Below are positions 1 through 64,000 of a stretch of 64,000 bases of DNA, one piece after another. Every line of letters starts with the position of its first letter. The first letter of the stretch is position 1. The DNA lies in contig JAGOLX010000029.1 of NCBI GenBank assembly GCA_017993835.1, positions 1 to 64,000 of the forward strand, given 5' to 3'. The translations under genes and the position numbers were made by a program. This DNA is from Phycisphaerae bacterium (lineage in GTDB: Bacteria; Planctomycetota; Phycisphaerae; Sedimentisphaerales; Anaerobacaceae). Under the pieces are notes generated by a model. It saw only the letters and a list, made by a program, of their open reading frames with translations. It did no database searches and was not told the DNA's origin.

Positions 1-2655
<2,655 letters not shown>

Positions 2656-2795
2656 CAATCTATGATTGAACAGGTTTTCATCAATTCGCCTAAGCGCTCA
2701 TTGAATTGTAGTTTTTCCCACTTGGTTTCAGAAAAACCTTGAAGAAGAAAAACTTGGTTGGGAATTCGTCATTCCCAACGCATCCGCATCTGAAC

Positions 2796-2807
2796 TTGTC
2801 AAAGATC
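2796..2807 (-). promoter_or_regulatory. boxA-like antitermination site before 23S
   Basis: GATCTTTGACAA on the minus strand resembles the rRNA boxA consensus (TGCTCTTTAACAA and variants). It lies between the internal promoter and the 23S 5' end. Its position and sequence fit NusB/S10-type antitermination, but only the sequence match is seen. Confidence 0.45.
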
Positions 2808-2837
2808 CTTGCGGCTCTTCGCCGCTGGAAGTCCTGG

Positions 2838-2865
2838 ATTCTACACCAGGCCTTTCTGTTTGCAA
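2838..2865 (-). promoter_or_regulatory. putative internal promoter upstream of 23S
   Basis: On the minus strand, TTGCAA (2860-2865), a 16-nt spacer and TAGAAT (2838-2843) form a sigma-70-like promoter between tRNA-Ala and 23S. The predicted start is near 2831, about 175 nt upstream of mature 23S. A boxA-like antitermination sequence follows at 2796-2807, as expected for an rRNA leader. It could add 23S transcription independent of the tRNAs. Confidence 0.45.
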
Positions 2866-2994
2866 GCGCCAAATTCGCATTTTCTGCAAATTTTTTTCGC
2901 CTGCCCGGAGAGCCTCGTCCCGCCGTTTCCGACGGGGGCGGCCGCCCCGATCCTGACCTTCTCACAACCGGCCCTCGCGTGTCACGAGGGCCAG

Positions 2995-3067
2995 TGGAGA
3001 CGACCGGGATCGAACCGGCAACCTCTAGCTTGCAAAGCTAGCGCTCTCCCAATTGAGCTACGTCCCC
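2995..3067 (-). tRNA. tRNA-Ala (anticodon UGC)
   Basis: A 73-nt cloverleaf folds with a 7-bp acceptor stem, a 4-bp D stem, a CTAGC/GCTAG anticodon stem with loop TTTGCAA (anticodon TGC) and a GCCGG/CCGGT T stem with TTCGATC loop. The acceptor contains the G3:U70 pair that identifies alanine tRNAs. The discriminator is A and CCA is not encoded. It sits between tRNA-Ile and 23S, the usual rRNA-spacer order. Confidence 0.97.
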
Positions 3068-3195
3068 GGACCCGCTCCGCGGGAAACCCGAAACTCGAAT
3101 GTCGAAACTCGAAATGCTCTGCCGGCCTGTGGCCGACCTTTTCGTATTTCGTGCTTCGTATTTCGGATTTCCTTTGGCCGACAGGCCAAAGGCAC

Positions 3196-3269
3196 TGGGC
3201 CCGGGTAGATTCGAACTACCGACCTCACGCTTATCAGGCGTGCGCTCTCGCCAACTGAGCTACGAGCCC
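3196..3269 (-). tRNA. tRNA-Ile (anticodon GAU)
   Basis: A 74-nt cloverleaf with acceptor GGGCTCG/CGGGCCC, anticodon stem CACGC/GCGTG and loop CTGATAA (anticodon GAT), and T stem GGTAG/CTACC. The discriminator is A and CCA is not encoded. It is the first gene of the tRNA-Ile, tRNA-Ala, 23S unit; 16S, which normally precedes it, is absent. Confidence 0.97.
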
Positions 3270-3340
3270 TTGATCCAACCTCGGCTTGTGACGCAAACCG
3301 TTGTGCCTCAATTGGTTCGAAAGTCGGTTTATACACATTC

Positions 3341-3355
3341 AATTTCAAGAGAGCA
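3341..3355 (-). promoter_or_regulatory. boxA-like site in the rRNA leader
   Basis: The minus strand reads TGCTCTCTTGAAATT, close to the rrn boxA TGCTCTTTAACAATT. It lies directly after the terminator-like hairpin at 3358-3389 and about 70 nt before tRNA-Ile. Antitermination here would make sense if the leader hairpin stops part of the transcripts, but that link is inferred. Confidence 0.45.
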
Positions 3356-3357
3356 AC

Positions 3358-3389
3358 AAAAAAACCGCTGCTTTTTACTGCGAGCGGTT
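3358..3389 (-). terminator. intrinsic terminator-like hairpin in the tRNA/23S leader
   Basis: On the minus strand AACCGCT (3389-3383) pairs with AGCGGTT (3369-3363), with a further GC/GC pair inside, and is followed by an uninterrupted T run down to 3358. This looks like a rho-independent terminator placed between the unit's promoter (3514-3542) and tRNA-Ile. It would either attenuate the rRNA transcript or end a short RNA of about 140-150 nt. Confidence 0.6.
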
Positions 3390-3513
3390 CAGGTACCTTC
3401 ATCCAGGCTACGCCGACCGGCAGTCAAAGCTTCAGTTTCTCGGTTATCAGCACGTGTTTCAAAACTTGTCTACCTTTCACAAGTGATGAGCACTTCGTCC
3501 ACTGATTTGGGCC

Positions 3514-3542
3514 ATTCTATCCCCCTATCGACACCCCGTCAA
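3514..3542 (-). promoter_or_regulatory. promoter of the tRNA-Ile/tRNA-Ala/23S unit
   Basis: On the minus strand, TTGACG (3537-3542), a 17-nt spacer and TAGAAT (3514-3519) form a near-consensus sigma-70 promoter. An A-rich stretch just upstream (3543-3560) resembles an UP element. The predicted start is near 3507, giving a leader of about 240 nt before tRNA-Ile. No 16S gene lies between promoter and tRNA-Ile, so the unit appears to start here. Confidence 0.75.
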
Positions 3543-4538
3543 GCACCTTTTAGCATTTTTCTGACAAATGTGTCGTAACTAGTATTACGGCCCCCCCAAG
3601 ACCAGGTTCGACCCCACGCACGATTTCTGACGCAGACGCCACCATTTGCCGTAAGTGCATCTTCAGAAAGGGATTACAGCAGGACAGATGGGCCAACCCT
3701 GGCGTACACGATCCACCCGAAGGCCACACATCGGAATCCCCGTCGCGACCCCGGACAAGAGACCATCTGCCACAGATACGCACCGATGCGCACAGATGAA
3801 AGACACCCAACGGCCGACCCTCGCACAGGACACGACGGGCCTCACACTGACGTCCGCCTTGCGAGAGTCGGGCCTGCAAGGGCGGTCTGCCCCAGGGGAT
3901 CCCGGGGTTGAGCGAGTTTGGACCGCCCTCCCGCCGTTTTGCCCCCCGGCCCACCGCCGCGACTGCCCCTAGGCACGGTCCGATCCCACGGATAGAGCCG
4001 AGGGCACTACCGACATCGAGCCTGAGCCGGTCAGCCAAAGGCGAGGAGGGTCCGGCGTTTAAGCTCGCTTGAAAGGCAGGACCCGCACGAAGCCTATCCC
4101 GGCAGCCCCTGCCGGGACACGCGAAGCGTGCCCGCGACCGGCGGACTCCCGGACTGTGCTCAACCACGCGCCCGCCGACAGCCATCCGTGTTACTAACTC
4201 ACGACAACTGAAAACGGTTTCCAGATAATTGAGGGTGACGCTCCCATGTCGTTAACTGATGGAGCCTTGTCATCGACGGAAAGAGTGCGTTTGTCGCATG
4301 AGGGATACCAGCGGGGAGCAACCGCGTGGGACGAACCCCATCTCCCCGCTGGTATCCGCAAAGCGATAAACGCTCTTGGTTCCGGCCGAAGCCCGGGCTG
4401 TGTGCATCCTGTGCATCTGTGGCCAGAGCCGCCCTCTCTTGATGAAACGGACCCCTTCGTGCGTCTTACTCTGTGAAGGTCGGGCGACCGATATCGCTGG
4501 TCGTCCCGCCCGTCCCCAGAGCAAGGAGATGCAGACAC
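3543..4538. other. intergenic region without a supported gene
   Basis: About 1 kb in which I see no credible gene. The open frames here are arginine/proline-rich, lack a ribosome binding site and show no recognisable domain. The stretch at about 3770-3800 (CCACAGATACGCACCGATG-like) resembles the dispersed 'accessory intergenic' repeats seen near 7980 and 10240. No 16S rRNA sequence is present. Confidence 0.6.
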
Positions 4539-4739
4539 ATGACCCAACGATACGAGTACAAGTTCGTCAGGCTGGGCGAGGGCATTCTGGGGGCCCGAAA
4601 GGAGGCCCGGGAGACCTACCAGGACGTGATCCATCAGCACGCGAGGGAAGGCTGGCGACTGGTGCAGATCTTCGCCCCCGGCATCGGCGGCTACGGCTAC
4701 GCCAAGTACTATGAGATCGTCCTCGAAAGACCGCTATAG
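4539..4739 (+). CDS. DUF4177-like small protein
   Basis: A 66-residue protein beginning MTQRYEYKFV and containing the pattern HAREGWRLVQ followed by YYEIVLERP. This arrangement (YEYK at the start, GW-L in the middle, E-P at the end) is typical of DUF4177 proteins, whose function is unknown. The start is set by an AAGGAG site at 4523-4528, 10 nt upstream; an upstream in-frame extension of 22 residues is arginine/proline-rich and unlikely to be coding. It stands alone, with no operon partner visible. The protein is predicted soluble and cytoplasmic, with no signal peptide or membrane segment. Confidence 0.75.
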   Translation: MTQRYEYKFVRLGEGILGARKEARETYQDVIHQHAREGWRLVQIFAPGIGGYGYAKYYEIVLERPL

Positions 4740-4945
4740 CCGAAAGAAACGAAAGAAGGCGAAGGAAGGAGGCACGCCCAGCCAACTCGCCTCATCGCCC
4801 TTCTGCGTTTTTTTGCGTTTCTTTCGGCTCACCTCGCCTGCCCCACTGGACCCTCGACCGCCCGCTCGCATCCATCCCCGCCGGCTCGAACGTGGCACAG
4901 CACCGCCGGTGAGCCAAACCAGAGAACACCCTGCCGCTACGAGAT

Positions 4946-5353
4946 TCACGAAGAATGCGACAGGAAATCATAGCAGATGTCGATCACAGAACAGGCCAGT
5001 GCAGCAAGCCGCTCATCTTCCAGCGTGAAGCCATAGCCATGGACCTCGACATGACGAAACAGCAGCAGCTTACGGAACGCCTCAAACTCGCTCGGGCTCA
5101 GAAATGACTCCTTTCGAGCGGCCAAGAGAAGATCCTTATGCCATCTCTCGCCTTTCTCGATGCGAACGCCCCTCTCCTCGAGCAAGGCACGGAGGATACG
5201 CTCCAGACCCGAGTATACGTCCTGGAGCAGCTTGCCCAACGCGATGGTCTCAAACTGAGATCGAGTCTGCTTGGCCAACAGGTCCTGGACGAGATTCAGG
5301 GTCCGACGGATGCCCTCGCGTTCAGCTCGCAGGTAATCAGCTTCCGCGCTCAT
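4946..5353 (-). CDS. hepT: HepT-like HEPN ribonuclease toxin
   Basis: A 135-residue, mostly helical protein. The C-terminal half carries R-H-V-E-V-H-G-Y, an exact match to the RX4HXY active-site motif of HEPN/HepT ribonucleases. The start at 5353 overlaps the end of the upstream nucleotidyltransferase gene by 17 nt, the gene order and coupling typical of MntA/HepT (type VII) toxin-antitoxin pairs. In known pairs MntA silences HepT by AMPylating a tyrosine near the RX4HXY motif; here the tyrosine of the motif is present. An in-frame extension upstream to 5590 is antisense-like sequence over mntA and is not part of the gene. Substrate RNA is not predictable. Confidence 0.85.
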   Translation of the reverse strand: MSAEADYLRAEREGIRRTLNLVQDLLAKQTRSQFETIALGKLLQDVYSGLERILRALLEERGVRIEKGERWHKDLLLAARKESFLSPSEFEAFRKLLLFRHVEVHGYGFTLEDERLAALACSVIDICYDFLSHSS

Positions 5354-5615
5354 AGATGCGGACTCCCCGGGCGCGGATGATCGCGGCGATAGGCGGATTC
5401 TGCGATAGGTCGACAAGATCGACCGGTTTGGGCAACTCGAAGTACAGCCGGCCATAGAAATCGAAGAACCGTTCCGGCGGCAGCCCCTCCACCGCCAGAT
5501 CGATGTCGCGGGCGGACGCCTCATCATCGACCGCCGAGCCAAACAGCCACACAGCCTGGACATCGAAGTCCTCAGCCACAGACCGAACAACCTGTTCGAG
5601 ATTCGAGGAGATCAT
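5337..5615 (-). CDS. mntA: MntA-like minimal nucleotidyltransferase antitoxin
   Basis: A 92-residue protein with WLFGSAV...RDIDLAVEG, the GSX(9-10)DXD signature of minimal nucleotidyltransferases of the polymerase-beta fold; the two Asp bind metal. It immediately precedes and overlaps hepT, so it is most likely the antitoxin that inactivates HepT by adding AMP. No clear Shine-Dalgarno precedes the ATG. A promoter-like TTGTCG-17-TAGCAT at 5624-5652 would start transcription only about two bases before the ATG, so the mRNA could be leaderless. Confidence 0.85.
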   Translation of the reverse strand: MISSNLEQVVRSVAEDFDVQAVWLFGSAVDDEASARDIDLAVEGLPPERFFDFYGRLYFELPKPVDLVDLSQNPPIAAIIRARGVRIYERGS

Positions 5616-5623
5616 GACTCATC

Positions 5624-5652
5624 ATGCTACCGCGCCGACAAGACCCCGACAA
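5624..5652 (-). promoter_or_regulatory. putative promoter of mntA-hepT
   Basis: Minus-strand TTGTCG (5647-5652), 17-nt spacer, TAGCAT (5624-5629). The predicted start is near 5617, next to the mntA ATG at 5615. The match is moderate and unsupported by other data. Confidence 0.35.
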
Positions 5653-5905
5653 CGAAAAACCCCGAACTGTCTGGCCCGAATACCTTCTATTGGGAACATC
5701 GAGGCGAGTCCCACAACCCCTGCCCGCAAAGCCTCCCCTCTGACCACTCGACCGCACGCTGAAATCCACCACCGCCCGCCTCAACGCGGCCTGGCGAAGC
5801 AGCTGAGCGATCTCTGGGGTCTCCCCACCTTCCCCGTCCGCGGCTCTTAAAGATTATCGTAAGGGCTGACCCCGGCTCCCCTATGTTGGCTGACCCTGCC
5901 CCCTT

Positions 5906-7168
5906 TCAGTTGGTGCTGTCGACACTCCCTGCTGGCTTTCTTGTGTCGGGCTCAGTAGATATTGCAGCGGCGCTTGAGTTCTCAAAATGGCCCTTCTTGT
6001 GGAGAAACTTGACGAATGCGCGCAGTACTTCCCTCATACGCTTGTTGACAGCAGGCCCTTTCTCCGTCTCCAGGATCAGCCCCCTTTTCAGATAGTGGGG
6101 GATGTACAGGCGAAATAGAGCAGCAGCTTCCTCTGCAGGGGAAGGTTTGGGGTTCTCGGGTTCCACTTGATTACGATGCTCTTCACGCCAACGTTCCAAC
6201 CGTGCCTCCGCCTCCTGTTTGGCTTTGACCTCCTGCATAGCCATCGCATAGTTGGACTCGAGCTTCTGCTGATCCGACATGAATGAAAGCAGCGACAGAA
6301 GAAGACGTTCCCCCTGATATGGGTCCTTGCCACACAGTACGTCATGCAGCAGGAGTTCATCCTCCGGAAGGACCTCCATCTTTGTCTGTTGTTTGAACTC
6401 GCCGAGAAGTTTCTTCCTCTGCTTTGCAGCCCGCCGATTAGTGACCTTGCTCCCCAAATCCGCAACTGCGATTGCCAACAGCAAGATGAGTGTGGCAATA
6501 ACCAAGATTGCGTATGAAAGCAATCTAACGATCTGCGTCAGAATGTCTCCCGAAAAAGCACGTCGCAATAGTGAGGGCGATGGTTCCCGCCTGTAGACTT
6601 CGCTCACCTGTATGCTTCGGATGCCTGCAATCTTGCCGAGTGGACGGATCTCTGGACTGGTGCTCTCTGGATGCAGGACAAGGACTTTGATGGTAAAGAA
6701 CTCACCTGCTTCGAGAACAACGCCAGGAAACGACAATGTACTGTCACTGGATTGGCGAGGAGTGAGTTGTTTCTCAAGGTAGGAGTTGCTGGCGTCGAGA
6801 AGATCGGCCCTGATCATCTTGCCTGCAGAGAGGCTCAAGCCCAACGGGTCGTTAGGATCGTAGTATCCTTTCAAGATATCCTTTTTTGAATCATTGATGA
6901 TCCGAATGTTCATTACCCGCAGAGATTCCTTCTGTTTCCTTATGTCGACACCATCAAAGAGTACACTGAGCTTGCTGACATCCTCACGCACATCGAGCAC
7001 AGGCGCGTTAGCCAGTATCTCATACTTCAGGTGAGGATGTGAATCAGCAAGGAACTGCCCATAGATCGTTATCACGCCGAATAGAACGGCAAACACGACG
7101 CCGACGAACGACCAGGGAAACTTCCGATCAAGCCCACGGACAGCGCACAGCAACTGGGCCCATGTCAT
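5906..7168 (-). CDS. two-helix membrane protein of unknown function
   Basis: A 420-residue protein I do not recognise. A hydrophobic segment lies at about residues 18-36 and a second, longer one at about 212-237 (SYAILVIATLILLLAIAV). Between them is a roughly 175-residue domain, probably outside the membrane. After the second helix come a basic stretch (NRRAAKQRKK), a charged coiled-coil-like segment (KAKQEAEARLERWREEHRN) and a short helical C-terminal domain. The start is taken at 7168, where GAAGG sits 9 nt upstream; an ATG three codons earlier (7177) overlaps that site. A consensus promoter lies at 7304-7332. It is a stand-alone gene; a sensor or scaffold role would be guesswork. Confidence 0.75.
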   Translation of the reverse strand: MTWAQLLCAVRGLDRKFPWSFVGVVFAVLFGVITIYGQFLADSHPHLKYEILANAPVLDVREDVSKLSVLFDGVDIRKQKESLRVMNIRIINDSKKDILKGYYDPNDPLGLSLSAGKMIRADLLDASNSYLEKQLTPRQSSDSTLSFPGVVLEAGEFFTIKVLVLHPESTSPEIRPLGKIAGIRSIQVSEVYRREPSPSLLRRAFSGDILTQIVRLLSYAILVIATLILLLAIAVADLGSKVTNRRAAKQRKKLLGEFKQQTKMEVLPEDELLLHDVLCGKDPYQGERLLLSLLSFMSDQQKLESNYAMAMQEVKAKQEAEARLERWREEHRNQVEPENPKPSPAEEAAALFRLYIPHYLKRGLILETEKGPAVNKRMREVLRAFVKFLHKKGHFENSSAAAISTEPDTRKPAGSVDSTN

Positions 7169-7303
7169 TGTTGTCATCCTTCGTCACTATAGAGACTATA
7201 GATAAGCCAGATACCTATTCCAGATATCCCTATTCTCACACGGCTCTCTTGCACAGCTCTGGATTTCTCGCTGGGCGATTTCAGGCCAGCCTAGTCAAGG
7301 TGG

Positions 7304-7332
7304 ATTGTGGCGCGCTAGGGATACACTGTCAA
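7304..7332 (-). promoter_or_regulatory. putative promoter of the two-helix membrane protein gene
   Basis: Minus-strand TTGACA (7327-7332), a perfect -35, 17-nt spacer, then CACAAT (7304-7309). The predicted start near 7297 leaves a leader of about 130 nt before the ATG at 7168. A second candidate promoter lies upstream inside direct repeat copy A. Confidence 0.5.
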
Positions 7333-7563
7333 GCCCTACATTGAGGAACCACAGTTCTCTGAAAGCATTTCGTAGCATCCTCAATATCCGGGGACAGCTT
7401 ACTCACTTCAAGACCTTATGGATACGGCGTCACCAGAACTTGACAAACCCAGGAACACAGGGTTCCGCCTGCCGCGATTCATGTCTTCTCCCAACACTTC
7501 CTGTCTCTGGACCGAGGGTACTTCGGGTCTTGCAGGGCCCGTTCGTTCCTCGGTCACGGTTTC

Positions 7564-7592
7564 ATTGTAGAGCCGCCACGGAGGACATGCAA
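7564..7592 (-). promoter_or_regulatory. promoter carried by direct repeat copy A
   Basis: Minus-strand TTGCAT (7587-7592), 17-nt spacer, TACAAT (7564-7569). The same boxes and spacing are kept in copy B although the spacer bases differ. It points out of the repeat toward the membrane-protein gene at 7168, but with a leader of nearly 390 nt. Confidence 0.45.
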
Positions 7593-7679
7593 AGGGGAAA
7601 ACCGTGAATCGTCGTGGTGTTTGTGTAGATTTCCGGGCATGGAAAGGCCCGTCGGCAGCACGCCCGAAGCGGCCGTGCA

Positions 7680-7800
7680 GAGGACATTTTCCGCTCTGCG
7701 CCAATGGCATGGTACGGAAGACAACAACGGGGGCAGGCATACATAAGGCGGTACACGGCACGTCTTTCATGCTGCTGGTAAAAGGCGGAAAATGCCCGCC
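7680..7800. repeat. MITE-like imperfect inverted repeat, copy 1
   Basis: The left arm (GGACATTTTCCGC... CATGG, from 7681) is an imperfect inverse of the right arm (CATGCTGCTGG...GGAAAATGCCC, to 7797). Related elements occur at 9940-10060 and 12959-13083, and the last has longer, perfect arms. There is no coding capacity, so this fits a non-autonomous palindromic repeat. Confidence 0.6.
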
Positions 7801-7947
7801 GTCAAACGGCGGAATCCGGATTGGTCCGTCGCTTCCTCCTGTGAAGAAGGAACGGTGTGCATAGCACACCCTACGCTGACGCCGGCTCCTGTCCCCCGCC
7901 TCTTTCTCTCTGTGTCCCTCGGCGGCCTCTGCGGTTCAATGATCCGG

Positions 7948-7967
7948 ATTCCCGCTTCCGCGGGAAT
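7948..7967. repeat. dispersed palindrome ATTCCCGCTTCCGCGGGAAT
   Basis: A 20-bp near-palindrome that recurs at 10209-10228, 22223-22241 (variant), 35209-35228 and as a relative at 35151-35171. It always lies between genes and is often followed by GAC. It resembles the ATTCCC(N8)GGGAAT repeats known from other bacteria. Confidence 0.75.
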
Positions 7968-8105
7968 GACAGAGTCGTATCCGTGTCCATCCGTATGAAT
8001 CGGCGTAAATCCGTGTCTGAAAACACCCGTTGAACACTCCTGCCTTCCTCTGCATCCCTCGGCGTCCTCTGTGGTTCAACGATCCGGATTCCCGCTTTCG
8101 CCCGC

Positions 8106-8487
8106 GGCCTGAGTCAGATGGAGTTGAATGTCTCTTGACGGGGCAATTCACCAGTGCTGTCACGTCGATCCTGCGGGATCGACACACGAGTGAACAGGAC
8201 GCGGTACTGACGTTGTTCTGGTCCCGACGAAGTCGGGATGGGGTCCGGTCCCGTCGGGGCCGCGGTCTAGGTCCGGATGGATGACTGCACGAAAGAGCCG
8301 CCGGCCTACGGCCGGCGGACTCGATACGTTGCTCCAACGAACTTCGCAGGAGCGAAACACGACGATGGGACCTGGACCTTTTCGAGAGGAATGTCACGCT
8401 GCAAAACAGCAGACAGCAGAACACCGAAAGCTCGCTGGATTCACGGGCGGGGAAGATTATAGCAGGGTTTGATCAGATGCTCCTTGC
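8106..8487. other. intergenic region downstream of the protease gene
   Basis: About 380 bp after the stop of the minus-strand protease gene. It has short GC-rich inverted stretches (GGTCCCGACGAAGTCGGGAT near 8219-8238) but no credible ORF, RNA gene or terminator with a T tract. Confidence 0.5.
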
Positions 8488-9744
8488 TCACCGAACCAGG
8501 ATGGTGACGGGTACCCTGACCAGCATTTCCCGCTCCCCACGAATGACGGTCAGGAGGAGCATGTCATGGGCATCCACCAGACGCTGCAGGTCCGGTACGG
8601 ACAGTTCGGAAATGGCAAGGCCATTCACGGCGGTCACTCGATCATCGACCTCCAAGCCCAGCCGGTCCAAGTTCGCGACCTCGATAGGTCCTGTGATACG
8701 CCCGAAATCGTCCTCCATCCGAAAGTAGAACCCCCAATGTCGAACGGGTGGGGGCGGGTCGATCGGGGTTGCGTCAGGCCGGGCCAATCGGACATGTTTC
8801 TTCTGGAGATCGATCGTAACAGCAAAATGTCTCAAAGCATCGTGGCCTATGCCCGGTGTACGAGATGAACCGAAGTTGGTAAGGGCAATCGGGGCCACGA
8901 ATTCGTACGGACCAAGGAAGACCGAGTCCGGCACCCGAAAGGCAAAGCTTGAAACATTCCCCAGAAACGTGGGACGATAACCAGGCAGGCGGATAGGCGC
9001 CTCCTCCAGATGCAGCGAGCTCACTGTATCACGAGACAGCCAGAATGCGGAGCCGTATCCGGAATCGAGCATCGCCCACACGGTGGCTCCGCGAATGCGC
9101 AAAGGAATGAACGGCACCCCCGTATCGGAAAGCCTCAAGGGGACCACGGCGGCGTCCCGCGACTTCTCGCTCCATTCGGCATCGCTCAACGGCTCAAGCA
9201 CAAGCTCGCTTCTCGGGTAATCGAGAGTAACCTGGCAGTCCGCGAAAACCCCCATGCCGATGACTCCGCCCAACTCACAGCCCATCCCCGCCTCAAGGTT
9301 CGACAGGTCCACCACACCCGCATTGAGGCCGTGAAAGGAGGCCGAGCCTATCTGGAGTGACTCCACCCGGGCAACCGGACCGAGGTTCTTGGGGCCTGTC
9401 GGCGTGTGCATAGTGCAGGTAGTCGCGAGGGCCAATGGCTGGGTCTCTCCAATAAGCTTACGCGAGAGGATCAGGTCAGTCGTCCCCGTATCCACAACAA
9501 ACAACCTCGGAGGGGCTCTGTTCACTCTCGCTTCAATCAGCGGCAAACCGCCTGACGTTTGGTCCATGCGCAGTCTGACCGGCCCTTGAAGAATGCTACG
9601 GAGCGGTGCAAGCTGCATTGACCCGTCCGATTTGCAGCCGAGACCACACCCCAGCCACGGGAGAATCACGAAAGCAAATAGGGCTGCTCTGACAGTCCTT
9701 GGCCGATGATCTTCTCCATCTACAGCCCACTTCCCTGCGTTCAT
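8488..9744 (-). CDS. lipoprotein aspartyl protease (retropepsin-like) with PDZ-like C-terminus
   Basis: A 418-residue protein. A hydrophobic leader ends in a lipobox-like LGC, so it is probably a membrane-anchored lipoprotein. Two aspartyl-protease half-site motifs are visible: FVVDTGTTDL at about residue 80 and AMLDSGYGSAF at about residue 215, each followed by the hydrophobic strand pattern of pepsin-like halves. The C-terminal ~90 residues (RLGLEVDDRVTAVNG...) look like a PDZ domain. The start at 9744 has GAGGGG 4 nt upstream; an upstream in-frame start adds only 13 residues. The gene lies exactly between two ~560-bp direct repeats, and the promoter at 9823-9851 is inside the upstream copy. 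Substrate unknown. Confidence 0.85.
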   Translation of the reverse strand: MNAGKWAVDGEDHRPRTVRAALFAFVILPWLGCGLGCKSDGSMQLAPLRSILQGPVRLRMDQTSGGLPLIEARVNRAPPRLFVVDTGTTDLILSRKLIGETQPLALATTCTMHTPTGPKNLGPVARVESLQIGSASFHGLNAGVVDLSNLEAGMGCELGGVIGMGVFADCQVTLDYPRSELVLEPLSDAEWSEKSRDAAVVPLRLSDTGVPFIPLRIRGATVWAMLDSGYGSAFWLSRDTVSSLHLEEAPIRLPGYRPTFLGNVSSFAFRVPDSVFLGPYEFVAPIALTNFGSSRTPGIGHDALRHFAVTIDLQKKHVRLARPDATPIDPPPPVRHWGFYFRMEDDFGRITGPIEVANLDRLGLEVDDRVTAVNGLAISELSVPDLQRLVDAHDMLLLTVIRGEREMLVRVPVTILVR

Positions 9745-9822
9745 GTTTCCCCTCACGAACTTCCTTCGATCGCCTCCGAACATGCATGGCCGTCAGGACA
9801 TGCGTTCCTCGGCCACGGTTTC

Positions 9823-9851
9823 ATTGTAGAGCCGCAACAGAGGACATGCAA
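9823..9851 (-). promoter_or_regulatory. promoter of the aspartyl protease gene, inside repeat copy B
   Basis: Minus-strand TTGCAT (9846-9851), 17-nt spacer, TACAAT (9823-9828). The predicted start is near 9816, with a leader of about 70 nt to the ATG at 9744. The boxes match those in copy A. Confidence 0.55.
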
Positions 9852-9939
9852 AGGGAAAAACCGTGCATCGTCGTGGCGCTTATGCAGGTTTGCGGGTATG
9901 GAAAGTCCCCTCGGCGGCACACCCGAGGCGGTCGTGCAG

Positions 9940-10060
9940 GGGGCATTTTCCGCGTTGGGCCAATGGCATGGTACGGAGGACAGCAACGGGAGCAGGCCCG
10001 CTCAAAGGCGTGTACGGCACGTCCTTCATGCTGCCGGCAGAAGGCGAAAAAGGCCCGCCG
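9940..10060. repeat. MITE-like imperfect inverted repeat, copy 2
   Basis: Counterpart of 7680-7800 within direct repeat copy B. The left arm is GGCATTTTCCGCGTTGGGCC... and the right arm CTTCATGCTGCCGGC...; the arms are more degraded than at 12959-13083. Confidence 0.55.
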
Positions 10061-10208
10061 GGGACGGCGGAATCCGGATTGATCCGTTGCTTCCTGCTGT
10101 GAAGAAAGAGCGGTGTGCAGAGCACACCCTACCGCTGACGCCGGCTCCCGTCCCCCGCCTCTTTCTCTCTGTGTCCCTCGGCGTCCTCTCTGTGGTTCAC
10201 GGATCTGG

Positions 10209-10228
10209 ATTCCCGCTTCCGCGGGAAT
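10209..10228. repeat. dispersed palindrome, copy in direct repeat B
   Basis: Same 20-bp sequence as at 7948-7967 and 35209-35228. Confidence 0.75.
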
Positions 10229-10394
10229 GACAGAGTCGTATCCGTGTCCATCCGTGTGAATCGGCGTAAATCCGTGTCTGAAAACACCCGTTGAACACTC
10301 CTGCCTTCCTCTGCATCCCTCGGCGTCCTCTGTGGTTCAACGATCCGGATTCCCGCTTTCGCCCGCCCCCCGAAGTCGCCGGGCAGGAAGGGAA

Positions 10395-11300
10395 TCACAC
10401 GGAGCGCCGTCTGCCTGAGCTGATCACGAACTGGCCAGCCGAGCGGTCGTTGACGACGATCGTGAACATCGTGTCTTCCCTGCATCCCTTGAGGCAGGTT
10501 GCCTGGACGGCGGTGAGGTTCTCTCCGAATGCGGTGAAGGTGCGCTCCGAGCCGTCCTCCCGGGTATACACGCCGTTGGCATCGGGACCCTGCTGGTTGG
10601 CTCCCTTCCTGAGAAAGGACGGCTGGAGGTTGCCTTCGATCATGTACTTCGCGCCCTGCTCCGAAGCCATCGTCGGACCGCCCTTGAGAATGGACTTCGC
10701 GATCTTCTCACAGTCCGCCCGCTTGCCTCGGATGCGGACTTTGACGCCGCGTTCGAGGGACTCTATGGTGACCTTCTGGCCGATGGCGGCGATGGCATCG
10801 GCCCCGGTAATCTTCTCGAATCCGCCTGTCGGCGCTTCCGGGGCCGGCGCGGACTCGGGTTGCGGCTCTTGAGCCGTCGCCTCCGTGGCGACGGGCTCGC
10901 CCGGACGACGGAGCTCGCCACGGAGGACGAGCCCGTGTGGCCCGTCTTCGGAGGTCACACTGCCGGGGCGTCCAACGAAGTGCGCCACGCGATTCAGCAG
11001 CCTGCTCGGCGCGACGTCCAGCGGCACAAGCTTGAAGCGGCCGTCCGGTTTGCGATCGAGGACGACCGTGCCGGTCTCCTCAGGCTCTCCGGCGTAGATC
11101 CCCCAGACGATGACCCTGTCGGCCTTCACGACGGTCACAGGATCGCCGCGCGTGATCAGCGAGCAGAAGGTCTCGGCCAGTTCACGATTGGGACTCGTAA
11201 TCCAGGCGTTGTTCTGCTCGATCAGCAGGAACGCATGACGCTCGTTCAGCGGACGCATGAGCGCCGCTTTGCTCTGAGGTATCTTCCCCTTCTTTGCCAA
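10395..11300 (-). CDS. protein of unknown function
   Basis: A 301-residue protein I do not recognise. The N-terminal ~140 residues are mixed alpha/beta (HAFLLIEQNNAWITSP; VIVWGIYAGEPEETG), then comes a proline/alanine/glutamate-rich linker (QEPQPESAPAPEAPTG), then a C-terminal domain ending TMFTIVVNDRSAGQFVIS. There is no signal peptide or membrane segment. The start is uncertain: a TTG at 11300 has GAAGGAG 6 nt upstream and is preferred; a GTG at 11369 would add 23 residues but lacks a ribosome binding site. The direct repeat copy B abuts its 3' end. Coding is supported by length and composition only. Confidence 0.6.
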   Translation of the reverse strand: MAKKGKIPQSKAALMRPLNERHAFLLIEQNNAWITSPNRELAETFCSLITRGDPVTVVKADRVIVWGIYAGEPEETGTVVLDRKPDGRFKLVPLDVAPSRLLNRVAHFVGRPGSVTSEDGPHGLVLRGELRRPGEPVATEATAQEPQPESAPAPEAPTGGFEKITGADAIAAIGQKVTIESLERGVKVRIRGKRADCEKIAKSILKGGPTMASEQGAKYMIEGNLQPSFLRKGANQQGPDANGVYTREDGSERTFTAFGENLTAVQATCLKGCREDTMFTIVVNDRSAGQFVISSGRRRSV

Positions 11301-11719
11301 GGTCTTCTCCTTCTCCCCGAGCTGTCTGAGGTCCACCCCCACGCAGCTCCAGGAATATGCACCATCCACTCGACAGCCACTTGCGCCAACCGCGATTGGG
11401 CCCGAGCGCAGTCCCCGCGAACCGTCCGCGTGTCCTCACTCGGGCTCTCGGCAGTATCCGCGTCGTGCAGGCCGCCGAAGGACCCCCAATGACTGACAGC
11501 AAAACCGACAACCGACGATAGGGCAGATTGTACCGCCGGGGGGCATCGAGAATCCAGGAAAAAGTGAGTCTGGGGAACGTCGTGCGCGGCGTGTGAACCC
11601 CAGGAAGCAGGAGCTTGCTTTTTCGGTCGGCCGGGCTATGGTGGTGCGTCGGGTAGACGCTCCCGGCGTGAAACGTCAGTCAGCCGGGACGGCGCCTACA
11701 GGGGTCTTGGAGGTGCGAA
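11301..11719. other. intergenic region between divergent genes
   Basis: About 420 bp between the unknown minus-strand gene and the nucleoside hydrolase gene. I see no convincing promoter pair, RNA or repeat. The only signal is the GGAGG ribosome binding site at 11709-11713 of the downstream gene. Confidence 0.5.
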
Positions 11720-12850
11720 ATGGAGAACATGCGTCTTTATAGAAGATGGTTCCCGGTCCTGCTGCTGGTCCTGACGCAGGGATTGTCGGCGATGCCGGCG
11801 CGTGGCGGCCAGGAGAAAGGCCGCGTGCCCGTCATCCACGTGACGGACCTGTTCCGCCCCCACAACGACCCGGACGACCACTGGGATCTGGCCTGCGTCT
11901 ACGCGCTGGCCCGTCGCGGCGATGTCGATCTCAAGGGCGTCGTGATCGACTACCCACCGGCGAACCACCCCGAGTGGAATCCCGACCTTGCGGCAGTCGC
12001 CCAGATGAATCGCATCACGGGACTGGCGGTCCCTGTCGCGGTGGGGACGCCTCACCCCATGAAGTCACGAGATGATGCGCAGCCCAGTGCCTCCGTGGCG
12101 GATCTTCAGGGCGTGCGCATGATCCTCGATATCTTGCGGGCCGCCGATCGGCCCGTCGTGATCCACGTCATCGGGAACAGTCGCGATGTGGCGGTCGCTG
12201 GCAGGAAGGCGCCGGACCTCTTTGCCGCCAAATGCGCTGGCGTCTATCTCAACGCCGGAACGGGGGCACCGAAGAAGGCGCCCGATGCCCGGCCGGAGTA
12301 CAACGTCACGCTCGACCGGTTCGCATACGAAGCGGTCTTCGATCTGCCCTGTCCGGTCTACTGGATGCCCTGCTTCGAGACTCTGGACCGCACGGATTCA
12401 TTCCGGCCCGCGGAGTTCGGCACGTACTACCGGTTCCGCCAGGCGGACATCCTGCCGCACTTGTCGGGGAAGGTGCAGAGCTACTTCGCGCACATGTTCG
12501 CGGGCAAGACGGACCACAACTGGCTTGGTGTGCTCGAAGGCAAGCCGGATGAGGCCGTGCTGGCCGACCAGGGAGCGAAGGATCGGAACATGTGGTGTAC
12601 GGCGGGCTTCTTCCACGCCATCGGCTGCACGATCTCGCCCGACGGGACAACGCCCGGACGGGACGCAGGAACTGAGAATGCCGTCTTCTCGTTCGATCCC
12701 ATCCGGATCACGAGCATGGGTCCCGGCGGAATCGAATGGGAACCCGATCCGACTGCCACGCGTCGTTTTGTCTTTCACGTGCGCGACGCAGAACACTATC
12801 CATCCGCCACAACCCAAGCGATGAAGTCGCTCCTCACGACGCTGCCGTGA
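11720..12850 (+). CDS. secreted nucleoside hydrolase-like protein
   Basis: A 376-residue protein with a cleavable signal peptide (MRLYRRWFPVLLLVLTQG..., cleavage near residue 29). Right after it comes VTDLFRPHNDPDDHWDLACVYALA, similar to the N-terminal DxDxxxDD metal-binding signature of inosine-uridine nucleoside hydrolases, though spaced differently. Later segments (RPVVIHVIGNSRDVAVA; KCAGVYLNAGTG) fit the alpha/beta core of that family. Secreted forms are common in polysaccharide-degrading planctomycetes, where the substrate may not be a nucleoside. The GGAGG at 11709-11713 sets the ATG start. It is monocistronic. Confidence 0.75.
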   Translation: MENMRLYRRWFPVLLLVLTQGLSAMPARGGQEKGRVPVIHVTDLFRPHNDPDDHWDLACVYALARRGDVDLKGVVIDYPPANHPEWNPDLAAVAQMNRITGLAVPVAVGTPHPMKSRDDAQPSASVADLQGVRMILDILRAADRPVVIHVIGNSRDVAVAGRKAPDLFAAKCAGVYLNAGTGAPKKAPDARPEYNVTLDRFAYEAVFDLPCPVYWMPCFETLDRTDSFRPAEFGTYYRFRQADILPHLSGKVQSYFAHMFAGKTDHNWLGVLEGKPDEAVLADQGAKDRNMWCTAGFFHAIGCTISPDGTTPGRDAGTENAVFSFDPIRITSMGPGGIEWEPDPTATRRFVFHVRDAEHYPSATTQAMKSLLTTLP

Positions 12851-13257
12851 ACCGGAAAACAGGACAACAAACAGTCCTCTTTTTCTTTGTTCATCACGAA
12901 ATTGCGGGGACGCCTGTCGAAAGGAAGAAACGGACATCTCCGGAATCCGCCGCATTGCGGCGGGCATCTTCCGCTTTGGGCCAGCAGCATGAAGGCAGGA
13001 GAATCGGTCGCTCGAACGGAGCTTGTCTTGCCGTCTCTTCCTCCATCTTCATGCTGCTGGCCCAATGCGCCAAATGCCGGGGGTTTGGGGGCAGCGCCCC
13101 CAAATGAAGACACATGGAGAACAAACGAGTGCATTGCGTGGCTCTCAGAACCGTGCCGATTTCCCCGTGATTCCGTGCAGAACCTCCTGTCTCGCCTTTG
13201 TGTCCGTCGGCGCCTCTGTGGTGAAGCGTTCCGACGAAGGCCTTGTCGGTGGGTCCA
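12851..13257. other. intergenic region with inverted repeat
   Basis: About 400 bp between convergent genes. It contains the palindromic element at 12959-13083. Bases around 13160-13240 (TTCCGTGCAGAACC...GCCTCTGTGGTG) resemble the dispersed block seen in the direct repeats. No ORF is credible. Confidence 0.6.
12959..13083. repeat. MITE-like element with 18-bp perfect inverted repeats, copy 3
   Basis: TTGGGCCAGCAGCATGAA at 12976-12993 is exactly inverted at 13048-13065, and the flanks (CGGGCATCTTCCGC versus GCGCCAAATGCCGG) extend the pairing imperfectly. The interior of about 55 bp is unrelated to the other copies. There is no transposase. Weaker copies lie at 7680-7800 and 9940-10060. Confidence 0.75.
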
Positions 13258-13818
13258 TCAATCTCGTGACTTCCTGCCGGCTCGTCGCTTCCGACCGGGC
13301 AGGATCTCCGCGTGCTCGTCGCAGAACTCCTTCCTGTCGCACGCCGGACAATGGGAACCGCGCCAGATCGCGTCGAACTGCTCCATGATCTCGCCCACGA
13401 TCGCGGGGTCATCCGTAACGATGCCCGACTCGAAGTTGCGCCGGCTCACGCTCTTGGCGCCGATGCCTGCGCCGGTGAGATTCGCGCTGCCGGCGTAGGC
13501 GTACCGGCCGTCCACGACGGCGCACTTGATGTGCACGCGGGGACAGAGCATCCGCTCCAGGCCCTTCGCGAGGTTCGGGTAGCGGTCGAAGTCTCTGCGG
13601 AAGATCGGGCCGGGCTCCTTCGCATGGAGCAGGCGGACTTCCACGTTCCTCCCGATGAGGTTCGACAGGACCTCCAGGAACGGGACCATCCTGCCCTGCT
13701 TGTGCACGTGCAGGTCCTTGAGGTCCGCGGTGGCGAGCCAGAGCAGCCGCCTGGCCTTGGGAATGGCTCCACAAACCACTTCTTCGTAGATTTCCCTATC
13801 CGTGATGAACTTCAACAT
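13258..13818 (-). CDS. phospholipase D-like domain protein with one HKD motif
   Basis: A 186-residue protein. Residues at about 96-120 read HIKCAVVDGRYAYAGSANLTG, a PLD-superfamily HxK...GSxN motif (HxK(x)4(x)6GSAN). There is only one motif, so activity would need a dimer, as in Nuc-type nucleases. The N-terminal part (KARRLLWLATADLKDLHV) fits the first strand of a PLD fold. A CPACDRKEFCDEH stretch near the C-terminus could bind a metal. No signal peptide is seen. The ribosome binding site is weak. It may act on DNA or phospholipid; this is not decided by sequence. Confidence 0.8.
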   Translation of the reverse strand: MLKFITDREIYEEVVCGAIPKARRLLWLATADLKDLHVHKQGRMVPFLEVLSNLIGRNVEVRLLHAKEPGPIFRRDFDRYPNLAKGLERMLCPRVHIKCAVVDGRYAYAGSANLTGAGIGAKSVSRRNFESGIVTDDPAIVGEIMEQFDAIWRGSHCPACDRKEFCDEHAEILPGRKRRAGRKSRD

Positions 13819-13896
13819 AGGCGTGTCGCCGCGTCGGATCGTAGGACAGCTCCATATTCATCATGGTTCTTTCGACGAATCCCCGGCAGGAAGGCC

Positions 13897-14343
13897 CTAT
13901 CCCCCTGCCCCTAGGTGCAGCAGGTGCATGCCGCTGGCGGGGTCAAATTGGCGTGCGGCCTCGATCCCGGTGATTTCGATGATCGTCACCTCCAGGATGA
14001 GGAACGTCCGCGAGTCCCGGCGGGCACAGCCGACGAGGCTCTGGCCGTCCTTGCCGATCGCGGTGTGCATGTGCAGCCTTGGGCCGGCGTCGTCCCAGTA
14101 GAGGGAGCCGACGCCAAGGACCTCGCCCGGCCCTGCGAACGGCTGAAACCGGGGCACGATCTGCGGCTGCTCCCGTTCGGGCCCGACCACGATGGCCGCC
14201 TCGCGGAATCCGCCCGTGACCAGGACCGCCGCACAGCGAATCCCCACCTCGCGGGCGATCCGGTCGATGCAGGCGTGCAACTCCTCGCCCTCGAACAGCC
14301 TCGCCACCACCACGCGCCCCACGTTGCCAACCGAATACTGCAT
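13897..14343 (-). CDS. DUF296/PPC-domain protein
   Basis: A 148-residue protein with RLFEGEELHACIDRIAREVGIRCAAVLVTGG near the start, the pattern of the PPC (plant and prokaryote conserved, DUF296) domain, and LHMHTAIGKDG later, where the conserved histidines may bind metal. The start at 14343 has GGAG 6 nt upstream; an ATG at 14355 would add four residues. It follows the zinc-ribbon gene closely (under 20 nt), so the two are probably cotranscribed. Bacterial PPC proteins form trimers, but their function is not settled. Confidence 0.8.
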   Translation of the reverse strand: MQYSVGNVGRVVVARLFEGEELHACIDRIAREVGIRCAAVLVTGGFREAAIVVGPEREQPQIVPRFQPFAGPGEVLGVGSLYWDDAGPRLHMHTAIGKDGQSLVGCARRDSRTFLILEVTIIEITGIEAARQFDPASGMHLLHLGAGG

Positions 14344-14359
14344 CTGCGTCTCCATTCGC

Positions 14360-14746
14360 TCAGTCGTACATGATGATCGTCCCGCCCTGCTCGATCCGTG
14401 TCGAGCGGCACTGGGGGCACCGGACGGGCGAGTCGAAGGCGTACCGCCCGCCGCACTCGCACCTTCCCGCGAGGGTCTCGACTCCCTTGTGGTACTCGTC
14501 CTGCGAGATCGGCTCGACCGGGGCATGTTCCTGGATCTCCCGGTCGCGTTCCTCGCTCGCCAGGCAGTACGGCCCCGACAGCCCCTTTACGTAGCGGACG
14601 TGGAGTTCGCCCAGTTCGGCGAAGCCGACGGCCTTCGCCCCGCCGCAGCGGTCGCATCGCAGGAGGTGAAAGGAGAATCCGCCGCCCTCGCTGACCGTGA
14701 AGGCGCACCCGCAATCCAGACATTTGGCTTGAACCTGCCGTCCCAT
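14360..14746 (-). CDS. zinc-ribbon protein
   Basis: A 128-residue protein with three cysteine pairs or knuckles: CLDCGC near the N-terminus, CDRCGG at about residue 33, and CECGG plus CPQC near the C-terminus, consistent with two structural zinc ribbons. No catalytic motif is recognised. It sits directly upstream of the DUF296 gene, so the two may act together. The start at 14746 is chosen over a GTG at 14773 because the sequence from there begins the first cysteine knuckle within a normal distance; the ribosome binding site is weak for both. Confidence 0.7.
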   Translation of the reverse strand: MGRQVQAKCLDCGCAFTVSEGGGFSFHLLRCDRCGGAKAVGFAELGELHVRYVKGLSGPYCLASEERDREIQEHAPVEPISQDEYHKGVETLAGRCECGGRYAFDSPVRCPQCRSTRIEQGGTIIMYD

Positions 14747-14873
14747 CGCAACCCCGACTCGCCGTTTGGCCACACGTCTTGTTCTTCGAGCGAGGGGTCA
14801 CGGAACCACATCCCATCCGAGCGAGACTCGATGTCTCGGATGGAATGCCGTCCACGACCCCTCGGCCAAGGCC

Positions 14874-14902
14874 ATGCTATCCGCGTGAGGCCCGATGCAC
14901 AA
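14874..14902 (-). promoter_or_regulatory. putative promoter of the zinc-ribbon/DUF296 operon
   Basis: Minus-strand TTGTGC (14897-14902), 17-nt spacer, TAGCAT (14874-14879). The predicted start is near 14867, giving a leader of about 120 nt. Confidence 0.4.
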
Positions 14903-15418
14903 GAACCACTCCCAGAAGAGCAGAACATCGAGCGTAAGACCGTAGTTGCAGGCGTGCAGCAGGGGTTCGCGGAGCCCCCGGATTGTCATTCCCGCCTTGC
15001 GCCGTGTCATCCCCGCCTCCCGTCTTGTCATTCCCGCGAAGCCGTTCATGGGCCTTTGGCCCACCCGAAGGGGATGGAAATGGTGCCGCTTCGCCACGTC
15101 GCACACAAGTCTTGTCCAGTACACGACTTGGCGCGTTTTGCTCCGTTGTCCGTCCGTCTATTTCCAGAGGAGCCGTTCATGGGCCTTTGGCCCACCCGAA
15201 GAGGATGGAAATGGTGCCGCTTCGCCACGTCGCACACAAGTCTTGTCCAGTACACGACTTGGCGCGTTTTGCTCCGTTGTCCGTCCGTCTATTTCCAGAG
15301 GAGTGTGACGCCCCAGCCGTTCTGCCGGGACAACGATCCAGGGACAACGTGTTCACATCGGAACCGAGATCGCTCGAATGACGGCGTCTCCGTGGTCGCG
15401 CCCCGTGCTTCGCGGGCT
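14903..15418. other. intergenic region with tandem duplication
   Basis: This stretch holds several partial ATTCCCGC-type repeat halves (14992, 15029 and near 15009) and the 131-bp tandem duplication at 15041-15302. No gene is seen; frames through the duplication owe their length to the absence of stops in the repeated unit. Confidence 0.6.
15041..15302. repeat. 131-bp tandem duplication, two copies
   Basis: 15041-15171 and 15172-15302 are nearly identical; the only difference I see is GAAGGGGATGG versus GAAGAGGATGG. Each unit contains GGGCCTTTGGCCCACCC and the inverted pair CAAGTCTTGT/ACGACTTG. The near-identity implies a recent duplication. Confidence 0.95.
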
Positions 15419-16954
15419 CTACCGCTTGTTCTTCCTCTGATCGAGGCGCTCGCCCAAGGGACGCTGCACGCGGAGGTCCAACCCGCCGCCGTGCTCGAGT
15501 TCGTCGAAGAGCTGCGTCCTCATTGCATCGATCCGCTCCTGGAAGTGCGGAACCGTGATCAGGTTGTGCCGCTCGTGTGGATCAGTCTGGAGATCGTAGA
15601 ACCCGTCATAGTCCCACACGCCGTGATAGAAGACGTACTTGTATCGCTCCGTGCGAATGGCGAATACGGTCGGCGTCGCAGGGAAGTTCCACTCCCAATG
15701 ATACTCATAGAGGATATGGTCGCGCCAGGGAATCGCGTCCCCTCGCAGCAGGGGCAGGAACGACAGCCCGTCCATCTTCGCCGACTTCGGCACGCGGAGG
15801 CCGGCGACGTCCAGCAGCGTCGGGGCAACGTCGATGTTCTGCACCATCTGCGTGACTCTCGTGCCGGGCGGGATCAATCCGGGCGCGTAGGCCAGCATGG
15901 GCACGCGCACGGATTCCTCGAAGGCGTCGCGCTTGTCGTAGAAGCCGTGCTCGCCCAGCGCGAAACCGTTGTCGCCCATGTAGATCACGAGCGTGGACCG
16001 GCTTAGTCCGGACTCGTCCAGATAGTCCAATACGCGCCCGATGTTCTCGTCGAGTCCGTGTACCGTCTCGCAGTACTGACGATAGAGGTCGTCGAACGAG
16101 GGGACCGGGTCGTCGTCGTAGGGTCCGGTCTCCATGTGGTCGACGCCGTGGATGCTGTAACGCCGCTCGCGGACCCAGTGCGGCTGCGTCAGGTAGTTCT
16201 CGTCGGTGTTGGCCATGGTCGGAGGACGTTTCACTTCCGCCTGTACGTAACGGCCCGCGTGGCGTTCCGCGGGCTGGAACGGATAGTGAACCGCCTTGTG
16301 CGAGAGGTACAGGAAGAACGGCCGCCCAGGGTCCCGCCCCGACTTGAGCCACTCCAGCGCCTGATCGGTCAGGATGTCCGTCGTGTAACCCGGGATCCGC
16401 TCGCGTGCTCCGTTGACGTTGAGCAGCGGGTCAAAGTAGACGCCCTGCCCTTTGAAGCTGCTCCAGTGGTCGAAACCGGGCCGAGGGTCGTCTTGTTCGT
16501 GTCCCATGTGCCATTTGCCGATGAAGGCGGTTTGATAGCCGGCCTCCTGGAGATACTGCGGGAAGAAGACCGTTCCTTCGGGCTCCGGACGCTGATTGTC
16601 CACGATGTGATGGTGGTGCATGTACTGCCCGGTAAGGATCGAAGCCCGGCTCGGCGAACACAACGACGTGCTGACGAACGCATTGACCAGATGCGCGCCC
16701 TGGCTCGCCATGCGATCCATGGCAGGCGTCTCCAGGAAGGCAGGCGCCCGGTCCATGAACCTCATGAAGTCATACCGGTGGTCGTCGCTGAGGATGAAGA
16801 CGATGTTCCGTTTCGCCGTCCGACTCCTCTCGGCGGCTCGACAGAGCCGGCCTGCGACGCCGAGTCCCAGGAGAGCCACGGGGACACAACAGGCCGTGCG
16901 AAGAAAATCCCGCCGGCTGGGGCGAGTCGTGCATTGGCTACAGCTCTGTGCCAT
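15419..16954 (-). CDS. secreted sulfatase (Cys-type, formylglycine)
   Basis: A 511-residue sulfatase. The N-terminus has a twin-arginine leader (PSRRDFLRTACCVPVALLGLGVAG). NIVFILSDDHRYD carries the metal-binding Asp pair and SLCSPSRASILTG is the C-x-P-S-R motif whose Cys is converted to formylglycine. Later GKWHMGH and MGDNGF blocks are typical of the S1 family. The substrate is probably a sulfated glycan in the periplasm or outside the cell. The start has AAGGAG 8 nt upstream. No maturating enzyme is encoded in the window. It lies next to an Asp-box protein, fitting glycan degradation. Confidence 0.95.
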   Translation of the reverse strand: MAQSCSQCTTRPSRRDFLRTACCVPVALLGLGVAGRLCRAAERSRTAKRNIVFILSDDHRYDFMRFMDRAPAFLETPAMDRMASQGAHLVNAFVSTSLCSPSRASILTGQYMHHHHIVDNQRPEPEGTVFFPQYLQEAGYQTAFIGKWHMGHEQDDPRPGFDHWSSFKGQGVYFDPLLNVNGARERIPGYTTDILTDQALEWLKSGRDPGRPFFLYLSHKAVHYPFQPAERHAGRYVQAEVKRPPTMANTDENYLTQPHWVRERRYSIHGVDHMETGPYDDDPVPSFDDLYRQYCETVHGLDENIGRVLDYLDESGLSRSTLVIYMGDNGFALGEHGFYDKRDAFEESVRVPMLAYAPGLIPPGTRVTQMVQNIDVAPTLLDVAGLRVPKSAKMDGLSFLPLLRGDAIPWRDHILYEYHWEWNFPATPTVFAIRTERYKYVFYHGVWDYDGFYDLQTDPHERHNLITVPHFQERIDAMRTQLFDELEHGGGLDLRVQRPLGERLDQRKNKR

Positions 16955-17016
16955 GATGTCGGCTCCTTGGACCTGTGTGCATTGCAGGTCCTCGGATCGA
17001 GACCTGCTGTGCGCCC

Positions 17017-17045
17017 ATGCTATCCTCGCGCGTCATGGACATCAA
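17017..17045 (-). promoter_or_regulatory. putative promoter of the sulfatase gene
   Basis: Minus-strand TTGATG (17040-17045), 17-nt spacer, TAGCAT (17017-17022). The predicted start near 17010 gives a ~55-nt leader that begins with a hairpin (GCAGGTC arms, 16984-17007). Confidence 0.5.
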
Positions 17046-17096
17046 GGGGATGCGACCGCGCACAGGGCAATCGTATGTGAACACACGAAAGTCGTT

Positions 17097-17187
17097 CGTA
17101 GTGGGCCCGTGAGAGCCTGCCCTGAGCCTGGCGAAGGGGCATATCCTCAATAATACGGAAGACAACGCCTTGCGGCGTCACTACAAG
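17097..17187. repeat. TTGTAGTG-type palindromic repeat with nested repeat
   Basis: The outer ends, GTAGTGGGCCCGT (17098) and GGCGTCACTACAA (to 17186), are inverted. Related elements are at 29909-29975 and 35372-35480. The left arm is split by CCTGCCCTGAGCCTGGCGAAGGG, a sequence type known as an independent dispersed repeat in many genomes. Confidence 0.65.
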
Positions 17188-17254
17188 CCCGCCTATGTCG
17201 CCATCCTGGCCCACTGATCGGGAGGACTGGCGGGTCCGATGGGCGAGGAGGCGG

Positions 17255-18355
17255 TCACTCCACGATTTCGAGATGGGCCAGGTAGATCGCGGTCATGGTC
17301 TTGCCGTCGGTGTCCCTCTCGTGCGAAGAGTACCACGACACGAGGGCCCGGCTCGGACTGATCTCGACGAAGCCCGGATAGGAGTTGTCGCCCGCGCTGG
17401 GAAGCTCGGCGAACTCGTGCAGTTGATCGTCCGCGAGCCAGCAGAGCGAGGTCTTCGGTCCCTGGTCGCCCATTGTCTTGCGCCCGCCGACGACGTAGCG
17501 GCCGGCCCAGCGCGTCAGCAGCGGCCCACCGACCGACCGGTCGAGGTCCTTGCGTTCCCACTGCGCGTAGGGCTTCTCGGATCGGAGCAGTTGGGCGTTG
17601 CCCCTGCCTCGTCGCCCGATGGCGACGATGCCGCCGTCAGGTTCGAACTGGAACGCGGTCTCGTCGCCATTGACTTCCTGGAACAGGGCGCGGGTCCGCC
17701 AGATCAGGCCGTCGTCGCTCTCGAGCATGGCCGATTCGACCGTCGGCCCTTCCCCTCGCGGCCCGACCGCGAAGTCCTTCTTTCGCCGGCCGCAGAGGTA
17801 GGCCTTTCCGTCGAAGGTATTGGCCCGCCAGATGTAGTGGCCGAATGTCCCTTCGAGCAGGATGGGACTGTTCCATTGGACGCCGTCGGGGGACCACGCG
17901 GCGTAGCCCAGGTGCTCGTTCAGATCGCAGTCCTCGTACTTGGGCGATGTGTCGCCGCAGTACCAGGTGCCGGTGTAGACGAAGAGCTTGTCCTGGAAGA
18001 CCAGGAAATGCGGGTCCCGCGTGTCGCGCTTGGGCACGCTGAAGCGGTGTACCTGCCGCCACTGTTGGGCGTCGTCGCTGGCGAGGATGAGGATCGACGA
18101 AGTGGGATGCACCATGTGCCCGTCGGGACAACTGCGGAACGTGAGGTAGAACCTGTCCCTGAATCGAACGAGGTCGGTGAAGGCGTTGTGCTCACCATTG
18201 TGAAACGCCAGGCGGATGTCCGTCACTTTCACCTGGGGCAACTCCCCCGCCGTTGCGGGCGCCGCCGCACGGAGCAAGCAGCAGCTCGCCAGCACGATCC
18301 CAAGACACAGCCTTCGGCCCCAAGCAGGGAACACACGGTTTGCGACGCCATTCAT
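17255..18355 (-). CDS. secreted Asp-box (sialidase-like) beta-propeller protein
   Basis: A 366-residue protein with an N-terminal signal peptide (RRLCLGIVLASCCLLRAAAPATAG). Three Asp-box-like repeats are visible: SDDAQQW, SPDGVQW and SDDGLIW, matching SxDxGxxW of sialidases and related propellers. FRDRFYLTFR near the start resembles the arginine-bearing first blade. It may be an exo-sialidase-like glycoside hydrolase, but catalytic residues cannot be assigned with certainty. The start at 18355 has a GGGG-type site upstream; the ORF's further extension is not coding. It lies downstream of the prepilin gene in the opposite direction. Confidence 0.75.
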   Translation of the reverse strand: MNGVANRVFPAWGRRLCLGIVLASCCLLRAAAPATAGELPQVKVTDIRLAFHNGEHNAFTDLVRFRDRFYLTFRSCPDGHMVHPTSSILILASDDAQQWRQVHRFSVPKRDTRDPHFLVFQDKLFVYTGTWYCGDTSPKYEDCDLNEHLGYAAWSPDGVQWNSPILLEGTFGHYIWRANTFDGKAYLCGRRKKDFAVGPRGEGPTVESAMLESDDGLIWRTRALFQEVNGDETAFQFEPDGGIVAIGRRGRGNAQLLRSEKPYAQWERKDLDRSVGGPLLTRWAGRYVVGGRKTMGDQGPKTSLCWLADDQLHEFAELPSAGDNSYPGFVEISPSRALVSWYSSHERDTDGKTMTAIYLAHLEIVE

Positions 18356-18484
18356 GAGAGCCCCTTTCCGACTCCAGCGGTGCGAGGATTCGCCCCGTAC
18401 GGATCGTCGTATTGTAGGGCCTCGCCGACACGAATGCCAGCGGCAAAGGCGTCTGGATTCGTCGCCGAGATCTGCCTTTTTCTC

Positions 18485-18513
18485 TTTACAGTCCGCCGAG
18501 ATCGGATCATAAT
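18485..18513 (+). promoter_or_regulatory. putative promoter of the prepilin-LamG operon
   Basis: TTTACA (18485-18490), 17-nt spacer, CATAAT (18508-18513). The predicted start near 18520 gives a leader of about 120 nt. Confidence 0.45.
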
Positions 18514-18641
18514 AGCAGACGGATCGTTTGGCCTGCCATCGCCCCGCGGGGGGCTCAGGGCGATGCCCATGGCCATTCGAGGATATGGGTCGGAGGGGAG
18601 ATGTGCTTGACCGGCTGGCTTCACAGGAGGAATTGCAGAGC

Positions 18642-19400
18642 ATGGCAACTGACTGTCAGAGAAACAAGGGTTTCACCCTGATCGAACTCCTGGTTGTGAT
18701 TGCCGTGATCGCGATCTTGATGTCCATCCTGATGCCGGCGTTGAGTCGCACCAGAAAGCAGGCGAAATTCGTCGGCTGCAAAGCCAACATGAAGTCCTAC
18801 GGCCTGATGGCCTTCATGTACGCGGACGACAACGACGACCGGATGCCGAACGCCTGGACGAGCTTCTACAATAGCCGGACGTACCCCAACGAGCCCCATC
18901 GGTACTGCCGCTGGCACAATCCCGACTGGGACCTCGTGCACCACCCTGAGTACGCGGGACCCATGTGGCCCTATCTGAAAGGCAAAGGAATCCACATCTG
19001 TCCGGGCTTTGCCCCGATCGCGAAGGAATTCGGCCCGTCTCACCCCGAGCACGTCGCGAACGTGCCCATCAAGACGAACTACAATTACTCCATGAATTCC
19101 TACCTGAGCGACAAGAAGCTGACCTCCATGAAGCGCCATTCGGAGGTTTTCTTCTTCGGCGAGGAGAACCTCTGGATCACCAAGCCCTACAACATCTACG
19201 CCTTCAACGACACCGCGATGTGTGTCTACGAGGTGTGGGACAGCTTCGGCACATTTCACCTGGCCCGGCAGTCGGACCTGGAGGACGGCGTGGTCAATGC
19301 GGTCTTTCTGGACGGCCAGGTTCAGACCGTACACCGGAAGGATTCCTGGCGGTATAGCGCCCCGGATGGCTGGAAGAAGGCGCCCGTGACCGATGGGTAG
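18642..19400 (+). CDS. prepilin-type (type II pseudopilin-like) secreted protein
   Basis: A 252-residue protein with the prepilin cleavage and methylation motif KGFTLIELLVVIAVIAILMSIL at residues about 8-30: cleavage after G, then F and the +5 Glu. The body is followed by VNAVFLDGQVQTV, similar to the H-X9-DG C-terminal motif of the many planctomycete pseudopilin-like proteins. AGGAGG at 18625-18630 sets the start. It precedes the LamG gene by 45 nt, so the two probably form an operon. Such proteins are abundant in planctomycetes and their role is unclear. Confidence 0.9.
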   Translation: MATDCQRNKGFTLIELLVVIAVIAILMSILMPALSRTRKQAKFVGCKANMKSYGLMAFMYADDNDDRMPNAWTSFYNSRTYPNEPHRYCRWHNPDWDLVHHPEYAGPMWPYLKGKGIHICPGFAPIAKEFGPSHPEHVANVPIKTNYNYSMNSYLSDKKLTSMKRHSEVFFFGEENLWITKPYNIYAFNDTAMCVYEVWDSFGTFHLARQSDLEDGVVNAVFLDGQVQTVHRKDSWRYSAPDGWKKAPVTDG

Positions 19401-19445
19401 ATCTGAACGCCTGTCATCGTGTTGTGAACGAGGAAGGAGAAAGAG

Positions 19446-21998
19446 ATGAAAAAGCTAGTGTTGTTGTTCTGTATGTCTGTCCTGGCGTCTCCCTTGTGGG
19501 CGGGGGTCCCCGAACCGAACGGGGCATGGGAATTCAACGCGCCGGACTACAGTGCCGCGACCGCGGGCGCACCGCTGGAGCTCGTCGGCTCCGCGGAGGG
19601 GATCGCGGGCGTAAACGAAGCGGACGGCGCCATTCGGATCGGCGAAGGCAGCTACTACGTGTGCACGCATGGAATCGCTCCGAACGGCGGCGGCGCCAAG
19701 GTCAATCAGTGGACCCTGCTCATCGACTTCAGCTACCCGGCCAGCAGTCTGACCGACCCGCCCAACGGGTACAACGATCTGTTCCAGACCGATCCGACGA
19801 ACGCCGACGACTCGGACTGGACCATGAACTCATCCGGTGCAGTGGGGATCGCCGCGGTCGGCTATACCGACGCACACGGTCTCAAGACCCAGCCGGACAC
19901 CTGGTATCGCATGGTCGTCGTCGTCGAGAACGGCGTGCGATACGATGTCTATTTCGATGGCGTGGAGATCTTCAAGGGGACTCCGCAGGCGGTTGACGAC
20001 CGATTCAGCCTGGCCGAGGCCCTCCTGCTGTTCTGCGCCGGGAACAATCAGGACGGCGATGACGCCCCCATCAACGTATCGACCGTAGCCATCTGGGGTG
20101 TCCCGCTCAGCGCCAACAACGTCCTGACCCTGGGCCGTGCAGGAGAGAGCGTCTTCAAGGAGACGGCCGCCCCGGAGGTCAACGCCGGCGCGGATCGGAG
20201 CGTCGAGCTCGACGAGACCTCGACCGCCGTCTTCAACCTCGAGGGGATCGTCACCGACGACGATGAAGACGTGGCCGTCGCGTGGCAGATGATCGCGGGC
20301 CCCAATCAGGTTGCCATCGAATCGGCGGACAGTCCGACCACCACGGTGACCTTCACCGCTCCCGGCCAATACACGTTCGAGCTGTCGGCCGACGACGGCG
20401 AATACGTGACGACCGATCGGGTGATGGTCAGCGTCTGGGTCCACAACTACGACGGCCTGCTTGCGTACTGGGATTTCGAGGAGGCATGGAACGGTGCGTC
20501 CGTCAACGACGTCTCCGGCAACAGAAACCACGGCATGATCGTCGACACCAACGACGGGGTTTCCGAATACGCGACGGGCAAGGTCGGCCAGGGCCTCAAC
20601 CTCCTGAGCAACGGTCCGACCGCGGCCGGCGACTGGGTGGCCCTGGATCTGGTCATGCCCGACAGCGGCACGGTCGCCCTGTGGGCCAAGCCGATCAACT
20701 TCTACAACTACCACTCCGTCTTCGACAACTCCGGAAATGGCAACGACTGGGAAATGTGGATCTACGGCGACTCGCGAGCCCGGTTCCGCGTCGAAGCCGA
20801 CACCGCAGTCACCGCCAATCTGAACAGCCTGGCCCCGGACGGCAACGGACAGGACAAGTGGTGGCATTTCGCGGCCACCTGGGCCCGCGACGGCGCCAAG
20901 GTCACCACGCAACTGTACGTCAACGGCGTCCTGAAAGAGCAAGTCACCGGGACCTGGATCAATCCGGGCGCGACGTTCTTCCTGGGCGGCGGCCACGTGG
21001 AGAACAACGCCTGCAACAGCACGTTCGACGAAGTGAGGATCTACGACAAGGTGCTCTCTTTGTCGCAGGTTCTCGGCCTGGTCTATCCAGAGAACCAGCC
21101 GCCCGTTGCCAACGCGGGTGTGGATCAGGCGGTGTCGCTCACCGAAACGGGCGCCGCTGTGGCCATGCTGACCGGCAGCGTCGAGGACGCCGACGGCAGC
21201 CCCGTCGGGCTGATGACTCAGCTCTGGCAGATGGTCTCCGGCCCGAATGCCGTGACCATCGAGAACGCGACGGCCATGGAGACGACCGCGACCTTCACCG
21301 CCCCCGGCGTGTACATCTTCTCGCTCACGACCAGCGATGGGCAGGCCGAGGGCGTCGATGAAGTCACCGTGGAAGTGCTCCCCTTTGGGTACACGGGCCT
21401 GGTCGTTCACCTGCCGCTCGACGGCACGGTGGAGGACATCGCCGGCGGGCACACCACCACACTGATCGACGGCGCCGTCGGCACGCATGAATACGTCGAG
21501 GGGATCGACGGACTGGCCTTGCGATTGGCCGGGACCCAGGACAACACGGACAACGACGTGGTCGCGATCGACTATGTCTACACCGACAACGGCTCCGTCT
21601 CGCTGTGGTTCAAGCCGGCCATGCTGTACAACTACAACAGCATTCTCGACAACAGCGGCGACGGCAACGATTGGGAGATGTGGATCTACGGCACCGGCGA
21701 ATTCGCCGGCCGGATTCAGACCGGCTTCGTCCGCGGCTACTACATGGCGGTGGATACGTGGTATCACATCGTGATGACCTGGCGTCGCGACACGGTCAAT
21801 CCCAACGCAGTCGATCAACGGCTGTACATCAACGGCGCGCCGGCCGCCACCAACACGTCGGAATGGGTGGATCCGGGCAGCACTGTCTTCCTCGGCGGTG
21901 GCCACAGCGGCAACGAGGACTGCAACGGCGACATTGACGATTTCCGCATCTACGACCGCCCCATTACGCTCGGGGAGGTGCAGCAACTGGGTTCGTGA
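19446..21998 (+). CDS. secreted LamG/PKD repeat protein
   Basis: An 850-residue protein with a signal peptide (MKKLVLLFCMSVLASPLWAG). Order: LamG-like segment (about 25-235), PKD-like domain (about 240-330, EVNAGADRSVELDE), LamG (about 335-545, GLLAYWDFEEAWNG; FDEVRIYDKVLS), PKD-like (about 550-650, VANAGVDQAVSLTE), LamG (about 655-845, GLVVHLPLDGTVED; IDDFRIYDRPIT). LamG domains bind carbohydrate or protein ligands. No catalytic domain or sorting signal is evident. It ends 87 nt before a strong terminator at 22085. Confidence 0.85.
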   Translation: MKKLVLLFCMSVLASPLWAGVPEPNGAWEFNAPDYSAATAGAPLELVGSAEGIAGVNEADGAIRIGEGSYYVCTHGIAPNGGGAKVNQWTLLIDFSYPASSLTDPPNGYNDLFQTDPTNADDSDWTMNSSGAVGIAAVGYTDAHGLKTQPDTWYRMVVVVENGVRYDVYFDGVEIFKGTPQAVDDRFSLAEALLLFCAGNNQDGDDAPINVSTVAIWGVPLSANNVLTLGRAGESVFKETAAPEVNAGADRSVELDETSTAVFNLEGIVTDDDEDVAVAWQMIAGPNQVAIESADSPTTTVTFTAPGQYTFELSADDGEYVTTDRVMVSVWVHNYDGLLAYWDFEEAWNGASVNDVSGNRNHGMIVDTNDGVSEYATGKVGQGLNLLSNGPTAAGDWVALDLVMPDSGTVALWAKPINFYNYHSVFDNSGNGNDWEMWIYGDSRARFRVEADTAVTANLNSLAPDGNGQDKWWHFAATWARDGAKVTTQLYVNGVLKEQVTGTWINPGATFFLGGGHVENNACNSTFDEVRIYDKVLSLSQVLGLVYPENQPPVANAGVDQAVSLTETGAAVAMLTGSVEDADGSPVGLMTQLWQMVSGPNAVTIENATAMETTATFTAPGVYIFSLTTSDGQAEGVDEVTVEVLPFGYTGLVVHLPLDGTVEDIAGGHTTTLIDGAVGTHEYVEGIDGLALRLAGTQDNTDNDVVAIDYVYTDNGSVSLWFKPAMLYNYNSILDNSGDGNDWEMWIYGTGEFAGRIQTGFVRGYYMAVDTWYHIVMTWRRDTVNPNAVDQRLYINGAPAATNTSEWVDPGSTVFLGGGHSGNEDCNGDIDDFRIYDRPITLGEVQQLGS

Positions 21999-22084
21999 TG
22001 AGAACGGCGCCCCTGCGGCGGGATCGATCCGGACGGTAGGATCGATCTCATAGCGGTTCAAACGCATCTGCGTTCGGAAACGAA

Positions 22085-22128
22085 ATGCAGCACGGATTCG
22101 ATCTCGAGTCCGTGCTGCATCTTTGTTG
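22085..22128 (+). terminator. rho-independent terminator after the LamG gene
   Basis: ATGCAGCACGGA (22085-22096) pairs perfectly with TCCGTGCTGCAT (22109-22120), a 12-bp stem with a 12-nt loop, followed by CTTTGTTG. Confidence 0.75.
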
Positions 22129-22222
22129 TAGGCCCAGACTCCAAGGCGTCACGACTGCATCGCTATGGGGCGCAGCGTCGCAGCAACTTGTCATGGAGGC
22201 CCACGGGGGCTGTGGGCTGTCA

Positions 22223-22241
22223 TTCCCGCGGAGCGGGAATC
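22223..22241. repeat. dispersed palindrome, variant copy
   Basis: ATTCCCGCGGAGCGGGAAT, a shortened relative of the 20-bp palindrome at 7948, 10209 and 35209. It is followed by CC on the plus strand. Confidence 0.6.
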
Positions 22242-22614
22242 CACTCCCCCGGTCACGCCGGGACCCACGGCTCCTGGATCCCTGCTTCCCTAGCGCGGCC
22301 TTCGGCCGCAACCCAAAGAGCAACAGCCGCAAGAAACGAAAAAGGGCTACCCCGCCGCCTCCTTGTCTTCATTTTTCGCATTCTTTCGTCTCTTTCGGCT
22401 CAATTCCCCTTCCTTCTTGCGGCTCTTCATGACCCCGATTGCACGCGTACCGATGCGGGCATGCACCCACCGCGACGACGGCAACGATCTGAGCTTGCAC
22501 CACTTTGCGAACTCGTGCAATTTGGGCGTGGACGGCACGGTTCGGAAAGCTATGATTGGCGTTCAGCAGTCCGATCTCGGGATGTGGACAACCCAATACA
22601 ATCAGGAGCTTCGT

Positions 22615-24183
22615 ATGACAGCAACGACGCGAACGCAAATCATCGTGACGGCCCTCGTGGCGGCATTGACCCTGTCCACCGTGCTGGCGGCACAGGAGGG
22701 CAAGACGGCGCAGCTCACCATCCAGGCCGACCAGGGCAAGGAGACCATCAATCGCAACATCTACGGGCACTTCGCCGAGCACCTGGGCCACTGCATCTAC
22801 GGCGGCATCTGGGTCGGCGAAGACAATGACATTCCCAACACGCGAGGCATCCGCAAGGACGTGGTCGGGGCCCTCCGCCAGATCAAGATCCCGGTGCTCC
22901 GCTGGCCCGGCGGCTGCTTCGCCGACGAGTACCATTGGAAGGACGGCGTCGGGCCCCGCGAGCAGCGCCCCAGCATGGTCAACACCCACTGGGGCGGCGT
23001 CACCGAGAACAACCATTTCGGCACGCACGAGTTCCTCGATCTGTGCGAGCAACTGGGCTGCGAGCCCTACATCTGCGGCAACCTCGGCAGCGGGACCATC
23101 GAGGAGATGGCCGACTGGGTCGAGTACATCACCTTCGACGGCAAGAGCCCGATGGCGGACCTCCGCCGCAAGAACGGGCGAGAGCAGCCGTGGAAGCTGA
23201 CCTACTTCGGCGTCGGCAACGAGAACTGGGGTTGCGGCGGCAGCATGCGCCCCGAGTATTACGCGGATCAGTACCGTCGCTACCAGACCTACGTGAAGAG
23301 CTTCAGCGGCAATCGCATCTTCAAGATCGCCTGCGGGCCCAACGGCGCCAACTACGACTGGACCGAGGTCCTGATGAGCCAGCTCGGTGGCCGACGGCCC
23401 ATGATGCACGGTCTGGCCCCCCACTACTACTGCGGCACCGGCCGACGCAGCCGATCCGCCACCCAGTTCACCGAGATCGACTGGTTCTGGAACCTGCGCG
23501 GCGCGCTGCGGATCGAGGAGATCCTGAGCGGCCATGAGAAGATCATGGACAAGTACGACCCGGACAGGCGGGTCGCGATCATCTTCGACGAGTGGGGCGC
23601 CTGGCACGCGGTCGAGCCCGGGACGAATCCGGGATTCCTTTACCAGCAGAACTCGCTGCGCGACGCGATGGTCGCCGGGCTGACGCTGAACATCTTCAAC
23701 AACCACTGCAGCCGCGTCCGCATGTCCAACATCGCCCAGACCGTCAACGTCCTGCAGGCGATGGTCCTGACGGACGGCCCGAAGATGCTCCTGACGCCGA
23801 CGTACTGGGTGTACTACCTCTACACGGCGCATCACGATGCGACGCTGCTGCCGACGGAACTGGCCGGGCCGGAGTATGCGTTCGAGGGCGACAAAGTCCC
23901 CGCGATGAACGTGTCCGCGTCCCGCGATCGGTCGGGCAAGATCCACGTGTCCCTCGTGAATATCGATCCGCACAACGCGGTCGAGGTCACGGCGAAGGTC
24001 CAGGGCGCCGCGTTGAAGCAGATCAGCGGGCAGGTCCTCACCGCCGCCGAGATCAACTCGCACAACACATTCGAGAAGCCGACCGTCGTCGAGCCCGCCG
24101 CGTTCACCGATGCGAAGGTCACGGACATCGGCTTCACCGCCAAGGTGCCCGCCAAGTCGATCGTCGTGCTGGAGCTGGAATAG
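22615..24183 (+). CDS. alpha-L-arabinofuranosidase (GH51)
   Basis: A 522-residue secreted enzyme. The signal peptide is [33 protein letters not shown] near residue 50 is the GH51 N-terminal motif. [13 protein letters not shown] contains the acid/base Glu of the conserved GNE, and [11 protein letters not shown] contains the nucleophile Glu. The C-terminal beta-sandwich ([12 protein letters not shown]) is typical. It removes arabinofuranosyl side chains from arabinoxylan or arabinan. The AGGAG at 22604-22608 sets the start. It ends before paired hairpins at 24184-24245. Confidence 0.95.
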
Positions 24184-24245
24184 CCAGGGCGGCTGCAAAG
24201 CCGCCGTGGAGGCGTGCTCCGGCTCATTGAATGTGCCGGAGCCCT
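24184..24245. other. tandem hairpins after the GH51 gene
   Basis: GGCGGCTGCAAAGCCGCC is one hairpin, and TGGAGGCGTGCTCCGGC pairs with GCCGGAGCCCTGCCTCCA as a second with an 11-nt loop. They sit between the GH51 stop and the next gene's promoter. There is no T tract, so rho-dependent or post-transcriptional roles are possible. Confidence 0.5.
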
Positions 24246-24508
24246 GCCTCCAGCGTAACATGGTCCTCGCCCGCCCGCTTCTCTCGGGCCCACAGGACAA
24301 GTGAATCCCGCGGCATGCCCGGGTGCATAGCCTTGTTACTCTACGGGAGGCAACAAGGGTGCTCATGCACCCGGCGTGTCCATGTATTCCACATAGCGGT
24401 TGAAATGGGACGTAGTGCGTGGTACCATGGTGTGTGTGCCGTGCAGGAGTACAGGCTGTGAAGTCAAAGGGGGAATGCCGGTTCAACTCTTTGGGAAGGA
24501 GGATTACG
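24246..24508. other. leader and intergenic region before 24509
   Basis: No gene. It holds the promoter at 24400-24428 and the AAGGAGG site at 24496-24502 of the next gene. Confidence 0.55.
24400..24428 (+). promoter_or_regulatory. putative promoter of the 24509 gene
   Basis: TTGAAA (24400-24405), 17-nt spacer, TACCAT (24423-24428). The predicted start near 24435 gives a ~75-nt leader. Confidence 0.5.
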
Positions 24509-26356
24509 ATGTCCAGGAAACTGTTTGTCTCGACTCCTCTCGTTCTGCTTCTGACATTCGCAATCGCAAGGCAGGCATCAGGTGCGCCCTTGCCCAGCGG
24601 GTCGCTCAAGGTGGGCACGGTCATTGACGTGGGCAAGGACCTTCTCGTCAAGAACTCCATGTACAACCCGCGTTCGTTCGCTGGAAGGGACTACGTCGTT
24701 CAGATCAACACGCCCCATCGTGCGGTAGGCTGCTATCCGGCGGGCTCGGCCGGCTATGAGGCCCTGGCCAGTATTGGCGAAGGCGGCGAGGTTCGTATGG
24801 CCGGCGCATTCCCGGCCGCGGAGTACGTGCTGCTCGCCGGCGGCGCCAGCAACGACTACTTCTCCAGGATCGACCCCAACCTGGATGTGGACACGCGGGT
24901 CTTCGCGACGAGTCTGGCCGTCACGCCCAGTTCCTTCGACTGGGTGGATAGCGACACGATCATTCACAACAGCTACAAGAGCGGGCTCAGGACCAATCTC
25001 TACCTGACGGACGTCACTGCCGAGCCGTTCCAGGTCGCCGCCAACACGAGATGGAATGGCAACGGCTATGTGGCGACCGGGGCAACGACGCGCATCCGCA
25101 ACGTCCGCGTGGGCGATGTCTACAGCGGCTACGCCTATTACGGCGACTCCGGCGTGAATGCCGCGGGCTTGTGGGCGATCAACCTCGCCACCGGTGTTTC
25201 CTACCCGTTGGGAACCCTCAACGTGACCGGCGACGGCAGTTGGGGACTCTGGACCGTCAAAGAGGTGGACGGATTCCTGTACGTCCACACGACCCACAAC
25301 GGCGTCTACGTCTACAGCATGACCAATGCGACCACGCTGGACAATCTCTGTGTCAGATACACGAAGGAAACGCTCGATGCACTGGCTGAAGACACCAATC
25401 CGAACTGGGGATTCGACGTGGTGGATGGCGGGAGCAGGATGCTCCTGAGCGCCGGGCTCGGCAGGGTCATCGAGATCATCGACGCAAGAACTGCCAATGC
25501 CCCCGACCCGCGCAACGGCGCGGTGGATGTGGCGCAGGCGCCGGTGCTTGGCTGGTCGGCTGGAGTCGCGGCGGCTTCGCATGACGTCTATTTCGGCGCC
25601 GATGCGAACGCGGTGCGAGACGCCAATACCAGCTCGCCCGAGTACCAAGGCAGTACAGATCTCGGTTCCGAGAGCTACGAGCCTGGCCCGCTCGAATGGA
25701 ATACCACGTATTACTGGCGCGTGGATGAGGTCAACGACGCCGATCCGAACAGCCCGTGGACGGGGTGCGTCTGGTCCTTCACCACCGCCGACTTCCTCGT
25801 GATGGAGGACTTCGAGGGCTACAACGACAAGGAGGACGAGGGCACATGCATCTTCCAGACCTGGATCGACGGCCTGGAAAACGGCACCACCTCGTACGTC
25901 GGCTACGAGACCTCCACCGCCGGCACATTTGGCGAGACCGTCGTAGTCCACGGCGGCTTCCAGTCGATGCCGCTGAGATACCAGAACAGCAAGAAGCCGT
26001 ATTATGCGGAGACGAACCGGACCTGGAAGGCCGCGCAGGACTGGACGCTCCACGACGTGGACACGCTCACGCTCTACGTCCGAGGCAGCGAGGGGAATGT
26101 CGCGGTGCCGCTGTACGTCGCACTGGAAGACGCCGCAGGCCACGTCGCGGTTGTGGGCTATGCGGATGCGACGGTCATCCAGGGAATCGAGTGGATCGAG
26201 TGGACGATCCCCTTTAGCCAGTTTGCCGGCGTGAATCCGGCCTCCGTCAAGGCGATGCACATCGGCCTGGGCAACCGGGACAACCCGACCCCAGGCGGCA
26301 CGGGATTGATCTTCATCGACGACATCAGAGGCACGAAGTCCGACGCCGGAGGGTAA
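24509..26356 (+). CDS. secreted protein with WRVDEVN and DFEGY modules
   Basis: A 615-residue protein with a signal peptide (KLFVSTPLVLLLTFAIARQASG). Residues about 20-330 look like a beta-propeller (GLWTVKEVDGFLYVHTTHNGVYVYS). A fibronectin-III-like segment follows (SHDVYFGADANAV... TTYYWRVDEVN... VWSFTT) and then a DFEGYND beta-sandwich module with TWIDGLENGT that resembles a carbohydrate-binding or LamG-type domain. I associate this FN3/DFEGY pair with Phycisphaerae proteins. AAGGAGG at 24496-24502 sets the start. No enzyme motif is recognised; it may bind polysaccharide. Confidence 0.75.
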   Translation: MSRKLFVSTPLVLLLTFAIARQASGAPLPSGSLKVGTVIDVGKDLLVKNSMYNPRSFAGRDYVVQINTPHRAVGCYPAGSAGYEALASIGEGGEVRMAGAFPAAEYVLLAGGASNDYFSRIDPNLDVDTRVFATSLAVTPSSFDWVDSDTIIHNSYKSGLRTNLYLTDVTAEPFQVAANTRWNGNGYVATGATTRIRNVRVGDVYSGYAYYGDSGVNAAGLWAINLATGVSYPLGTLNVTGDGSWGLWTVKEVDGFLYVHTTHNGVYVYSMTNATTLDNLCVRYTKETLDALAEDTNPNWGFDVVDGGSRMLLSAGLGRVIEIIDARTANAPDPRNGAVDVAQAPVLGWSAGVAAASHDVYFGADANAVRDANTSSPEYQGSTDLGSESYEPGPLEWNTTYYWRVDEVNDADPNSPWTGCVWSFTTADFLVMEDFEGYNDKEDEGTCIFQTWIDGLENGTTSYVGYETSTAGTFGETVVVHGGFQSMPLRYQNSKKPYYAETNRTWKAAQDWTLHDVDTLTLYVRGSEGNVAVPLYVALEDAAGHVAVVGYADATVIQGIEWIEWTIPFSQFAGVNPASVKAMHIGLGNRDNPTPGGTGLIFIDDIRGTKSDAGG

Positions 26357-26400
26357 TGGGCCGTCGCGGTTTCGATCTGTAGATGCGGTTGAGCGTGTGC

Positions 26401-29400
26401 TCACGGGTCCGAGGCCAGGGACGGTCCGGCGGTGAACTCGACGGGCTGCGACCAGTGGCTCCAGCGGCCGGTGGTGTCCTTCATGCGGACGCGGACGCGA
26501 TACAGTTGGCCTGCCTGGAGACCCGTCGGCGGGATCGTCGCCGTCGCCTGGTACGGCGAGATCTCGTCGCTCTGCCAGAGGGCCTGGATCTCGTATTTGC
26601 GAGTCGCAGGGTCGTAGTCGAGACTACGAACATCGGTGAACTCGGCGATTCGCCATTGCATCGCAGCGAAGGTGCTCGAGCCCTGCGGGTCAGTGAAGGG
26701 ACCAGCCTCGAACGTCAGGGCATCGAGCGGATAGCCGTCGGGGCCCGCGTAGGAAACCGTCGGCGTGTACGGGACCGCGGCGGCGTCGCCCTCGAATCCC
26801 GCCATCTGGTCGAGCACCGCGGCCCGCCCGCCCGCGGGGACGTATCCGCTGATGTTGCCGCTGGACCATGTGTGATTGCCGATGAAGGCGAACAGCTTCA
26901 TGTCCTCGACCTTGTCGTCCAGGGACCAGGTGAAGGTGCCGGAACTGAAGTGGCCGGTCACGTGCTTGCCCGCGGTGTCGCTGCTGTAGGCCGAAGACGG
27001 CAGACGGGTCCATCGATCCTGGTCCGCAGGGGCGAAGTCGCGGATGGTCGCGGCCAGGTCCTCCAGGAGCGGATCGATCGTCTCCGGATTCCACAGCAGA
27101 TCGCGAAACTCGCGGAGGTAGTTGCGGAACTCCATCTTCATGGCGGTCATGCCGCCGGGGTTGTCGGTGTGGGCCTTGCCGTCGTTGCCGCCGGGCTCCA
27201 GGACCTTCCAGGGCTGCTGGGGACCGTCATTCCAGTTGGGTCCCCACGTCAGGTCGGTGTCGTAGGGCAGCAGCCAGAGCCAGCCATAGAGGTTCTGTCC
27301 TGTGGGGTCCGGCTCGAAGAACCAGGCGATGTTCCTCTTCTCTCCGGCGTAGTCGTTGTCGTACTGGCGAACCGCCTCGCACATCGCCAGGTATCGGAAA
27401 TACTCCTCATAGTTGACCAGTTGACGCAGGGCATCCTCGCTCTTGCCCGAGGTCAGTTGGCTGACGAGGTGGGCGCAGTCCGAGGTGTCGTTGACCGCGT
27501 CGCGACCCTGATGACGCTGGGCTTCGACGTCGCTGCTGCCCGACGAGAATTTATACAGGTTCCCGTCCGGCATGCCCTGACGGTCCATGAACCGCCCGTC
27601 GTAGTCCTCCATCGCGAGGAACAGGCCCCAGAAGTCGCCGTGATACTGGTCGGGGCCCTCCTCTTCGCCGTCGACGACGCGGAAGTGGAACCAGTAGGTG
27701 TCCCAGGTGGGGACTCCCACGAGATTCCAGAGGACGGAGTTGGCAGCCTCCGTCAGGCCGAAATTGCCCTGGCCGTAGTCCTGGGTCCGGTTGTCGAACA
27801 TCTTGCTGACGTTCAGATCGTGCCAGCCCTGGGGATAGGGCCGGCCGAACCGGTCCTTTGCCTGGAAATCCGCGGCGCGGTTGAAGCGGATCTTCATGCT
27901 CCTCTTCCCGGCCAGGTGGTAGCGGCCGTTGGCGCCGCGAAGGCGGTAATTGATGTGGTCGTAGACCTTGCCGTCGTACACGAAGGCCCCCTCCCAGTTG
28001 AAGGCTTTTCGCGAGGGGTCGGCGTTGCCGACGAGCAGTTGGTCGCTGCCCCTGTAGGCGTAACACTGGGCAAGATCCTCGGCCCGCGTGATGAGAGTGT
28101 AGACCGGGAGGGTCTGGAGAACGTCCGGCGTGTAGACGTGCGGCGATCCCAGGACGGAGGTCGTCGCCACGTAGGGCGGCACGCCGTCGTAGACCCAGCA
28201 GGCGAAGTTCGCAGACGCGTCGTCGCTGTACGGCACCGTGATGGACAGGGGCTCCCCCGCCGCATCTGTTGCGGTGATCCGGTAGCGGACCAGGGTGCGA
28301 TTGGCCTGGCCTGGGATGACCGCGGTGAAGACTGAGCCGGCGCCGTCATCAGTCATCGCAACGGTCGTCCAGTTGGCTGGATCGACGAAGTCCGGATTCT
28401 GCTGCCTGGGCGTGTCGGCGTCGGCCTTCAGTTGGGCCAGCGGGACCGGCAGCCAGGCGGGAATGTACTGCCCCGGCAGGACGATCTGGTAGGACAGGCT
28501 GACCCGGGCCACGCCCTGCGGGTCTGTGACCTTCGCGGTGACCACGATGGGCTCGTAGGACAGCGGCTGCGCTGGCGTGTGCGAAACCTGCCGGATCTGC
28601 GGGGGCGCATTGCCGGCGTAGACGCTGTTGGCGGCGCCGGGCGTGGCCATCGCGCCGCGGTCGAAGCCGCCTGCTGAGCCTGAGCCCCAGAGTTCCAGAT
28701 CGAAGGCCAGGTCGCTGCTCGTGATGCTGGTGTTGAGCACCTGCACCGCGATGACGTTCGTGCCCACGTTCAGATAGCTGGAAGGGCTGGCCAGGGTCGC
28801 CTGCTCCCAGGCGCCGTCGTGGTTGGTCGCCAGTCCGGTGTAGGGCAACGGGCCGGCGGAGACGTGCCATCGCCCGACCTCCCAGCCGTTGATCCAGACG
28901 ATGCAGCCGTCGTCGACGAACAGGCGCAGGCGAAGCGAGGCCGGCATCTGGGCCGCGGTCGCGATCTGGAACGTGCCGCGAAGGTACACGGTGCTGTAGC
29001 GGCCCCGCATGTCGGAAAGCGGCGTATGGATCGTATACACCCCCTTCGTATCGTATCCGATGGGCGTCGTGCCCGGACCGGTCCAGCCTCTGCCCTCGAT
29101 ATAGTCGGGCTGTATCCAATTGGCGCCCGGCTCGGAGAAGCCCATTCGGTATCGCCACTGCGAGGACTGCGTCGGGAAGAGAGACCACTCCGAGGCCTCT
29201 GCCGTCTCGCCCGCCGTGTAACCGCAGGCCCGCCAGCTTCCGCCCAACTCGTTGTCGAGAGCCGGATGGATCAGCTCGATGGACCGGCCCTCCGTGTCGG
29301 TCGGCCAGGGGAAGCCCAGTTTGTAGTCCACGGTGTCGATCTTGTTGCCCGATCCGTCGCGCAGGGTGAGCGTCTCGTCTTCGTTGCTCAGGCGGCCGGC

Positions 29401-29745
29401 GAAGGGTCCGTGGCAGGCGACGCCAAAGGCCGCCTGGAAGGCCGCGGGGTCCTCCGCCACGACGGCGTAGCCCCCCGCAGGGATGATCGTGCCCTGGGGG
29501 AAGGCGTAGTCGATTCCCCGGCTGAAATACCACCCGCCGATGTCCGCTGCGGCGGCGCCCGCGTTGAGCAGCTCCAGGAACTCCAGGTGGCTGCTGGAGT
29601 CCTGCGGATCGTAGAAGATCTCGTTGATGACGACCTGCGGGTTCGCCGAGCCCTGGCCGGACGCGAGGGCGTGGAGCAGACAGAGACACAGAAGCACCGG
29701 CACAAGAGCCCCTTTGTGGTTCATCACTCCAACCCTCGACGACAT
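26401..29745 (-). CDS. secreted lamin-tail and CotH-kinase protein
   Basis: A 1114-residue secreted protein. After the signal peptide, residues about 35-155 (VINEIFYDPQDSSSHLEFLELLN) form a lamin-tail domain. A middle part resembles a PA14-like or lectin-like sandwich (YLRGTFQIATAAQMPASLRLRLFVDDGCIVWINGW). The second half contains the CotH kinase region (about 590-960: YRLRGANGRYHLAGKRSMKIRFNR ... GDFWGLFLAMEDYDGRFM; LWLLPYDTDLTWG), an atypical protein-kinase fold. The end is an FN3-like segment (YRVRVRMKDTTGRWSHWS). It has its own promoter at 29829-29857. The GGGG upstream favours the first ATG (29745); an internal ATG at 29724 is possible. The substrate is unknown. Confidence 0.8.
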   Translation of the reverse strand: MSSRVGVMNHKGALVPVLLCLCLLHALASGQGSANPQVVINEIFYDPQDSSSHLEFLELLNAGAAAADIGGWYFSRGIDYAFPQGTIIPAGGYAVVAEDPAAFQAAFGVACHGPFAGRLSNEDETLTLRDGSGNKIDTVDYKLGFPWPTDTEGRSIELIHPALDNELGGSWRACGYTAGETAEASEWSLFPTQSSQWRYRMGFSEPGANWIQPDYIEGRGWTGPGTTPIGYDTKGVYTIHTPLSDMRGRYSTVYLRGTFQIATAAQMPASLRLRLFVDDGCIVWINGWEVGRWHVSAGPLPYTGLATNHDGAWEQATLASPSSYLNVGTNVIAVQVLNTSITSSDLAFDLELWGSGSAGGFDRGAMATPGAANSVYAGNAPPQIRQVSHTPAQPLSYEPIVVTAKVTDPQGVARVSLSYQIVLPGQYIPAWLPVPLAQLKADADTPRQQNPDFVDPANWTTVAMTDDGAGSVFTAVIPGQANRTLVRYRITATDAAGEPLSITVPYSDDASANFACWVYDGVPPYVATTSVLGSPHVYTPDVLQTLPVYTLITRAEDLAQCYAYRGSDQLLVGNADPSRKAFNWEGAFVYDGKVYDHINYRLRGANGRYHLAGKRSMKIRFNRAADFQAKDRFGRPYPQGWHDLNVSKMFDNRTQDYGQGNFGLTEAANSVLWNLVGVPTWDTYWFHFRVVDGEEEGPDQYHGDFWGLFLAMEDYDGRFMDRQGMPDGNLYKFSSGSSDVEAQRHQGRDAVNDTSDCAHLVSQLTSGKSEDALRQLVNYEEYFRYLAMCEAVRQYDNDYAGEKRNIAWFFEPDPTGQNLYGWLWLLPYDTDLTWGPNWNDGPQQPWKVLEPGGNDGKAHTDNPGGMTAMKMEFRNYLREFRDLLWNPETIDPLLEDLAATIRDFAPADQDRWTRLPSSAYSSDTAGKHVTGHFSSGTFTWSLDDKVEDMKLFAFIGNHTWSSGNISGYVPAGGRAAVLDQMAGFEGDAAAVPYTPTVSYAGPDGYPLDALTFEAGPFTDPQGSSTFAAMQWRIAEFTDVRSLDYDPATRKYEIQALWQSDEISPYQATATIPPTGLQAGQLYRVRVRMKDTTGRWSHWSQPVEFTAGPSLASDP

Positions 29746-29828
29746 GTATCAGTCCCCTGCTCCTGCATGGAGGGAAGGATCGTCACCCCCAACGGATTGA
29801 CCGGCAAAACCATACAGCATCGCAGTGT

Positions 29829-29857
29829 ATTATACCAGATTGGCCGCGATGCGCCAA
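29829..29857 (-). promoter_or_regulatory. promoter of the CotH/lamin-tail gene
   Basis: Minus-strand TTGGCG (29852-29857), 17-nt spacer, TATAAT (29829-29834) with a TGG extended -10. The predicted start is near 29822, with a ~77-nt leader. Confidence 0.65.
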
Positions 29858-29908
29858 CGGTGCGCGGGGATCGAACCACGGCGACTGCACGCGCCCTTGA
29901 GCAGGCTC

Positions 29909-29975
29909 GTGGTGACGCCGTAAGGCGTTATCTCCCCGTGTCAGTGAAGATATGCCCTTACGGGCACACTACAAG
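29909..29975. repeat. TTGTAGTG-type palindromic repeat, copy 2
   Basis: GTGACGCCGTAAGGCGTTAT (from 29911) and ATATGCCCTTACGGGCACAC (to 29968), then TACAAG, are inverted. Related elements are at 17097-17187 and 35372-35480. Confidence 0.65.
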
Positions 29976-30065
29976 CTGGACCGTCGCATCTCGTGCGATG
30001 GCTTCGGGACCGAACGGCCCTGCCGAGGGACTATATGGCCATCGGCAACATGTCATCCTGGACGA

Positions 30066-32576
30066 TCACGGAGCCGCGTATTCGATCTTCTCGAACGGGA
30101 TCTGGCCGCTGACGACGTTGCAGAAGGGCTTGCCATCCTTGACCCCGACGTGGCCGTAGCCAGTGGCGGTGGACAGGAAGGCCTGGAAGTCCCCTCGAAC
30201 GGGCGGTCGGAGATGGAGAACGCGGTCCACCGCGTCGTACCGAGCGCCGCTGCAGGCGCCGAGCAGAGCGTAGCTGGACATGGCCCTCGCGTACCAGTGG
30301 CCGCACTCGTACTCGTTGAACGGGTTGCGGGCCCGGCCGTCGTAGCGATCGCGCGCCACCCGGACAATCTCCCGACCCTCGTCGACCATGCCGCGAAGGA
30401 TCAGGTGCGACGCCGCCTGGTACTCGATGCCGGTCCAGACCTCGTTGCTGTAGACGAACGGCAGGGACGGCATCCCGCCCTTGGGCCAGGTGCAGATCAG
30501 CAGACCGCCGTCGTCGCCCACGGCGTAGCCGGGACGCTGCGGATTGGCATGCTCCGAGAGGTCCTTCTTGAGATTGTACTTGTGGACGCTCCGGAGGTGG
30601 CTGTCCACCTTGGCCTGGTCCAGCGCCTCGGGCAGGCCGCAGACCGCAGCCATCCAGGAGCCGAGCACGCCGTCGGAGAGGCAGCCCGTTCCATATTGGT
30701 ACTTGGGACCTTCCTTCTTCAGGAGTTCCAGCGCCTCGGGCGTATAGTTCCTGTTGAAACTCTGGACTTCGAGAGGACTGCCCGCGCGAAGCCCTTTCGT
30801 CTGGACCTGCTGGTAGAAGTACTCGCCGTCGAAGAGCTTCTCATTGACGAACTGGCGGCCCTTGGCCAGGAGTTCCTCGTAGTAGCTCACGTCATCGTCG
30901 CCGACTTCCCGTCCCATCGCGGCGGCCGCCTGCAGCGCGCCTAGATAGAAGCTGCTGCACATCCCGTCGGGACCCCAGAACTCGATATCGTACGTGTTGT
31001 GGTGCGGCTCGCGAACGATGCCTTCCGCCTCCGGGTCCCAGGTCGCGATGCAGTAGTTCAGGCTCTGTCGGACCTGCGGCCAGAGCTTCTTCATCCACGC
31101 GGTGTCGCCGCTGATCCGCCAGTCGCGATAGACCTTCATCACGCAACCCAGTTGCCCATCGCTGGCGGCGTGGAAATCATGCGCCGGCTCGCGAATCGGC
31201 AGCGGAGCGCGGAAGTTCTGATGCCCCTTGTCGTCCTGGCAGACGCAGAACTCCGTCTCGCGCAGCGTCCGTTCGAGCGAGGGAAACAGGTGCGGCATCG
31301 CCTGCGCGTAGTTCCAGACGTGCGTGCACGATCCGTGACAGCAGCCGCTCTTGTCGTGACATCCCTCGAACGCCCAGAACCGCCCGTCGATCTGGCGGAG
31401 CACGGTGGGCGACTTGAGGATCGTCAGATTGGCCGCGACCGCCTCGACCACCTCAGCCGGCAGCGTCGTCGCGAAGAAGCAATCACTGAATCTCCCGCTC
31501 GCGGTTCGCAATGCTTCATGGCTCTGGCGCCAGTGACGAATCACCGCGTCGATATCCGGGAACTGGCCTGCGTACCAGGGCTGGTACATCTGGTCTTCGC
31601 CCTCGCCGGCGTCGCCGCCTCCCACGCGCAGACTGCTGTAGGGCACGTACCAGCACAGCTTCAGTGCGATCGTCTTCGTCTGTCCGGCGTCCAGCTCGAA
31701 GGGCACGAACAGCGTAGCGCCCGGGCTGGGACCATCTTTTTGCGGGAAGTCCTTGCTGTAGCAGTTGCCCTCTTCGATGTCCTTCCAGGCCATCGTGAGC
31801 GGATCGAACCAGCCGCCGCGGAACCAGGCGGCGTTGACCTTCGCGCCAGGCTCGTCCACGAAGGCAGCGAAATAGCCTTCGTCGTACTTCTTCAGTGTGC
31901 CGCCCGGCGGCTGGGCGAGAACGAACCCGCCCTCGACAGTCCGGATCAATGGCGGATTCCCCTGCGCCGTCATGAAGTTCGCAGCGTTGAAGGAATAGAC
32001 CACCTCGATCTTCCTGCCGGACGTGTTGACGAACCGGTACTCCAGGGCCGCCACCGGCAGCGACGCGCTGTCCGCGTCGGGCGGCGCAAAGGGACTCCAG
32101 CCCGTAACCTCAACCTTCAGAGGCATCTTCGGGTCCGCCAGCGCCACCGTGGCAAAGGGGAAGCGACTCGTGAAGCTCGCCTCGCGAAACCGCGGGAGCC
32201 CGTAGGTCGTGGACCCGAGTCCGTTGCCCGGCCCATCGTATTGCCCGGCGCGAGGGTGGAGCGCGAAGACCTTCCACGTCGGGACCGGACCCTCCAGGAC
32301 CCGAGCGACGTTCTTATCCCCCTTGATACACACCGCGGCGAAGACCTTCTCCTCGCGGAAGACATCGGGGTGATTGTGCAGCGAGTAGTGGCTCAGCATC
32401 CCAGCGCCTTCCAGGCAGACCATCCCTGCGCCGATGCCGCCCATGGGAAAGGCTACGTGGTCGAGGTTCTCTGCGGTATACGGACCGTTGCAGGTGTGCT
32501 CGGCCCAGGCCGCCGTGTCCAGAACCGCCAAAACAACACACCAGGAAACGACCCACAACACTCTACTGTGTCTCAT
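30066..32576 (-). CDS. secreted GH116-type glycoside hydrolase
   Basis: An 836-residue protein with a signal peptide (VLWVVSWCVVLAVLDTAAWA). Its C-terminal half matches the DUF608/GH116 beta-glucosidase family: GCCHGSCTHVWNYAQA, HDFHAASDGQLGCVMKVYRDW and the NTYDIEFWGPDGMCSS block, where the conserved Asp is expected to act as acid/base. The N-terminal half has the two-part sandwich of GH116 enzymes (GGIGAGMVCLEGAGMLSHYSL). Substrate could be a beta-glucoside or xyloside. The GGAGG is 8 nt before the ATG. It lies 34 nt downstream of the ThuA-like gene, so the two form an operon. Confidence 0.85.
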   Translation of the reverse strand: MRHSRVLWVVSWCVVLAVLDTAAWAEHTCNGPYTAENLDHVAFPMGGIGAGMVCLEGAGMLSHYSLHNHPDVFREEKVFAAVCIKGDKNVARVLEGPVPTWKVFALHPRAGQYDGPGNGLGSTTYGLPRFREASFTSRFPFATVALADPKMPLKVEVTGWSPFAPPDADSASLPVAALEYRFVNTSGRKIEVVYSFNAANFMTAQGNPPLIRTVEGGFVLAQPPGGTLKKYDEGYFAAFVDEPGAKVNAAWFRGGWFDPLTMAWKDIEEGNCYSKDFPQKDGPSPGATLFVPFELDAGQTKTIALKLCWYVPYSSLRVGGGDAGEGEDQMYQPWYAGQFPDIDAVIRHWRQSHEALRTASGRFSDCFFATTLPAEVVEAVAANLTILKSPTVLRQIDGRFWAFEGCHDKSGCCHGSCTHVWNYAQAMPHLFPSLERTLRETEFCVCQDDKGHQNFRAPLPIREPAHDFHAASDGQLGCVMKVYRDWRISGDTAWMKKLWPQVRQSLNYCIATWDPEAEGIVREPHHNTYDIEFWGPDGMCSSFYLGALQAAAAMGREVGDDDVSYYEELLAKGRQFVNEKLFDGEYFYQQVQTKGLRAGSPLEVQSFNRNYTPEALELLKKEGPKYQYGTGCLSDGVLGSWMAAVCGLPEALDQAKVDSHLRSVHKYNLKKDLSEHANPQRPGYAVGDDGGLLICTWPKGGMPSLPFVYSNEVWTGIEYQAASHLILRGMVDEGREIVRVARDRYDGRARNPFNEYECGHWYARAMSSYALLGACSGARYDAVDRVLHLRPPVRGDFQAFLSTATGYGHVGVKDGKPFCNVVSGQIPFEKIEYAAP

Positions 32577-32610
32577 TTCTGCGTCCTCCGTCTGAATGTC
32601 AGCGTGTCCG

Positions 32611-33639
32611 TCACGGCAGCTTGTGATCCGCGGGCTTGAGTCCCTTCTTGAAGCCGCCGAAACCGATGTTGTTCGGATTGTACTCTCCGAGAATGGTCAC
32701 GTCCGATTGCGCGGGAATCCGGTCCTCCAGACCAACCGCCCAGTAGCAGGCGTTGACCAGCACGCGACGGAAGTTCTCGTCCTTCAGATCGCCCGCGTGG
32801 CCCATCGTGGTCGTGAAGATCTTCGACGGTTTGCCCGATTCGCCCGTGTACGTCTTGGTCCAGGCGACCGGGAGGGGCTTCTTGTTCGTGTTGGGTTTGT
32901 CGTCGGGATTCATGCCCAGGAGCGGCTGGCCCATGAGGATGGGCTTGCAGTCGCCGAAGAGGGTCGTCAGGCCGTAGACGTCGGAGGGACCCCAGACCTT
33001 GCCCACGCCTTTGAGGATCGGGCAGTCGGCCATCCCCTCGGCCGCATAGGCGAGCGTGCTCTCTTTCTGGTGGTCGCCGTAGTGGCTGATCCAGGTCTCG
33101 CCGAGCACCTGCCGGCCATAGCCGCCCTCGAAACCCTTCTCCTTGTTGCTCCAGGTCCACTTCGCGTAAGGGCTATCCTTGCGTTTGGCGTAGTTGAACG
33201 GGTGCGTCGCGGTCCGCAACGCGATGATCGGCCTGCCCGAGTTCGTGTAGTCCATGATGTGCTTCATCTGCTCGTCGGGCAGCTCGCGAAAACGGGTGAA
33301 CAGGACCATCAGATCCGCCTTGTCGAGGGCCTCCAGGCCGGGGATGTTGTCCACGGTGATCGGGTCGATCTCGCCGGTATCCTTGTTGATCGCGAACAGG
33401 ACGGTGCAGCGGAAGCCGTGATGGGTCGCGAGGATCTTGGCCAGCATGGGCATCGACTCCTCCGAGCGGTACTCCTCGTCCCCGGTGACGAAGACGATGG
33501 TCTTGCCCTGTCCCGGACCCGGGCCACCCGCGTACGTGATCCCGGGCCCTTCCGCTGCTCGGACCGCCGGGAGCCAACTCGACATGGAAACCAACATTGC
33601 AGCCACCGGCATGAAGACCTTCGCACTTGTCCAGCTCAT
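32611..33639 (-). CDS. secreted ThuA-like protein
   Basis: A 342-residue protein with a signal peptide (KVFMPVAAMLVSMSSWLPAVRA). The body carries the ThuA-like, class I glutamine amidotransferase-like fold: ITYAGGPGPGQGKTIVFVTGDEEYRSEE, ALDKADLMVLFTRFRELPDEQ, SGRPIIALRTATHPF and IFTTTMGHAGDL. These proteins are frequent in planctomycete glycan regions and their activity is uncertain. The start at 33639 has a GGGAG site; 15 upstream in-frame residues are not likely coding. It precedes the GH116 gene by 34 nt in the same direction. Confidence 0.85.
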   Translation of the reverse strand: MSWTSAKVFMPVAAMLVSMSSWLPAVRAAEGPGITYAGGPGPGQGKTIVFVTGDEEYRSEESMPMLAKILATHHGFRCTVLFAINKDTGEIDPITVDNIPGLEALDKADLMVLFTRFRELPDEQMKHIMDYTNSGRPIIALRTATHPFNYAKRKDSPYAKWTWSNKEKGFEGGYGRQVLGETWISHYGDHQKESTLAYAAEGMADCPILKGVGKVWGPSDVYGLTTLFGDCKPILMGQPLLGMNPDDKPNTNKKPLPVAWTKTYTGESGKPSKIFTTTMGHAGDLKDENFRRVLVNACYWAVGLEDRIPAQSDVTILGEYNPNNIGFGGFKKGLKPADHKLP

Positions 33640-33736
33640 AATCACTCCCTTCCCTATGCGAGTCAGGCGGTGCGTGATACGCACCCTGCGGACTCATGAA
33701 ACCCTGTCTGCCCTACGGGACGATTCTCTCGGGAAT

Positions 33737-33765
33737 ATTCTCGGGACACTCAGCGACAAAGTCAA
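33737..33765 (-). promoter_or_regulatory. putative promoter of the ThuA-GH116 operon
   Basis: Minus-strand TTGACT (33760-33765), 17-nt spacer, GAGAAT (33737-33742). The predicted start near 33730 leaves a ~90-nt leader. Confidence 0.45.
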
Positions 33766-33828
33766 GCTTGCCGGGAATGCCAAAGGACAGTCACTACTCG
33801 AAATCTCCGCGGACTCGTGCCAAGCCGT

Positions 33829-34971
33829 TCAGTGGCTCATCACGCCGGCGGTCCGCCCCCTGTGGGCCAATTCGAGCAATCGGGACGTGATGTCGGCCGC
33901 GGCGCTCGGCCGGGCCACTTGCTTGCAGGCCTCGGACATCCGCCGGCGTCGGTCCTCGTCGCCCATCAGCGGCTCCAACTCGCTCCAGAGCCGACGGACG
34001 CGGTCCTCGGGGTCCGCGACGTCGTCCACGATCACGGCGGCGCCCGCGTCGACCAGCTTGCCCGCGTTGAGGTACTGGTGCCGGTCCTTGTGGAACGGGT
34101 ACGGCATGCAGATGCTCGGGACTCCCGCGGCCGCGTACTCCGCGACGCTGACTGCCCCGCTGCGACCGATGACCAGGTCAGTCGCGGCGAAGAGGTCCGC
34201 CATGGCGTCGTAGTAATCCAGCACCTTGTGACTGATGCGGGTCCCGCTGTATCCATCCTGGACCGTCTTGAAGTTATCCAGGCCCGTCAGGTGGACGATC
34301 TGCCAGCGGTCGGCAAACGACTCCAGCTTCCCCAGTAACCGGCAGATCGCTTCGTTGATCCGCGCCGAGCCGCTCGATGCGCCGGTGATCAGCAGCGTGC
34401 TCTTGCCCGAATCGAGACCGAGTTCCGCGACCGCCCGGCTCGCATCCGGATGCGCGAAGGCGCCTCGCAGGGGACATCCGACCACGTGCACACTGGCCCG
34501 ACTGCGGGCGAAGTAACCCCGGCTCTCCTCGAACTGCAGGAAGATCTCATCGGCCCAGCGGCCGGCGAGGCGGTTGGCCCGCCCGGGGACGATGTCCACG
34601 TTCACCATCGCGACCGGCACACCCAGCCTGTGTCCCGCCCGGCAGACCGGCCCCGCGATGAAGCCCCCCGCCCCAATGACGACCGCGTTCGACCGCTCCG
34701 CGATGATCCGCATGGCCATCCGGTAACTCTGTTGAAAGGTCATGACAAACCGCAGAACCTTGCCCGGATGGATGTACAATCCGGTCGCGGGCAGCGGGGT
34801 GCGTCCGAACCCGGTCTTGTCGAACACGCGCTCGTCGACCGCTCGCGTACTATGGAAGAAATGGACCTCCGCCTGCGGCTGTCTCTGGCGGATTTGTTCC
34901 GCGACAGCCAGGAGCGGGTAGATGTGCCCGCCCGTGCCGCCGCCCGCAAAGAAGAAAGAAACCGTGTCCAC
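33829..34971 (-). CDS. murG: UDP-N-acetylglucosamine:lipid I GlcNAc transferase MurG
   Basis: A 380-residue GT28 glycosyltransferase that makes lipid II at the inner membrane face. FFFAGGGTGGHIYPLLAVAE is the conserved N-terminal loop. LLITGASSGSARINEAIC replaces the usual GGSQGA loop, a mild divergence. RSGAVSVAEYAAAGVPSICMPYP binds UDP-GlcNAc and KDRHQYLNAGKLVDAGAAVIV follows. A GTG start at 34971 is preferred: AAGGAGG lies 5 nt upstream. It is separated from ftsW by a subtilase gene. Confidence 0.95.
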   Translation of the reverse strand: MDTVSFFFAGGGTGGHIYPLLAVAEQIRQRQPQAEVHFFHSTRAVDERVFDKTGFGRTPLPATGLYIHPGKVLRFVMTFQQSYRMAMRIIAERSNAVVIGAGGFIAGPVCRAGHRLGVPVAMVNVDIVPGRANRLAGRWADEIFLQFEESRGYFARSRASVHVVGCPLRGAFAHPDASRAVAELGLDSGKSTLLITGASSGSARINEAICRLLGKLESFADRWQIVHLTGLDNFKTVQDGYSGTRISHKVLDYYDAMADLFAATDLVIGRSGAVSVAEYAAAGVPSICMPYPFHKDRHQYLNAGKLVDAGAAVIVDDVADPEDRVRRLWSELEPLMGDEDRRRRMSEACKQVARPSAAADITSRLLELAHRGRTAGVMSH

Positions 34972-35150
34972 CGTAGCCTCCTTGCCTGTCTGTCTGCCGG
35001 ACCCGCAAGCGTTCCAGCCCATGGACCGGCGATGTCATCCTACACATCGAGACGGGGCTTGTACACTCTTTTGTGGAAGGACGCCGCCGCCACTGGATGA
35101 TTGTACTTGCGGCTTGGCGCACGGTGACGAGACATTGGCCCGACTTTGTC

Positions 35151-35171
35151 ATTCCTGCGTCAAGCAGGAAT
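35151..35171. repeat. dispersed palindrome, relative
   Basis: ATTCCTGCGTCAAGCAGGAAT, a 21-bp inverted repeat related to the element 38 bp downstream. Confidence 0.6.
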
Positions 35172-35208
35172 CCAGGAACCGTGAGGTTGGGGCCGTCCCC
35201 TGATGTGG

Positions 35209-35228
35209 ATTCCCGCTTCCGCGGGAAT
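35209..35228. repeat. dispersed palindrome, copy
   Basis: Identical to the 20-bp palindrome at 7948-7967 and 10209-10228, also followed by GAC. Confidence 0.75.
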
Positions 35229-35371
35229 GACAATCCACGGTCCTATTGGATCTCCATCGCATCCGTGCAGATACGGACATGCACCCGTCGCCACCAGCCA
35301 CCGTGTCTGTGCAAACTTGCGGGCGTCAGATTCCCTGCAATCTGGATTTGTTCTGTGCGAGGGCAGTCCGT

Positions 35372-35480
35372 TTGTAGTGACGCCGTAAGGCGTTATCCGT
35401 AGCATGGGCGTCCCGCCCATGATTCCGAACCACGGGCAGGATGCCCGTACTGCGATATGCCCTTACGAGCACTCTACAAG
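35372..35480. repeat. TTGTAGTG-type palindromic repeat, copy 3 with internal hairpins
   Basis: The ends, TTGTAGTGACGCCGTAAGG (35373) and CCTTACGAGCACTCTACAA (to 35479), are inverted. The interior has two hairpins: CATGGGCGTCCCGCCCATG and ACGGGCAGGATGCCCGT. Related elements are at 17097 and 29909. Confidence 0.7.
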
Positions 35481-35540
35481 CCGCTCGGTCGCAGTCCACA
35501 TGCAATCACCCAGCGTACGCGCCTGCCTTGCGGCGGGTCA

Positions 35541-37592
35541 TCAACGGATGCGGGACCGTCCCAGGGTGGTGAACGAGTACGGCTGGCCTGCATCGTCCGC
35601 AACGGTCTCGTTGCCGGCCTCGTCGGTCAGCGACAAGACGAAGTAGTAGGTCGTCCCGGCGTTCAGATCGCGGATCTCCACGCTGGGCAAATCGCTCAGT
35701 TGCGAAGAGGTCGCGGTCAGGTCGTAAGGCCCGCCATTCGTTCGGCTGTAGCGGACTTCTGCAAGGGCCGGCTCGTCGGTCAGCAGACTGACGGTCACGG
35801 CGCCGCCGCGAATCTGGACTTTGACATCGAGCGCCATCGGTGGACTGAAATCGGCCAGCGAGGTCGCTTCGCGCCACTGGTCGGCACCGCCCAGGCCGTC
35901 GTCCGCATCGAGGTACCGAGCGACGAGGATCTGGCCGTCCGCGCTCTGGAGGACGCCGTCGCCGAACGCTGCAGTTCCGCTCGAAAGAACGACCTCGCCT
36001 CGGAAGACCCCGTGAGAGACCTCCGTCTCCGCCAAGGTCACGACCTCCACATCGCCTCCTTCGGTCTCCAGGTACACCTCCTGGCTCCCAGCGTTGCACA
36101 GGTCCCAGTCCAGCAGCAGGATCTCGATCCGCCCGCCGTCGGCGTATTCACGGCGATCCAGATGGATCGTCCCGGCGGACGGAATCGCGCCGCGCAGCGC
36201 CTCGTACATGTTCAGTCGCCCATTGGACGAGCAGATCCCTTCGGCAATGGCGTCACCCGTCGTCGTGACGATCTCGCGCAGCTCATCGCTGGTCAGCGAT
36301 GGGTTCGCGGCCAGCAACAGCGCGCACGTCCCGGACACGTGCGGCGCCGCCATCGAGGTCCCCGACATGACCGTGGTAAGACTCGTCCCGGTTGCGGGCG
36401 ACGACACGCCCCTGCGAAGCGATCGGATCCTGGATCCCGGCGCCGCGAGGTCCACCCAACTGCCGTAGTTCGAGTTGTACCAGCGGCGGTCGTTCTCGTC
36501 GGTGGCGGCCACAGCCAGGACCTCCGGATAGGAGGCGGGGTAATACTCGGCATCGGAGCCCTCGTTGCCCGCCGCGACGACGACGAGCACCCCGTGCTCA
36601 GAGGCATATTCGATCGCCTCCTGCAACGTGTCGGAACTCTCCTCGCCGCCCCAACTGCCGGAGATGATGTCCGCGCCGTTGGCAACCGCGTAGTAGATGG
36701 CGGGCACCGCGTCGCCGGCGTTGCCCTCGCCGCTGGCGTCGAGGATCTTGAGGGCCATGATGCGGACGCTCCAGCACAGGCCGGCGATGTCGAACCCGTT
36801 GTTCCCCACCGCCGCAACGATGCCGGCGCAGTGCGTGCCGTGTCCCTGGTCGTCGTCGGGGTCGTTACTGTCATAGGCGAAGTTCCAGCCGCGGACGTCG
36901 TCCACGTAGCCGTTGCCGTCGTCATCGACGCCCCCCTGGCCGTTGAGTTCGGCTTCGTTCACCCAGAGATTGCCCTGGAGGTCGCGGTGGTTGTAGTCCA
37001 CGCCGGTGTCGATGATGGCGACCACGACCTCGTCGCCCCCGCGACAGACGTCCCAAGCCTCGGAGGCCTGGATCGTCTTGAGCGACCACTGGGTGCTGTA
37101 CGCGGGATCGTTGGGCGTGGCGCAGATCGCGATGACCGGATTCAGTTCGGCGTACTCCACGTCCGCCCGGCTGCGGTACGCGGCCAGGACCTCGTCCGTG
37201 CTCACACCTGCCTGCGTGTCCACACGGACCCGGTACAGCCTGTCGAGACGGGCGGGCGCGTTGGAGCCGGCCGGGCGTCTCTGCCATCGACCCGCTGGCC
37301 TGAGGCCCTTGCCCTCGACGAGGCGACGGATCTGGCGGACCCGGAAGCGATCCTCGCGGAACGCCGGGATATCGGAGACAGACAACTCCGCGTCGCTTCC
37401 CGCGGGACTGGTGATCGAGTCGTCGGCATCGGGCGACGGCGCACGGAACTTGACAAGGATCTCGTTCGGGACGTATCGGCTGGCGTCCGCACCGTTCGCC
37501 GTCGCCGCGGCCACAATGGCCAGCACCGCCCCGACCACCCATGCGGCGGTCTGGGATTCCCTCACTCGACCCTTCTCACAACGGCGCATCAT
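35541..37592 (-). CDS. secreted S8 subtilisin-like serine protease
   Basis: A 683-residue protein with a signal peptide (TAAWVVGAVLAIVAAATANG). A prodomain (VPNEILVKFRAPSPDADD) is followed by the peptidase: IIDTGVDYNHRD holds the catalytic Asp, GHGTHCAGI the His and MSGTSMAAPHVSGT the Ser. The C-terminal ~200 residues form beta-sandwich domains, the last being FN3-like (AEVRYSRTNGGPY; AGTTYYFVLSLTDEAGN). A promoter at 37649-37657 predicts a start about 50 nt before the ATG at 37592, which has AGGAGG 11 nt upstream and is preferred over upstream starts that lie at or beyond the predicted transcript start. It sits between ftsW and murG. Confidence 0.9.
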   Translation of the reverse strand: MMRRCEKGRVRESQTAAWVVGAVLAIVAAATANGADASRYVPNEILVKFRAPSPDADDSITSPAGSDAELSVSDIPAFREDRFRVRQIRRLVEGKGLRPAGRWQRRPAGSNAPARLDRLYRVRVDTQAGVSTDEVLAAYRSRADVEYAELNPVIAICATPNDPAYSTQWSLKTIQASEAWDVCRGGDEVVVAIIDTGVDYNHRDLQGNLWVNEAELNGQGGVDDDGNGYVDDVRGWNFAYDSNDPDDDQGHGTHCAGIVAAVGNNGFDIAGLCWSVRIMALKILDASGEGNAGDAVPAIYYAVANGADIISGSWGGEESSDTLQEAIEYASEHGVLVVVAAGNEGSDAEYYPASYPEVLAVAATDENDRRWYNSNYGSWVDLAAPGSRIRSLRRGVSSPATGTSLTTVMSGTSMAAPHVSGTCALLLAANPSLTSDELREIVTTTGDAIAEGICSSNGRLNMYEALRGAIPSAGTIHLDRREYADGGRIEILLLDWDLCNAGSQEVYLETEGGDVEVVTLAETEVSHGVFRGEVVLSSGTAAFGDGVLQSADGQILVARYLDADDGLGGADQWREATSLADFSPPMALDVKVQIRGGAVTVSLLTDEPALAEVRYSRTNGGPYDLTATSSQLSDLPSVEIRDLNAGTTYYFVLSLTDEAGNETVADDAGQPYSFTTLGRSRIR

Positions 37593-37648
37593 TACCCCCA
37601 TGTCCTCCTGCATCCCTGAATGCGGGCGCGGACCCATCCACATAGGCT

Positions 37649-37657
37649 ATTATAGCA
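37649..37657 (-). promoter_or_regulatory. extended -10 promoter of the subtilase gene
   Basis: The minus strand reads TGCTATAAT, an extended -10 box. A -35-like TGACTT lies 16 nt before the TATAAT. The predicted start is near 37642, which makes the internal ATG at 37592 the natural translation start. Confidence 0.55.
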
Positions 37658-37728
37658 AAACGGAGTCGGCAAGTCACGCGCAAAGAGGGGAACGTCGTCT
37701 TAGCCAGCAGGGGCCATTGACCCTAAAC

Positions 37729-38907
37729 TCAGCCCTGATCGCAACTTACAGTCGGATCACGGTGGCCGTCGGCAGCGGCGATATTCAGAAGCACGCCCAC
37801 GGCAGCCGCCGAGAGCAACATGCTGGTGCCACCGGCGCTGACGAACGGCAGGGAAATACCCTTGGTGGGCCCCAGGTCGGTGACGACGGCTATGTTCATG
37901 GCCGCCTGGATGCCGATGGCCAGGACGATCCCCGCAGCCAGCAGACGCCCAAAGCGATCCCGGCATCGCATCACCGCTGCGATCCCCAGGAACAGGAAGA
38001 GAACGAACAGGGCGATCACGCCCAGGGTGCCGATCAGACCGAGTTCCTCCCCCACGATGGCGAAGATGAAGTCCGTCGTATCCTCCGGCACGTGGCCGTA
38101 CTTGCAGGTGCCCTGCCCGATCCCCTTGCCCCACAGGCCGCCGGAGCCGATGGCCACCAGCGACTGGTTGACCTGATAGACCGCATCGGGTACCCGCTCC
38201 GGGTGCAGGAAGGCCTCCAGTCTCTTGAGCCGGTGCGGCGACTGGAACAACGCCAGGACGAACCCCACCACCCCCACCGGAAGCAGGGTCAGCAGGTGCC
38301 ACCACTTGACGCCCGCGATGACGAGGAGAATGAGGCTCATCAGTCCGATGAACGCCGCGGTGCCAAAGTCTTCGATCACGACCAGACCACACACCAGACC
38401 GATCAGAGTACACAGCGGCAGGAATCGCGCCCAGTATCGTCGGATATCGGGACCCATCGCGGCGCAGGTCGCCGCCAGGAAGAAGATCACGATCCACTTG
38501 GCGAACTCAGACGGCTGGAAGCTCACGCTCGCCGGTCCCAGCGGGATTCGCAGCCACCGGGTGGCGCCGTACATCTCCGTGCCCACGACCAGGACGGCGC
38601 CGAGCAATCCAATTGCCAGGACGGACAGCCAGACCGTCGGGCACTTATACCAGCGCCCGCGCAGGCTCCAGATCCGGTAGTCGGGCAGCGATGCAGCGAA
38701 CAGGACCACCACTGCCATGGGGAAGAACATGATCTGCCGCAGGGCCGGGAAGTCATAGAACCGGCGCAGGTCGAATTCATACCCCAGACTGGCCCCGGCG
38801 GAGAACACCATCACCGCGCCGGTGGCCATCAGGAACAGGATCACCATGGCGATCACATTGGACAACCGGCTACGCACTGAACTCATAACATCATCTGCAA
38901 TCAGCAT
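37729..38907 (-). CDS. ftsW: septal peptidoglycan polymerase FtsW
   Basis: A 392-residue SEDS-family protein with about ten membrane segments. The family motifs are visible: SFQPSEFAKWIVIFFLA, VNQSLVAIGSGGLWGKGIGQG, HVPEDTTDFIFAIVGEELG and GISLPFVSAGGTSMLLS. Its neighbour murG places it as FtsW rather than RodA. It polymerises glycan strands at the division septum. The start at 38907 has GAGGAG with only a 3-nt gap to the ATG; an ATG at 38886 is possible but has no ribosome binding site. The subtilase lies between it and murG. Confidence 0.9.
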   Translation of the reverse strand: MLIADDVMSSVRSRLSNVIAMVILFLMATGAVMVFSAGASLGYEFDLRRFYDFPALRQIMFFPMAVVVLFAASLPDYRIWSLRGRWYKCPTVWLSVLAIGLLGAVLVVGTEMYGATRWLRIPLGPASVSFQPSEFAKWIVIFFLAATCAAMGPDIRRYWARFLPLCTLIGLVCGLVVIEDFGTAAFIGLMSLILLVIAGVKWWHLLTLLPVGVVGFVLALFQSPHRLKRLEAFLHPERVPDAVYQVNQSLVAIGSGGLWGKGIGQGTCKYGHVPEDTTDFIFAIVGEELGLIGTLGVIALFVLFLFLGIAAVMRCRDRFGRLLAAGIVLAIGIQAAMNIAVVTDLGPTKGISLPFVSAGGTSMLLSAAAVGVLLNIAAADGHRDPTVSCDQG

Positions 38908-39177
38908 TTACTCCTCACCCTACGGGACCCGGGAGAGTCCGGGAATATGTCCTTTGATCTGTTTTTTCGGCAGATTGGGCCATGGCTCTCCAGAAATAGT
39001 CCGCGTCCATCGGATCGAGCCGTCGGAAAGCCGCCATATCTGCATCCGATGATTCGGGAATTGTTCTTGACAACCCCTGTGATCTGGATCAGGCTATGGG
39101 CGAGTTTCATATGTGTGAGAGTCGTCCGTGCGGGTAACCCGCTGAGTCGTGTAATCAGTCTTACTGGAGGTCCGCTC

Positions 39178-40068
39178 ATGGAGAAATCACACTATCGTGG
39201 GATGGCGGCATGCCTGCTGTTGTCGGCTCTGCTGGCAAGCACGGCAGGGGCATACCAGCAACCACTGGTGAACCTCGGATTCACCAGCTTTGTTGATGGC
39301 GGCCCACCAGCCGGTCCCGGACTCTACTTCGCAGAGTACCTCATGTACTGGACAGCCGACGATCTGCCCGGCATAGATAGTCCGGAGGACGACTTCGAAG
39401 CGGTGGGCAGTCTGAGTCAGTTCCTGTATCAGTCGAACACGTCCGTACTCCTCGGCGGCAAGTGGGGTCTTGATGTCATCGTGCCAGTGGCCAGCTTCGA
39501 AACCGACCCGGTGACTAATAACGACGGCATCGGTGATCTGCTGGTCGGCCCCTACCTGCAATGGGATCCCGTCATGGGGGCAAACGGTCCGGTCTTCATG
39601 CATCGGATCGAGTTTCAGATGATCTTCCCCACAGGCAGCTACGACGAAGACAGGAATGTGAACCCGAGCAGCAATTTCTTCTCCTTCGATCCGTACTGGG
39701 CCGGGACTCTTTTCTTTGCCCCTCGCTGGAGCGTGTCTTGGCGTCTTCACTATCTCTGGAACGACGAGAATGATGACACCAAGATTCAGCCGGGCCAGGC
39801 CGTGCATGCCAACTTCGCCTGCTCGTACGAAGCGATTCCCAAACAGCTCCGAGTCGGCGTCAACGGCTACTTCTTCGAGCAGGTGACCGACACCGAACTG
39901 GACGGCGACGACTTCGATGACGACGAGAGTGTCTTCGCCGTAGGTCCCGGCGTCCTGTATAGCTTCTCGCAGGACACACACCTGTTCTTCAACGCGTATT
40001 TCGAAACAAGCGCGGACGATCGCCCCGAGGGCGAGAAGTTCATTCTGCGTTTCGTGCATCACTTCTAA
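39178..40068 (+). CDS. outer-membrane beta-barrel-like transporter (SphA/MetA-type)
   Basis: A 296-residue protein with a signal peptide (MAACLLLSALLASTAGA). The remaining sequence alternates beta-strands with aromatic residues (GLYFAEYLMYWTADD; WRLHYLWNDENDDTKIQPG) and ends in FVHHF, a terminal aromatic pattern of outer-membrane barrels. It resembles the SphA/phenol-degradation MetA family, whose substrates vary. GGAGG at 39166-39170 sets the start. It is followed by a strong hairpin at 40083-40157. Confidence 0.65.
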   Translation: MEKSHYRGMAACLLLSALLASTAGAYQQPLVNLGFTSFVDGGPPAGPGLYFAEYLMYWTADDLPGIDSPEDDFEAVGSLSQFLYQSNTSVLLGGKWGLDVIVPVASFETDPVTNNDGIGDLLVGPYLQWDPVMGANGPVFMHRIEFQMIFPTGSYDEDRNVNPSSNFFSFDPYWAGTLFFAPRWSVSWRLHYLWNDENDDTKIQPGQAVHANFACSYEAIPKQLRVGVNGYFFEQVTDTELDGDDFDDDESVFAVGPGVLYSFSQDTHLFFNAYFETSADDRPEGEKFILRFVHHF

Positions 40069-40082
40069 TCGTGATTCATCAC

Positions 40083-40157
40083 CCACCGGGGACAGGAGAC
40101 CCCCGTCCGGCGATCTCGCCGACGAGCGACGGGCATCCTGTCCCCGGTGGCATTTTC
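40083..40157 (+). terminator. terminator-like hairpin after the barrel gene
   Basis: CCACCGGGGACAGGA (40083-40097) is perfectly complementary to TCCTGTCCCCGGTGG (40136-40150), and the loop holds further stems. TTTT follows at 40153-40156. The T tract is short. Confidence 0.55.
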
Positions 40158-40222
40158 TCCGCATCCCTCTGTCCGGGGGGATTTCGCTGTTTCTCTGGAC
40201 GATTCCCGCTTTTTCCGCGCAC

Positions 40223-40251
40223 TTGGCCCGCCCTCGCTGCATCTGTACTAT
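40223..40251 (+). promoter_or_regulatory. putative promoter of the first ECF operon
   Basis: TTGGCC (40223-40228), 17-nt spacer, TACTAT (40246-40251). The predicted start near 40258 gives a ~36-nt leader to the TTG start. It is a sigma-70 type, so basal expression need not depend on the ECF factor itself. Confidence 0.5.
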
Positions 40252-40293
40252 GATGGCATCGGCCGACAGGCAGGCCTTGCAAGGTGAGCGGAT

Positions 40294-40833
40294 TTGGAAT
40301 CGATAGCGGAAGAACGAGTTGTGGAAGCCGCCCGTCGCGGCGACGTGGAGTCCTTCGCGGCACTCTACCGGCGCTACTACGCGATGATGGTCTGGCTCGC
40401 CTACTCGATCCTGCTCAATCGCGACCAGGCACAGGACGCCGCCCAGCAAACGTTCGTCAAGGCCTGCGAGAACCTCGCGGATCTCAAACGAACGGACCGC
40501 TTTGGCCCCTGGCTCGCGGCGATCTGCCGCAACGAGGCCCACCAGCTCATTCGGGCACGCCGGCAGCCCGTCGGACCACATACCGGAGAGGACTTGTACG
40601 CGGAGCAGATCGATCACGACAGCGACGACCACCGCTTGGTCCGAACCGCCATCGATCAGCTCGAACCGGTGTATCGCGAGATCGTCGTCCTGCACTACTA
40701 CAACGACATGGAGTACCGCCAAATCGCGGCGGCGCTCGGCATTGCCGAGCACACGGTGCGGGGACGGCTCTTTCGCGCCCGACGTCAGATTGAGAAGACC
40801 CTCAGAAAGAAGGGCTTTCCTGAAGGATCATAG
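40294..40833 (+). CDS. ECF-family RNA polymerase sigma factor
   Basis: A 179-residue sigma factor. Region 2 (RYYAMMVWLAYSILLNRDQAQDAAQQTFVKA) binds the -10 and region 4 (LEPVYREIVVLHYYNDMEYRQIAAALGIAEHTVRGRLFRARRQI) binds the -35. A TTG start at 40294 is indicated, with AAGGTG upstream. The stop is two nt before the ATG of the next gene, so the two are translationally coupled. The partner lies where an anti-sigma factor is usual. Targets are unknown. Confidence 0.9.
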   Translation: MESIAEERVVEAARRGDVESFAALYRRYYAMMVWLAYSILLNRDQAQDAAQQTFVKACENLADLKRTDRFGPWLAAICRNEAHQLIRARRQPVGPHTGEDLYAEQIDHDSDDHRLVRTAIDQLEPVYREIVVLHYYNDMEYRQIAAALGIAEHTVRGRLFRARRQIEKTLRKKGFPEGS

Positions 40834-40835
40834 TC

Positions 40836-43265
40836 ATGGCACGCTCCAGAAGGGCCGACTGGCTCGATCAGATCATCCGTGAAGTAAAGCCCGGGCAGAC
40901 GCCAAGGGCTGATTTCGACGCATGGCGCGACGCTCACGCCGGCGCGATCAGGCGACTGCGACAGCGAGGAGCGACGATCCCGCGGGGTGAGCCCTTCCTG
41001 GCGTTGATCTCTCGGCTCGCTCGGAACACCGTGCGAAGCCCGGCAGGCAAACTGGCTATGGCGGCAGCCATCGTCGCGGGGGCCTTCATCCTGTTGACCT
41101 GGTGCACTGGTCGCCAGTCGCCCCCTGCCACTCCACCGACGACGGCGACAGACCAGGCAACATCCCCCAGGCCCGAGGTCCTTGATCCCGAGCAAGAGGA
41201 ACTGCGTCTGGCGGATGACCTGTTCACGAAGGGAGACGTCCAAGGGCTGCTGGCGCTCCTGCATTCCACTCGGGCGCAGACCGTCTTCACGGTCGTTTCC
41301 TATCTCGGCCAGATTGGCGATCCCTCATCAGTCGCCACAATCCAGGCGCTGGCCGCCCAGTGGCAGGGTCCATCGCAGGACAACCCGTTCCAGAGAGCAA
41401 TCGATCAAATCCGCCGCGGGAATCGGCAAGACGAAGCGGAATCGACCCAGAACTCGCGGGCTCCCGCGGGCGTTCTCCAAACCACGCAGGAGCCGGAACC
41501 ATCGCCGAGCGAGATACCACCGCTGACCTGCCGCGGCGTGGTCGCGGACAGGAGCGGCTCGCCAATCCGCGGCGCGGAGGTATGGGCACAAAGCTGCACG
41601 GACGATCTGAAGCTGACGGACCTCACAACCCCAGTCCCGACCGATCCGCTAGGGAAGTTCAGCCTGACCGTACCGACCGGCGACACCGACACAACCGACC
41701 GCGTGTACCTGCTGTGCAGGCACAGCAATCACGCCCTCGGCTGGCTTCGCCTGCCCACGGACGGCCAGACAGCAGACGTCAACGATTGCAGGATCATCTT
41801 GTATCGGCCGACCTTCGTCGCCGGCATCGTCACCGACACGCGAGGCCGGGGTGTCCCCGATGCGCTCGTGGAGGCTCGAATGGTGCCTGCCCACGAGCCC
41901 ACCAGCGTCCAGGAGTATCCCTGCACCGCCGGCAACGAGCGAGCGGTCAAGACCGACACGACAGGCCGATTCATCCTCAAGGATGTCCCCGAGAACAGCC
42001 TGTTGAGTCTGTCCGTATCACGACGGGGCTACGGCCTCTACGATTCCCGCGAGGGCTATGGGCAATTCATGGGCACATCCCCCTATCTCGATCCCGAGTC
42101 CCACACCCTCCGCGCAGGGCGAAGGGACATCGAGATCAAGCTGCTGCCCGCGGAAGGACAGATCTATGTGCAAGTCGTCCGGGAACAGGGTGGTCTCTAT
42201 GATGGTCCGGTGATTCTGCGATGCGAGAGTCCGGGCAATGGCCTCGGTCCCTGGTTCTGTCGTTACGACGGCGGGGATTGCACCTTGATGGAGCCGGCGC
42301 AACGGGGCATCTGTTCCCCGCAGGGCCAGGGACGATTCAGGATCGACGACTTGCCGGTCGGGCGATATCTTATCGCCGCAGCGGACCCCCTGTCCGGGGA
42401 TCTCATCACCCCTCCCAGCGAGGTGTTGATCCGCCCATCGCAACTTCGCGCCCAAGTCACTCTCAGAGCTGCGAGGACCGCCCAAGTGACGGTCCGCGCG
42501 AGAACACCGACGGGCGAGCCGGTCGGCAATCTCCTCCTCACGGCAGGATCGGGATTCATGGTTCGCAAGCGCACCAATGCCGACGGCCTGTGCGTCTTTC
42601 GTCTCTTCGAAGGAGACTCTGCCATTCAGGCGCACGGCTGGGACCGCGATTCCGCAGGACACGTCGTTCGAGTGACGCCGGACCTGGCAGACCGCCAGAT
42701 CGACTGGCCCGTGGGAACGCCGTTCTTGCTTCGTGGCCGACTCGTGGACGAGTCCGGCTCGCCCGTGCGCGGGTCCGTCAGCCTGCTCCTGCATGGATGG
42801 GTCTCGACGGACGCCGACGGTCGTTTCGTCATTCCCCACAAAGCCCCAGATGCCCTCCTTCAGGGATACGCCAGAGACGCAGAGGGCAAGCGCGCCCTCA
42901 TATTCGCAGGAATGCCCCCGTCAGCAGGAGGGGAACCGGAGGTTCGTCTGGAACGCGTCGCGGTCTTCACAGGAAGGGTCCTGGATCAGCACAGCAATCC
43001 GATCGTCGAGGCGCCCGTGGCATTCTCCCTGGACGTGCAGGACGTCGATTCGACTGGCTATCGGTATTCGCAGTTACGCTGCGAAGTGTTTCTCTCCGAC
43101 GGCCGATTCCGACTGGATGTGCCGGTCGGCCGGCCCTTGCGTATGGATATGTACTGCCCCGCTCTGCAATTGAAAGGAAGGGCCGAGCCCATCGACCCCG
43201 CGCCGGGTCAGACCTACGACTTGGGCGACATAGCGCTCGAGCCGGCGCCCTCTCAGAATCCATGA
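40836..43265 (+). CDS. membrane protein with carboxypeptidase-regulatory-like repeats, coupled to ECF factor
   Basis: An 809-residue protein. The first ~70 residues are cytoplasmic and basic, a membrane helix follows at about 70-92 (GKLAMAAAIVAGAFILLTW), and the rest is outside. After a short helical repeat (about 130-180) come at least five carboxypeptidase-regulatory-like beta-sandwiches, starting at about residues 230 (CRGVVADRSGSPIRGAEVWA), 326 (VAGIVTDTRGRGVPDALVEA), 550 (VTVRARTPTGEPVGNLLLTA), 629 (LRGRLVDESGSPVRGSVSLL) and 708 (FTGRVLDQHSNPIVEAPVAF). The coupling to the ECF gene suggests an anti-sigma or signalling role for its cytoplasmic part, with the repeats as an external sensor. 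No zinc-binding anti-sigma motif is seen, so this is inference. Confidence 0.75.
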   Translation: MARSRRADWLDQIIREVKPGQTPRADFDAWRDAHAGAIRRLRQRGATIPRGEPFLALISRLARNTVRSPAGKLAMAAAIVAGAFILLTWCTGRQSPPATPPTTATDQATSPRPEVLDPEQEELRLADDLFTKGDVQGLLALLHSTRAQTVFTVVSYLGQIGDPSSVATIQALAAQWQGPSQDNPFQRAIDQIRRGNRQDEAESTQNSRAPAGVLQTTQEPEPSPSEIPPLTCRGVVADRSGSPIRGAEVWAQSCTDDLKLTDLTTPVPTDPLGKFSLTVPTGDTDTTDRVYLLCRHSNHALGWLRLPTDGQTADVNDCRIILYRPTFVAGIVTDTRGRGVPDALVEARMVPAHEPTSVQEYPCTAGNERAVKTDTTGRFILKDVPENSLLSLSVSRRGYGLYDSREGYGQFMGTSPYLDPESHTLRAGRRDIEIKLLPAEGQIYVQVVREQGGLYDGPVILRCESPGNGLGPWFCRYDGGDCTLMEPAQRGICSPQGQGRFRIDDLPVGRYLIAAADPLSGDLITPPSEVLIRPSQLRAQVTLRAARTAQVTVRARTPTGEPVGNLLLTAGSGFMVRKRTNADGLCVFRLFEGDSAIQAHGWDRDSAGHVVRVTPDLADRQIDWPVGTPFLLRGRLVDESGSPVRGSVSLLLHGWVSTDADGRFVIPHKAPDALLQGYARDAEGKRALIFAGMPPSAGGEPEVRLERVAVFTGRVLDQHSNPIVEAPVAFSLDVQDVDSTGYRYSQLRCEVFLSDGRFRLDVPVGRPLRMDMYCPALQLKGRAEPIDPAPGQTYDLGDIALEPAPSQNP

Positions 43266-43280
43266 ACCGGATGGAATGGA

Positions 43281-45470
43281 CTACTCCCACCACAGCCGCG
43301 GGTAGTCCTGCCCTTCGGTGATCCACCAGATGTCGTCGGTCCCATTGGCGGTCTCGTTCGCGAAGTCCCAGCCGGCGTCGAGGAACGTGCTCGCGGTCTG
43401 CATCTCGGTGGTCGTCTTGCCCTCGCCGGCGGCACTCGTGGTCCAGCCCGAAGTCTCGATGTCCCAGAAACTCGACGCGATACTGCCCACCACGCTGTTG
43501 TGGCCTGCGAAACCGCCCACGAGGTCCACGCCGTCCACGGCGCCGCGGCTGTAGCTCGTCGCGACGCTCCCTTCGTTACAGCCTACAAAACCGCCGACAT
43601 GGTCCGGCCCGTTGACCACGCCGCTGCTGTGGCTCGTCGTGATGCGGCCGGAGTTGTAGCCCACCAGACCGCCCACGTAACTACCGGTCCCGTCGGTTCC
43701 AGCGGTGCTGTAGCTGGCGCGAATGTCCCCATCGTTGCAGCCCGCGAGACCGCCGACGTGGGCACCCCCATGAACAGTGCCGGCGCTATAGCTCTCGGCG
43801 ATCTTGCCGTAACTGCGACCTGTAAGGCCGCCGGCATAGACACTGGTCCCATCGACCGCACCCGTCGCGTGGCTGGTCTCGATACCGCCATCGTTCTCGC
43901 CGACGAGCCCTCCGACGAGCGAATCCCCCGCAACCGCTCCGGAGCAGAAGCTCGCTGCGATTCTGCCTGCGTGGCGACCCACGAGACCGCCGACATAACT
44001 GGCGGTTCCATTGACTTCCACCGCTTCCAGACCCAGGTTGGAGATCACGGCGTCGGGCGAGGATTGCCCGAACAGACCCAGGTAGCCGTTGCCTTCGACG
44101 TGGAGATTGCGGATGACGCAGTCATTGCCGTCGAAGGTCCCACCGAACCAGGGCACGACCGCTCTGTGCCATGCAATCCCCGACAGGTCGATGGACGCTT
44201 CCAGACGGTAGTGCGCCTCCGGCTCGAACCACACGACGCCCAGATCGTCCGCATCGCGAATCAGATAGGGCTCCTGGGCGGTGCCCGCGCCCTCGGGCAT
44301 CAACGGACCGACGCCGGCATGGCAGCACAACTCGGGATACCCGCCCGCCGACATCTGCCAGTAATCGCAGGTTCCGTTGGCAATCTCATCCGTGAAGTCC
44401 CATCCTGCGGCCAGGAAGGTCGAGAGATCCTGCATCTGGGCCGTCGAGACGCCCGTGCCGGCGACACTGGAGGCCTGTCCAGAACTCTCAGCATCCCAGA
44501 AACAGCCAATGACCCCCTCCGGTCTGAGATTCGATCCCACCAGCCCGCCGAAGGTTGATTCGCCGGCGACGGCACCTGCGCTGTAGCAGTCGGTCACGTA
44601 GCCGGCCCAGTTCTGCCCGAGCAGGCCGCCGATGTGCATACCTCCACGGACGGCACCGACGGTGTAGCAGCAACTGACGATGCTTTCGTAGCTGCGTCCG
44701 ACCAGCCCGCCGACGTAACCGTCCCCGCTGACGGCGCCGGTGCCGTAGCTCGCAGTGACGCTGCCGCCACACAGGTAGCCGATCAGACCACCGACGGAGT
44801 TGCCGGTGGCCGAGACGGTCGCGGTGCTGTAGCAGCGGACCATCCTGCCGTCGACGCTGGCGCCCACGAGTCCGCCGACCTCATTGTCCCCGGCGACCGC
44901 GCCGGCGCCGTGGCATTCGGTCACGGGACCGGGGCTCTCCCCTGCCAGGCCGCCGACAAAGTCTCTGCCGGCAACGACGCCGAGGCAGTAACATCGGATC
45001 AAGCGGCCCTCGTTGGACCCCACCAGACCGCCGACGTAGCAGCCTGAACCCATGATATTGGCACCGACGATCCCCACATTCCGCACGGTGCCCGAGGGGG
45101 CGATGGATCCGAACAGTCCAACATCCCCTGTGCCCTCAATCGTCAAATTCGAGATGGTGTGGCCGGCGCCGTCGAAGACGCCGGCGAAGCCGGACCCGCG
45201 CGAAAGCGGTGCGATGACCGCGTCATGGAAGACCTTGCCGCCGGGCAAGCTGGAGTCCAGGTCGATATCGACGACCAGGACGAAGTGCTTGTCGAACAGG
45301 GCCCGCTCCGAACCGATGGAGCAGAGCTGCTCGGCGGTCGCGATCTGATACGGATCGTCGGCCGTGCCCGTGCCGCCGGCGAATTCCGCCGCCGCCAGCA
45401 CACCGGTCAACAGAAACAAGGGAAGAACACCGACAACACACTTCGTCCGCACACTCGGTTGAGCAAGCAT
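43281..45470 (-). CDS. GLUG-repeat secreted protein 1
   Basis: A 729-residue protein with a signal peptide (TKCVVGVLPLFLLTGVLAAAE). Then FAGGTGTADDPYQIATAEQL, the start of a GLUG-type beta-helix, and a series of GGLVGSNEG... and SYSxGxV repeats. A second half starts at MPEGAGTAQEPYLIRDADDL and repeats the pattern, each half ending in a WDF-E-ANGT segment. No enzymatic motif. AGGAG is 8 nt before the ATG. It is the last gene of a four-gene tandem array and ends 15 nt from the convergent gene at 43265. Such proteins are thought to be adhesins or surface-exposed binding proteins. Confidence 0.85.
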   Translation of the reverse strand: MLAQPSVRTKCVVGVLPLFLLTGVLAAAEFAGGTGTADDPYQIATAEQLCSIGSERALFDKHFVLVVDIDLDSSLPGGKVFHDAVIAPLSRGSGFAGVFDGAGHTISNLTIEGTGDVGLFGSIAPSGTVRNVGIVGANIMGSGCYVGGLVGSNEGRLIRCYCLGVVAGRDFVGGLAGESPGPVTECHGAGAVAGDNEVGGLVGASVDGRMVRCYSTATVSATGNSVGGLIGYLCGGSVTASYGTGAVSGDGYVGGLVGRSYESIVSCCYTVGAVRGGMHIGGLLGQNWAGYVTDCYSAGAVAGESTFGGLVGSNLRPEGVIGCFWDAESSGQASSVAGTGVSTAQMQDLSTFLAAGWDFTDEIANGTCDYWQMSAGGYPELCCHAGVGPLMPEGAGTAQEPYLIRDADDLGVVWFEPEAHYRLEASIDLSGIAWHRAVVPWFGGTFDGNDCVIRNLHVEGNGYLGLFGQSSPDAVISNLGLEAVEVNGTASYVGGLVGRHAGRIAASFCSGAVAGDSLVGGLVGENDGGIETSHATGAVDGTSVYAGGLTGRSYGKIAESYSAGTVHGGAHVGGLAGCNDGDIRASYSTAGTDGTGSYVGGLVGYNSGRITTSHSSGVVNGPDHVGGFVGCNEGSVATSYSRGAVDGVDLVGGFAGHNSVVGSIASSFWDIETSGWTTSAAGEGKTTTEMQTASTFLDAGWDFANETANGTDDIWWITEGQDYPRLWWE

Positions 45471-45505
45471 AGTTATCTCTCCTATACGAATCCAAGTTAA
45501 CACAA
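45471..45505 (-). other. 35-nt spacer between GLUG genes 2 and 1
   Basis: 35 nt, the same length as the other spacers. It shares the TCTCTCCTATACGA ribosome-binding-site part, but the rest has diverged. Confidence 0.7.
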
Positions 45506-46651
45506 TCACTCGTTGCAGTCAATCCCTTCCCACTGCAGGCGCGGGTAGTCCTTGCCCTCGCAGATCGTCCAGGTGCTCTCGAAATCCCATCCGACGAAGG
45601 TCTTCTTTTGATACATCTGGGACGTCAAAAGCCCCTCGCCTCCGTCACTGACGGAAACCCCGCTGACCTCGGTATCCCAGAACGAGTTGCCCACAGCGTC
45701 CCCAACGACGCGGCCTCCTGTGTAGAAGCGCGGCGATCCAACACCGATCAGGCCACCCCAATCCTCGCTTTCACTGCCAGTCCACAGGACCGTTGCGGCA
45801 TAGCAGTTGACAATCACTCCCCCTCTGTTGTGTCCGACCAGTCCGCCTGAGTAAGGGCTATAGTGGGTCAATATGGTGCCTTGAGCATAACAGTCCGTGA
45901 TCACGCCCTCGACGTTGTTGCCCACAAATCCACCGAGGTAATCACTACCTGTCAGCGAAACTGCTGCGTGGCAACTAGCGATTCTGCCCCCCAGATTCGT
46001 TCCCGCAAAACCACCAAGGCTTCCGCCCTTACTGTCACCCCAGACGTCTGTGTATGCGGATGACCAGAGGATCCTGCCCGCGTTGAGGCCGACCAAGCCA
46101 CCGAGGCTTTCGATGGAAGGTCGTGTCCCCACGCGTATGTTGCCCCTGACGTGACAGCCGCGGATGCCACCCCCGCTACTGCCCGCCAACCCACCCACTT
46201 TGTAGTGTGCTCCGGTAATCGAGACGTTCTCCAATACGAGGTCCTCCACACTCCCACCATCACCAATGCACCCGAACAGTCCGACATAGTGGCCCGCTGT
46301 GCTCTCGATGGTCAGATTCTTGATCCTGTGACTATTCCCGTCGAAGTAGCCGGTGAAAGGCGTACCCTGAAAACCGAAAGCGTCGTCCGTGTCACCGGCG
46401 ATCACCGCGCGAACGAACACCACCCGGCCGGGGAGATTGGGGTCCAGGTCGATGTCGGCGATCAAGACAAAGTGTTTGGCTAGCAGATCAGGGTCCGAAC
46501 CGATGGAGCAGAGTTGCTCAACCGTCCCGATCTGGTATGGATCGCCGGGCATGCCCGTGCCGCCGGCGAACTGGGCCGCCGGCAGCACGTTGGCCAGCAG
46601 GAAGAAGACGAATAGACAGGCAGTACTTCGCACGCCCGTTTGCGTCGTCAT
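45506..46651 (-). CDS. GLUG-repeat secreted protein 2 (short)
   Basis: A 381-residue paralogue of the neighbouring proteins, with signal peptide (ACLFVFFLLANVLPAAQ), FAGGTGMPGDPYQIGTVEQL and GLUG repeats (VGGLAGSSGGGIRGC; YLGGFVGNNVEGVITDCYAQG). It has only one repeat block, about half the length of the other three, and the same EGKDYPRLQWE end. Its spacer from gene 3 is 35 nt. The short form could be an ancestral unit or a truncation. Confidence 0.85.
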   Translation of the reverse strand: MTTQTGVRSTACLFVFFLLANVLPAAQFAGGTGMPGDPYQIGTVEQLCSIGSDPDLLAKHFVLIADIDLDPNLPGRVVFVRAVIAGDTDDAFGFQGTPFTGYFDGNSHRIKNLTIESTAGHYVGLFGCIGDGGSVEDLVLENVSITGAHYKVGGLAGSSGGGIRGCHVRGNIRVGTRPSIESLGGLVGLNAGRILWSSAYTDVWGDSKGGSLGGFAGTNLGGRIASCHAAVSLTGSDYLGGFVGNNVEGVITDCYAQGTILTHYSPYSGGLVGHNRGGVIVNCYAATVLWTGSESEDWGGLIGVGSPRFYTGGRVVGDAVGNSFWDTEVSGVSVSDGGEGLLTSQMYQKKTFVGWDFESTWTICEGKDYPRLQWEGIDCNE

Positions 46652-46686
46652 GATCGTCTCTCCTATGCGAGTAGAGTCGTGGAAGA
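46652..46686 (-). repeat. conserved 35-nt spacer between GLUG genes 3 and 2
   Basis: 35 nt, identical at 31 of 35 positions to the 49015-49049 spacer. It contains the AGGAG site on the minus strand. Confidence 0.8.
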
Positions 46687-49014
46687 TCACATCTGATTGC
46701 AGTCAACTGCCTCCCACTGTAGACGCGGATAGTCCTTGCCCTCGCAGATGAACCATGTGCTTGCGAAATCCCAGCCGGCGTCGAGGAACGTGGCGGCCGT
46801 CTGCATCTGGGCGGTCGTCCTGCCCGTGCCGACCGAACTCGTCGTCTGGCCCGAGGTTTCGGTGTCCCAGAAGCAGCCGACAATGACGTCCCCGAGGTTG
46901 CCCGTCGAGTTGTCATGGCCCACGAAGCCGCCGACGGATTCGCTGCCGCTGACAGCGCCGGCGCTATAGCACGTGACGATGCTGCCCAACACCTTGATGC
47001 CCCCAAGAGTGCTGATGTTGTAACCTATGAAACCCCCGACCTTGTTCTTCCCGCGGACCACGGCGTGGCTGGCACTGGCGGTGACGCGACCGTCGTTCCG
47101 GCCGATCAGGCCACCGACGGAGATATCCCCGGTGACCGTGCCGGCACTGTAGCTCGTGGCGATGTCACTCGTGTTGTAGCCCGCCAGACCACCGACCAGT
47201 TCGTCGCCGTTGACTGTGCCGTTGTTGTAGCTCGATGCGACACTCTTGGAGTTCCAGCCTGCCAGGCCGCCGACGTGGTCGGGTCCCAGGATCGGGCCGA
47301 GGTTGTGGCTCCCGGCGATACTGCCGGAATTGTAGCCCGCGATGCCGCCGACGTAGCTGCCGATTCCGGAGGTCACGGCGGCGTTGTCGCTCCCAGCGAT
47401 GTCCCCCTCGTCGTTGCAGCCCGCCAGACCGCCGACGTAGGCGTCGCCATTGACGGCGCCGTCGCTGTGACTTTCAGCAATACTGCCGAAGTTGCAGCCC
47501 ACGAGCCCACCGGTGTACGAACCGATCCCATTGACCCCGCTGCTGGCATTGCTTGTCTCGATGACGCCACGGTTGACACCGACGAGGCCGCCGACGTAGG
47601 AATCCGCCATGAGGGACCCCGAGCAGGAACTCATATAAATCCTGCCGCCGTGGCAGCCCACGAGGCCGCCGACATAGCTGGCGGTTCCATTGATGTTCAC
47701 CGTTTCCAGACGCAGATTCGAGAGCACGGCGTCGGGCGAGGATTCCCCGAACAGACCCACGTAACTCACGCCTTTGATACGGAGATTGCTGATAGCATGG
47801 CCATTGCCATCGAAGGTCCCATCGAACCAGGGAACGACAGCCATGGTCCAGGTGATCCCCGACAGATCGACGGATGCCTCCAAGCGGTAGTGAGCCGCGG
47901 GCTTGAGCCACACGGCGCCCAAGTCGTCTGCATCGCGAATCAGATAGGGCTGCTCGGCTGTGCCCAACCCTTCCGGCATCACCAGGTCATCGCTCGCATA
48001 GCAGCGTAGCTGGGGGTACTCGCCCGCCGCCATCTGCCAGGCGTCGCTGACGCCGTTGGCGGTTTCTCCGACGAAATCCCACCCGGCGGCCAGAAAAGTC
48101 AAGCGGTCTTGCATCCGAGCGGTCGTCTTGCCTGTGCCCCCGGCACTGGCGACCTGTCGCGAGGTCTCGGTGTCCCAGAAACAGCCCACGACGACTGACG
48201 ACGACCATCCCCGGTCGATGCTCGAACCTACCAGCCCGCCAGAGCCAAAGACGGTGCCGGTACTGTAGCAATGGATCACACAGCCGTTCCGATTCACACC
48301 GATCAGCCCGCCGACGTAGCCGGCGCCGCTGACGACGCCGGTGCTATAGCAGCGGGTCACGTAGCCGTCCCGGTTCTGGCCGATCAGCCCGCCAACGGCG
48401 TTCCCGGTGCCAGTTGTCGCCGCACGGCTGTAGCAGAGGATCACGCGACCTGTATCATTCAGTCCTATCACTCCGCCGACAAAGCCATGGTCTTTGCCGG
48501 CAACCTGGCCGGTACTGTGGCATTTGACCATAGCGCCCAGATTGGCCCCGGCCACCGCACCAACGCCGTAGCCAGAACCGGCGATATCGGCATCCTCCAC
48601 GCCCACGTTCCTGACGACGCCGGAGTTCTGGCCAAAGAGCCCAAGGTAGCATGCACCCCGAATCCTGAGGTTCGAGATCGTGTAGTCGCTCCCGTCGAAG
48701 ACACCAGAGAAGGCCGCACCCTGGTAGCCCTCCGTGATCGGATCGCCATCCGGCGCGACAACCGCCCGGTCGAATACCTTGCCGCCGGGCAGGTTGGGGT
48801 CCAGGTCGATGTCGGCAGTCAGCACAAAGTGCCTGTCCAGCAGATTCGGGTCTGAGCCGATCGAGCAGAGTTGCTCGGCCGTGGCGATCCGGTACGGATC
48901 GTTCGGCTCGCCTGTGCCGCCGGCGAACTGGGCTGCCGCCAGCACGTTGGCCAGCAGGAAGAAAGCGAATAGGCAAACAGCAGATCGCATTTGCAGGCCC
49001 ATTTGCGTCGTCAT
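46687..49014 (-). CDS. GLUG-repeat secreted protein 3
   Basis: A 775-residue paralogue with signal peptide (SAVCLFAFFLLANVLAAAQ), FAGGTGEPNDPYRIATAEQL and two GLUG blocks. The second block starts at MPEGLGTAEQPYLIRDADDL. The end is WFICEGKDYPRLQWEAVDCN, almost as in genes 2 and 4. AGGAG lies 8-9 nt before the ATG. It is followed, 35 nt on, by gene 2. Confidence 0.85.
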   Translation of the reverse strand: MTTQMGLQMRSAVCLFAFFLLANVLAAAQFAGGTGEPNDPYRIATAEQLCSIGSDPNLLDRHFVLTADIDLDPNLPGGKVFDRAVVAPDGDPITEGYQGAAFSGVFDGSDYTISNLRIRGACYLGLFGQNSGVVRNVGVEDADIAGSGYGVGAVAGANLGAMVKCHSTGQVAGKDHGFVGGVIGLNDTGRVILCYSRAATTGTGNAVGGLIGQNRDGYVTRCYSTGVVSGAGYVGGLIGVNRNGCVIHCYSTGTVFGSGGLVGSSIDRGWSSSVVVGCFWDTETSRQVASAGGTGKTTARMQDRLTFLAAGWDFVGETANGVSDAWQMAAGEYPQLRCYASDDLVMPEGLGTAEQPYLIRDADDLGAVWLKPAAHYRLEASVDLSGITWTMAVVPWFDGTFDGNGHAISNLRIKGVSYVGLFGESSPDAVLSNLRLETVNINGTASYVGGLVGCHGGRIYMSSCSGSLMADSYVGGLVGVNRGVIETSNASSGVNGIGSYTGGLVGCNFGSIAESHSDGAVNGDAYVGGLAGCNDEGDIAGSDNAAVTSGIGSYVGGIAGYNSGSIAGSHNLGPILGPDHVGGLAGWNSKSVASSYNNGTVNGDELVGGLAGYNTSDIATSYSAGTVTGDISVGGLIGRNDGRVTASASHAVVRGKNKVGGFIGYNISTLGGIKVLGSIVTCYSAGAVSGSESVGGFVGHDNSTGNLGDVIVGCFWDTETSGQTTSSVGTGRTTAQMQTAATFLDAGWDFASTWFICEGKDYPRLQWEAVDCNQM

Positions 49015-49049
49015 GATCGTTTCTCCTATACGAGCAGAGTCGCGGAAGA
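49015..49049 (-). repeat. conserved 35-nt spacer between GLUG genes 4 and 3
   Basis: 35 nt, 31 of 35 identical to 46652-46686, with the same ribosome binding site and upstream GAGCAGAGTCGCGG-type block. Confidence 0.8.
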
Positions 49050-51455
49050 TCACAACCGATTGCAGTCGATTGCTTCCCACTGCAGGCGCGGATAGTCCCT
49101 GCCCTCGCAGATCGACCAAGTGTCCATGAGATCCCAGCCGGCGTCGAGGAACGTGGCGGCCGTTTGCATCTCGGCCGTCGTCTTGTCCGTGCCCACGGCA
49201 CTTGCGGCTTGGCCCGAGGTTTCGATGTCCCAGAAGCTGCTGGTGACGCCCTGTGGACCGCCGGCACCTGCCAGGCCCCCCACGAGGTTCTTGCCGCTGA
49301 CGAAACCCGTACTGTAGCTCGCGGTGATAATGCCAAAGACGTTGATATCCAGGACAGCGTACTCGTTGCAGCCCACGAGCCCCCCCACTTCGTCATTCCC
49401 GCCGGCCGCACCTGTGCTGTAGCTTGCGCTAACGCTGCCGTCGTTCCGCCCCGCCAGACCGCCGACGCGACGATCCCCTGTGACGGTCCCGGTGCTGCAA
49501 CTCGTGGAGATGTCGCCACTGTTGTGGCCTGCGAGGCCGCCCACAAGCTGCCTGCCGAGAACCGTGCTGCGGCTGTAGCTTGTAGCGATGTTCCCCGCAT
49601 TGTCGCCCACAAGGCCGCCGGTGTAGCTCCCTCCGACGACCGCCCCCACGCTGTGGCTGCCTCCGATGCTGCCGGAGTGGTAGCCCACCAAGCCGCCGAC
49701 ACAGGTGCTGCTTCCGTCGACCGAAGCGGTGCTGTAGCTGTCGCGGATGTCTCCCTCGCGGTCACACCGGCCCACAAGACCGCCGACGCGACCAAGAGCT
49801 GTGACACCGCCGGCGCTGTGGCTCGTGGCCACACTACCGAAGTTGGTGCCCACGAGGCCGCCCACTTCTTCTCCCTCGGCATCAACGGTACCGCTGGCCT
49901 GACTGGCGGTGATGCTGCCCTCGTTGCTGCCCGCGAGCCCTCCCACGTGCCATGCGCCGGCAATCGTGCCCGTGCTGGAACTTGAGGCGATGCCACCCCG
50001 ATTGTAGCCTGCAAGGGCGCCCACATGGTCACCGGAGCCGTGGATATCCACCGTCTCCAGGCCGAGGTTGAAGATGGCCGCCTCGGGGCCGGACTCTCCA
50101 AACAGGCCCAGATAGCTGTTGCCCTCGATGTGGAGATTGCCAATGACGTGACCGTTGCCGTCGAAGCCTCCCGCAAACCAGGGTACCACGGCTACCGACC
50201 ACGTAATCCCGGACAAGTCGATGGAGTTCTCCAGGCGATAGTGCGCCTGCGGCTCGAACCACACGACGCCCAGGTCGTTCGCGTCGCGAATCAGATAGGG
50301 TTCCTCCGCCGTGCCCGATCCGTCCGGCATCACGGGCGTCACTCCATCGTGCCAGTACAACCGAGGGTACGCTTCGGCGGGCATCCACCAGTAACCACAG
50401 GCGCCGTTGCGAACCTCATCGACGAAATCCCACCCGGCCGCCAGGAAGGTTTCGATATCATGCATCTGAGCGGTCGTCCTGCCCGTGCCGGCCTCGCTCG
50501 TGGGCTGCCCCGAACTCTCGGTGTCCCAGAAACAGCCGTAGACGACTCCTCGCGTCCGCCCCGCACTGGAATTCCAACCGATCAGCCCGCCGACATCGGA
50601 TTCGCTCGTGACCAGACCGGTGCTGTAGCACTGAATCACGGAGCCGCTCTGATGATTGAATCCGATCAACCCTGCTACGCATGTGGAACCCATAACGGCA
50701 CCGGTGGCACAGCAGTGAACCACATTGCCGTCCTCGTTGGTCCCCACCGCTCCCCCAACATAGCATTGCCCGCAGACGGAACCGGCACTGCAACTCAGGA
50801 GAATGCGGCCCGCGGCGTTCTGGCCGGCCAGTCCGCCGGCAGATTCCCCCAGGGCGGTGATCTTGACATCGCTCCGGCAGCGGATCATCCGACCCATCAT
50901 GACTCTTCCAATCACTCCGCCCACGCGGCTCCCGCCGACGACGGCGCCGGAACAGTAGCATTCCGTCACAGTGCCTGAGCTACACCCAACCAGAGCGCCG
51001 ATGCTGTCGCCCGAGCCCGAGATTCGCACATCCGCTATGCCCAGGTTCCTGACCGTGCCCGAGTTTCGGCCGAAAAGCCCGAGGTAACTCCCCCCCTGCA
51101 TCGTGAGATTCCGGATGACGTGCCCGCTGCCGTCAAAGACGCCGGAAAACGGGGCATTCTGAAGATATTGCGGATCGGTCTCGTCGGGCCTCGGAGCGAT
51201 GACCGCCTCTGCAAAGACCTCGCCGCCGGGCAGGTTTGGGTCCAGGTCGATGACGGCGATCAAGACAAAGTGTTTGTCCAACAGGTTTGGGTCCGAGCCG
51301 ATGGAGCAGAGCTGCTCGGCGGTCGCAATCTGGTAGGGATCGTTCGGCTCACCCGTGCCTCCGGCGAACTGGGCCGCCGGCAGCACGTTGGCCAGCAGGA
51401 AGAAAGCGAATAGACAGGCAACACACCGTTGTCGCACACTCATTTGCGTCGTCAT
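49050..51455 (-). CDS. GLUG-repeat secreted protein 4
   Basis: An 801-residue paralogue, the first gene of the array. Signal peptide CVACLFAFFLLANVLPAAQ, FAGGTGEPNDPYQIATAEQL and two GLUG blocks, the second starting at MPDGSGTAEEPYLIRDANDL. The end is WSICEGRDYPRLQWEAIDCN. TAGGAG upstream of the ATG. The gene is divergent from the ECF sigma factor at 51677. Upstream of the gene there is no convincing sigma-70 promoter, whereas most genes in the window have one. Confidence 0.85.
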   Translation of the reverse strand: MTTQMSVRQRCVACLFAFFLLANVLPAAQFAGGTGEPNDPYQIATAEQLCSIGSDPNLLDKHFVLIAVIDLDPNLPGGEVFAEAVIAPRPDETDPQYLQNAPFSGVFDGSGHVIRNLTMQGGSYLGLFGRNSGTVRNLGIADVRISGSGDSIGALVGCSSGTVTECYCSGAVVGGSRVGGVIGRVMMGRMIRCRSDVKITALGESAGGLAGQNAAGRILLSCSAGSVCGQCYVGGAVGTNEDGNVVHCCATGAVMGSTCVAGLIGFNHQSGSVIQCYSTGLVTSESDVGGLIGWNSSAGRTRGVVYGCFWDTESSGQPTSEAGTGRTTAQMHDIETFLAAGWDFVDEVRNGACGYWWMPAEAYPRLYWHDGVTPVMPDGSGTAEEPYLIRDANDLGVVWFEPQAHYRLENSIDLSGITWSVAVVPWFAGGFDGNGHVIGNLHIEGNSYLGLFGESGPEAAIFNLGLETVDIHGSGDHVGALAGYNRGGIASSSSTGTIAGAWHVGGLAGSNEGSITASQASGTVDAEGEEVGGLVGTNFGSVATSHSAGGVTALGRVGGLVGRCDREGDIRDSYSTASVDGSSTCVGGLVGYHSGSIGGSHSVGAVVGGSYTGGLVGDNAGNIATSYSRSTVLGRQLVGGLAGHNSGDISTSCSTGTVTGDRRVGGLAGRNDGSVSASYSTGAAGGNDEVGGLVGCNEYAVLDINVFGIITASYSTGFVSGKNLVGGLAGAGGPQGVTSSFWDIETSGQAASAVGTDKTTAEMQTAATFLDAGWDLMDTWSICEGRDYPRLQWEAIDCNRL

Positions 51456-51676
51456 GGTCGTTTCTCCTATACATGAAGTCGGCAGACGTGCCGATTCGTC
51501 ACGATGACTTGCTTCTGGATCACCTTTGGGCTGGCCATTCCGCGCGTCTGTTCTGTAAAACATGTCCAGGTCAGGCCGGCGATGTTACGTTCTTTCTGTG
51601 CATTTCTTTAGAAAATCGCCTCCTCAGAGTGTAACGTTGACCAGGGGACTTGGACTCAATGTGGTGAGTTGACAAC
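51456..51676. other. intergenic region between the GLUG array and the second ECF gene
   Basis: About 220 bp between divergent genes. No ORF or RNA is seen. I looked for -35/-10 pairs toward both genes and found none with both boxes and a 15-19-nt spacer. TTCTTTAGAA-type AT-rich stretch at about 51605-51615. It is the likely regulatory region of the block. Confidence 0.5.
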
Positions 51677-52513
51677 ATGGATACGGAAAACGGCTTCGTT
51701 CAGTTGGTTCGCCAGGCGCAGCTTGGAGATCGCGTCAGCCTGGACCGCCTTGCGGAGGGGGCGAGACAGCGTCTGTACGCGTACATCTACCGGCTGACGC
51801 TCAACCACGACCTGGCCCAGGACCTTTTGCAGGACACTCTCCTCAAGATGGTCGAGAGCATCAAGGAATTGGAGCACCCGGAGCGATTCTGGAATTGGCT
51901 GTTCCGCACGGCACTGGGCAACGTCCAGCATTACTATCGGGACATCGCGAGGGAACAGGAAGTCGAGTTCTCCTCGGCCAGCCACAGACGCCTGTCCCAG
52001 TACCTCGGTGAGGACCACGAGGACGGGCTCAACCGCGCCATGCGCAAAGAACTCTCCGAGACGATCGTCGATGCGATGGCGCGGTTGCGGCTGACCTACC
52101 GCAATGTCCTGATGCTGCGGTGCTTCGAGCAGATGTCGTTCGCGGAAATCGGCGAGACGATGGGTTGCAAGGAGCTGCGGGCGCGGGTGCTGTTCTTCAG
52201 GGCCCGGCACTCGCTGAGCCGGCAGCTATCCCGGCGGGGGCTCGGCAAGGGTCTGCTGGTCACGGCCCTGGGCATCTTCGGGCTGCTGACCGCCCCCGCC
52301 GAGGGCGCCCCGGCGGGCACCGTCACCGCGGCATCCCTGAACGTCGGTCTGGTCGCCACGATCGTCGGCCATGCGGGAACTCCCTCGGGCATCGCGGTCG
52401 TGGTAACGGTCGCCGGCTTCACCCTCACGCTCACGATGGAGCACTTCCTCGTTTTTTCTCTCTTCTTTGCCCTGGCCGTGGTCACGGTGATCGTCGGTCT
52501 TGTTTGGAATTGA
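51677..52513 (+). CDS. ECF sigma factor with C-terminal transmembrane extension
   Basis: A 278-residue protein. Residues about 1-185 are a complete ECF sigma factor: region 2 (YAYIYRLTLNHDLAQDLLQDTLLKMVE) and region 4 (ARLRLTYRNVLMLRCFEQMSFAEIGETMGCKELRARVLFFRARHSL). The extension holds a hydrophobic stretch at about 193-208, then segments at about 237-254 and 257-278 (FLVFSLFFALAVVTVIVGLVW). This tethers the sigma factor to the membrane, perhaps as a built-in anti-sigma. It lies divergent to the GLUG array and convergent with the esterase gene, whose stop is 4 nt away. No clear ribosome binding site. Confidence 0.85.
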   Translation: MDTENGFVQLVRQAQLGDRVSLDRLAEGARQRLYAYIYRLTLNHDLAQDLLQDTLLKMVESIKELEHPERFWNWLFRTALGNVQHYYRDIAREQEVEFSSASHRRLSQYLGEDHEDGLNRAMRKELSETIVDAMARLRLTYRNVLMLRCFEQMSFAEIGETMGCKELRARVLFFRARHSLSRQLSRRGLGKGLLVTALGIFGLLTAPAEGAPAGTVTAASLNVGLVATIVGHAGTPSGIAVVVTVAGFTLTLTMEHFLVFSLFFALAVVTVIVGLVWN

Positions 52514-52517
52514 CCGC

Positions 52518-53924
52518 TCAGGGCAGGACAGCCCGGTCGTAGATGCGAATGTCGTCGATCAGGCCGGACCAGAAGGCGCCGGGCTCGAGGTTCTTGCCGG
52601 CGCCGATGTTGAAACCGCCGGTCGAGGACTTCAAGGCGCCGAGTTTTCGCGCGGTGTCGGCCGCGACCTCCCGACCGTCCACATACAGCCGGCGATAGGA
52701 CCCGTCCCAGACGAACCGGACAAGGTGCCATGCGCCGTCGGTGACACTGGTCTGCGAGACCAGCGGCGCCGCGCCCCTGCTGACGTCGATCAAATTCGTG
52801 AGCAGAGCGCCGGTCGAGGCCTCCGTGCCGAGCCAGACCTCGCCGGGGCCGGGCTGATTGGACTGCGAGAGAATCGCCTGGCCGGGCTGTCCCCCTTTGA
52901 CCCAGGCAAAGACGGTGAACGGGCCGTCGGCAGGGTTTAGGACAGCACCCGTGCGGATGCAATCGTCGACGCCGTCCAGCTCGATAGCGCCGCGGATCTT
53001 GCCGTCGGCGGGTCGCCAGAGGGGGGAGCCATACACGGTCCAGCCGAATTGCCCGAGCGTGTCGGAGGCCAGATCGCCTTCGCTCTCGTCGAACTTCCAG
53101 TGGGCGACCATGCGAGGATACTTCATCCAATAGGCTGCCAGCCCACCCAGGTCCGGATAGCCGACGACCCCGTCGCCGGCGGGCGGCGGCGCCACGTCCA
53201 GCGAGGGCTCCGCGTCGAGCCATCGCATCGCGAGCAGGGCAAAATCCCGCAGGTTCAGGACGCCGTCATGATCGTAGTCGGGAAGGAACGTCACCCCCAG
53301 CAAAAACGGGGCGATCGTCTCGGCGATGATCCCGGCCCCCTCGGTATTCGGATGGATGTAGTCGGGGAACAGAGCGGCATGGGGCAGCAAGGCCGTGTAC
53401 AGATCGATCACCGGGACGCCCTTCTCCTGCGAAATCCGGTCGATCAGTGGCAGGATCTCGTCGCGAATCACGTCGGGTCGGATCGTGAAGTTCACTGCGA
53501 ACGCCGGCACGGGTTTGCAGATCCAAACCACCGGCTTGCTCGGCAGGGCTCGGAACACATCGATCATGTTGCTGTAGTCGGTGACAAAATCGTCTTTGTA
53601 CTGCCAGTTCTGCGGTTTGGAGTCGTTCGTCCCCAGCTTGATGACAACGACGTCCGGGTTGCACGTGCGGGCGTCGGTATACGCGGTCTGCGTGATGTAC
53701 GGCTTGTCCCCCCGGCGCAGGAGAGTCGCGCCGCTGACGCCGAAGTTGCGGACCTCCCAGGCCGCGTCGTACTGCTGCAGGATACCCTGTAGTTGCTTGG
53801 GATAGGTGACGATGCCCGCGCCATAGGTGATGCTGTCCCCCACGCAGGCGACGAGTTTCGCCTGAACCGTCGCTCCCCATCCCCACGCGACTAACACGGC
53901 GAGAATCACAGCTCTGGCCTTCAT
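52518..53924 (-). CDS. secreted SGNH esterase with dockerin-like and LamG modules
   Basis: A 468-residue protein. After the signal peptide (AVILAVLVAWGWGATVQA), SGNH-hydrolase blocks are seen: CVGDSITYG with the nucleophile Ser, IKLGTNDSKP and PDYIHPNTEG with the Asp/His pair. At about 215-260 comes a dockerin-like calcium-binding pair: DYDHDGVLNLRDFALLAMRWL and GDGVVGYPDLGGLAAYWM. The C-terminal ~180 residues are LamG (VAHWKFDESEGDLASD; WSGLIDDIRIYDRAVL). It may deacetylate polysaccharide. It lies 39 nt after lpxL-type gene, so possibly cotranscribed. Confidence 0.85.
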   Translation of the reverse strand: MKARAVILAVLVAWGWGATVQAKLVACVGDSITYGAGIVTYPKQLQGILQQYDAAWEVRNFGVSGATLLRRGDKPYITQTAYTDARTCNPDVVVIKLGTNDSKPQNWQYKDDFVTDYSNMIDVFRALPSKPVVWICKPVPAFAVNFTIRPDVIRDEILPLIDRISQEKGVPVIDLYTALLPHAALFPDYIHPNTEGAGIIAETIAPFLLGVTFLPDYDHDGVLNLRDFALLAMRWLDAEPSLDVAPPPAGDGVVGYPDLGGLAAYWMKYPRMVAHWKFDESEGDLASDTLGQFGWTVYGSPLWRPADGKIRGAIELDGVDDCIRTGAVLNPADGPFTVFAWVKGGQPGQAILSQSNQPGPGEVWLGTEASTGALLTNLIDVSRGAAPLVSQTSVTDGAWHLVRFVWDGSYRRLYVDGREVAADTARKLGALKSSTGGFNIGAGKNLEPGAFWSGLIDDIRIYDRAVLP

Positions 53925-53963
53925 GTTTCCGCTCCCATCAAAGAGACTCTGTATGCTCTTCCG

Positions 53964-55010
53964 TCATGCAGAAGGGACTGACACATCCGGCGAGGACGTC
54001 GGCTGGCCCGACCGGCGCCCATTGAGTTCGTTAGGCGTCCCCGCCAGAGCGGCTTGGGCCTCGGCGGCCCTGCGTTCTTCTTTTGGACGGGTCTTCCACC
54101 GACGATGCACCCACCAATACTGGGTCGGGTCCTCGCGGACGAAGGTCTCGATGGCCTTCGTGTACTCCTGGGAGACCCACAGAAGCGGATCGTCCTTGTC
54201 GGCCCACTCGTGCGGGAAGATGATCCGCGTATTGCCCATCTCGAAGAAGAAGCGGTTCCCGACCCGCCGGCTGCACCCGACTACAATGGGTAAGTTGTAC
54301 GTGAGGGCCAGCAGGCCGATACTCTTGTAGGTGCTGGCCTTGCGACCGAAGAAATCGACGAAGACGCCCTTGCGTCCCGCGTCCTGGTCGGCGATGAAAC
54401 CAACCGTACTGCCCTGCTGGACCAGGGAGGGCATCAGTTCGGCGGCCCCCTTCTTGTCGATGAGTTTCTGGCCCCGGCGCTCGCGCACGCCGTAGAGGAA
54501 TCGATTCAGATACTTGTTGTCGAGCGGGCGGGCGATGTTGTACGTGTCGAAGCCGAACAGGCCCATCATGTAGCCGAGGATCTCGAAGTTGCCGTAGTGC
54601 GCGGTGACCATGAGCAGGCCCTTGCGCTCGTGCATCATCCACTTCACCTGCTCGGTGCCCTCGGAGAATCGCGAGTACTGGCGCCAGTTGTGTTTGCGGA
54701 CCAGTCGGGGGGTGAACAGGATGTCGATCGTCAGCATGACCAGTTGCTGAAAGCTCCGCCGGCCGGTCGCATGGATCCAGTCCTCCGATTTGTCCGGGAA
54801 GCTCGCCCGCAGGTTCTCCAGGGCTCGATCGCGACCGCGGCGGTAGTGTTTCCACAGCAGATCGCCCAAAACGCAGGCGAAACGCAGGTTCGTCTCCACG
54901 TCGAACAGGAAGAGAAAGATGACCAGAATCCTGACCGCCGCACAGAGCAGCCAGTCGAGGATCGGATGGTGCTTCTTCTTTTTCTTTCGGGGCACTTTCT
55001 CAGCGGCCAT
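53964..55010 (-). CDS. LpxL-type lysophospholipid acyltransferase
   Basis: A 348-residue protein with a basic N-terminus (PRKKKKKHH) and one membrane helix (WLLCAAVRILVIFLFLF). MVTAHYGNFEILGYMMGLFG has the H(x)4E catalytic motif. The QYWWVHRRWKTRP end is typical of the LpxL/HtrB family, which adds a secondary acyl chain to lipid A precursors. A C-terminal tail is low-complexity. A promoter at 55018-55045 would start the transcript at or within about a base of the ATG, so the mRNA may be leaderless. Confidence 0.85.
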   Translation of the reverse strand: MAAEKVPRKKKKKHHPILDWLLCAAVRILVIFLFLFDVETNLRFACVLGDLLWKHYRRGRDRALENLRASFPDKSEDWIHATGRRSFQQLVMLTIDILFTPRLVRKHNWRQYSRFSEGTEQVKWMMHERKGLLMVTAHYGNFEILGYMMGLFGFDTYNIARPLDNKYLNRFLYGVRERRGQKLIDKKGAAELMPSLVQQGSTVGFIADQDAGRKGVFVDFFGRKASTYKSIGLLALTYNLPIVVGCSRRVGNRFFFEMGNTRIIFPHEWADKDDPLLWVSQEYTKAIETFVREDPTQYWWVHRRWKTRPKEERRAAEAQAALAGTPNELNGRRSGQPTSSPDVSVPSA

Positions 55011-55017
55011 AGTCCCT

Positions 55018-55045
55018 ATTATAGGCGAACTACGGCCGCAGTCAA
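55018..55045 (-). promoter_or_regulatory. promoter of the lpxL-type gene, probably leaderless
   Basis: Minus-strand TTGACT (55040-55045), 16-nt spacer, TATAAT (55018-55023). The predicted start is near 55010-55012 and the ATG is at 55010. There is no Shine-Dalgarno between the -10 and the ATG. Confidence 0.6.
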
Positions 55046-55064
55046 GGCCTCGCTCGACCCGGCA

Positions 55065-58000
55065 TCACGGCGCCAGACTGGCTTCGATTGTGCCGCCGTA
55101 GGCGCCCATGTCGATCCGCGTGTTGGGGCCTGCCCGTTCACTCAGTGGGTCGCCAGCAGCACAGGCGGGCTCGTCGCCCAGCGAGGCAGCGGGGTCGCCT
55201 GCGTCGATGCAGGGGCTCGTGGCCTCGTTCCATGCCCAGTCTCCCAGCGAGACATCCCAGGACCAGCCCAGGCTCTGGAGGTGGTAGTCGCCCGGCGTGG
55301 GCCAGGCGCCGCGGGCCAGGAAGAGCGGATCCACATCGAGATTGCCCTCGCCCTGCCAGCCGCCCTGGACGTCGCTGTACGTCACGCTGGACTTCGCAGG
55401 AAGCTCGACCGCGAGATTGGCGCCGCCCGAATTCTCGTTGTTGAAGTAGAGAATCGAGTTGGTGACCACGGCCTGAATGGCGCTGACGCCCGCGCCGAGG
55501 TTGTCGGCGACGGTGCAATTCTCCAGAGTTGGATATCCGCTGTCGATGCCCATCTTGCGGTTGGCCGCGATGATGCAGTTGCGGAACGTGCCGTAATTGC
55601 GAAGCACATTGCGGCTCTCGCGATGGGCCCACATCTCGGCGCCTGTGGCGTTGCCCACGATCCGGCAACCGCGGAAGACAGGGTCGCCCTCGTTCCAGAT
55701 CTTCACTCCGGCACAGCCGTTGTCCGTGATCGTGCAGTTCTCGATGCTGGGGGCGGCGCCGGCACAGAAGACGCCGTAGCTGCCGCCTGCGATGGCGAAA
55801 CCGGTGAAGACGCAGTCGGCGGTCTCGCCATCGGCAAAAGTCACGAGCCGGCCTGTGCCCGTGATGACCGTGGCCGCCCGGACCGCTGGGTCTTCGGGGT
55901 CGGTGGAGGTCAGGGTCAGACTCTTGCCCTTCAGACGGATCTTCTCCGCATACGTCCCCGGCGGAACCGAGATCGTGTCCCCCGCTGCGGCCATATCGAC
56001 GGCGTGCTGGATGTAGTCGTGGCACGTTCCGGTCGTGAGGTTCCGGATGGGACCACTCGTCACGCTGTAGCCGAAATCGAACGTCACACCTTGGACGGAC
56101 TCGTAGTACCACCATACCAGCGTGGAGCCATCCAGCCTGGGTCTGGCGCCGTAGTGCCATCCCGACGAGTCGAGCGCGACCGGGGCATAGTCCCGCGTGA
56201 GACAGTACAGATAGATCGAACCCGTATCAATGCTGCTGCCATTGACGAAGGCAACTACCGCGCCGTCGATGTCCGGCTGGGTCTGAGGTCCGGAGCCTAC
56301 GTAGACCTCGAACTCCCGAATGTGGTTCGGATCAGAGAGGTCCGCACCATAGATGTCGCCGGAGTCGTTGCGCTCGTCGGTCCAGACGACCGTGCGCCCC
56401 GAGATCGACGGGTCGCTCTGCGTGCCGGAGGCGGTACAGATCGGGAAGACCCGGATCGCGGCCAGGTCCGAGATGTCCGCGCCGCAGATGTCGCCGTCGG
56501 CCTCCCAGACCACCAGATCGCCGCAGATGTCGACCGGCGCCGTGTAAGCGTCGCGGAAGTCTTCGTAAGGATACGGGGCGCCGTGGCCCACCCGCTCGGC
56601 GATCGTGAAATACGTCGGCTTGGCGATATTCGTGACCTCGGCGCCGCAGATACTGTAAGGCGTCTGGTCGTACTGGGAAGTATCGCCGGTATTCACGCCG
56701 CGGTAGTGCAGCCAGACGACCTTCGTGCCGGAGATGGCCGGGTAGCCATAGGAGTCAGTGCCCGTGCTGGCCCTCAGGGTGCGCACCATGCGAGTCACCA
56801 GGTCGGCGGCCACGACGCTCGTGCAGATGGGCTGATAGGCGCCCTCGGGGCCGGTCGTCCAGAGAACCACGTCGCCGTCGATCTCGGGCATCGTGTCCGT
56901 CGGCTGCGACTGGAGCGTATCGATCCGCCCGGTCTCGAGGTCCATGCACTCGATCGACCAGGAGGAATCATAGTAGTCGCCTGCGCTGTAGACGAGCTTG
57001 GCGCCGGAGACCGTGGGGTATTGCCTGTAGTAGGAGTCCTCGCTGGTCGGGATGGACAACTCCTGCTGCCCGCCGGCGTACCGGGCGGCCTCGATCCGCA
57101 CGGTATCGGCTTCGCTGGTCGTGAACCCATCGCTGACCACCAGCTCGAAGACGTAGGCGCCGGGCTCGTTGCACTCGAAATACATGGTCGAGGGTTCGAT
57201 GCCATACCTTGCGGCCAGTTCCGGATCGATCTGGTAGAACGAAACCGACGGTCCCTCGATCTGCGTCCACGTATAAGTCAGCTCGTCCGGCGGATCGGCA
57301 TCGGAAGAACCGGACCCGTCGAGTTCGACGAAACCGGGGATCAGCCAGAGCCTGTCCGATCCCGCGTCGGCAACCGGCGCCGCGTTGCCGACCACGACGA
57401 GAATGCTGTCGGCCGCGCTGGTGTGCTTGGCGTCGGCGACGATCAGCTCGAACACGTACCATCCTTCGGCGGGCGGGGTGAACACCGCCTGCCCGGCCTT
57501 CGCATCGCTCAATTCAACCGTCTGGCCCTGGGTCTGGCGCCATTGGTAGGTGTTCGTGCCGTTGGCGTCGGAGAAGTAGCTGCCCGTGCCGTCCAGGGTA
57601 ATGGGCTCGGGGGCGAGCACGTGCTGATCCGCCCCGGCGTTGGCCAGGGGTTTGACGTAGCCCACGAACTCGTCGAAGCCGATGTCCACGATCAAGGCGT
57701 AGACGCGAGGATCGCCGTCGAGGTCCGTGGCAGTCTGTCCGGTCACCGCGTTCGGATCGCCCGCGCTGATGCAGGGCGAACCCTCCTGGATGCGGAAGTT
57801 GTTCATCGCGGCGTTGACGAACTTCGGGTCCGCGGAGATGTTGCCGTAGCGTCCGGTCCAATCCGCGGTCTCGTCCCAGAGATCTTCGTAGGTCGATGGG
57901 TCCTCCATGACATAGTTGCCGGGCGAGTTGTTGTAGACGTTGTTGAACCGGATCAGATCATCGTGTGCGCGATAGTGGAAGATGCCGCCGCCTGACTTGG

Positions 58001-58817
58001 CTCCGTAGATCACGTTGTTGGCCACCGTGCTGACCGGCGAGACCTCGTCGAAATAGGCGTAGACGTTGCCGCCGAGGCCGGAGTCGGGGTTCTTGCTCAC
58101 GTCGTTGTTGGCGATCGTGTTGTTGATGAGATAGCAGTAACCGGCGTAGACGCCGCCGCCGGAGCCTGCCGAGTTGTTGTAGATGACATTGTTGGAGACC
58201 ACGGTGTTGCTCGATGCGTAGATACCGCCGCCGTAGTAGGCGGAGTTGTTGTAGACCGTGTTGTGGGTGATGACGGCGCCGCCGCCCCAGCAGCAGATGC
58301 CGCCGCCGACGGAGTAGACGTACTCGGAGTTCATCCCGTCGTTCGTCTCGGAGTACGGCCCGTGGTTCCTGGTGACGACGCAGTGACTGATCGTGGGCGT
58401 CGCGTTGGAGCAGAAGACGCCGCCGCCGCAGAACTCCCGGTAGCGGTAGGTGTCGCTGTCATACGAGTTGACGAGCGTCCCGATGCCGCCGGTGATGGTG
58501 AAACCGGTCAGGACCGCGGCAGTGGTCTCGCCGTTCTCGAAAGTCACCGTGGTGCCCTCCCCGTCGGCGTGGATGATCGTATAGCCGACGACGCCGCGGT
58601 CGTTGGGGTCTATGCTGGTGACGGTGATGTTCTTACCGCTGAAGTTAATCGTTTCGTAGTAGACGCCCGGGCTGACGAGAACGGTGTCGCCGTCGTTGCT
58701 GTCGCTGATGGCCTGCTGGATCGACGGATACTCGCTGGGCACCCGCAGGACGGCCGCCGACGACAGCGAGACTGCCAGCGCAGACAGAAAGACCCCTAAC
58801 CGGAAGACCTTGTTCAT
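55065..58817 (-). CDS. secreted beta-helix/PKD/propeller protein
   Basis: A 1250-residue protein with signal peptide (FRLGVFLSALAVSLSSAAV). Residues about 20-390 are a right-handed beta-helix (YPSIQQAISDSNDGDTVLVSPGVYYETI; ISHCVVTRNH; NNSAYYGGGIYASSNTVVSN). Two PKD domains follow (about 390-485 and 485-580). Residues about 590-930 look like a TolB-type propeller (IDGDVVLWTTGPEGAYQ; PSISGRTVVWTDERNDSGDIYGADLSD). The end is a second beta-helix (IQHAVDMAAAGDTISVPPGTYAEKI) with SPCIDAGDPAASLGDEP and MGAYGGTIEAS. No catalytic residue is evident. It has a promoter at 58898-58926. Confidence 0.8.
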   Translation of the reverse strand: MNKVFRLGVFLSALAVSLSSAAVLRVPSEYPSIQQAISDSNDGDTVLVSPGVYYETINFSGKNITVTSIDPNDRGVVGYTIIHADGEGTTVTFENGETTAAVLTGFTITGGIGTLVNSYDSDTYRYREFCGGGVFCSNATPTISHCVVTRNHGPYSETNDGMNSEYVYSVGGGICCWGGGAVITHNTVYNNSAYYGGGIYASSNTVVSNNVIYNNSAGSGGGVYAGYCYLINNTIANNDVSKNPDSGLGGNVYAYFDEVSPVSTVANNVIYGAKSGGGIFHYRAHDDLIRFNNVYNNSPGNYVMEDPSTYEDLWDETADWTGRYGNISADPKFVNAAMNNFRIQEGSPCISAGDPNAVTGQTATDLDGDPRVYALIVDIGFDEFVGYVKPLANAGADQHVLAPEPITLDGTGSYFSDANGTNTYQWRQTQGQTVELSDAKAGQAVFTPPAEGWYVFELIVADAKHTSAADSILVVVGNAAPVADAGSDRLWLIPGFVELDGSGSSDADPPDELTYTWTQIEGPSVSFYQIDPELAARYGIEPSTMYFECNEPGAYVFELVVSDGFTTSEADTVRIEAARYAGGQQELSIPTSEDSYYRQYPTVSGAKLVYSAGDYYDSSWSIECMDLETGRIDTLQSQPTDTMPEIDGDVVLWTTGPEGAYQPICTSVVAADLVTRMVRTLRASTGTDSYGYPAISGTKVVWLHYRGVNTGDTSQYDQTPYSICGAEVTNIAKPTYFTIAERVGHGAPYPYEDFRDAYTAPVDICGDLVVWEADGDICGADISDLAAIRVFPICTASGTQSDPSISGRTVVWTDERNDSGDIYGADLSDPNHIREFEVYVGSGPQTQPDIDGAVVAFVNGSSIDTGSIYLYCLTRDYAPVALDSSGWHYGARPRLDGSTLVWWYYESVQGVTFDFGYSVTSGPIRNLTTGTCHDYIQHAVDMAAAGDTISVPPGTYAEKIRLKGKSLTLTSTDPEDPAVRAATVITGTGRLVTFADGETADCVFTGFAIAGGSYGVFCAGAAPSIENCTITDNGCAGVKIWNEGDPVFRGCRIVGNATGAEMWAHRESRNVLRNYGTFRNCIIAANRKMGIDSGYPTLENCTVADNLGAGVSAIQAVVTNSILYFNNENSGGANLAVELPAKSSVTYSDVQGGWQGEGNLDVDPLFLARGAWPTPGDYHLQSLGWSWDVSLGDWAWNEATSPCIDAGDPAASLGDEPACAAGDPLSERAGPNTRIDMGAYGGTIEASLAP

Positions 58818-58897
58818 GGTATACCCTTTCCCTCACTTGCGGACCATCCACCGACGCCGGGAGCACGTTCACGGGCCCATCCGCCGAATGTTCATTC

Positions 58898-58926
58898 TTT
58901 ATACCCGATATCGACCGCGCAGACAA
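58898..58926 (-). promoter_or_regulatory. promoter of the 55065-58817 gene
   Basis: Minus-strand TTGTCT (58921-58926), 17-nt spacer, TATAAA (58898-58903). The predicted start near 58891 gives a ~74-nt leader. It is back-to-back with the promoter at 58979-59006. Confidence 0.55.
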
Positions 58927-58978
58927 CGGGATTCTCTGTTATTTGACGCGGGAGGGGGTGTCTTGTTACAGCTTTTCG

Positions 58979-59006
58979 TTGAAAAAACGCCCAGGTTCGG
59001 GATAAT
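58979..59006 (+). promoter_or_regulatory. putative promoter of the 59053 gene
   Basis: TTGAAA (58979-58984), 16-nt spacer, GATAAT (59001-59006). The predicted start near 59013 gives a 40-nt leader. Confidence 0.5.
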
Positions 59007-59052
59007 CACCCCATCGACAGAGATTACGATCGGACTTGGAAAGGACCCAGTC

Positions 59053-62000
59053 ATGTGGGGATGTCTGCAAACGTGGTCGGCGATACTGATTTGCGGCGTG
59101 GGGATTCTGGGCGGGTGCTCGCGGCTGGCCGTGCATCCGGACGCCCGCGTGCCGGACACCAGGCCCGTCTCCGGCGGCGGGGTTGCTGAGTCCGCCCGGG
59201 AGATTCCCGTCCTCTACGACGTGGACGTCGTCGTCGTCGGGGGCAGTTCCGGAGCCGTTTCCGCGGCTGTCTCAGCAGCCGAGGGCGGCGCCCGGGTGTT
59301 CCTGGCAGCCCCCCGGCCGTACCTGGGCGAGGACCTGTGCGCCACGTACCGCCTGTGGTTGCGTCCTGACGAAGAGCCCTCCTCGCCGCTGGCGGCGGCC
59401 CTCTTCGCCGAGCCGGAGATCGCACGGACGCCGCGGAACACGATCCCTTTCACGTACGAGACGGACGTCGAATCCTCTTCTCCGCACAAGGACTCCGCCG
59501 CCCAGGAGGGTCTGCGCAACGGCAAGTGGCACAGCGCCTCTTCGCAGAGCGTCCAGTACAACTCCGACGTGAACCTCGTCGTCGATCTCGGCCGCGAACA
59601 AGCGGTCGCCAAGGCGCACGTGAGAGTCTACCAGCGTCCCGGCGAGTTCGAGGTCGCCGATGTCACCGTCTGGACGAGCAGTGACAAGCAGTCGTGGCAG
59701 CAGCTCGCAGTCGTCGCCAACAGGAAGCTCGGGGCAGGCGCATTCGAGGAGGCCGCCATCGACTTGTCAGCCGCGATGGACCGAGAGACGCGTTACCTGA
59801 AGTTCTCCGTCCGCAAGACCCCCGAGGCCAAGCGCGTGCTCTTGGGAGAAATCATCCTGGAGGGTCCGGAGCAGGACACCCTGCGCCAGGCATACCGGAC
59901 TCCGCCGACGCCGATGCAGGTCAAACGACTCATGGACGACGCCCTGCTCAACGCAGGCGTCCAGTTCCTCTACGGCTGCTACGCGACCGACCTGCTGCGA
60001 GACCGCAACGGCCATGTCGCCGGGATCGTTATGGCCAATCGCTCGGGCCGCCAGGCCGTCCGGGCCAAAGTGGTCATCGACGCCACGCCGCGAGCCTTTG
60101 TCGCCCGAATGGCCGGGGTGCGATTCGATCCGGTCCCGCCGGGCACGCGGACATTCACGCGGGTCGTCATCGGCGGCGGACCCAGCGACACAGCCCGCGT
60201 GCAGGCCAGGCAATTGCCGACCCCCATCTACGCCAGCGACGGACAGATCTACCAAGCCATCGAGTACTCGCTCGATCTGCCCATGAAGGACGCCTCTTTC
60301 GCATCGTACGCGCAGGCCGAGCAGATCGCTCGGGACATGACTTGGCATCTTCAGCAGGTGGACGCCTCCGAGGAACTGTTCGAGGTCCCGCAGGACCGCA
60401 TCAAGGGCTGCGTTTCGCAGTGCTGCGACTGGCCGGGCGCCGACAAGGTCGATCTCGGCATCTTCCGGCCGAGCCGAATGAAGCGACTCTACGTCCTGTC
60501 CGGCTGCGCCGACGTATCGCGCCGGGCGGTGGAAGCCTTGCTCAGACCCCTGGAGTTGATGCAGGTCGGCGAGCGGATCGGCGTGGCCGCATCAAGCGAG
60601 GCCAAGGCCGTTGCCCCTGTGCACGACGTCATCGTGCAGAAGCGGACGGGCGAGGTGGTTGCGAAAGGCGACATCCGCGACGACCCGGCGTGGATGCGGA
60701 TCGGACGAGGCAACGCGACAATCCGAGCCGATGCGAGCGTGCTGCCGGTGCTCGGGCAATACGACGTGGTAGTCGTAGGCGGCGGCACGGGCGGGGCCCC
60801 CGCCGGCATCGCGGCGGCCCGCCAGGGCGCCAGGACGCTCGTCGTCGAGTACCTCCACGGCCTCGGCGGCGTCGGCACGCTGGGCTTGATCGGCAACTAC
60901 TACTACGGCTACCGCGAAGGCTTCACGAAGGAACTGGATCAAGGCCTGATCGCACTGGGCGGTGAAGCCGCGGGCAAACCAGGCCAGCCGTGGAACACGC
61001 AGGTCAAGATCGAATGGTATCGGCGCGAACTGCGCAAGGCCGGCGCGGACATCTGGTACGGCGTCCTCGGCTGCGGCGCCTTCGTCGAGGGCAACCAGGT
61101 CAAGGGCGTCGTGGTCGCCACGCCGGAAGGCCGCGGCGTGGTCCTCGCGAAGACGGTTGTGGATTCCACCGGCAGCGCTACGATCGCAGCCGCCGCGGGA
61201 GCGGAGACCCTCTACACCGCCGGCCAGCATATCGCGGTCCAGGGGACCGGATTGCCCTACTGGGAGCCCGGCGCGCGGTACACGAACACCGACTTTGCCT
61301 TCATCGACGACCTGGACGTCCTGGACGCATGGCAGTCTTTCCTGGCGGCACGCAAGAAATTCGCGGATCGCTACGACCTCGGGCAGATCATCGATACCCG
61401 CGAGCGGAGGCAGATCCTCGGCGATTTCTTCCTCTCGCCCATGGACGTCTACCTGGACCGGACGTACCCCGACTCGGTCGTTCGAGCCAGCAGCAACTTC
61501 GACTCGCACGGGTTCACGATCCACCCGATGTTCCTGCTCAGGCCGCCGGACCACAAGGCCCTGCCCTGCTACGTCCCCTACCGCTGCCTGCTGCCCAAAG
61601 GGATCGAGGGCGTGCTCGTCACTGGCCTGGGCGTCAGCGCCCATCGGGACGTCATGCCGGTCATCCGGATGCAGCCGGACATCCAGAACCAGGGGTATGC
61701 CGCAGGCGTCGCCGCCGCGACCGCGGTCCGCGAGGGCAAGGGCCTCCGCGAGATCGACATCCGCCAGTTGCAGCGGCACCTCGTCGAGAGGGGCAACCTG
61801 CCCGCGGAGGTCCTGACGCAATCGGACTCCTTCCCTCTGCCCAAAGAGAGAGTCGCCCAGGCGGTTCGGACCATCACGAAGGACTTCGAAGGTGTCGAAG
61901 TCCTCTTCACCCAGATCGAGGTTGCGCTGCCCCTGCTCCGCGACGCGTACAAGACCGCCTCCTCGGACCAGGACAGACTGACCTACGCCCATGTTCTGGG

Positions 62001-62538
62001 CATCCTGGGGGACTCAACCGGCGCCGAAACGCTGGCCCAAGCCGTCGCGTCTCGTGAGTGGGACAAAGGCTGGAAGTACACCGGCATGGGCCAGTACGGC
62101 ATGAGCATGAGCGTTGTGGACAGCCTGATCGTCGCGCTGGGTCGGACCCGGAGCGACAAAGCAATGGAGCCCATCGTCGCCAAGGTCCGCCAGTTAGGTC
62201 CCGAGCATGAGATGTCGCACCATCGGGCGGTCGCGATGGCACTGGAGACGCTGGGCGACCCGGCTGCCGCCAAACCCCTGGCGGAACTGCTGCGAAAGCC
62301 AGGCATGGCCGGCCATGCCTGGACCGACATCGACGCAGCCACCCGCGACATCCCAGCCAGTCCGGTCGATACCTCGACACGGGAATGCTCGCTTCGAGAG
62401 CTGATCCTGGCCCGTGCCCTGTACCGCTGTGGCGACTGCGAGGGACTGGGCGAGAGCATCCTAAAGCAGTATGCGAAGGACCTGCGAGGCCACTACGCCC
62501 GGCACGCCTTGGCGATTCTCGACGAGAAGAGGGAGTGA
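59053..62538 (+). CDS. lipoprotein with two FAD-binding domains, discoidin insert and HEAT repeats
   Basis: A 1161-residue protein with a lipobox (ILGGC, Cys 22), so probably membrane-anchored. Two FAD-dependent oxidoreductase domains: the first has VVVVGGSSGAVSA near residue 60, the second VVVVGGGTGGAPAG near residue 573. Between them a discoidin-like sandwich (SASSQSVQYNSDVNLVVDLG, about 140-270) is inserted into the first. The C-terminal ~200 residues (about 945-1150) are HEAT-like (YAHVLGILGDSTGAETLAQA; ALETLGDPAAAKPLAELL). GGAAAGGA precedes the ATG. Substrate and electron acceptor unknown. The upstream 123 in-frame residues are not coding. Confidence 0.85.
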   Translation: MWGCLQTWSAILICGVGILGGCSRLAVHPDARVPDTRPVSGGGVAESAREIPVLYDVDVVVVGGSSGAVSAAVSAAEGGARVFLAAPRPYLGEDLCATYRLWLRPDEEPSSPLAAALFAEPEIARTPRNTIPFTYETDVESSSPHKDSAAQEGLRNGKWHSASSQSVQYNSDVNLVVDLGREQAVAKAHVRVYQRPGEFEVADVTVWTSSDKQSWQQLAVVANRKLGAGAFEEAAIDLSAAMDRETRYLKFSVRKTPEAKRVLLGEIILEGPEQDTLRQAYRTPPTPMQVKRLMDDALLNAGVQFLYGCYATDLLRDRNGHVAGIVMANRSGRQAVRAKVVIDATPRAFVARMAGVRFDPVPPGTRTFTRVVIGGGPSDTARVQARQLPTPIYASDGQIYQAIEYSLDLPMKDASFASYAQAEQIARDMTWHLQQVDASEELFEVPQDRIKGCVSQCCDWPGADKVDLGIFRPSRMKRLYVLSGCADVSRRAVEALLRPLELMQVGERIGVAASSEAKAVAPVHDVIVQKRTGEVVAKGDIRDDPAWMRIGRGNATIRADASVLPVLGQYDVVVVGGGTGGAPAGIAAARQGARTLVVEYLHGLGGVGTLGLIGNYYYGYREGFTKELDQGLIALGGEAAGKPGQPWNTQVKIEWYRRELRKAGADIWYGVLGCGAFVEGNQVKGVVVATPEGRGVVLAKTVVDSTGSATIAAAAGAETLYTAGQHIAVQGTGLPYWEPGARYTNTDFAFIDDLDVLDAWQSFLAARKKFADRYDLGQIIDTRERRQILGDFFLSPMDVYLDRTYPDSVVRASSNFDSHGFTIHPMFLLRPPDHKALPCYVPYRCLLPKGIEGVLVTGLGVSAHRDVMPVIRMQPDIQNQGYAAGVAAATAVREGKGLREIDIRQLQRHLVERGNLPAEVLTQSDSFPLPKERVAQAVRTITKDFEGVEVLFTQIEVALPLLRDAYKTASSDQDRLTYAHVLGILGDSTGAETLAQAVASREWDKGWKYTGMGQYGMSMSVVDSLIVALGRTRSDKAMEPIVAKVRQLGPEHEMSHHRAVAMALETLGDPAAAKPLAELLRKPGMAGHAWTDIDAATRDIPASPVDTSTRECSLRELILARALYRCGDCEGLGESILKQYAKDLRGHYARHALAILDEKRE

Positions 62539-62630
62539 ATCAGATGGGCGCCGGCGGACCGCTCTCGTGATCGGTCATGCCGGAAGGTCGACTCGCCCGC
62601 CCATCCGGCCTATATGGAAAGGGTCGGTCG

Positions 62631-64000
62631 ATGCGAAGAAGACTGGATTTGCCGGCCGCGATGTGGCTTCTGCCTCTGGTGTGCGGTGGCGTCATCGCAC
62701 AGTCCACCCGCGAGGAGATCGCCGCCGCACCGGAGGCATTCAGACACGTCGCCGGCGAGCTGTGGAATCGGAAGATCGTGGCGCTGGCCGATTTCGCACA
62801 TGAGAATGCGTATCCCTTCTACACCCTGACGCAGGTCCTGTCCCACTGGCTCGACCTGGCTGCAGATCAGAGCGTGTCGCTCGTCCTGGTGTTGGAGGAG
62901 ACCAGCCAGACCGCCGAGATTCTCCAGGACTACGTCCGCACAGGACACGCAGAGCCCATCCTGAGCCACCTGTTGCCCTACACGTCTCTGGAGCGTCTGG
63001 AGTTCTACCAGGAGTTGCGCGACTTCAACCTTCGGATCGAACGTATCAACGAAGGAGCCGGCGAGGATCGCATCCGTTTCAGCGTCGTCGGCTTTGAGCC
63101 TTTCAGCGCGTTTGGATCGGCCGACGGCACCGAGTTACCCTATTCCTCCGCTGCCCAAGCCGGCGACGTGGCCAACGAGAGGGACCGACGAGTCGTCGCC
63201 GGGCTCACAGATCACCTCAAGGACCATCCCTCCGATCAGGTGCTCGTCTTCTGTGGCATGGATCACCTGTGGATTCGCCCAACCCGGCAATCCTGGGCCC
63301 AGCGGATGTTCGGATCATCTCAGCAATGGGAGCCCTTAGGCTACCTGCTGAGAAAGCAGTTGGGAGAGCAGTTCCTGAGCGTCGCCCAGGCGCCCTTGCC
63401 CCCTGCCGTTCGCGACCCGCGCAACCCATACCACGCTCTGACAACCAGGAACTTCATTCTCCGATCTGCCGACATCCCGTGGGAGGTGCGGGGGATCGAC
63501 CCGGGCAACTTCGACGCGGTGATCTTCCTGAACACGCCGACCATCGACGAGGTGCACCTGCTCCGGCACATCTGCAGCCGCCGGGTGGTGGACTGCGCCG
63601 TCGAGAGGCTGGCCGCCAGTGAAACGCAGAAGCCAAACGTCTTCACCGACACGCTCGCTCACCGCACCAAGGACTCCTTGCGATTGTTGACGGGCAAGGA
63701 ACTCGAGACCTCCGCACAGTGGCGACAGTGGCTTTCGGAGAATCCCTATGACGGGCTTGCCCGTGTGGATTCCGATGCGTTCGCCGAAGTCGTGCGCCGG
63801 GAATGTTGCCAGCCCATGGACCGCGGTCGTAGTGCCTGGCTCGCGAGTCTGGGCTTGCCGCCGGCGATCTATGGGAGACAGCAGCAGATCACGCCCCAGG
63901 AGTGGCGCAGCACCACATGGAAAGGACTGTTCCCGCGCGTGCGATTCCTTCAGTGTATCGGCATCTGCTGGGTGGGCTATCCCGCGGAGAAGGAGAAGGC
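62631..64000 (+). CDS. secreted protein of unknown function, 3' end cut by window
   Basis: The frame is open from the ATG at 62631 to the window end, more than 450 residues. The N-terminus is a signal peptide (LDLPAAMWLLPLVCGG). IVALADFAHENAYPF, LVLVLEETSQTAE and VLVFCGMDHLWI give a weak resemblance to the erythromycin-esterase/ChaN-like fold, with acidic and His residues in similar places, but I cannot assign it. GGAAAGGG precedes the start. It follows the FAD protein by 92 nt and may be cotranscribed. Confidence 0.7.
   Translation, partial: MRRRLDLPAAMWLLPLVCGGVIAQSTREEIAAAPEAFRHVAGELWNRKIVALADFAHENAYPFYTLTQVLSHWLDLAADQSVSLVLVLEETSQTAEILQDYVRTGHAEPILSHLLPYTSLERLEFYQELRDFNLRIERINEGAGEDRIRFSVVGFEPFSAFGSADGTELPYSSAAQAGDVANERDRRVVAGLTDHLKDHPSDQVLVFCGMDHLWIRPTRQSWAQRMFGSSQQWEPLGYLLRKQLGEQFLSVAQAPLPPAVRDPRNPYHALTTRNFILRSADIPWEVRGIDPGNFDAVIFLNTPTIDEVHLLRHICSRRVVDCAVERLAASETQKPNVFTDTLAHRTKDSLRLLTGKELETSAQWRQWLSENPYDGLARVDSDAFAEVVRRECCQPMDRGRSAWLASLGLPPAIYGRQQQITPQEWRSTTWKGLFPRVRFLQCIGICWVGYPAEKEK

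Follow-up and report, generated by a model that had tools for sequence, protein, structure and literature searches.

The four GLUG-repeat protein genes of the window (the whole stretch of 64,000 nucleotides analysed here, on contig C101 of a Phycisphaerae source genome, G000, of 6.37 Mb in 115 contigs) are probably controlled by ECF2, the sigma factor encoded divergently from them. At a probability of roughly 0.78, we propose that ECF2 is membrane-anchored and autoregulated, and that it drives its own gene and the GLUG operon from back-to-back promoters. At the sequence level, two conserved promoter-like sites are evident, of which the divergent one is missing where no GLUG gene is seen nearby. 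In the proposed mechanism, ECF2 would be held at the membrane by its C-terminal tail, and an envelope signal would free or uncover the sigma domains, either because the protein is released by proteolysis or because the tail changes conformation; we infer a membrane sensor function for the tail. Active ECF2 would then guide RNA polymerase to TGTAAC-N16-GGACTC ahead of its own gene and to CGTAAC-N16-GGACAT ahead of the GLUG operon, presumably by binding both sites itself, as established ECF biology suggests (PMC8103513, PMC8999054). Because ECF2 would direct both promoters, the sigma factor and the four-gene surface-protein operon would be turned on at the same time, and a positive feedback loop would result.

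Layout of the locus and features of ECF2

The genes named in the initial annotation were all found at the positions it gave, and its ECF, GLUG and membrane-segment assignments were confirmed with Pfam and hydropathy analysis (Table 1). ECF2 and GLUG1 are divergent, with 221 bp between them, ECF2 lying on the plus strand and the array on the minus strand. At the other end of the array, the ECF1 partner gene and GLUG4 are convergent, with stops at 43265 and 43281. All four array proteins match the Glug motif PF07581 above its curated cut-off (50-88 bits versus 20.5), and paralogues and repeats were detected for GLUG1. The most likely GLUG starts, judged from the DNA, are internal ATGs at 51455, 49014, 46651 and 45470 preceded by AGGAG, rather than the longest-ORF starts; the first two were read directly, and the last two were deduced from the repeated AGGAG-ATG unit. 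With these starts the intergenic gaps in the array are constant at 35 nt, a pattern that fits an operon made by tandem duplication. The GDSL/LamG gene on the far side of ECF2 is not thought to be an ECF2 target. Elsewhere in the window (2994-3269), adjacent tRNA-Ala and tRNA-Ile genes on the minus strand resemble an rRNA operon spacer.

Table 1. Coordinates of genes and predicted promoters at the ECF/GLUG locus (window numbering)
Feature	Coordinates	Strand	Basis or remark
ECF1, ECF sigma factor, 179 aa	40294..40833	+	Pfam Sigma70_r4_2 E 2e-17, Sigma70_r2
ECF1 partner, putative membrane anti-sigma factor/sensor, 809 aa	40836..43265	+	PF13620 E 3e-21
GLUG4, secreted GLUG-repeat protein	43281..45470	-	PF07581 E 3e-18; start inferred from repeated SD-ATG unit
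GLUG3, short secreted GLUG-repeat protein	45506..46651	-	PF07581 E 3e-13; start inferred from repeated SD-ATG unit
GLUG2, secreted GLUG-repeat protein	46687..49014	-	PF07581 E 3e-20; SD AGGAG ahead of ATG 49014
GLUG1, secreted GLUG-repeat protein, array's first gene	49050..51455	-	PF07581 E 1e-25; SD AGGAG ahead of ATG 51455
Predicted ECF2-type promoter of GLUG array, CGTAAC-N16-GGACAT	51562..51589	-	3/20 mismatches to genus ECF2-promoter consensus
Predicted autoregulatory ECF2 promoter, TGTAAC-N16-GGACTC	51630..51657	+	conserved in 6/6 genus members, 25/25 short-type family loci
ECF2, ECF sigma factor, C-terminal membrane segment, 278 aa	51677..52513	+	Sigma70_r2, r4_2
GDSL hydrolase/LamG protein	52518..53924	-	PF13472, PF13385; tail-to-tail with ECF2, conserved neighbour in genus

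The only Pfam domains of ECF2 are PF04542 and PF08281/PF04545, that is, sigma2 and sigma4 with no sigma3, and by this content it is an ECF (group IV) sigma factor. Among the NCBIfam models listed, the superfamily model TIGR02937 is the only one whose cut-off ECF2 passes. The best Foldseek matches are AlgU, SigmaE and SigW, with E values of about 1e-5 to 1e-4. In the AF2 model the sigma2 and sigma4 helices are confident; the tail is modelled with a confidence too low to interpret and its predicted structure was set aside. This C-terminal tail, of some 90 aa, contains one strong hydrophobic segment (residues 258-276), and hydropathy thus indicates a probable membrane-spanning extension. In an alignment of 26 family members both the tail sequence and its hydrophobic segment are conserved in nearly all, and nearly all full-length members have a hydropathy peak of about 2.3-3.4 near the C-terminus. 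A Pfam search of the extension found neither a zinc-finger (ZAS) anti-sigma domain nor a carbohydrate-binding domain. ECF2 has no co-transcribed anti-sigma gene, the downstream GDSL gene being separated by 4 nt and encoded on the other strand.

Predicted divergent promoter elements and their conservation

An alignment of the ECF2 upstream regions from six genus members revealed an invariant block, TGTAAC..GGACyTGGACT, about 20-47 nt ahead of the gene. On the opposite strand, ahead of GLUG1, the sequence CGTAACATCGCCGGCCTGACCTGGACAT has the same elements with the same spacing as the ECF2 promoter TGTAAC-(N16)-GGACT. The GLUG side was scored with a 20-position genus consensus built from the ECF2 promoters alone. 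The GLUG-facing site has 3/20 mismatches to this consensus in the source genome, where 20,000 shuffles of the region produced no match as good, and 4/20 mismatches in the relative G004, again with no shuffle in 20,000 as good. The divergent side in G005, G006 and G001 has 8-10 mismatches, which is the chance expectation. The exact pattern GTAAC-N11-GACYTGGAC, a short form picked after the GLUG site had been seen, occurs eight times in nine genus genomes, each time in an ECF2 intergenic region, and not at all in three genus genomes that have no ECF2. It should be noted that the GLUG site is weaker with a family-wide matrix (p = 0.008) than with the genus consensus.

The genes surrounding this site were then compared between genus members. 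The initial annotation had proposed a search for the same block in relatives, and G004 has the same layout, split over two contig ends: LpxL, GDSL and ECF2 lie divergently from a GLUG gene at one contig end, and the ECF1 partner, ECF1, MetA and FtsW lie at another. Outside the window, GLUG1 has its closest match (56%) in the GLUG gene of G004, so that the G004 array is orthologous. GDSL adjoins ECF2 in G004, G005 and G006, and in the last two there is no GLUG neighbour; in G001, ECF2 and LpxL occur together and no GLUG gene is found in the mere 265 bp of contig upstream of ECF2, too short a stretch to prove its absence. The loss of neighbourhood that the annotation had named as evidence against its proposal is thus seen in some relatives. 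However, the divergent site is missing in exactly these three, which argues for a link between ECF2 and GLUG and not against it. In a tree of LpxL, MetA, FtsW and MurG, G004 groups with G001 and G006, G005 and G000 fall outside, and G004 and G000 are not sisters. From this placement the block was probably ancestral to G000, G001, G004, G005 and G006 and lost twice, or else it was transferred. In G002, G003 and G007 a MetA-like porin gene lies directly beside GDSL-LpxL with no block genes between (L108, L110, L114); compared with window positions 38947-55010, this junction is an apparent empty site for the ECF1-GLUG-ECF2 block.

Beyond the genus, an ECF2 relative is present in 38 of 89 family genomes. 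The sequence [TC]GTAAC-N15/16-GGAC was found 38-52 nt before the start in 25/25 short-type ECF2 loci from 12 genera; before scoring, we excluded a truncated locus, the long-fusion type, and G079 and G009b, in which no site was clear. At the sequence level all 25 loci have a -35 containing AAC ahead of their own gene. The -10 is GGAC in all 25 sites and differs from the CGT(C) that is usual for ECF promoters (PMC8103513), so that the classical CGT hallmark is absent. A second, divergent copy was found 87-176 nt from the ECF2 start in 16/25 loci (p <= 0.01 with a leave-one-out matrix, most p values being at the floor of 0.005). The divergent genes at these paired-site loci mostly encode secreted proteins: GLUG proteins in G000 and G004, GLUG and subtilase in G059, a beta-helix protein in G069, a beta-helix protein together with a PQQ propeller in G049, a beta-helix-like ORF and then a PQQ propeller in G062, PMP-type (PMP-like) repeats in G024, TSP3/LamG in G044 and a PQQ propeller in G045. 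Three species belonging to a single genus have a sodium:solute symporter gene in the divergent position, so that not every target would be a surface protein. The frame of the divergent gene is broken in G023, and no readable target was found at the divergent site in G002, G011 and G046. The G002 site (L072:8109-8133) is kept ahead of repeat-like DNA in which no gene was recognisable; it was therefore discounted as the promoter of a protein-coding target and is perhaps the remnant of a lost one.

In genome-wide pattern searches, sites outside ECF2 loci were not in excess over a reversed-pattern control, and exact sites there were at or below chance. The strong ECF2 regulon thus appears small, and a larger one was set aside. 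One candidate second target stays: CGTAAC-N16-GGACTA at L179:807-834 on contig C84 of the source genome, some 200 nt ahead of a 372-aa ORF with a signal-like N-terminal region, possibly a secreted protein. The source genome also has ECF2 paralogues with long C-terminal fusions (on C63, C75, C31 and C1); none directly adjoins a GLUG gene, and GTAAC-N16-GGAC was not seen upstream of them. Long-type ECF2 relatives of about 637 aa (L171, L172, L173) have upstream GTAAC followed by CGTCTA, not GGACTA, which is a different -10 in a sister group.

ECF1 and other explanations for the arrangement

The initial annotation suggested that the array is under ECF control and that the two ECF factors bracketing it may form one system. 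Matching, conserved divergent promoters speak for such control in the case of ECF2. For a single bracketing system no support was found: the motif upstream of ECF1 is a different one, the gene converges on the array, and its product is a member of an ordinary family of ECF factors with one-TM partners. The partner gene starts about 2-3 nt after ECF1. Its product has a short N-terminal region, a hydrophobic stretch (LAMAAAIVAGAFILLTW) after about 70 residues and then CarboxypepD_reg domains, which is the layout of an adjacent single-TM partner with a cytoplasmic N-terminal domain; other ECF1-like loci have the same. No Pfam or NCBIfam anti-sigma domain matched the partner, and its N-terminal region is marked only by a conserved motif ahead of the TM, WLDxxLx..PxFDxxxWxxxH, common to ECF1-like partners (40836-41100; L094-L101, L008, L099), which is possibly an undescribed anti-sigma domain. 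ECF1 and its partner look like a separate, ordinary ECF/anti-sigma pair. Tandem runs of ECF genes a few kb apart were seen elsewhere in the source genome (C49:88.6-99.8 kb, C99:7.1-17.3 kb, C91:31.0-41.7 kb), several of the genes having one-TM partners.

That ECF1, once released from its membrane partner, regulates the GLUG array, alone or with ECF2, is unlikely. Within the genus the only ECF1 orthologue (72%) and the only relative of the partner are in G004, so that the pair is confined to the two species that have GLUG beside ECF2. This co-occurrence, the one sequence-level hint of a possible role of ECF1 in GLUG control, is also explained if the block was gained or lost whole. The upstream element of ECF1-like genes, CGCGC/TGCGC.yAyT (10/14), is unlike that of ECF2; ECF1 of G000 and G004 has a conserved variant of it, CGCGCACTT, and the strict form has no occurrence in the window. 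The position of ECF1 at the array's 3' end is a further point against such a role. Because its upstream motif differs, ECF1 was set aside as the array's regulator.

It is improbable that the GTAAC-N16-GGAC sites serve a third factor, either another ECF or a DNA-binding regulator, with control over ECF2 as well as the array. The source genome has about 95 Sigma70_r4_2 matches from which such a factor might come, and binding by ECF2 itself is deduced. However, the site tracks ECF2 orthologues through 12 genera and varied neighbourhoods, is missing from genus members without ECF2, and occurs beyond ECF2 loci in exact form at or below chance; autoregulation, moreover, is the usual behaviour of ECF sigma factors (PMC8103513).

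Both GLUG and ECF genes are abundant, and a purely coincidental neighbourhood with a constitutive array would agree with the several relatives that have ECF2 without GLUG neighbours and with the genome-wide distribution in G000, where only 2 of about 18 GLUG loci lie within 5 kb of an ECF gene (about 3 expected), yet the promoter match, the correlated absence of the divergent site and the recurrence of both the divergent arrangement and the site in other genera make it very improbable. Since GLUG genes show no enrichment around ECF genes, we gave no weight to adjacency by itself; what points to ECF2 is the promoter sequences and their conservation, not proximity. The reported absence of a sigma-70 promoter before the array holds true, yet it says little and was likewise set aside: chance would give 2.1 consensus matches in 40000-54100, where there were none, and 3.2 in 20001-40000, where there were six.

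Relation to known ECF systems and significance

Extensions of the ECF2 kind have precedents. ECF48, ECF52 and ECF53 of Actinobacteria (e.g. SCO4117) and ECF243 IutY of Pseudomonas putida have C-terminal extensions with one or more transmembrane helices; regulation in cis by the extension, via proteolytic release, has been shown for IutY and proposed for ECF48, ECF52 and ECF53 (PMC8999054). Like these, ECF2 has an ECF core and a C-terminal extension with a predicted transmembrane helix; unlike them, it has a short tail (about 90 aa) with hardly any extracytoplasmic part and no zinc-finger or carbohydrate-binding domain, and it comes from another phylum and has another promoter. With the RpoE-RseA type (PMC8103513) ECF2 shares the sigma2-sigma4 composition, the AAC-containing -35, a spacer of about 16 and a promoter ahead of its own gene, but it differs in its -10, GGAC[TA] rather than CGT(C), and in having no co-transcribed anti-sigma gene; it is ECF1 with its partner that fits the two-gene layout of this type. 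The planctomycete ECFs with extensions (ECF57 and others, PMC8999054; ECF87-89, with N-terminal extensions, PMC8103513) are of the same phylum as ECF2, and in all of them regulation is expected to run through an additional domain that the sigma factor carries. ECF2 was compared with these groups by their published descriptions, TIGR02937 alone passing among the NCBIfam models listed.

A literature search that covered few subscription journals yielded no paper on planctomycete GLUG proteins or on an arrangement of the ECF2 type. Planctomycete genomes are rich in ECF sigma factors and in large secreted repeat proteins. We consider the chances about even that ECF2 represents an undescribed group, by comparison with the descriptions of known ECF groups: tail-anchored, self-contained switches with their own membrane sensor, which would recognise GTAAC-N15/16-GGAC and control essentially two divergent promoters, their own and that of an exchangeable surface-protein cassette. 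If this is true, the cassette (GLUG, beta-helix, subtilase, lectin-like or propeller) varies between genera while the promoter pair stays. A motif that accompanies one sigma factor through 12 genera would make an "unknown ECF" a regulator that can be tested and whose targets can be named, and the divergent GTAAC-N16-GGAC pair would provide a cheap rule for finding surface-protein cassettes under the same control.
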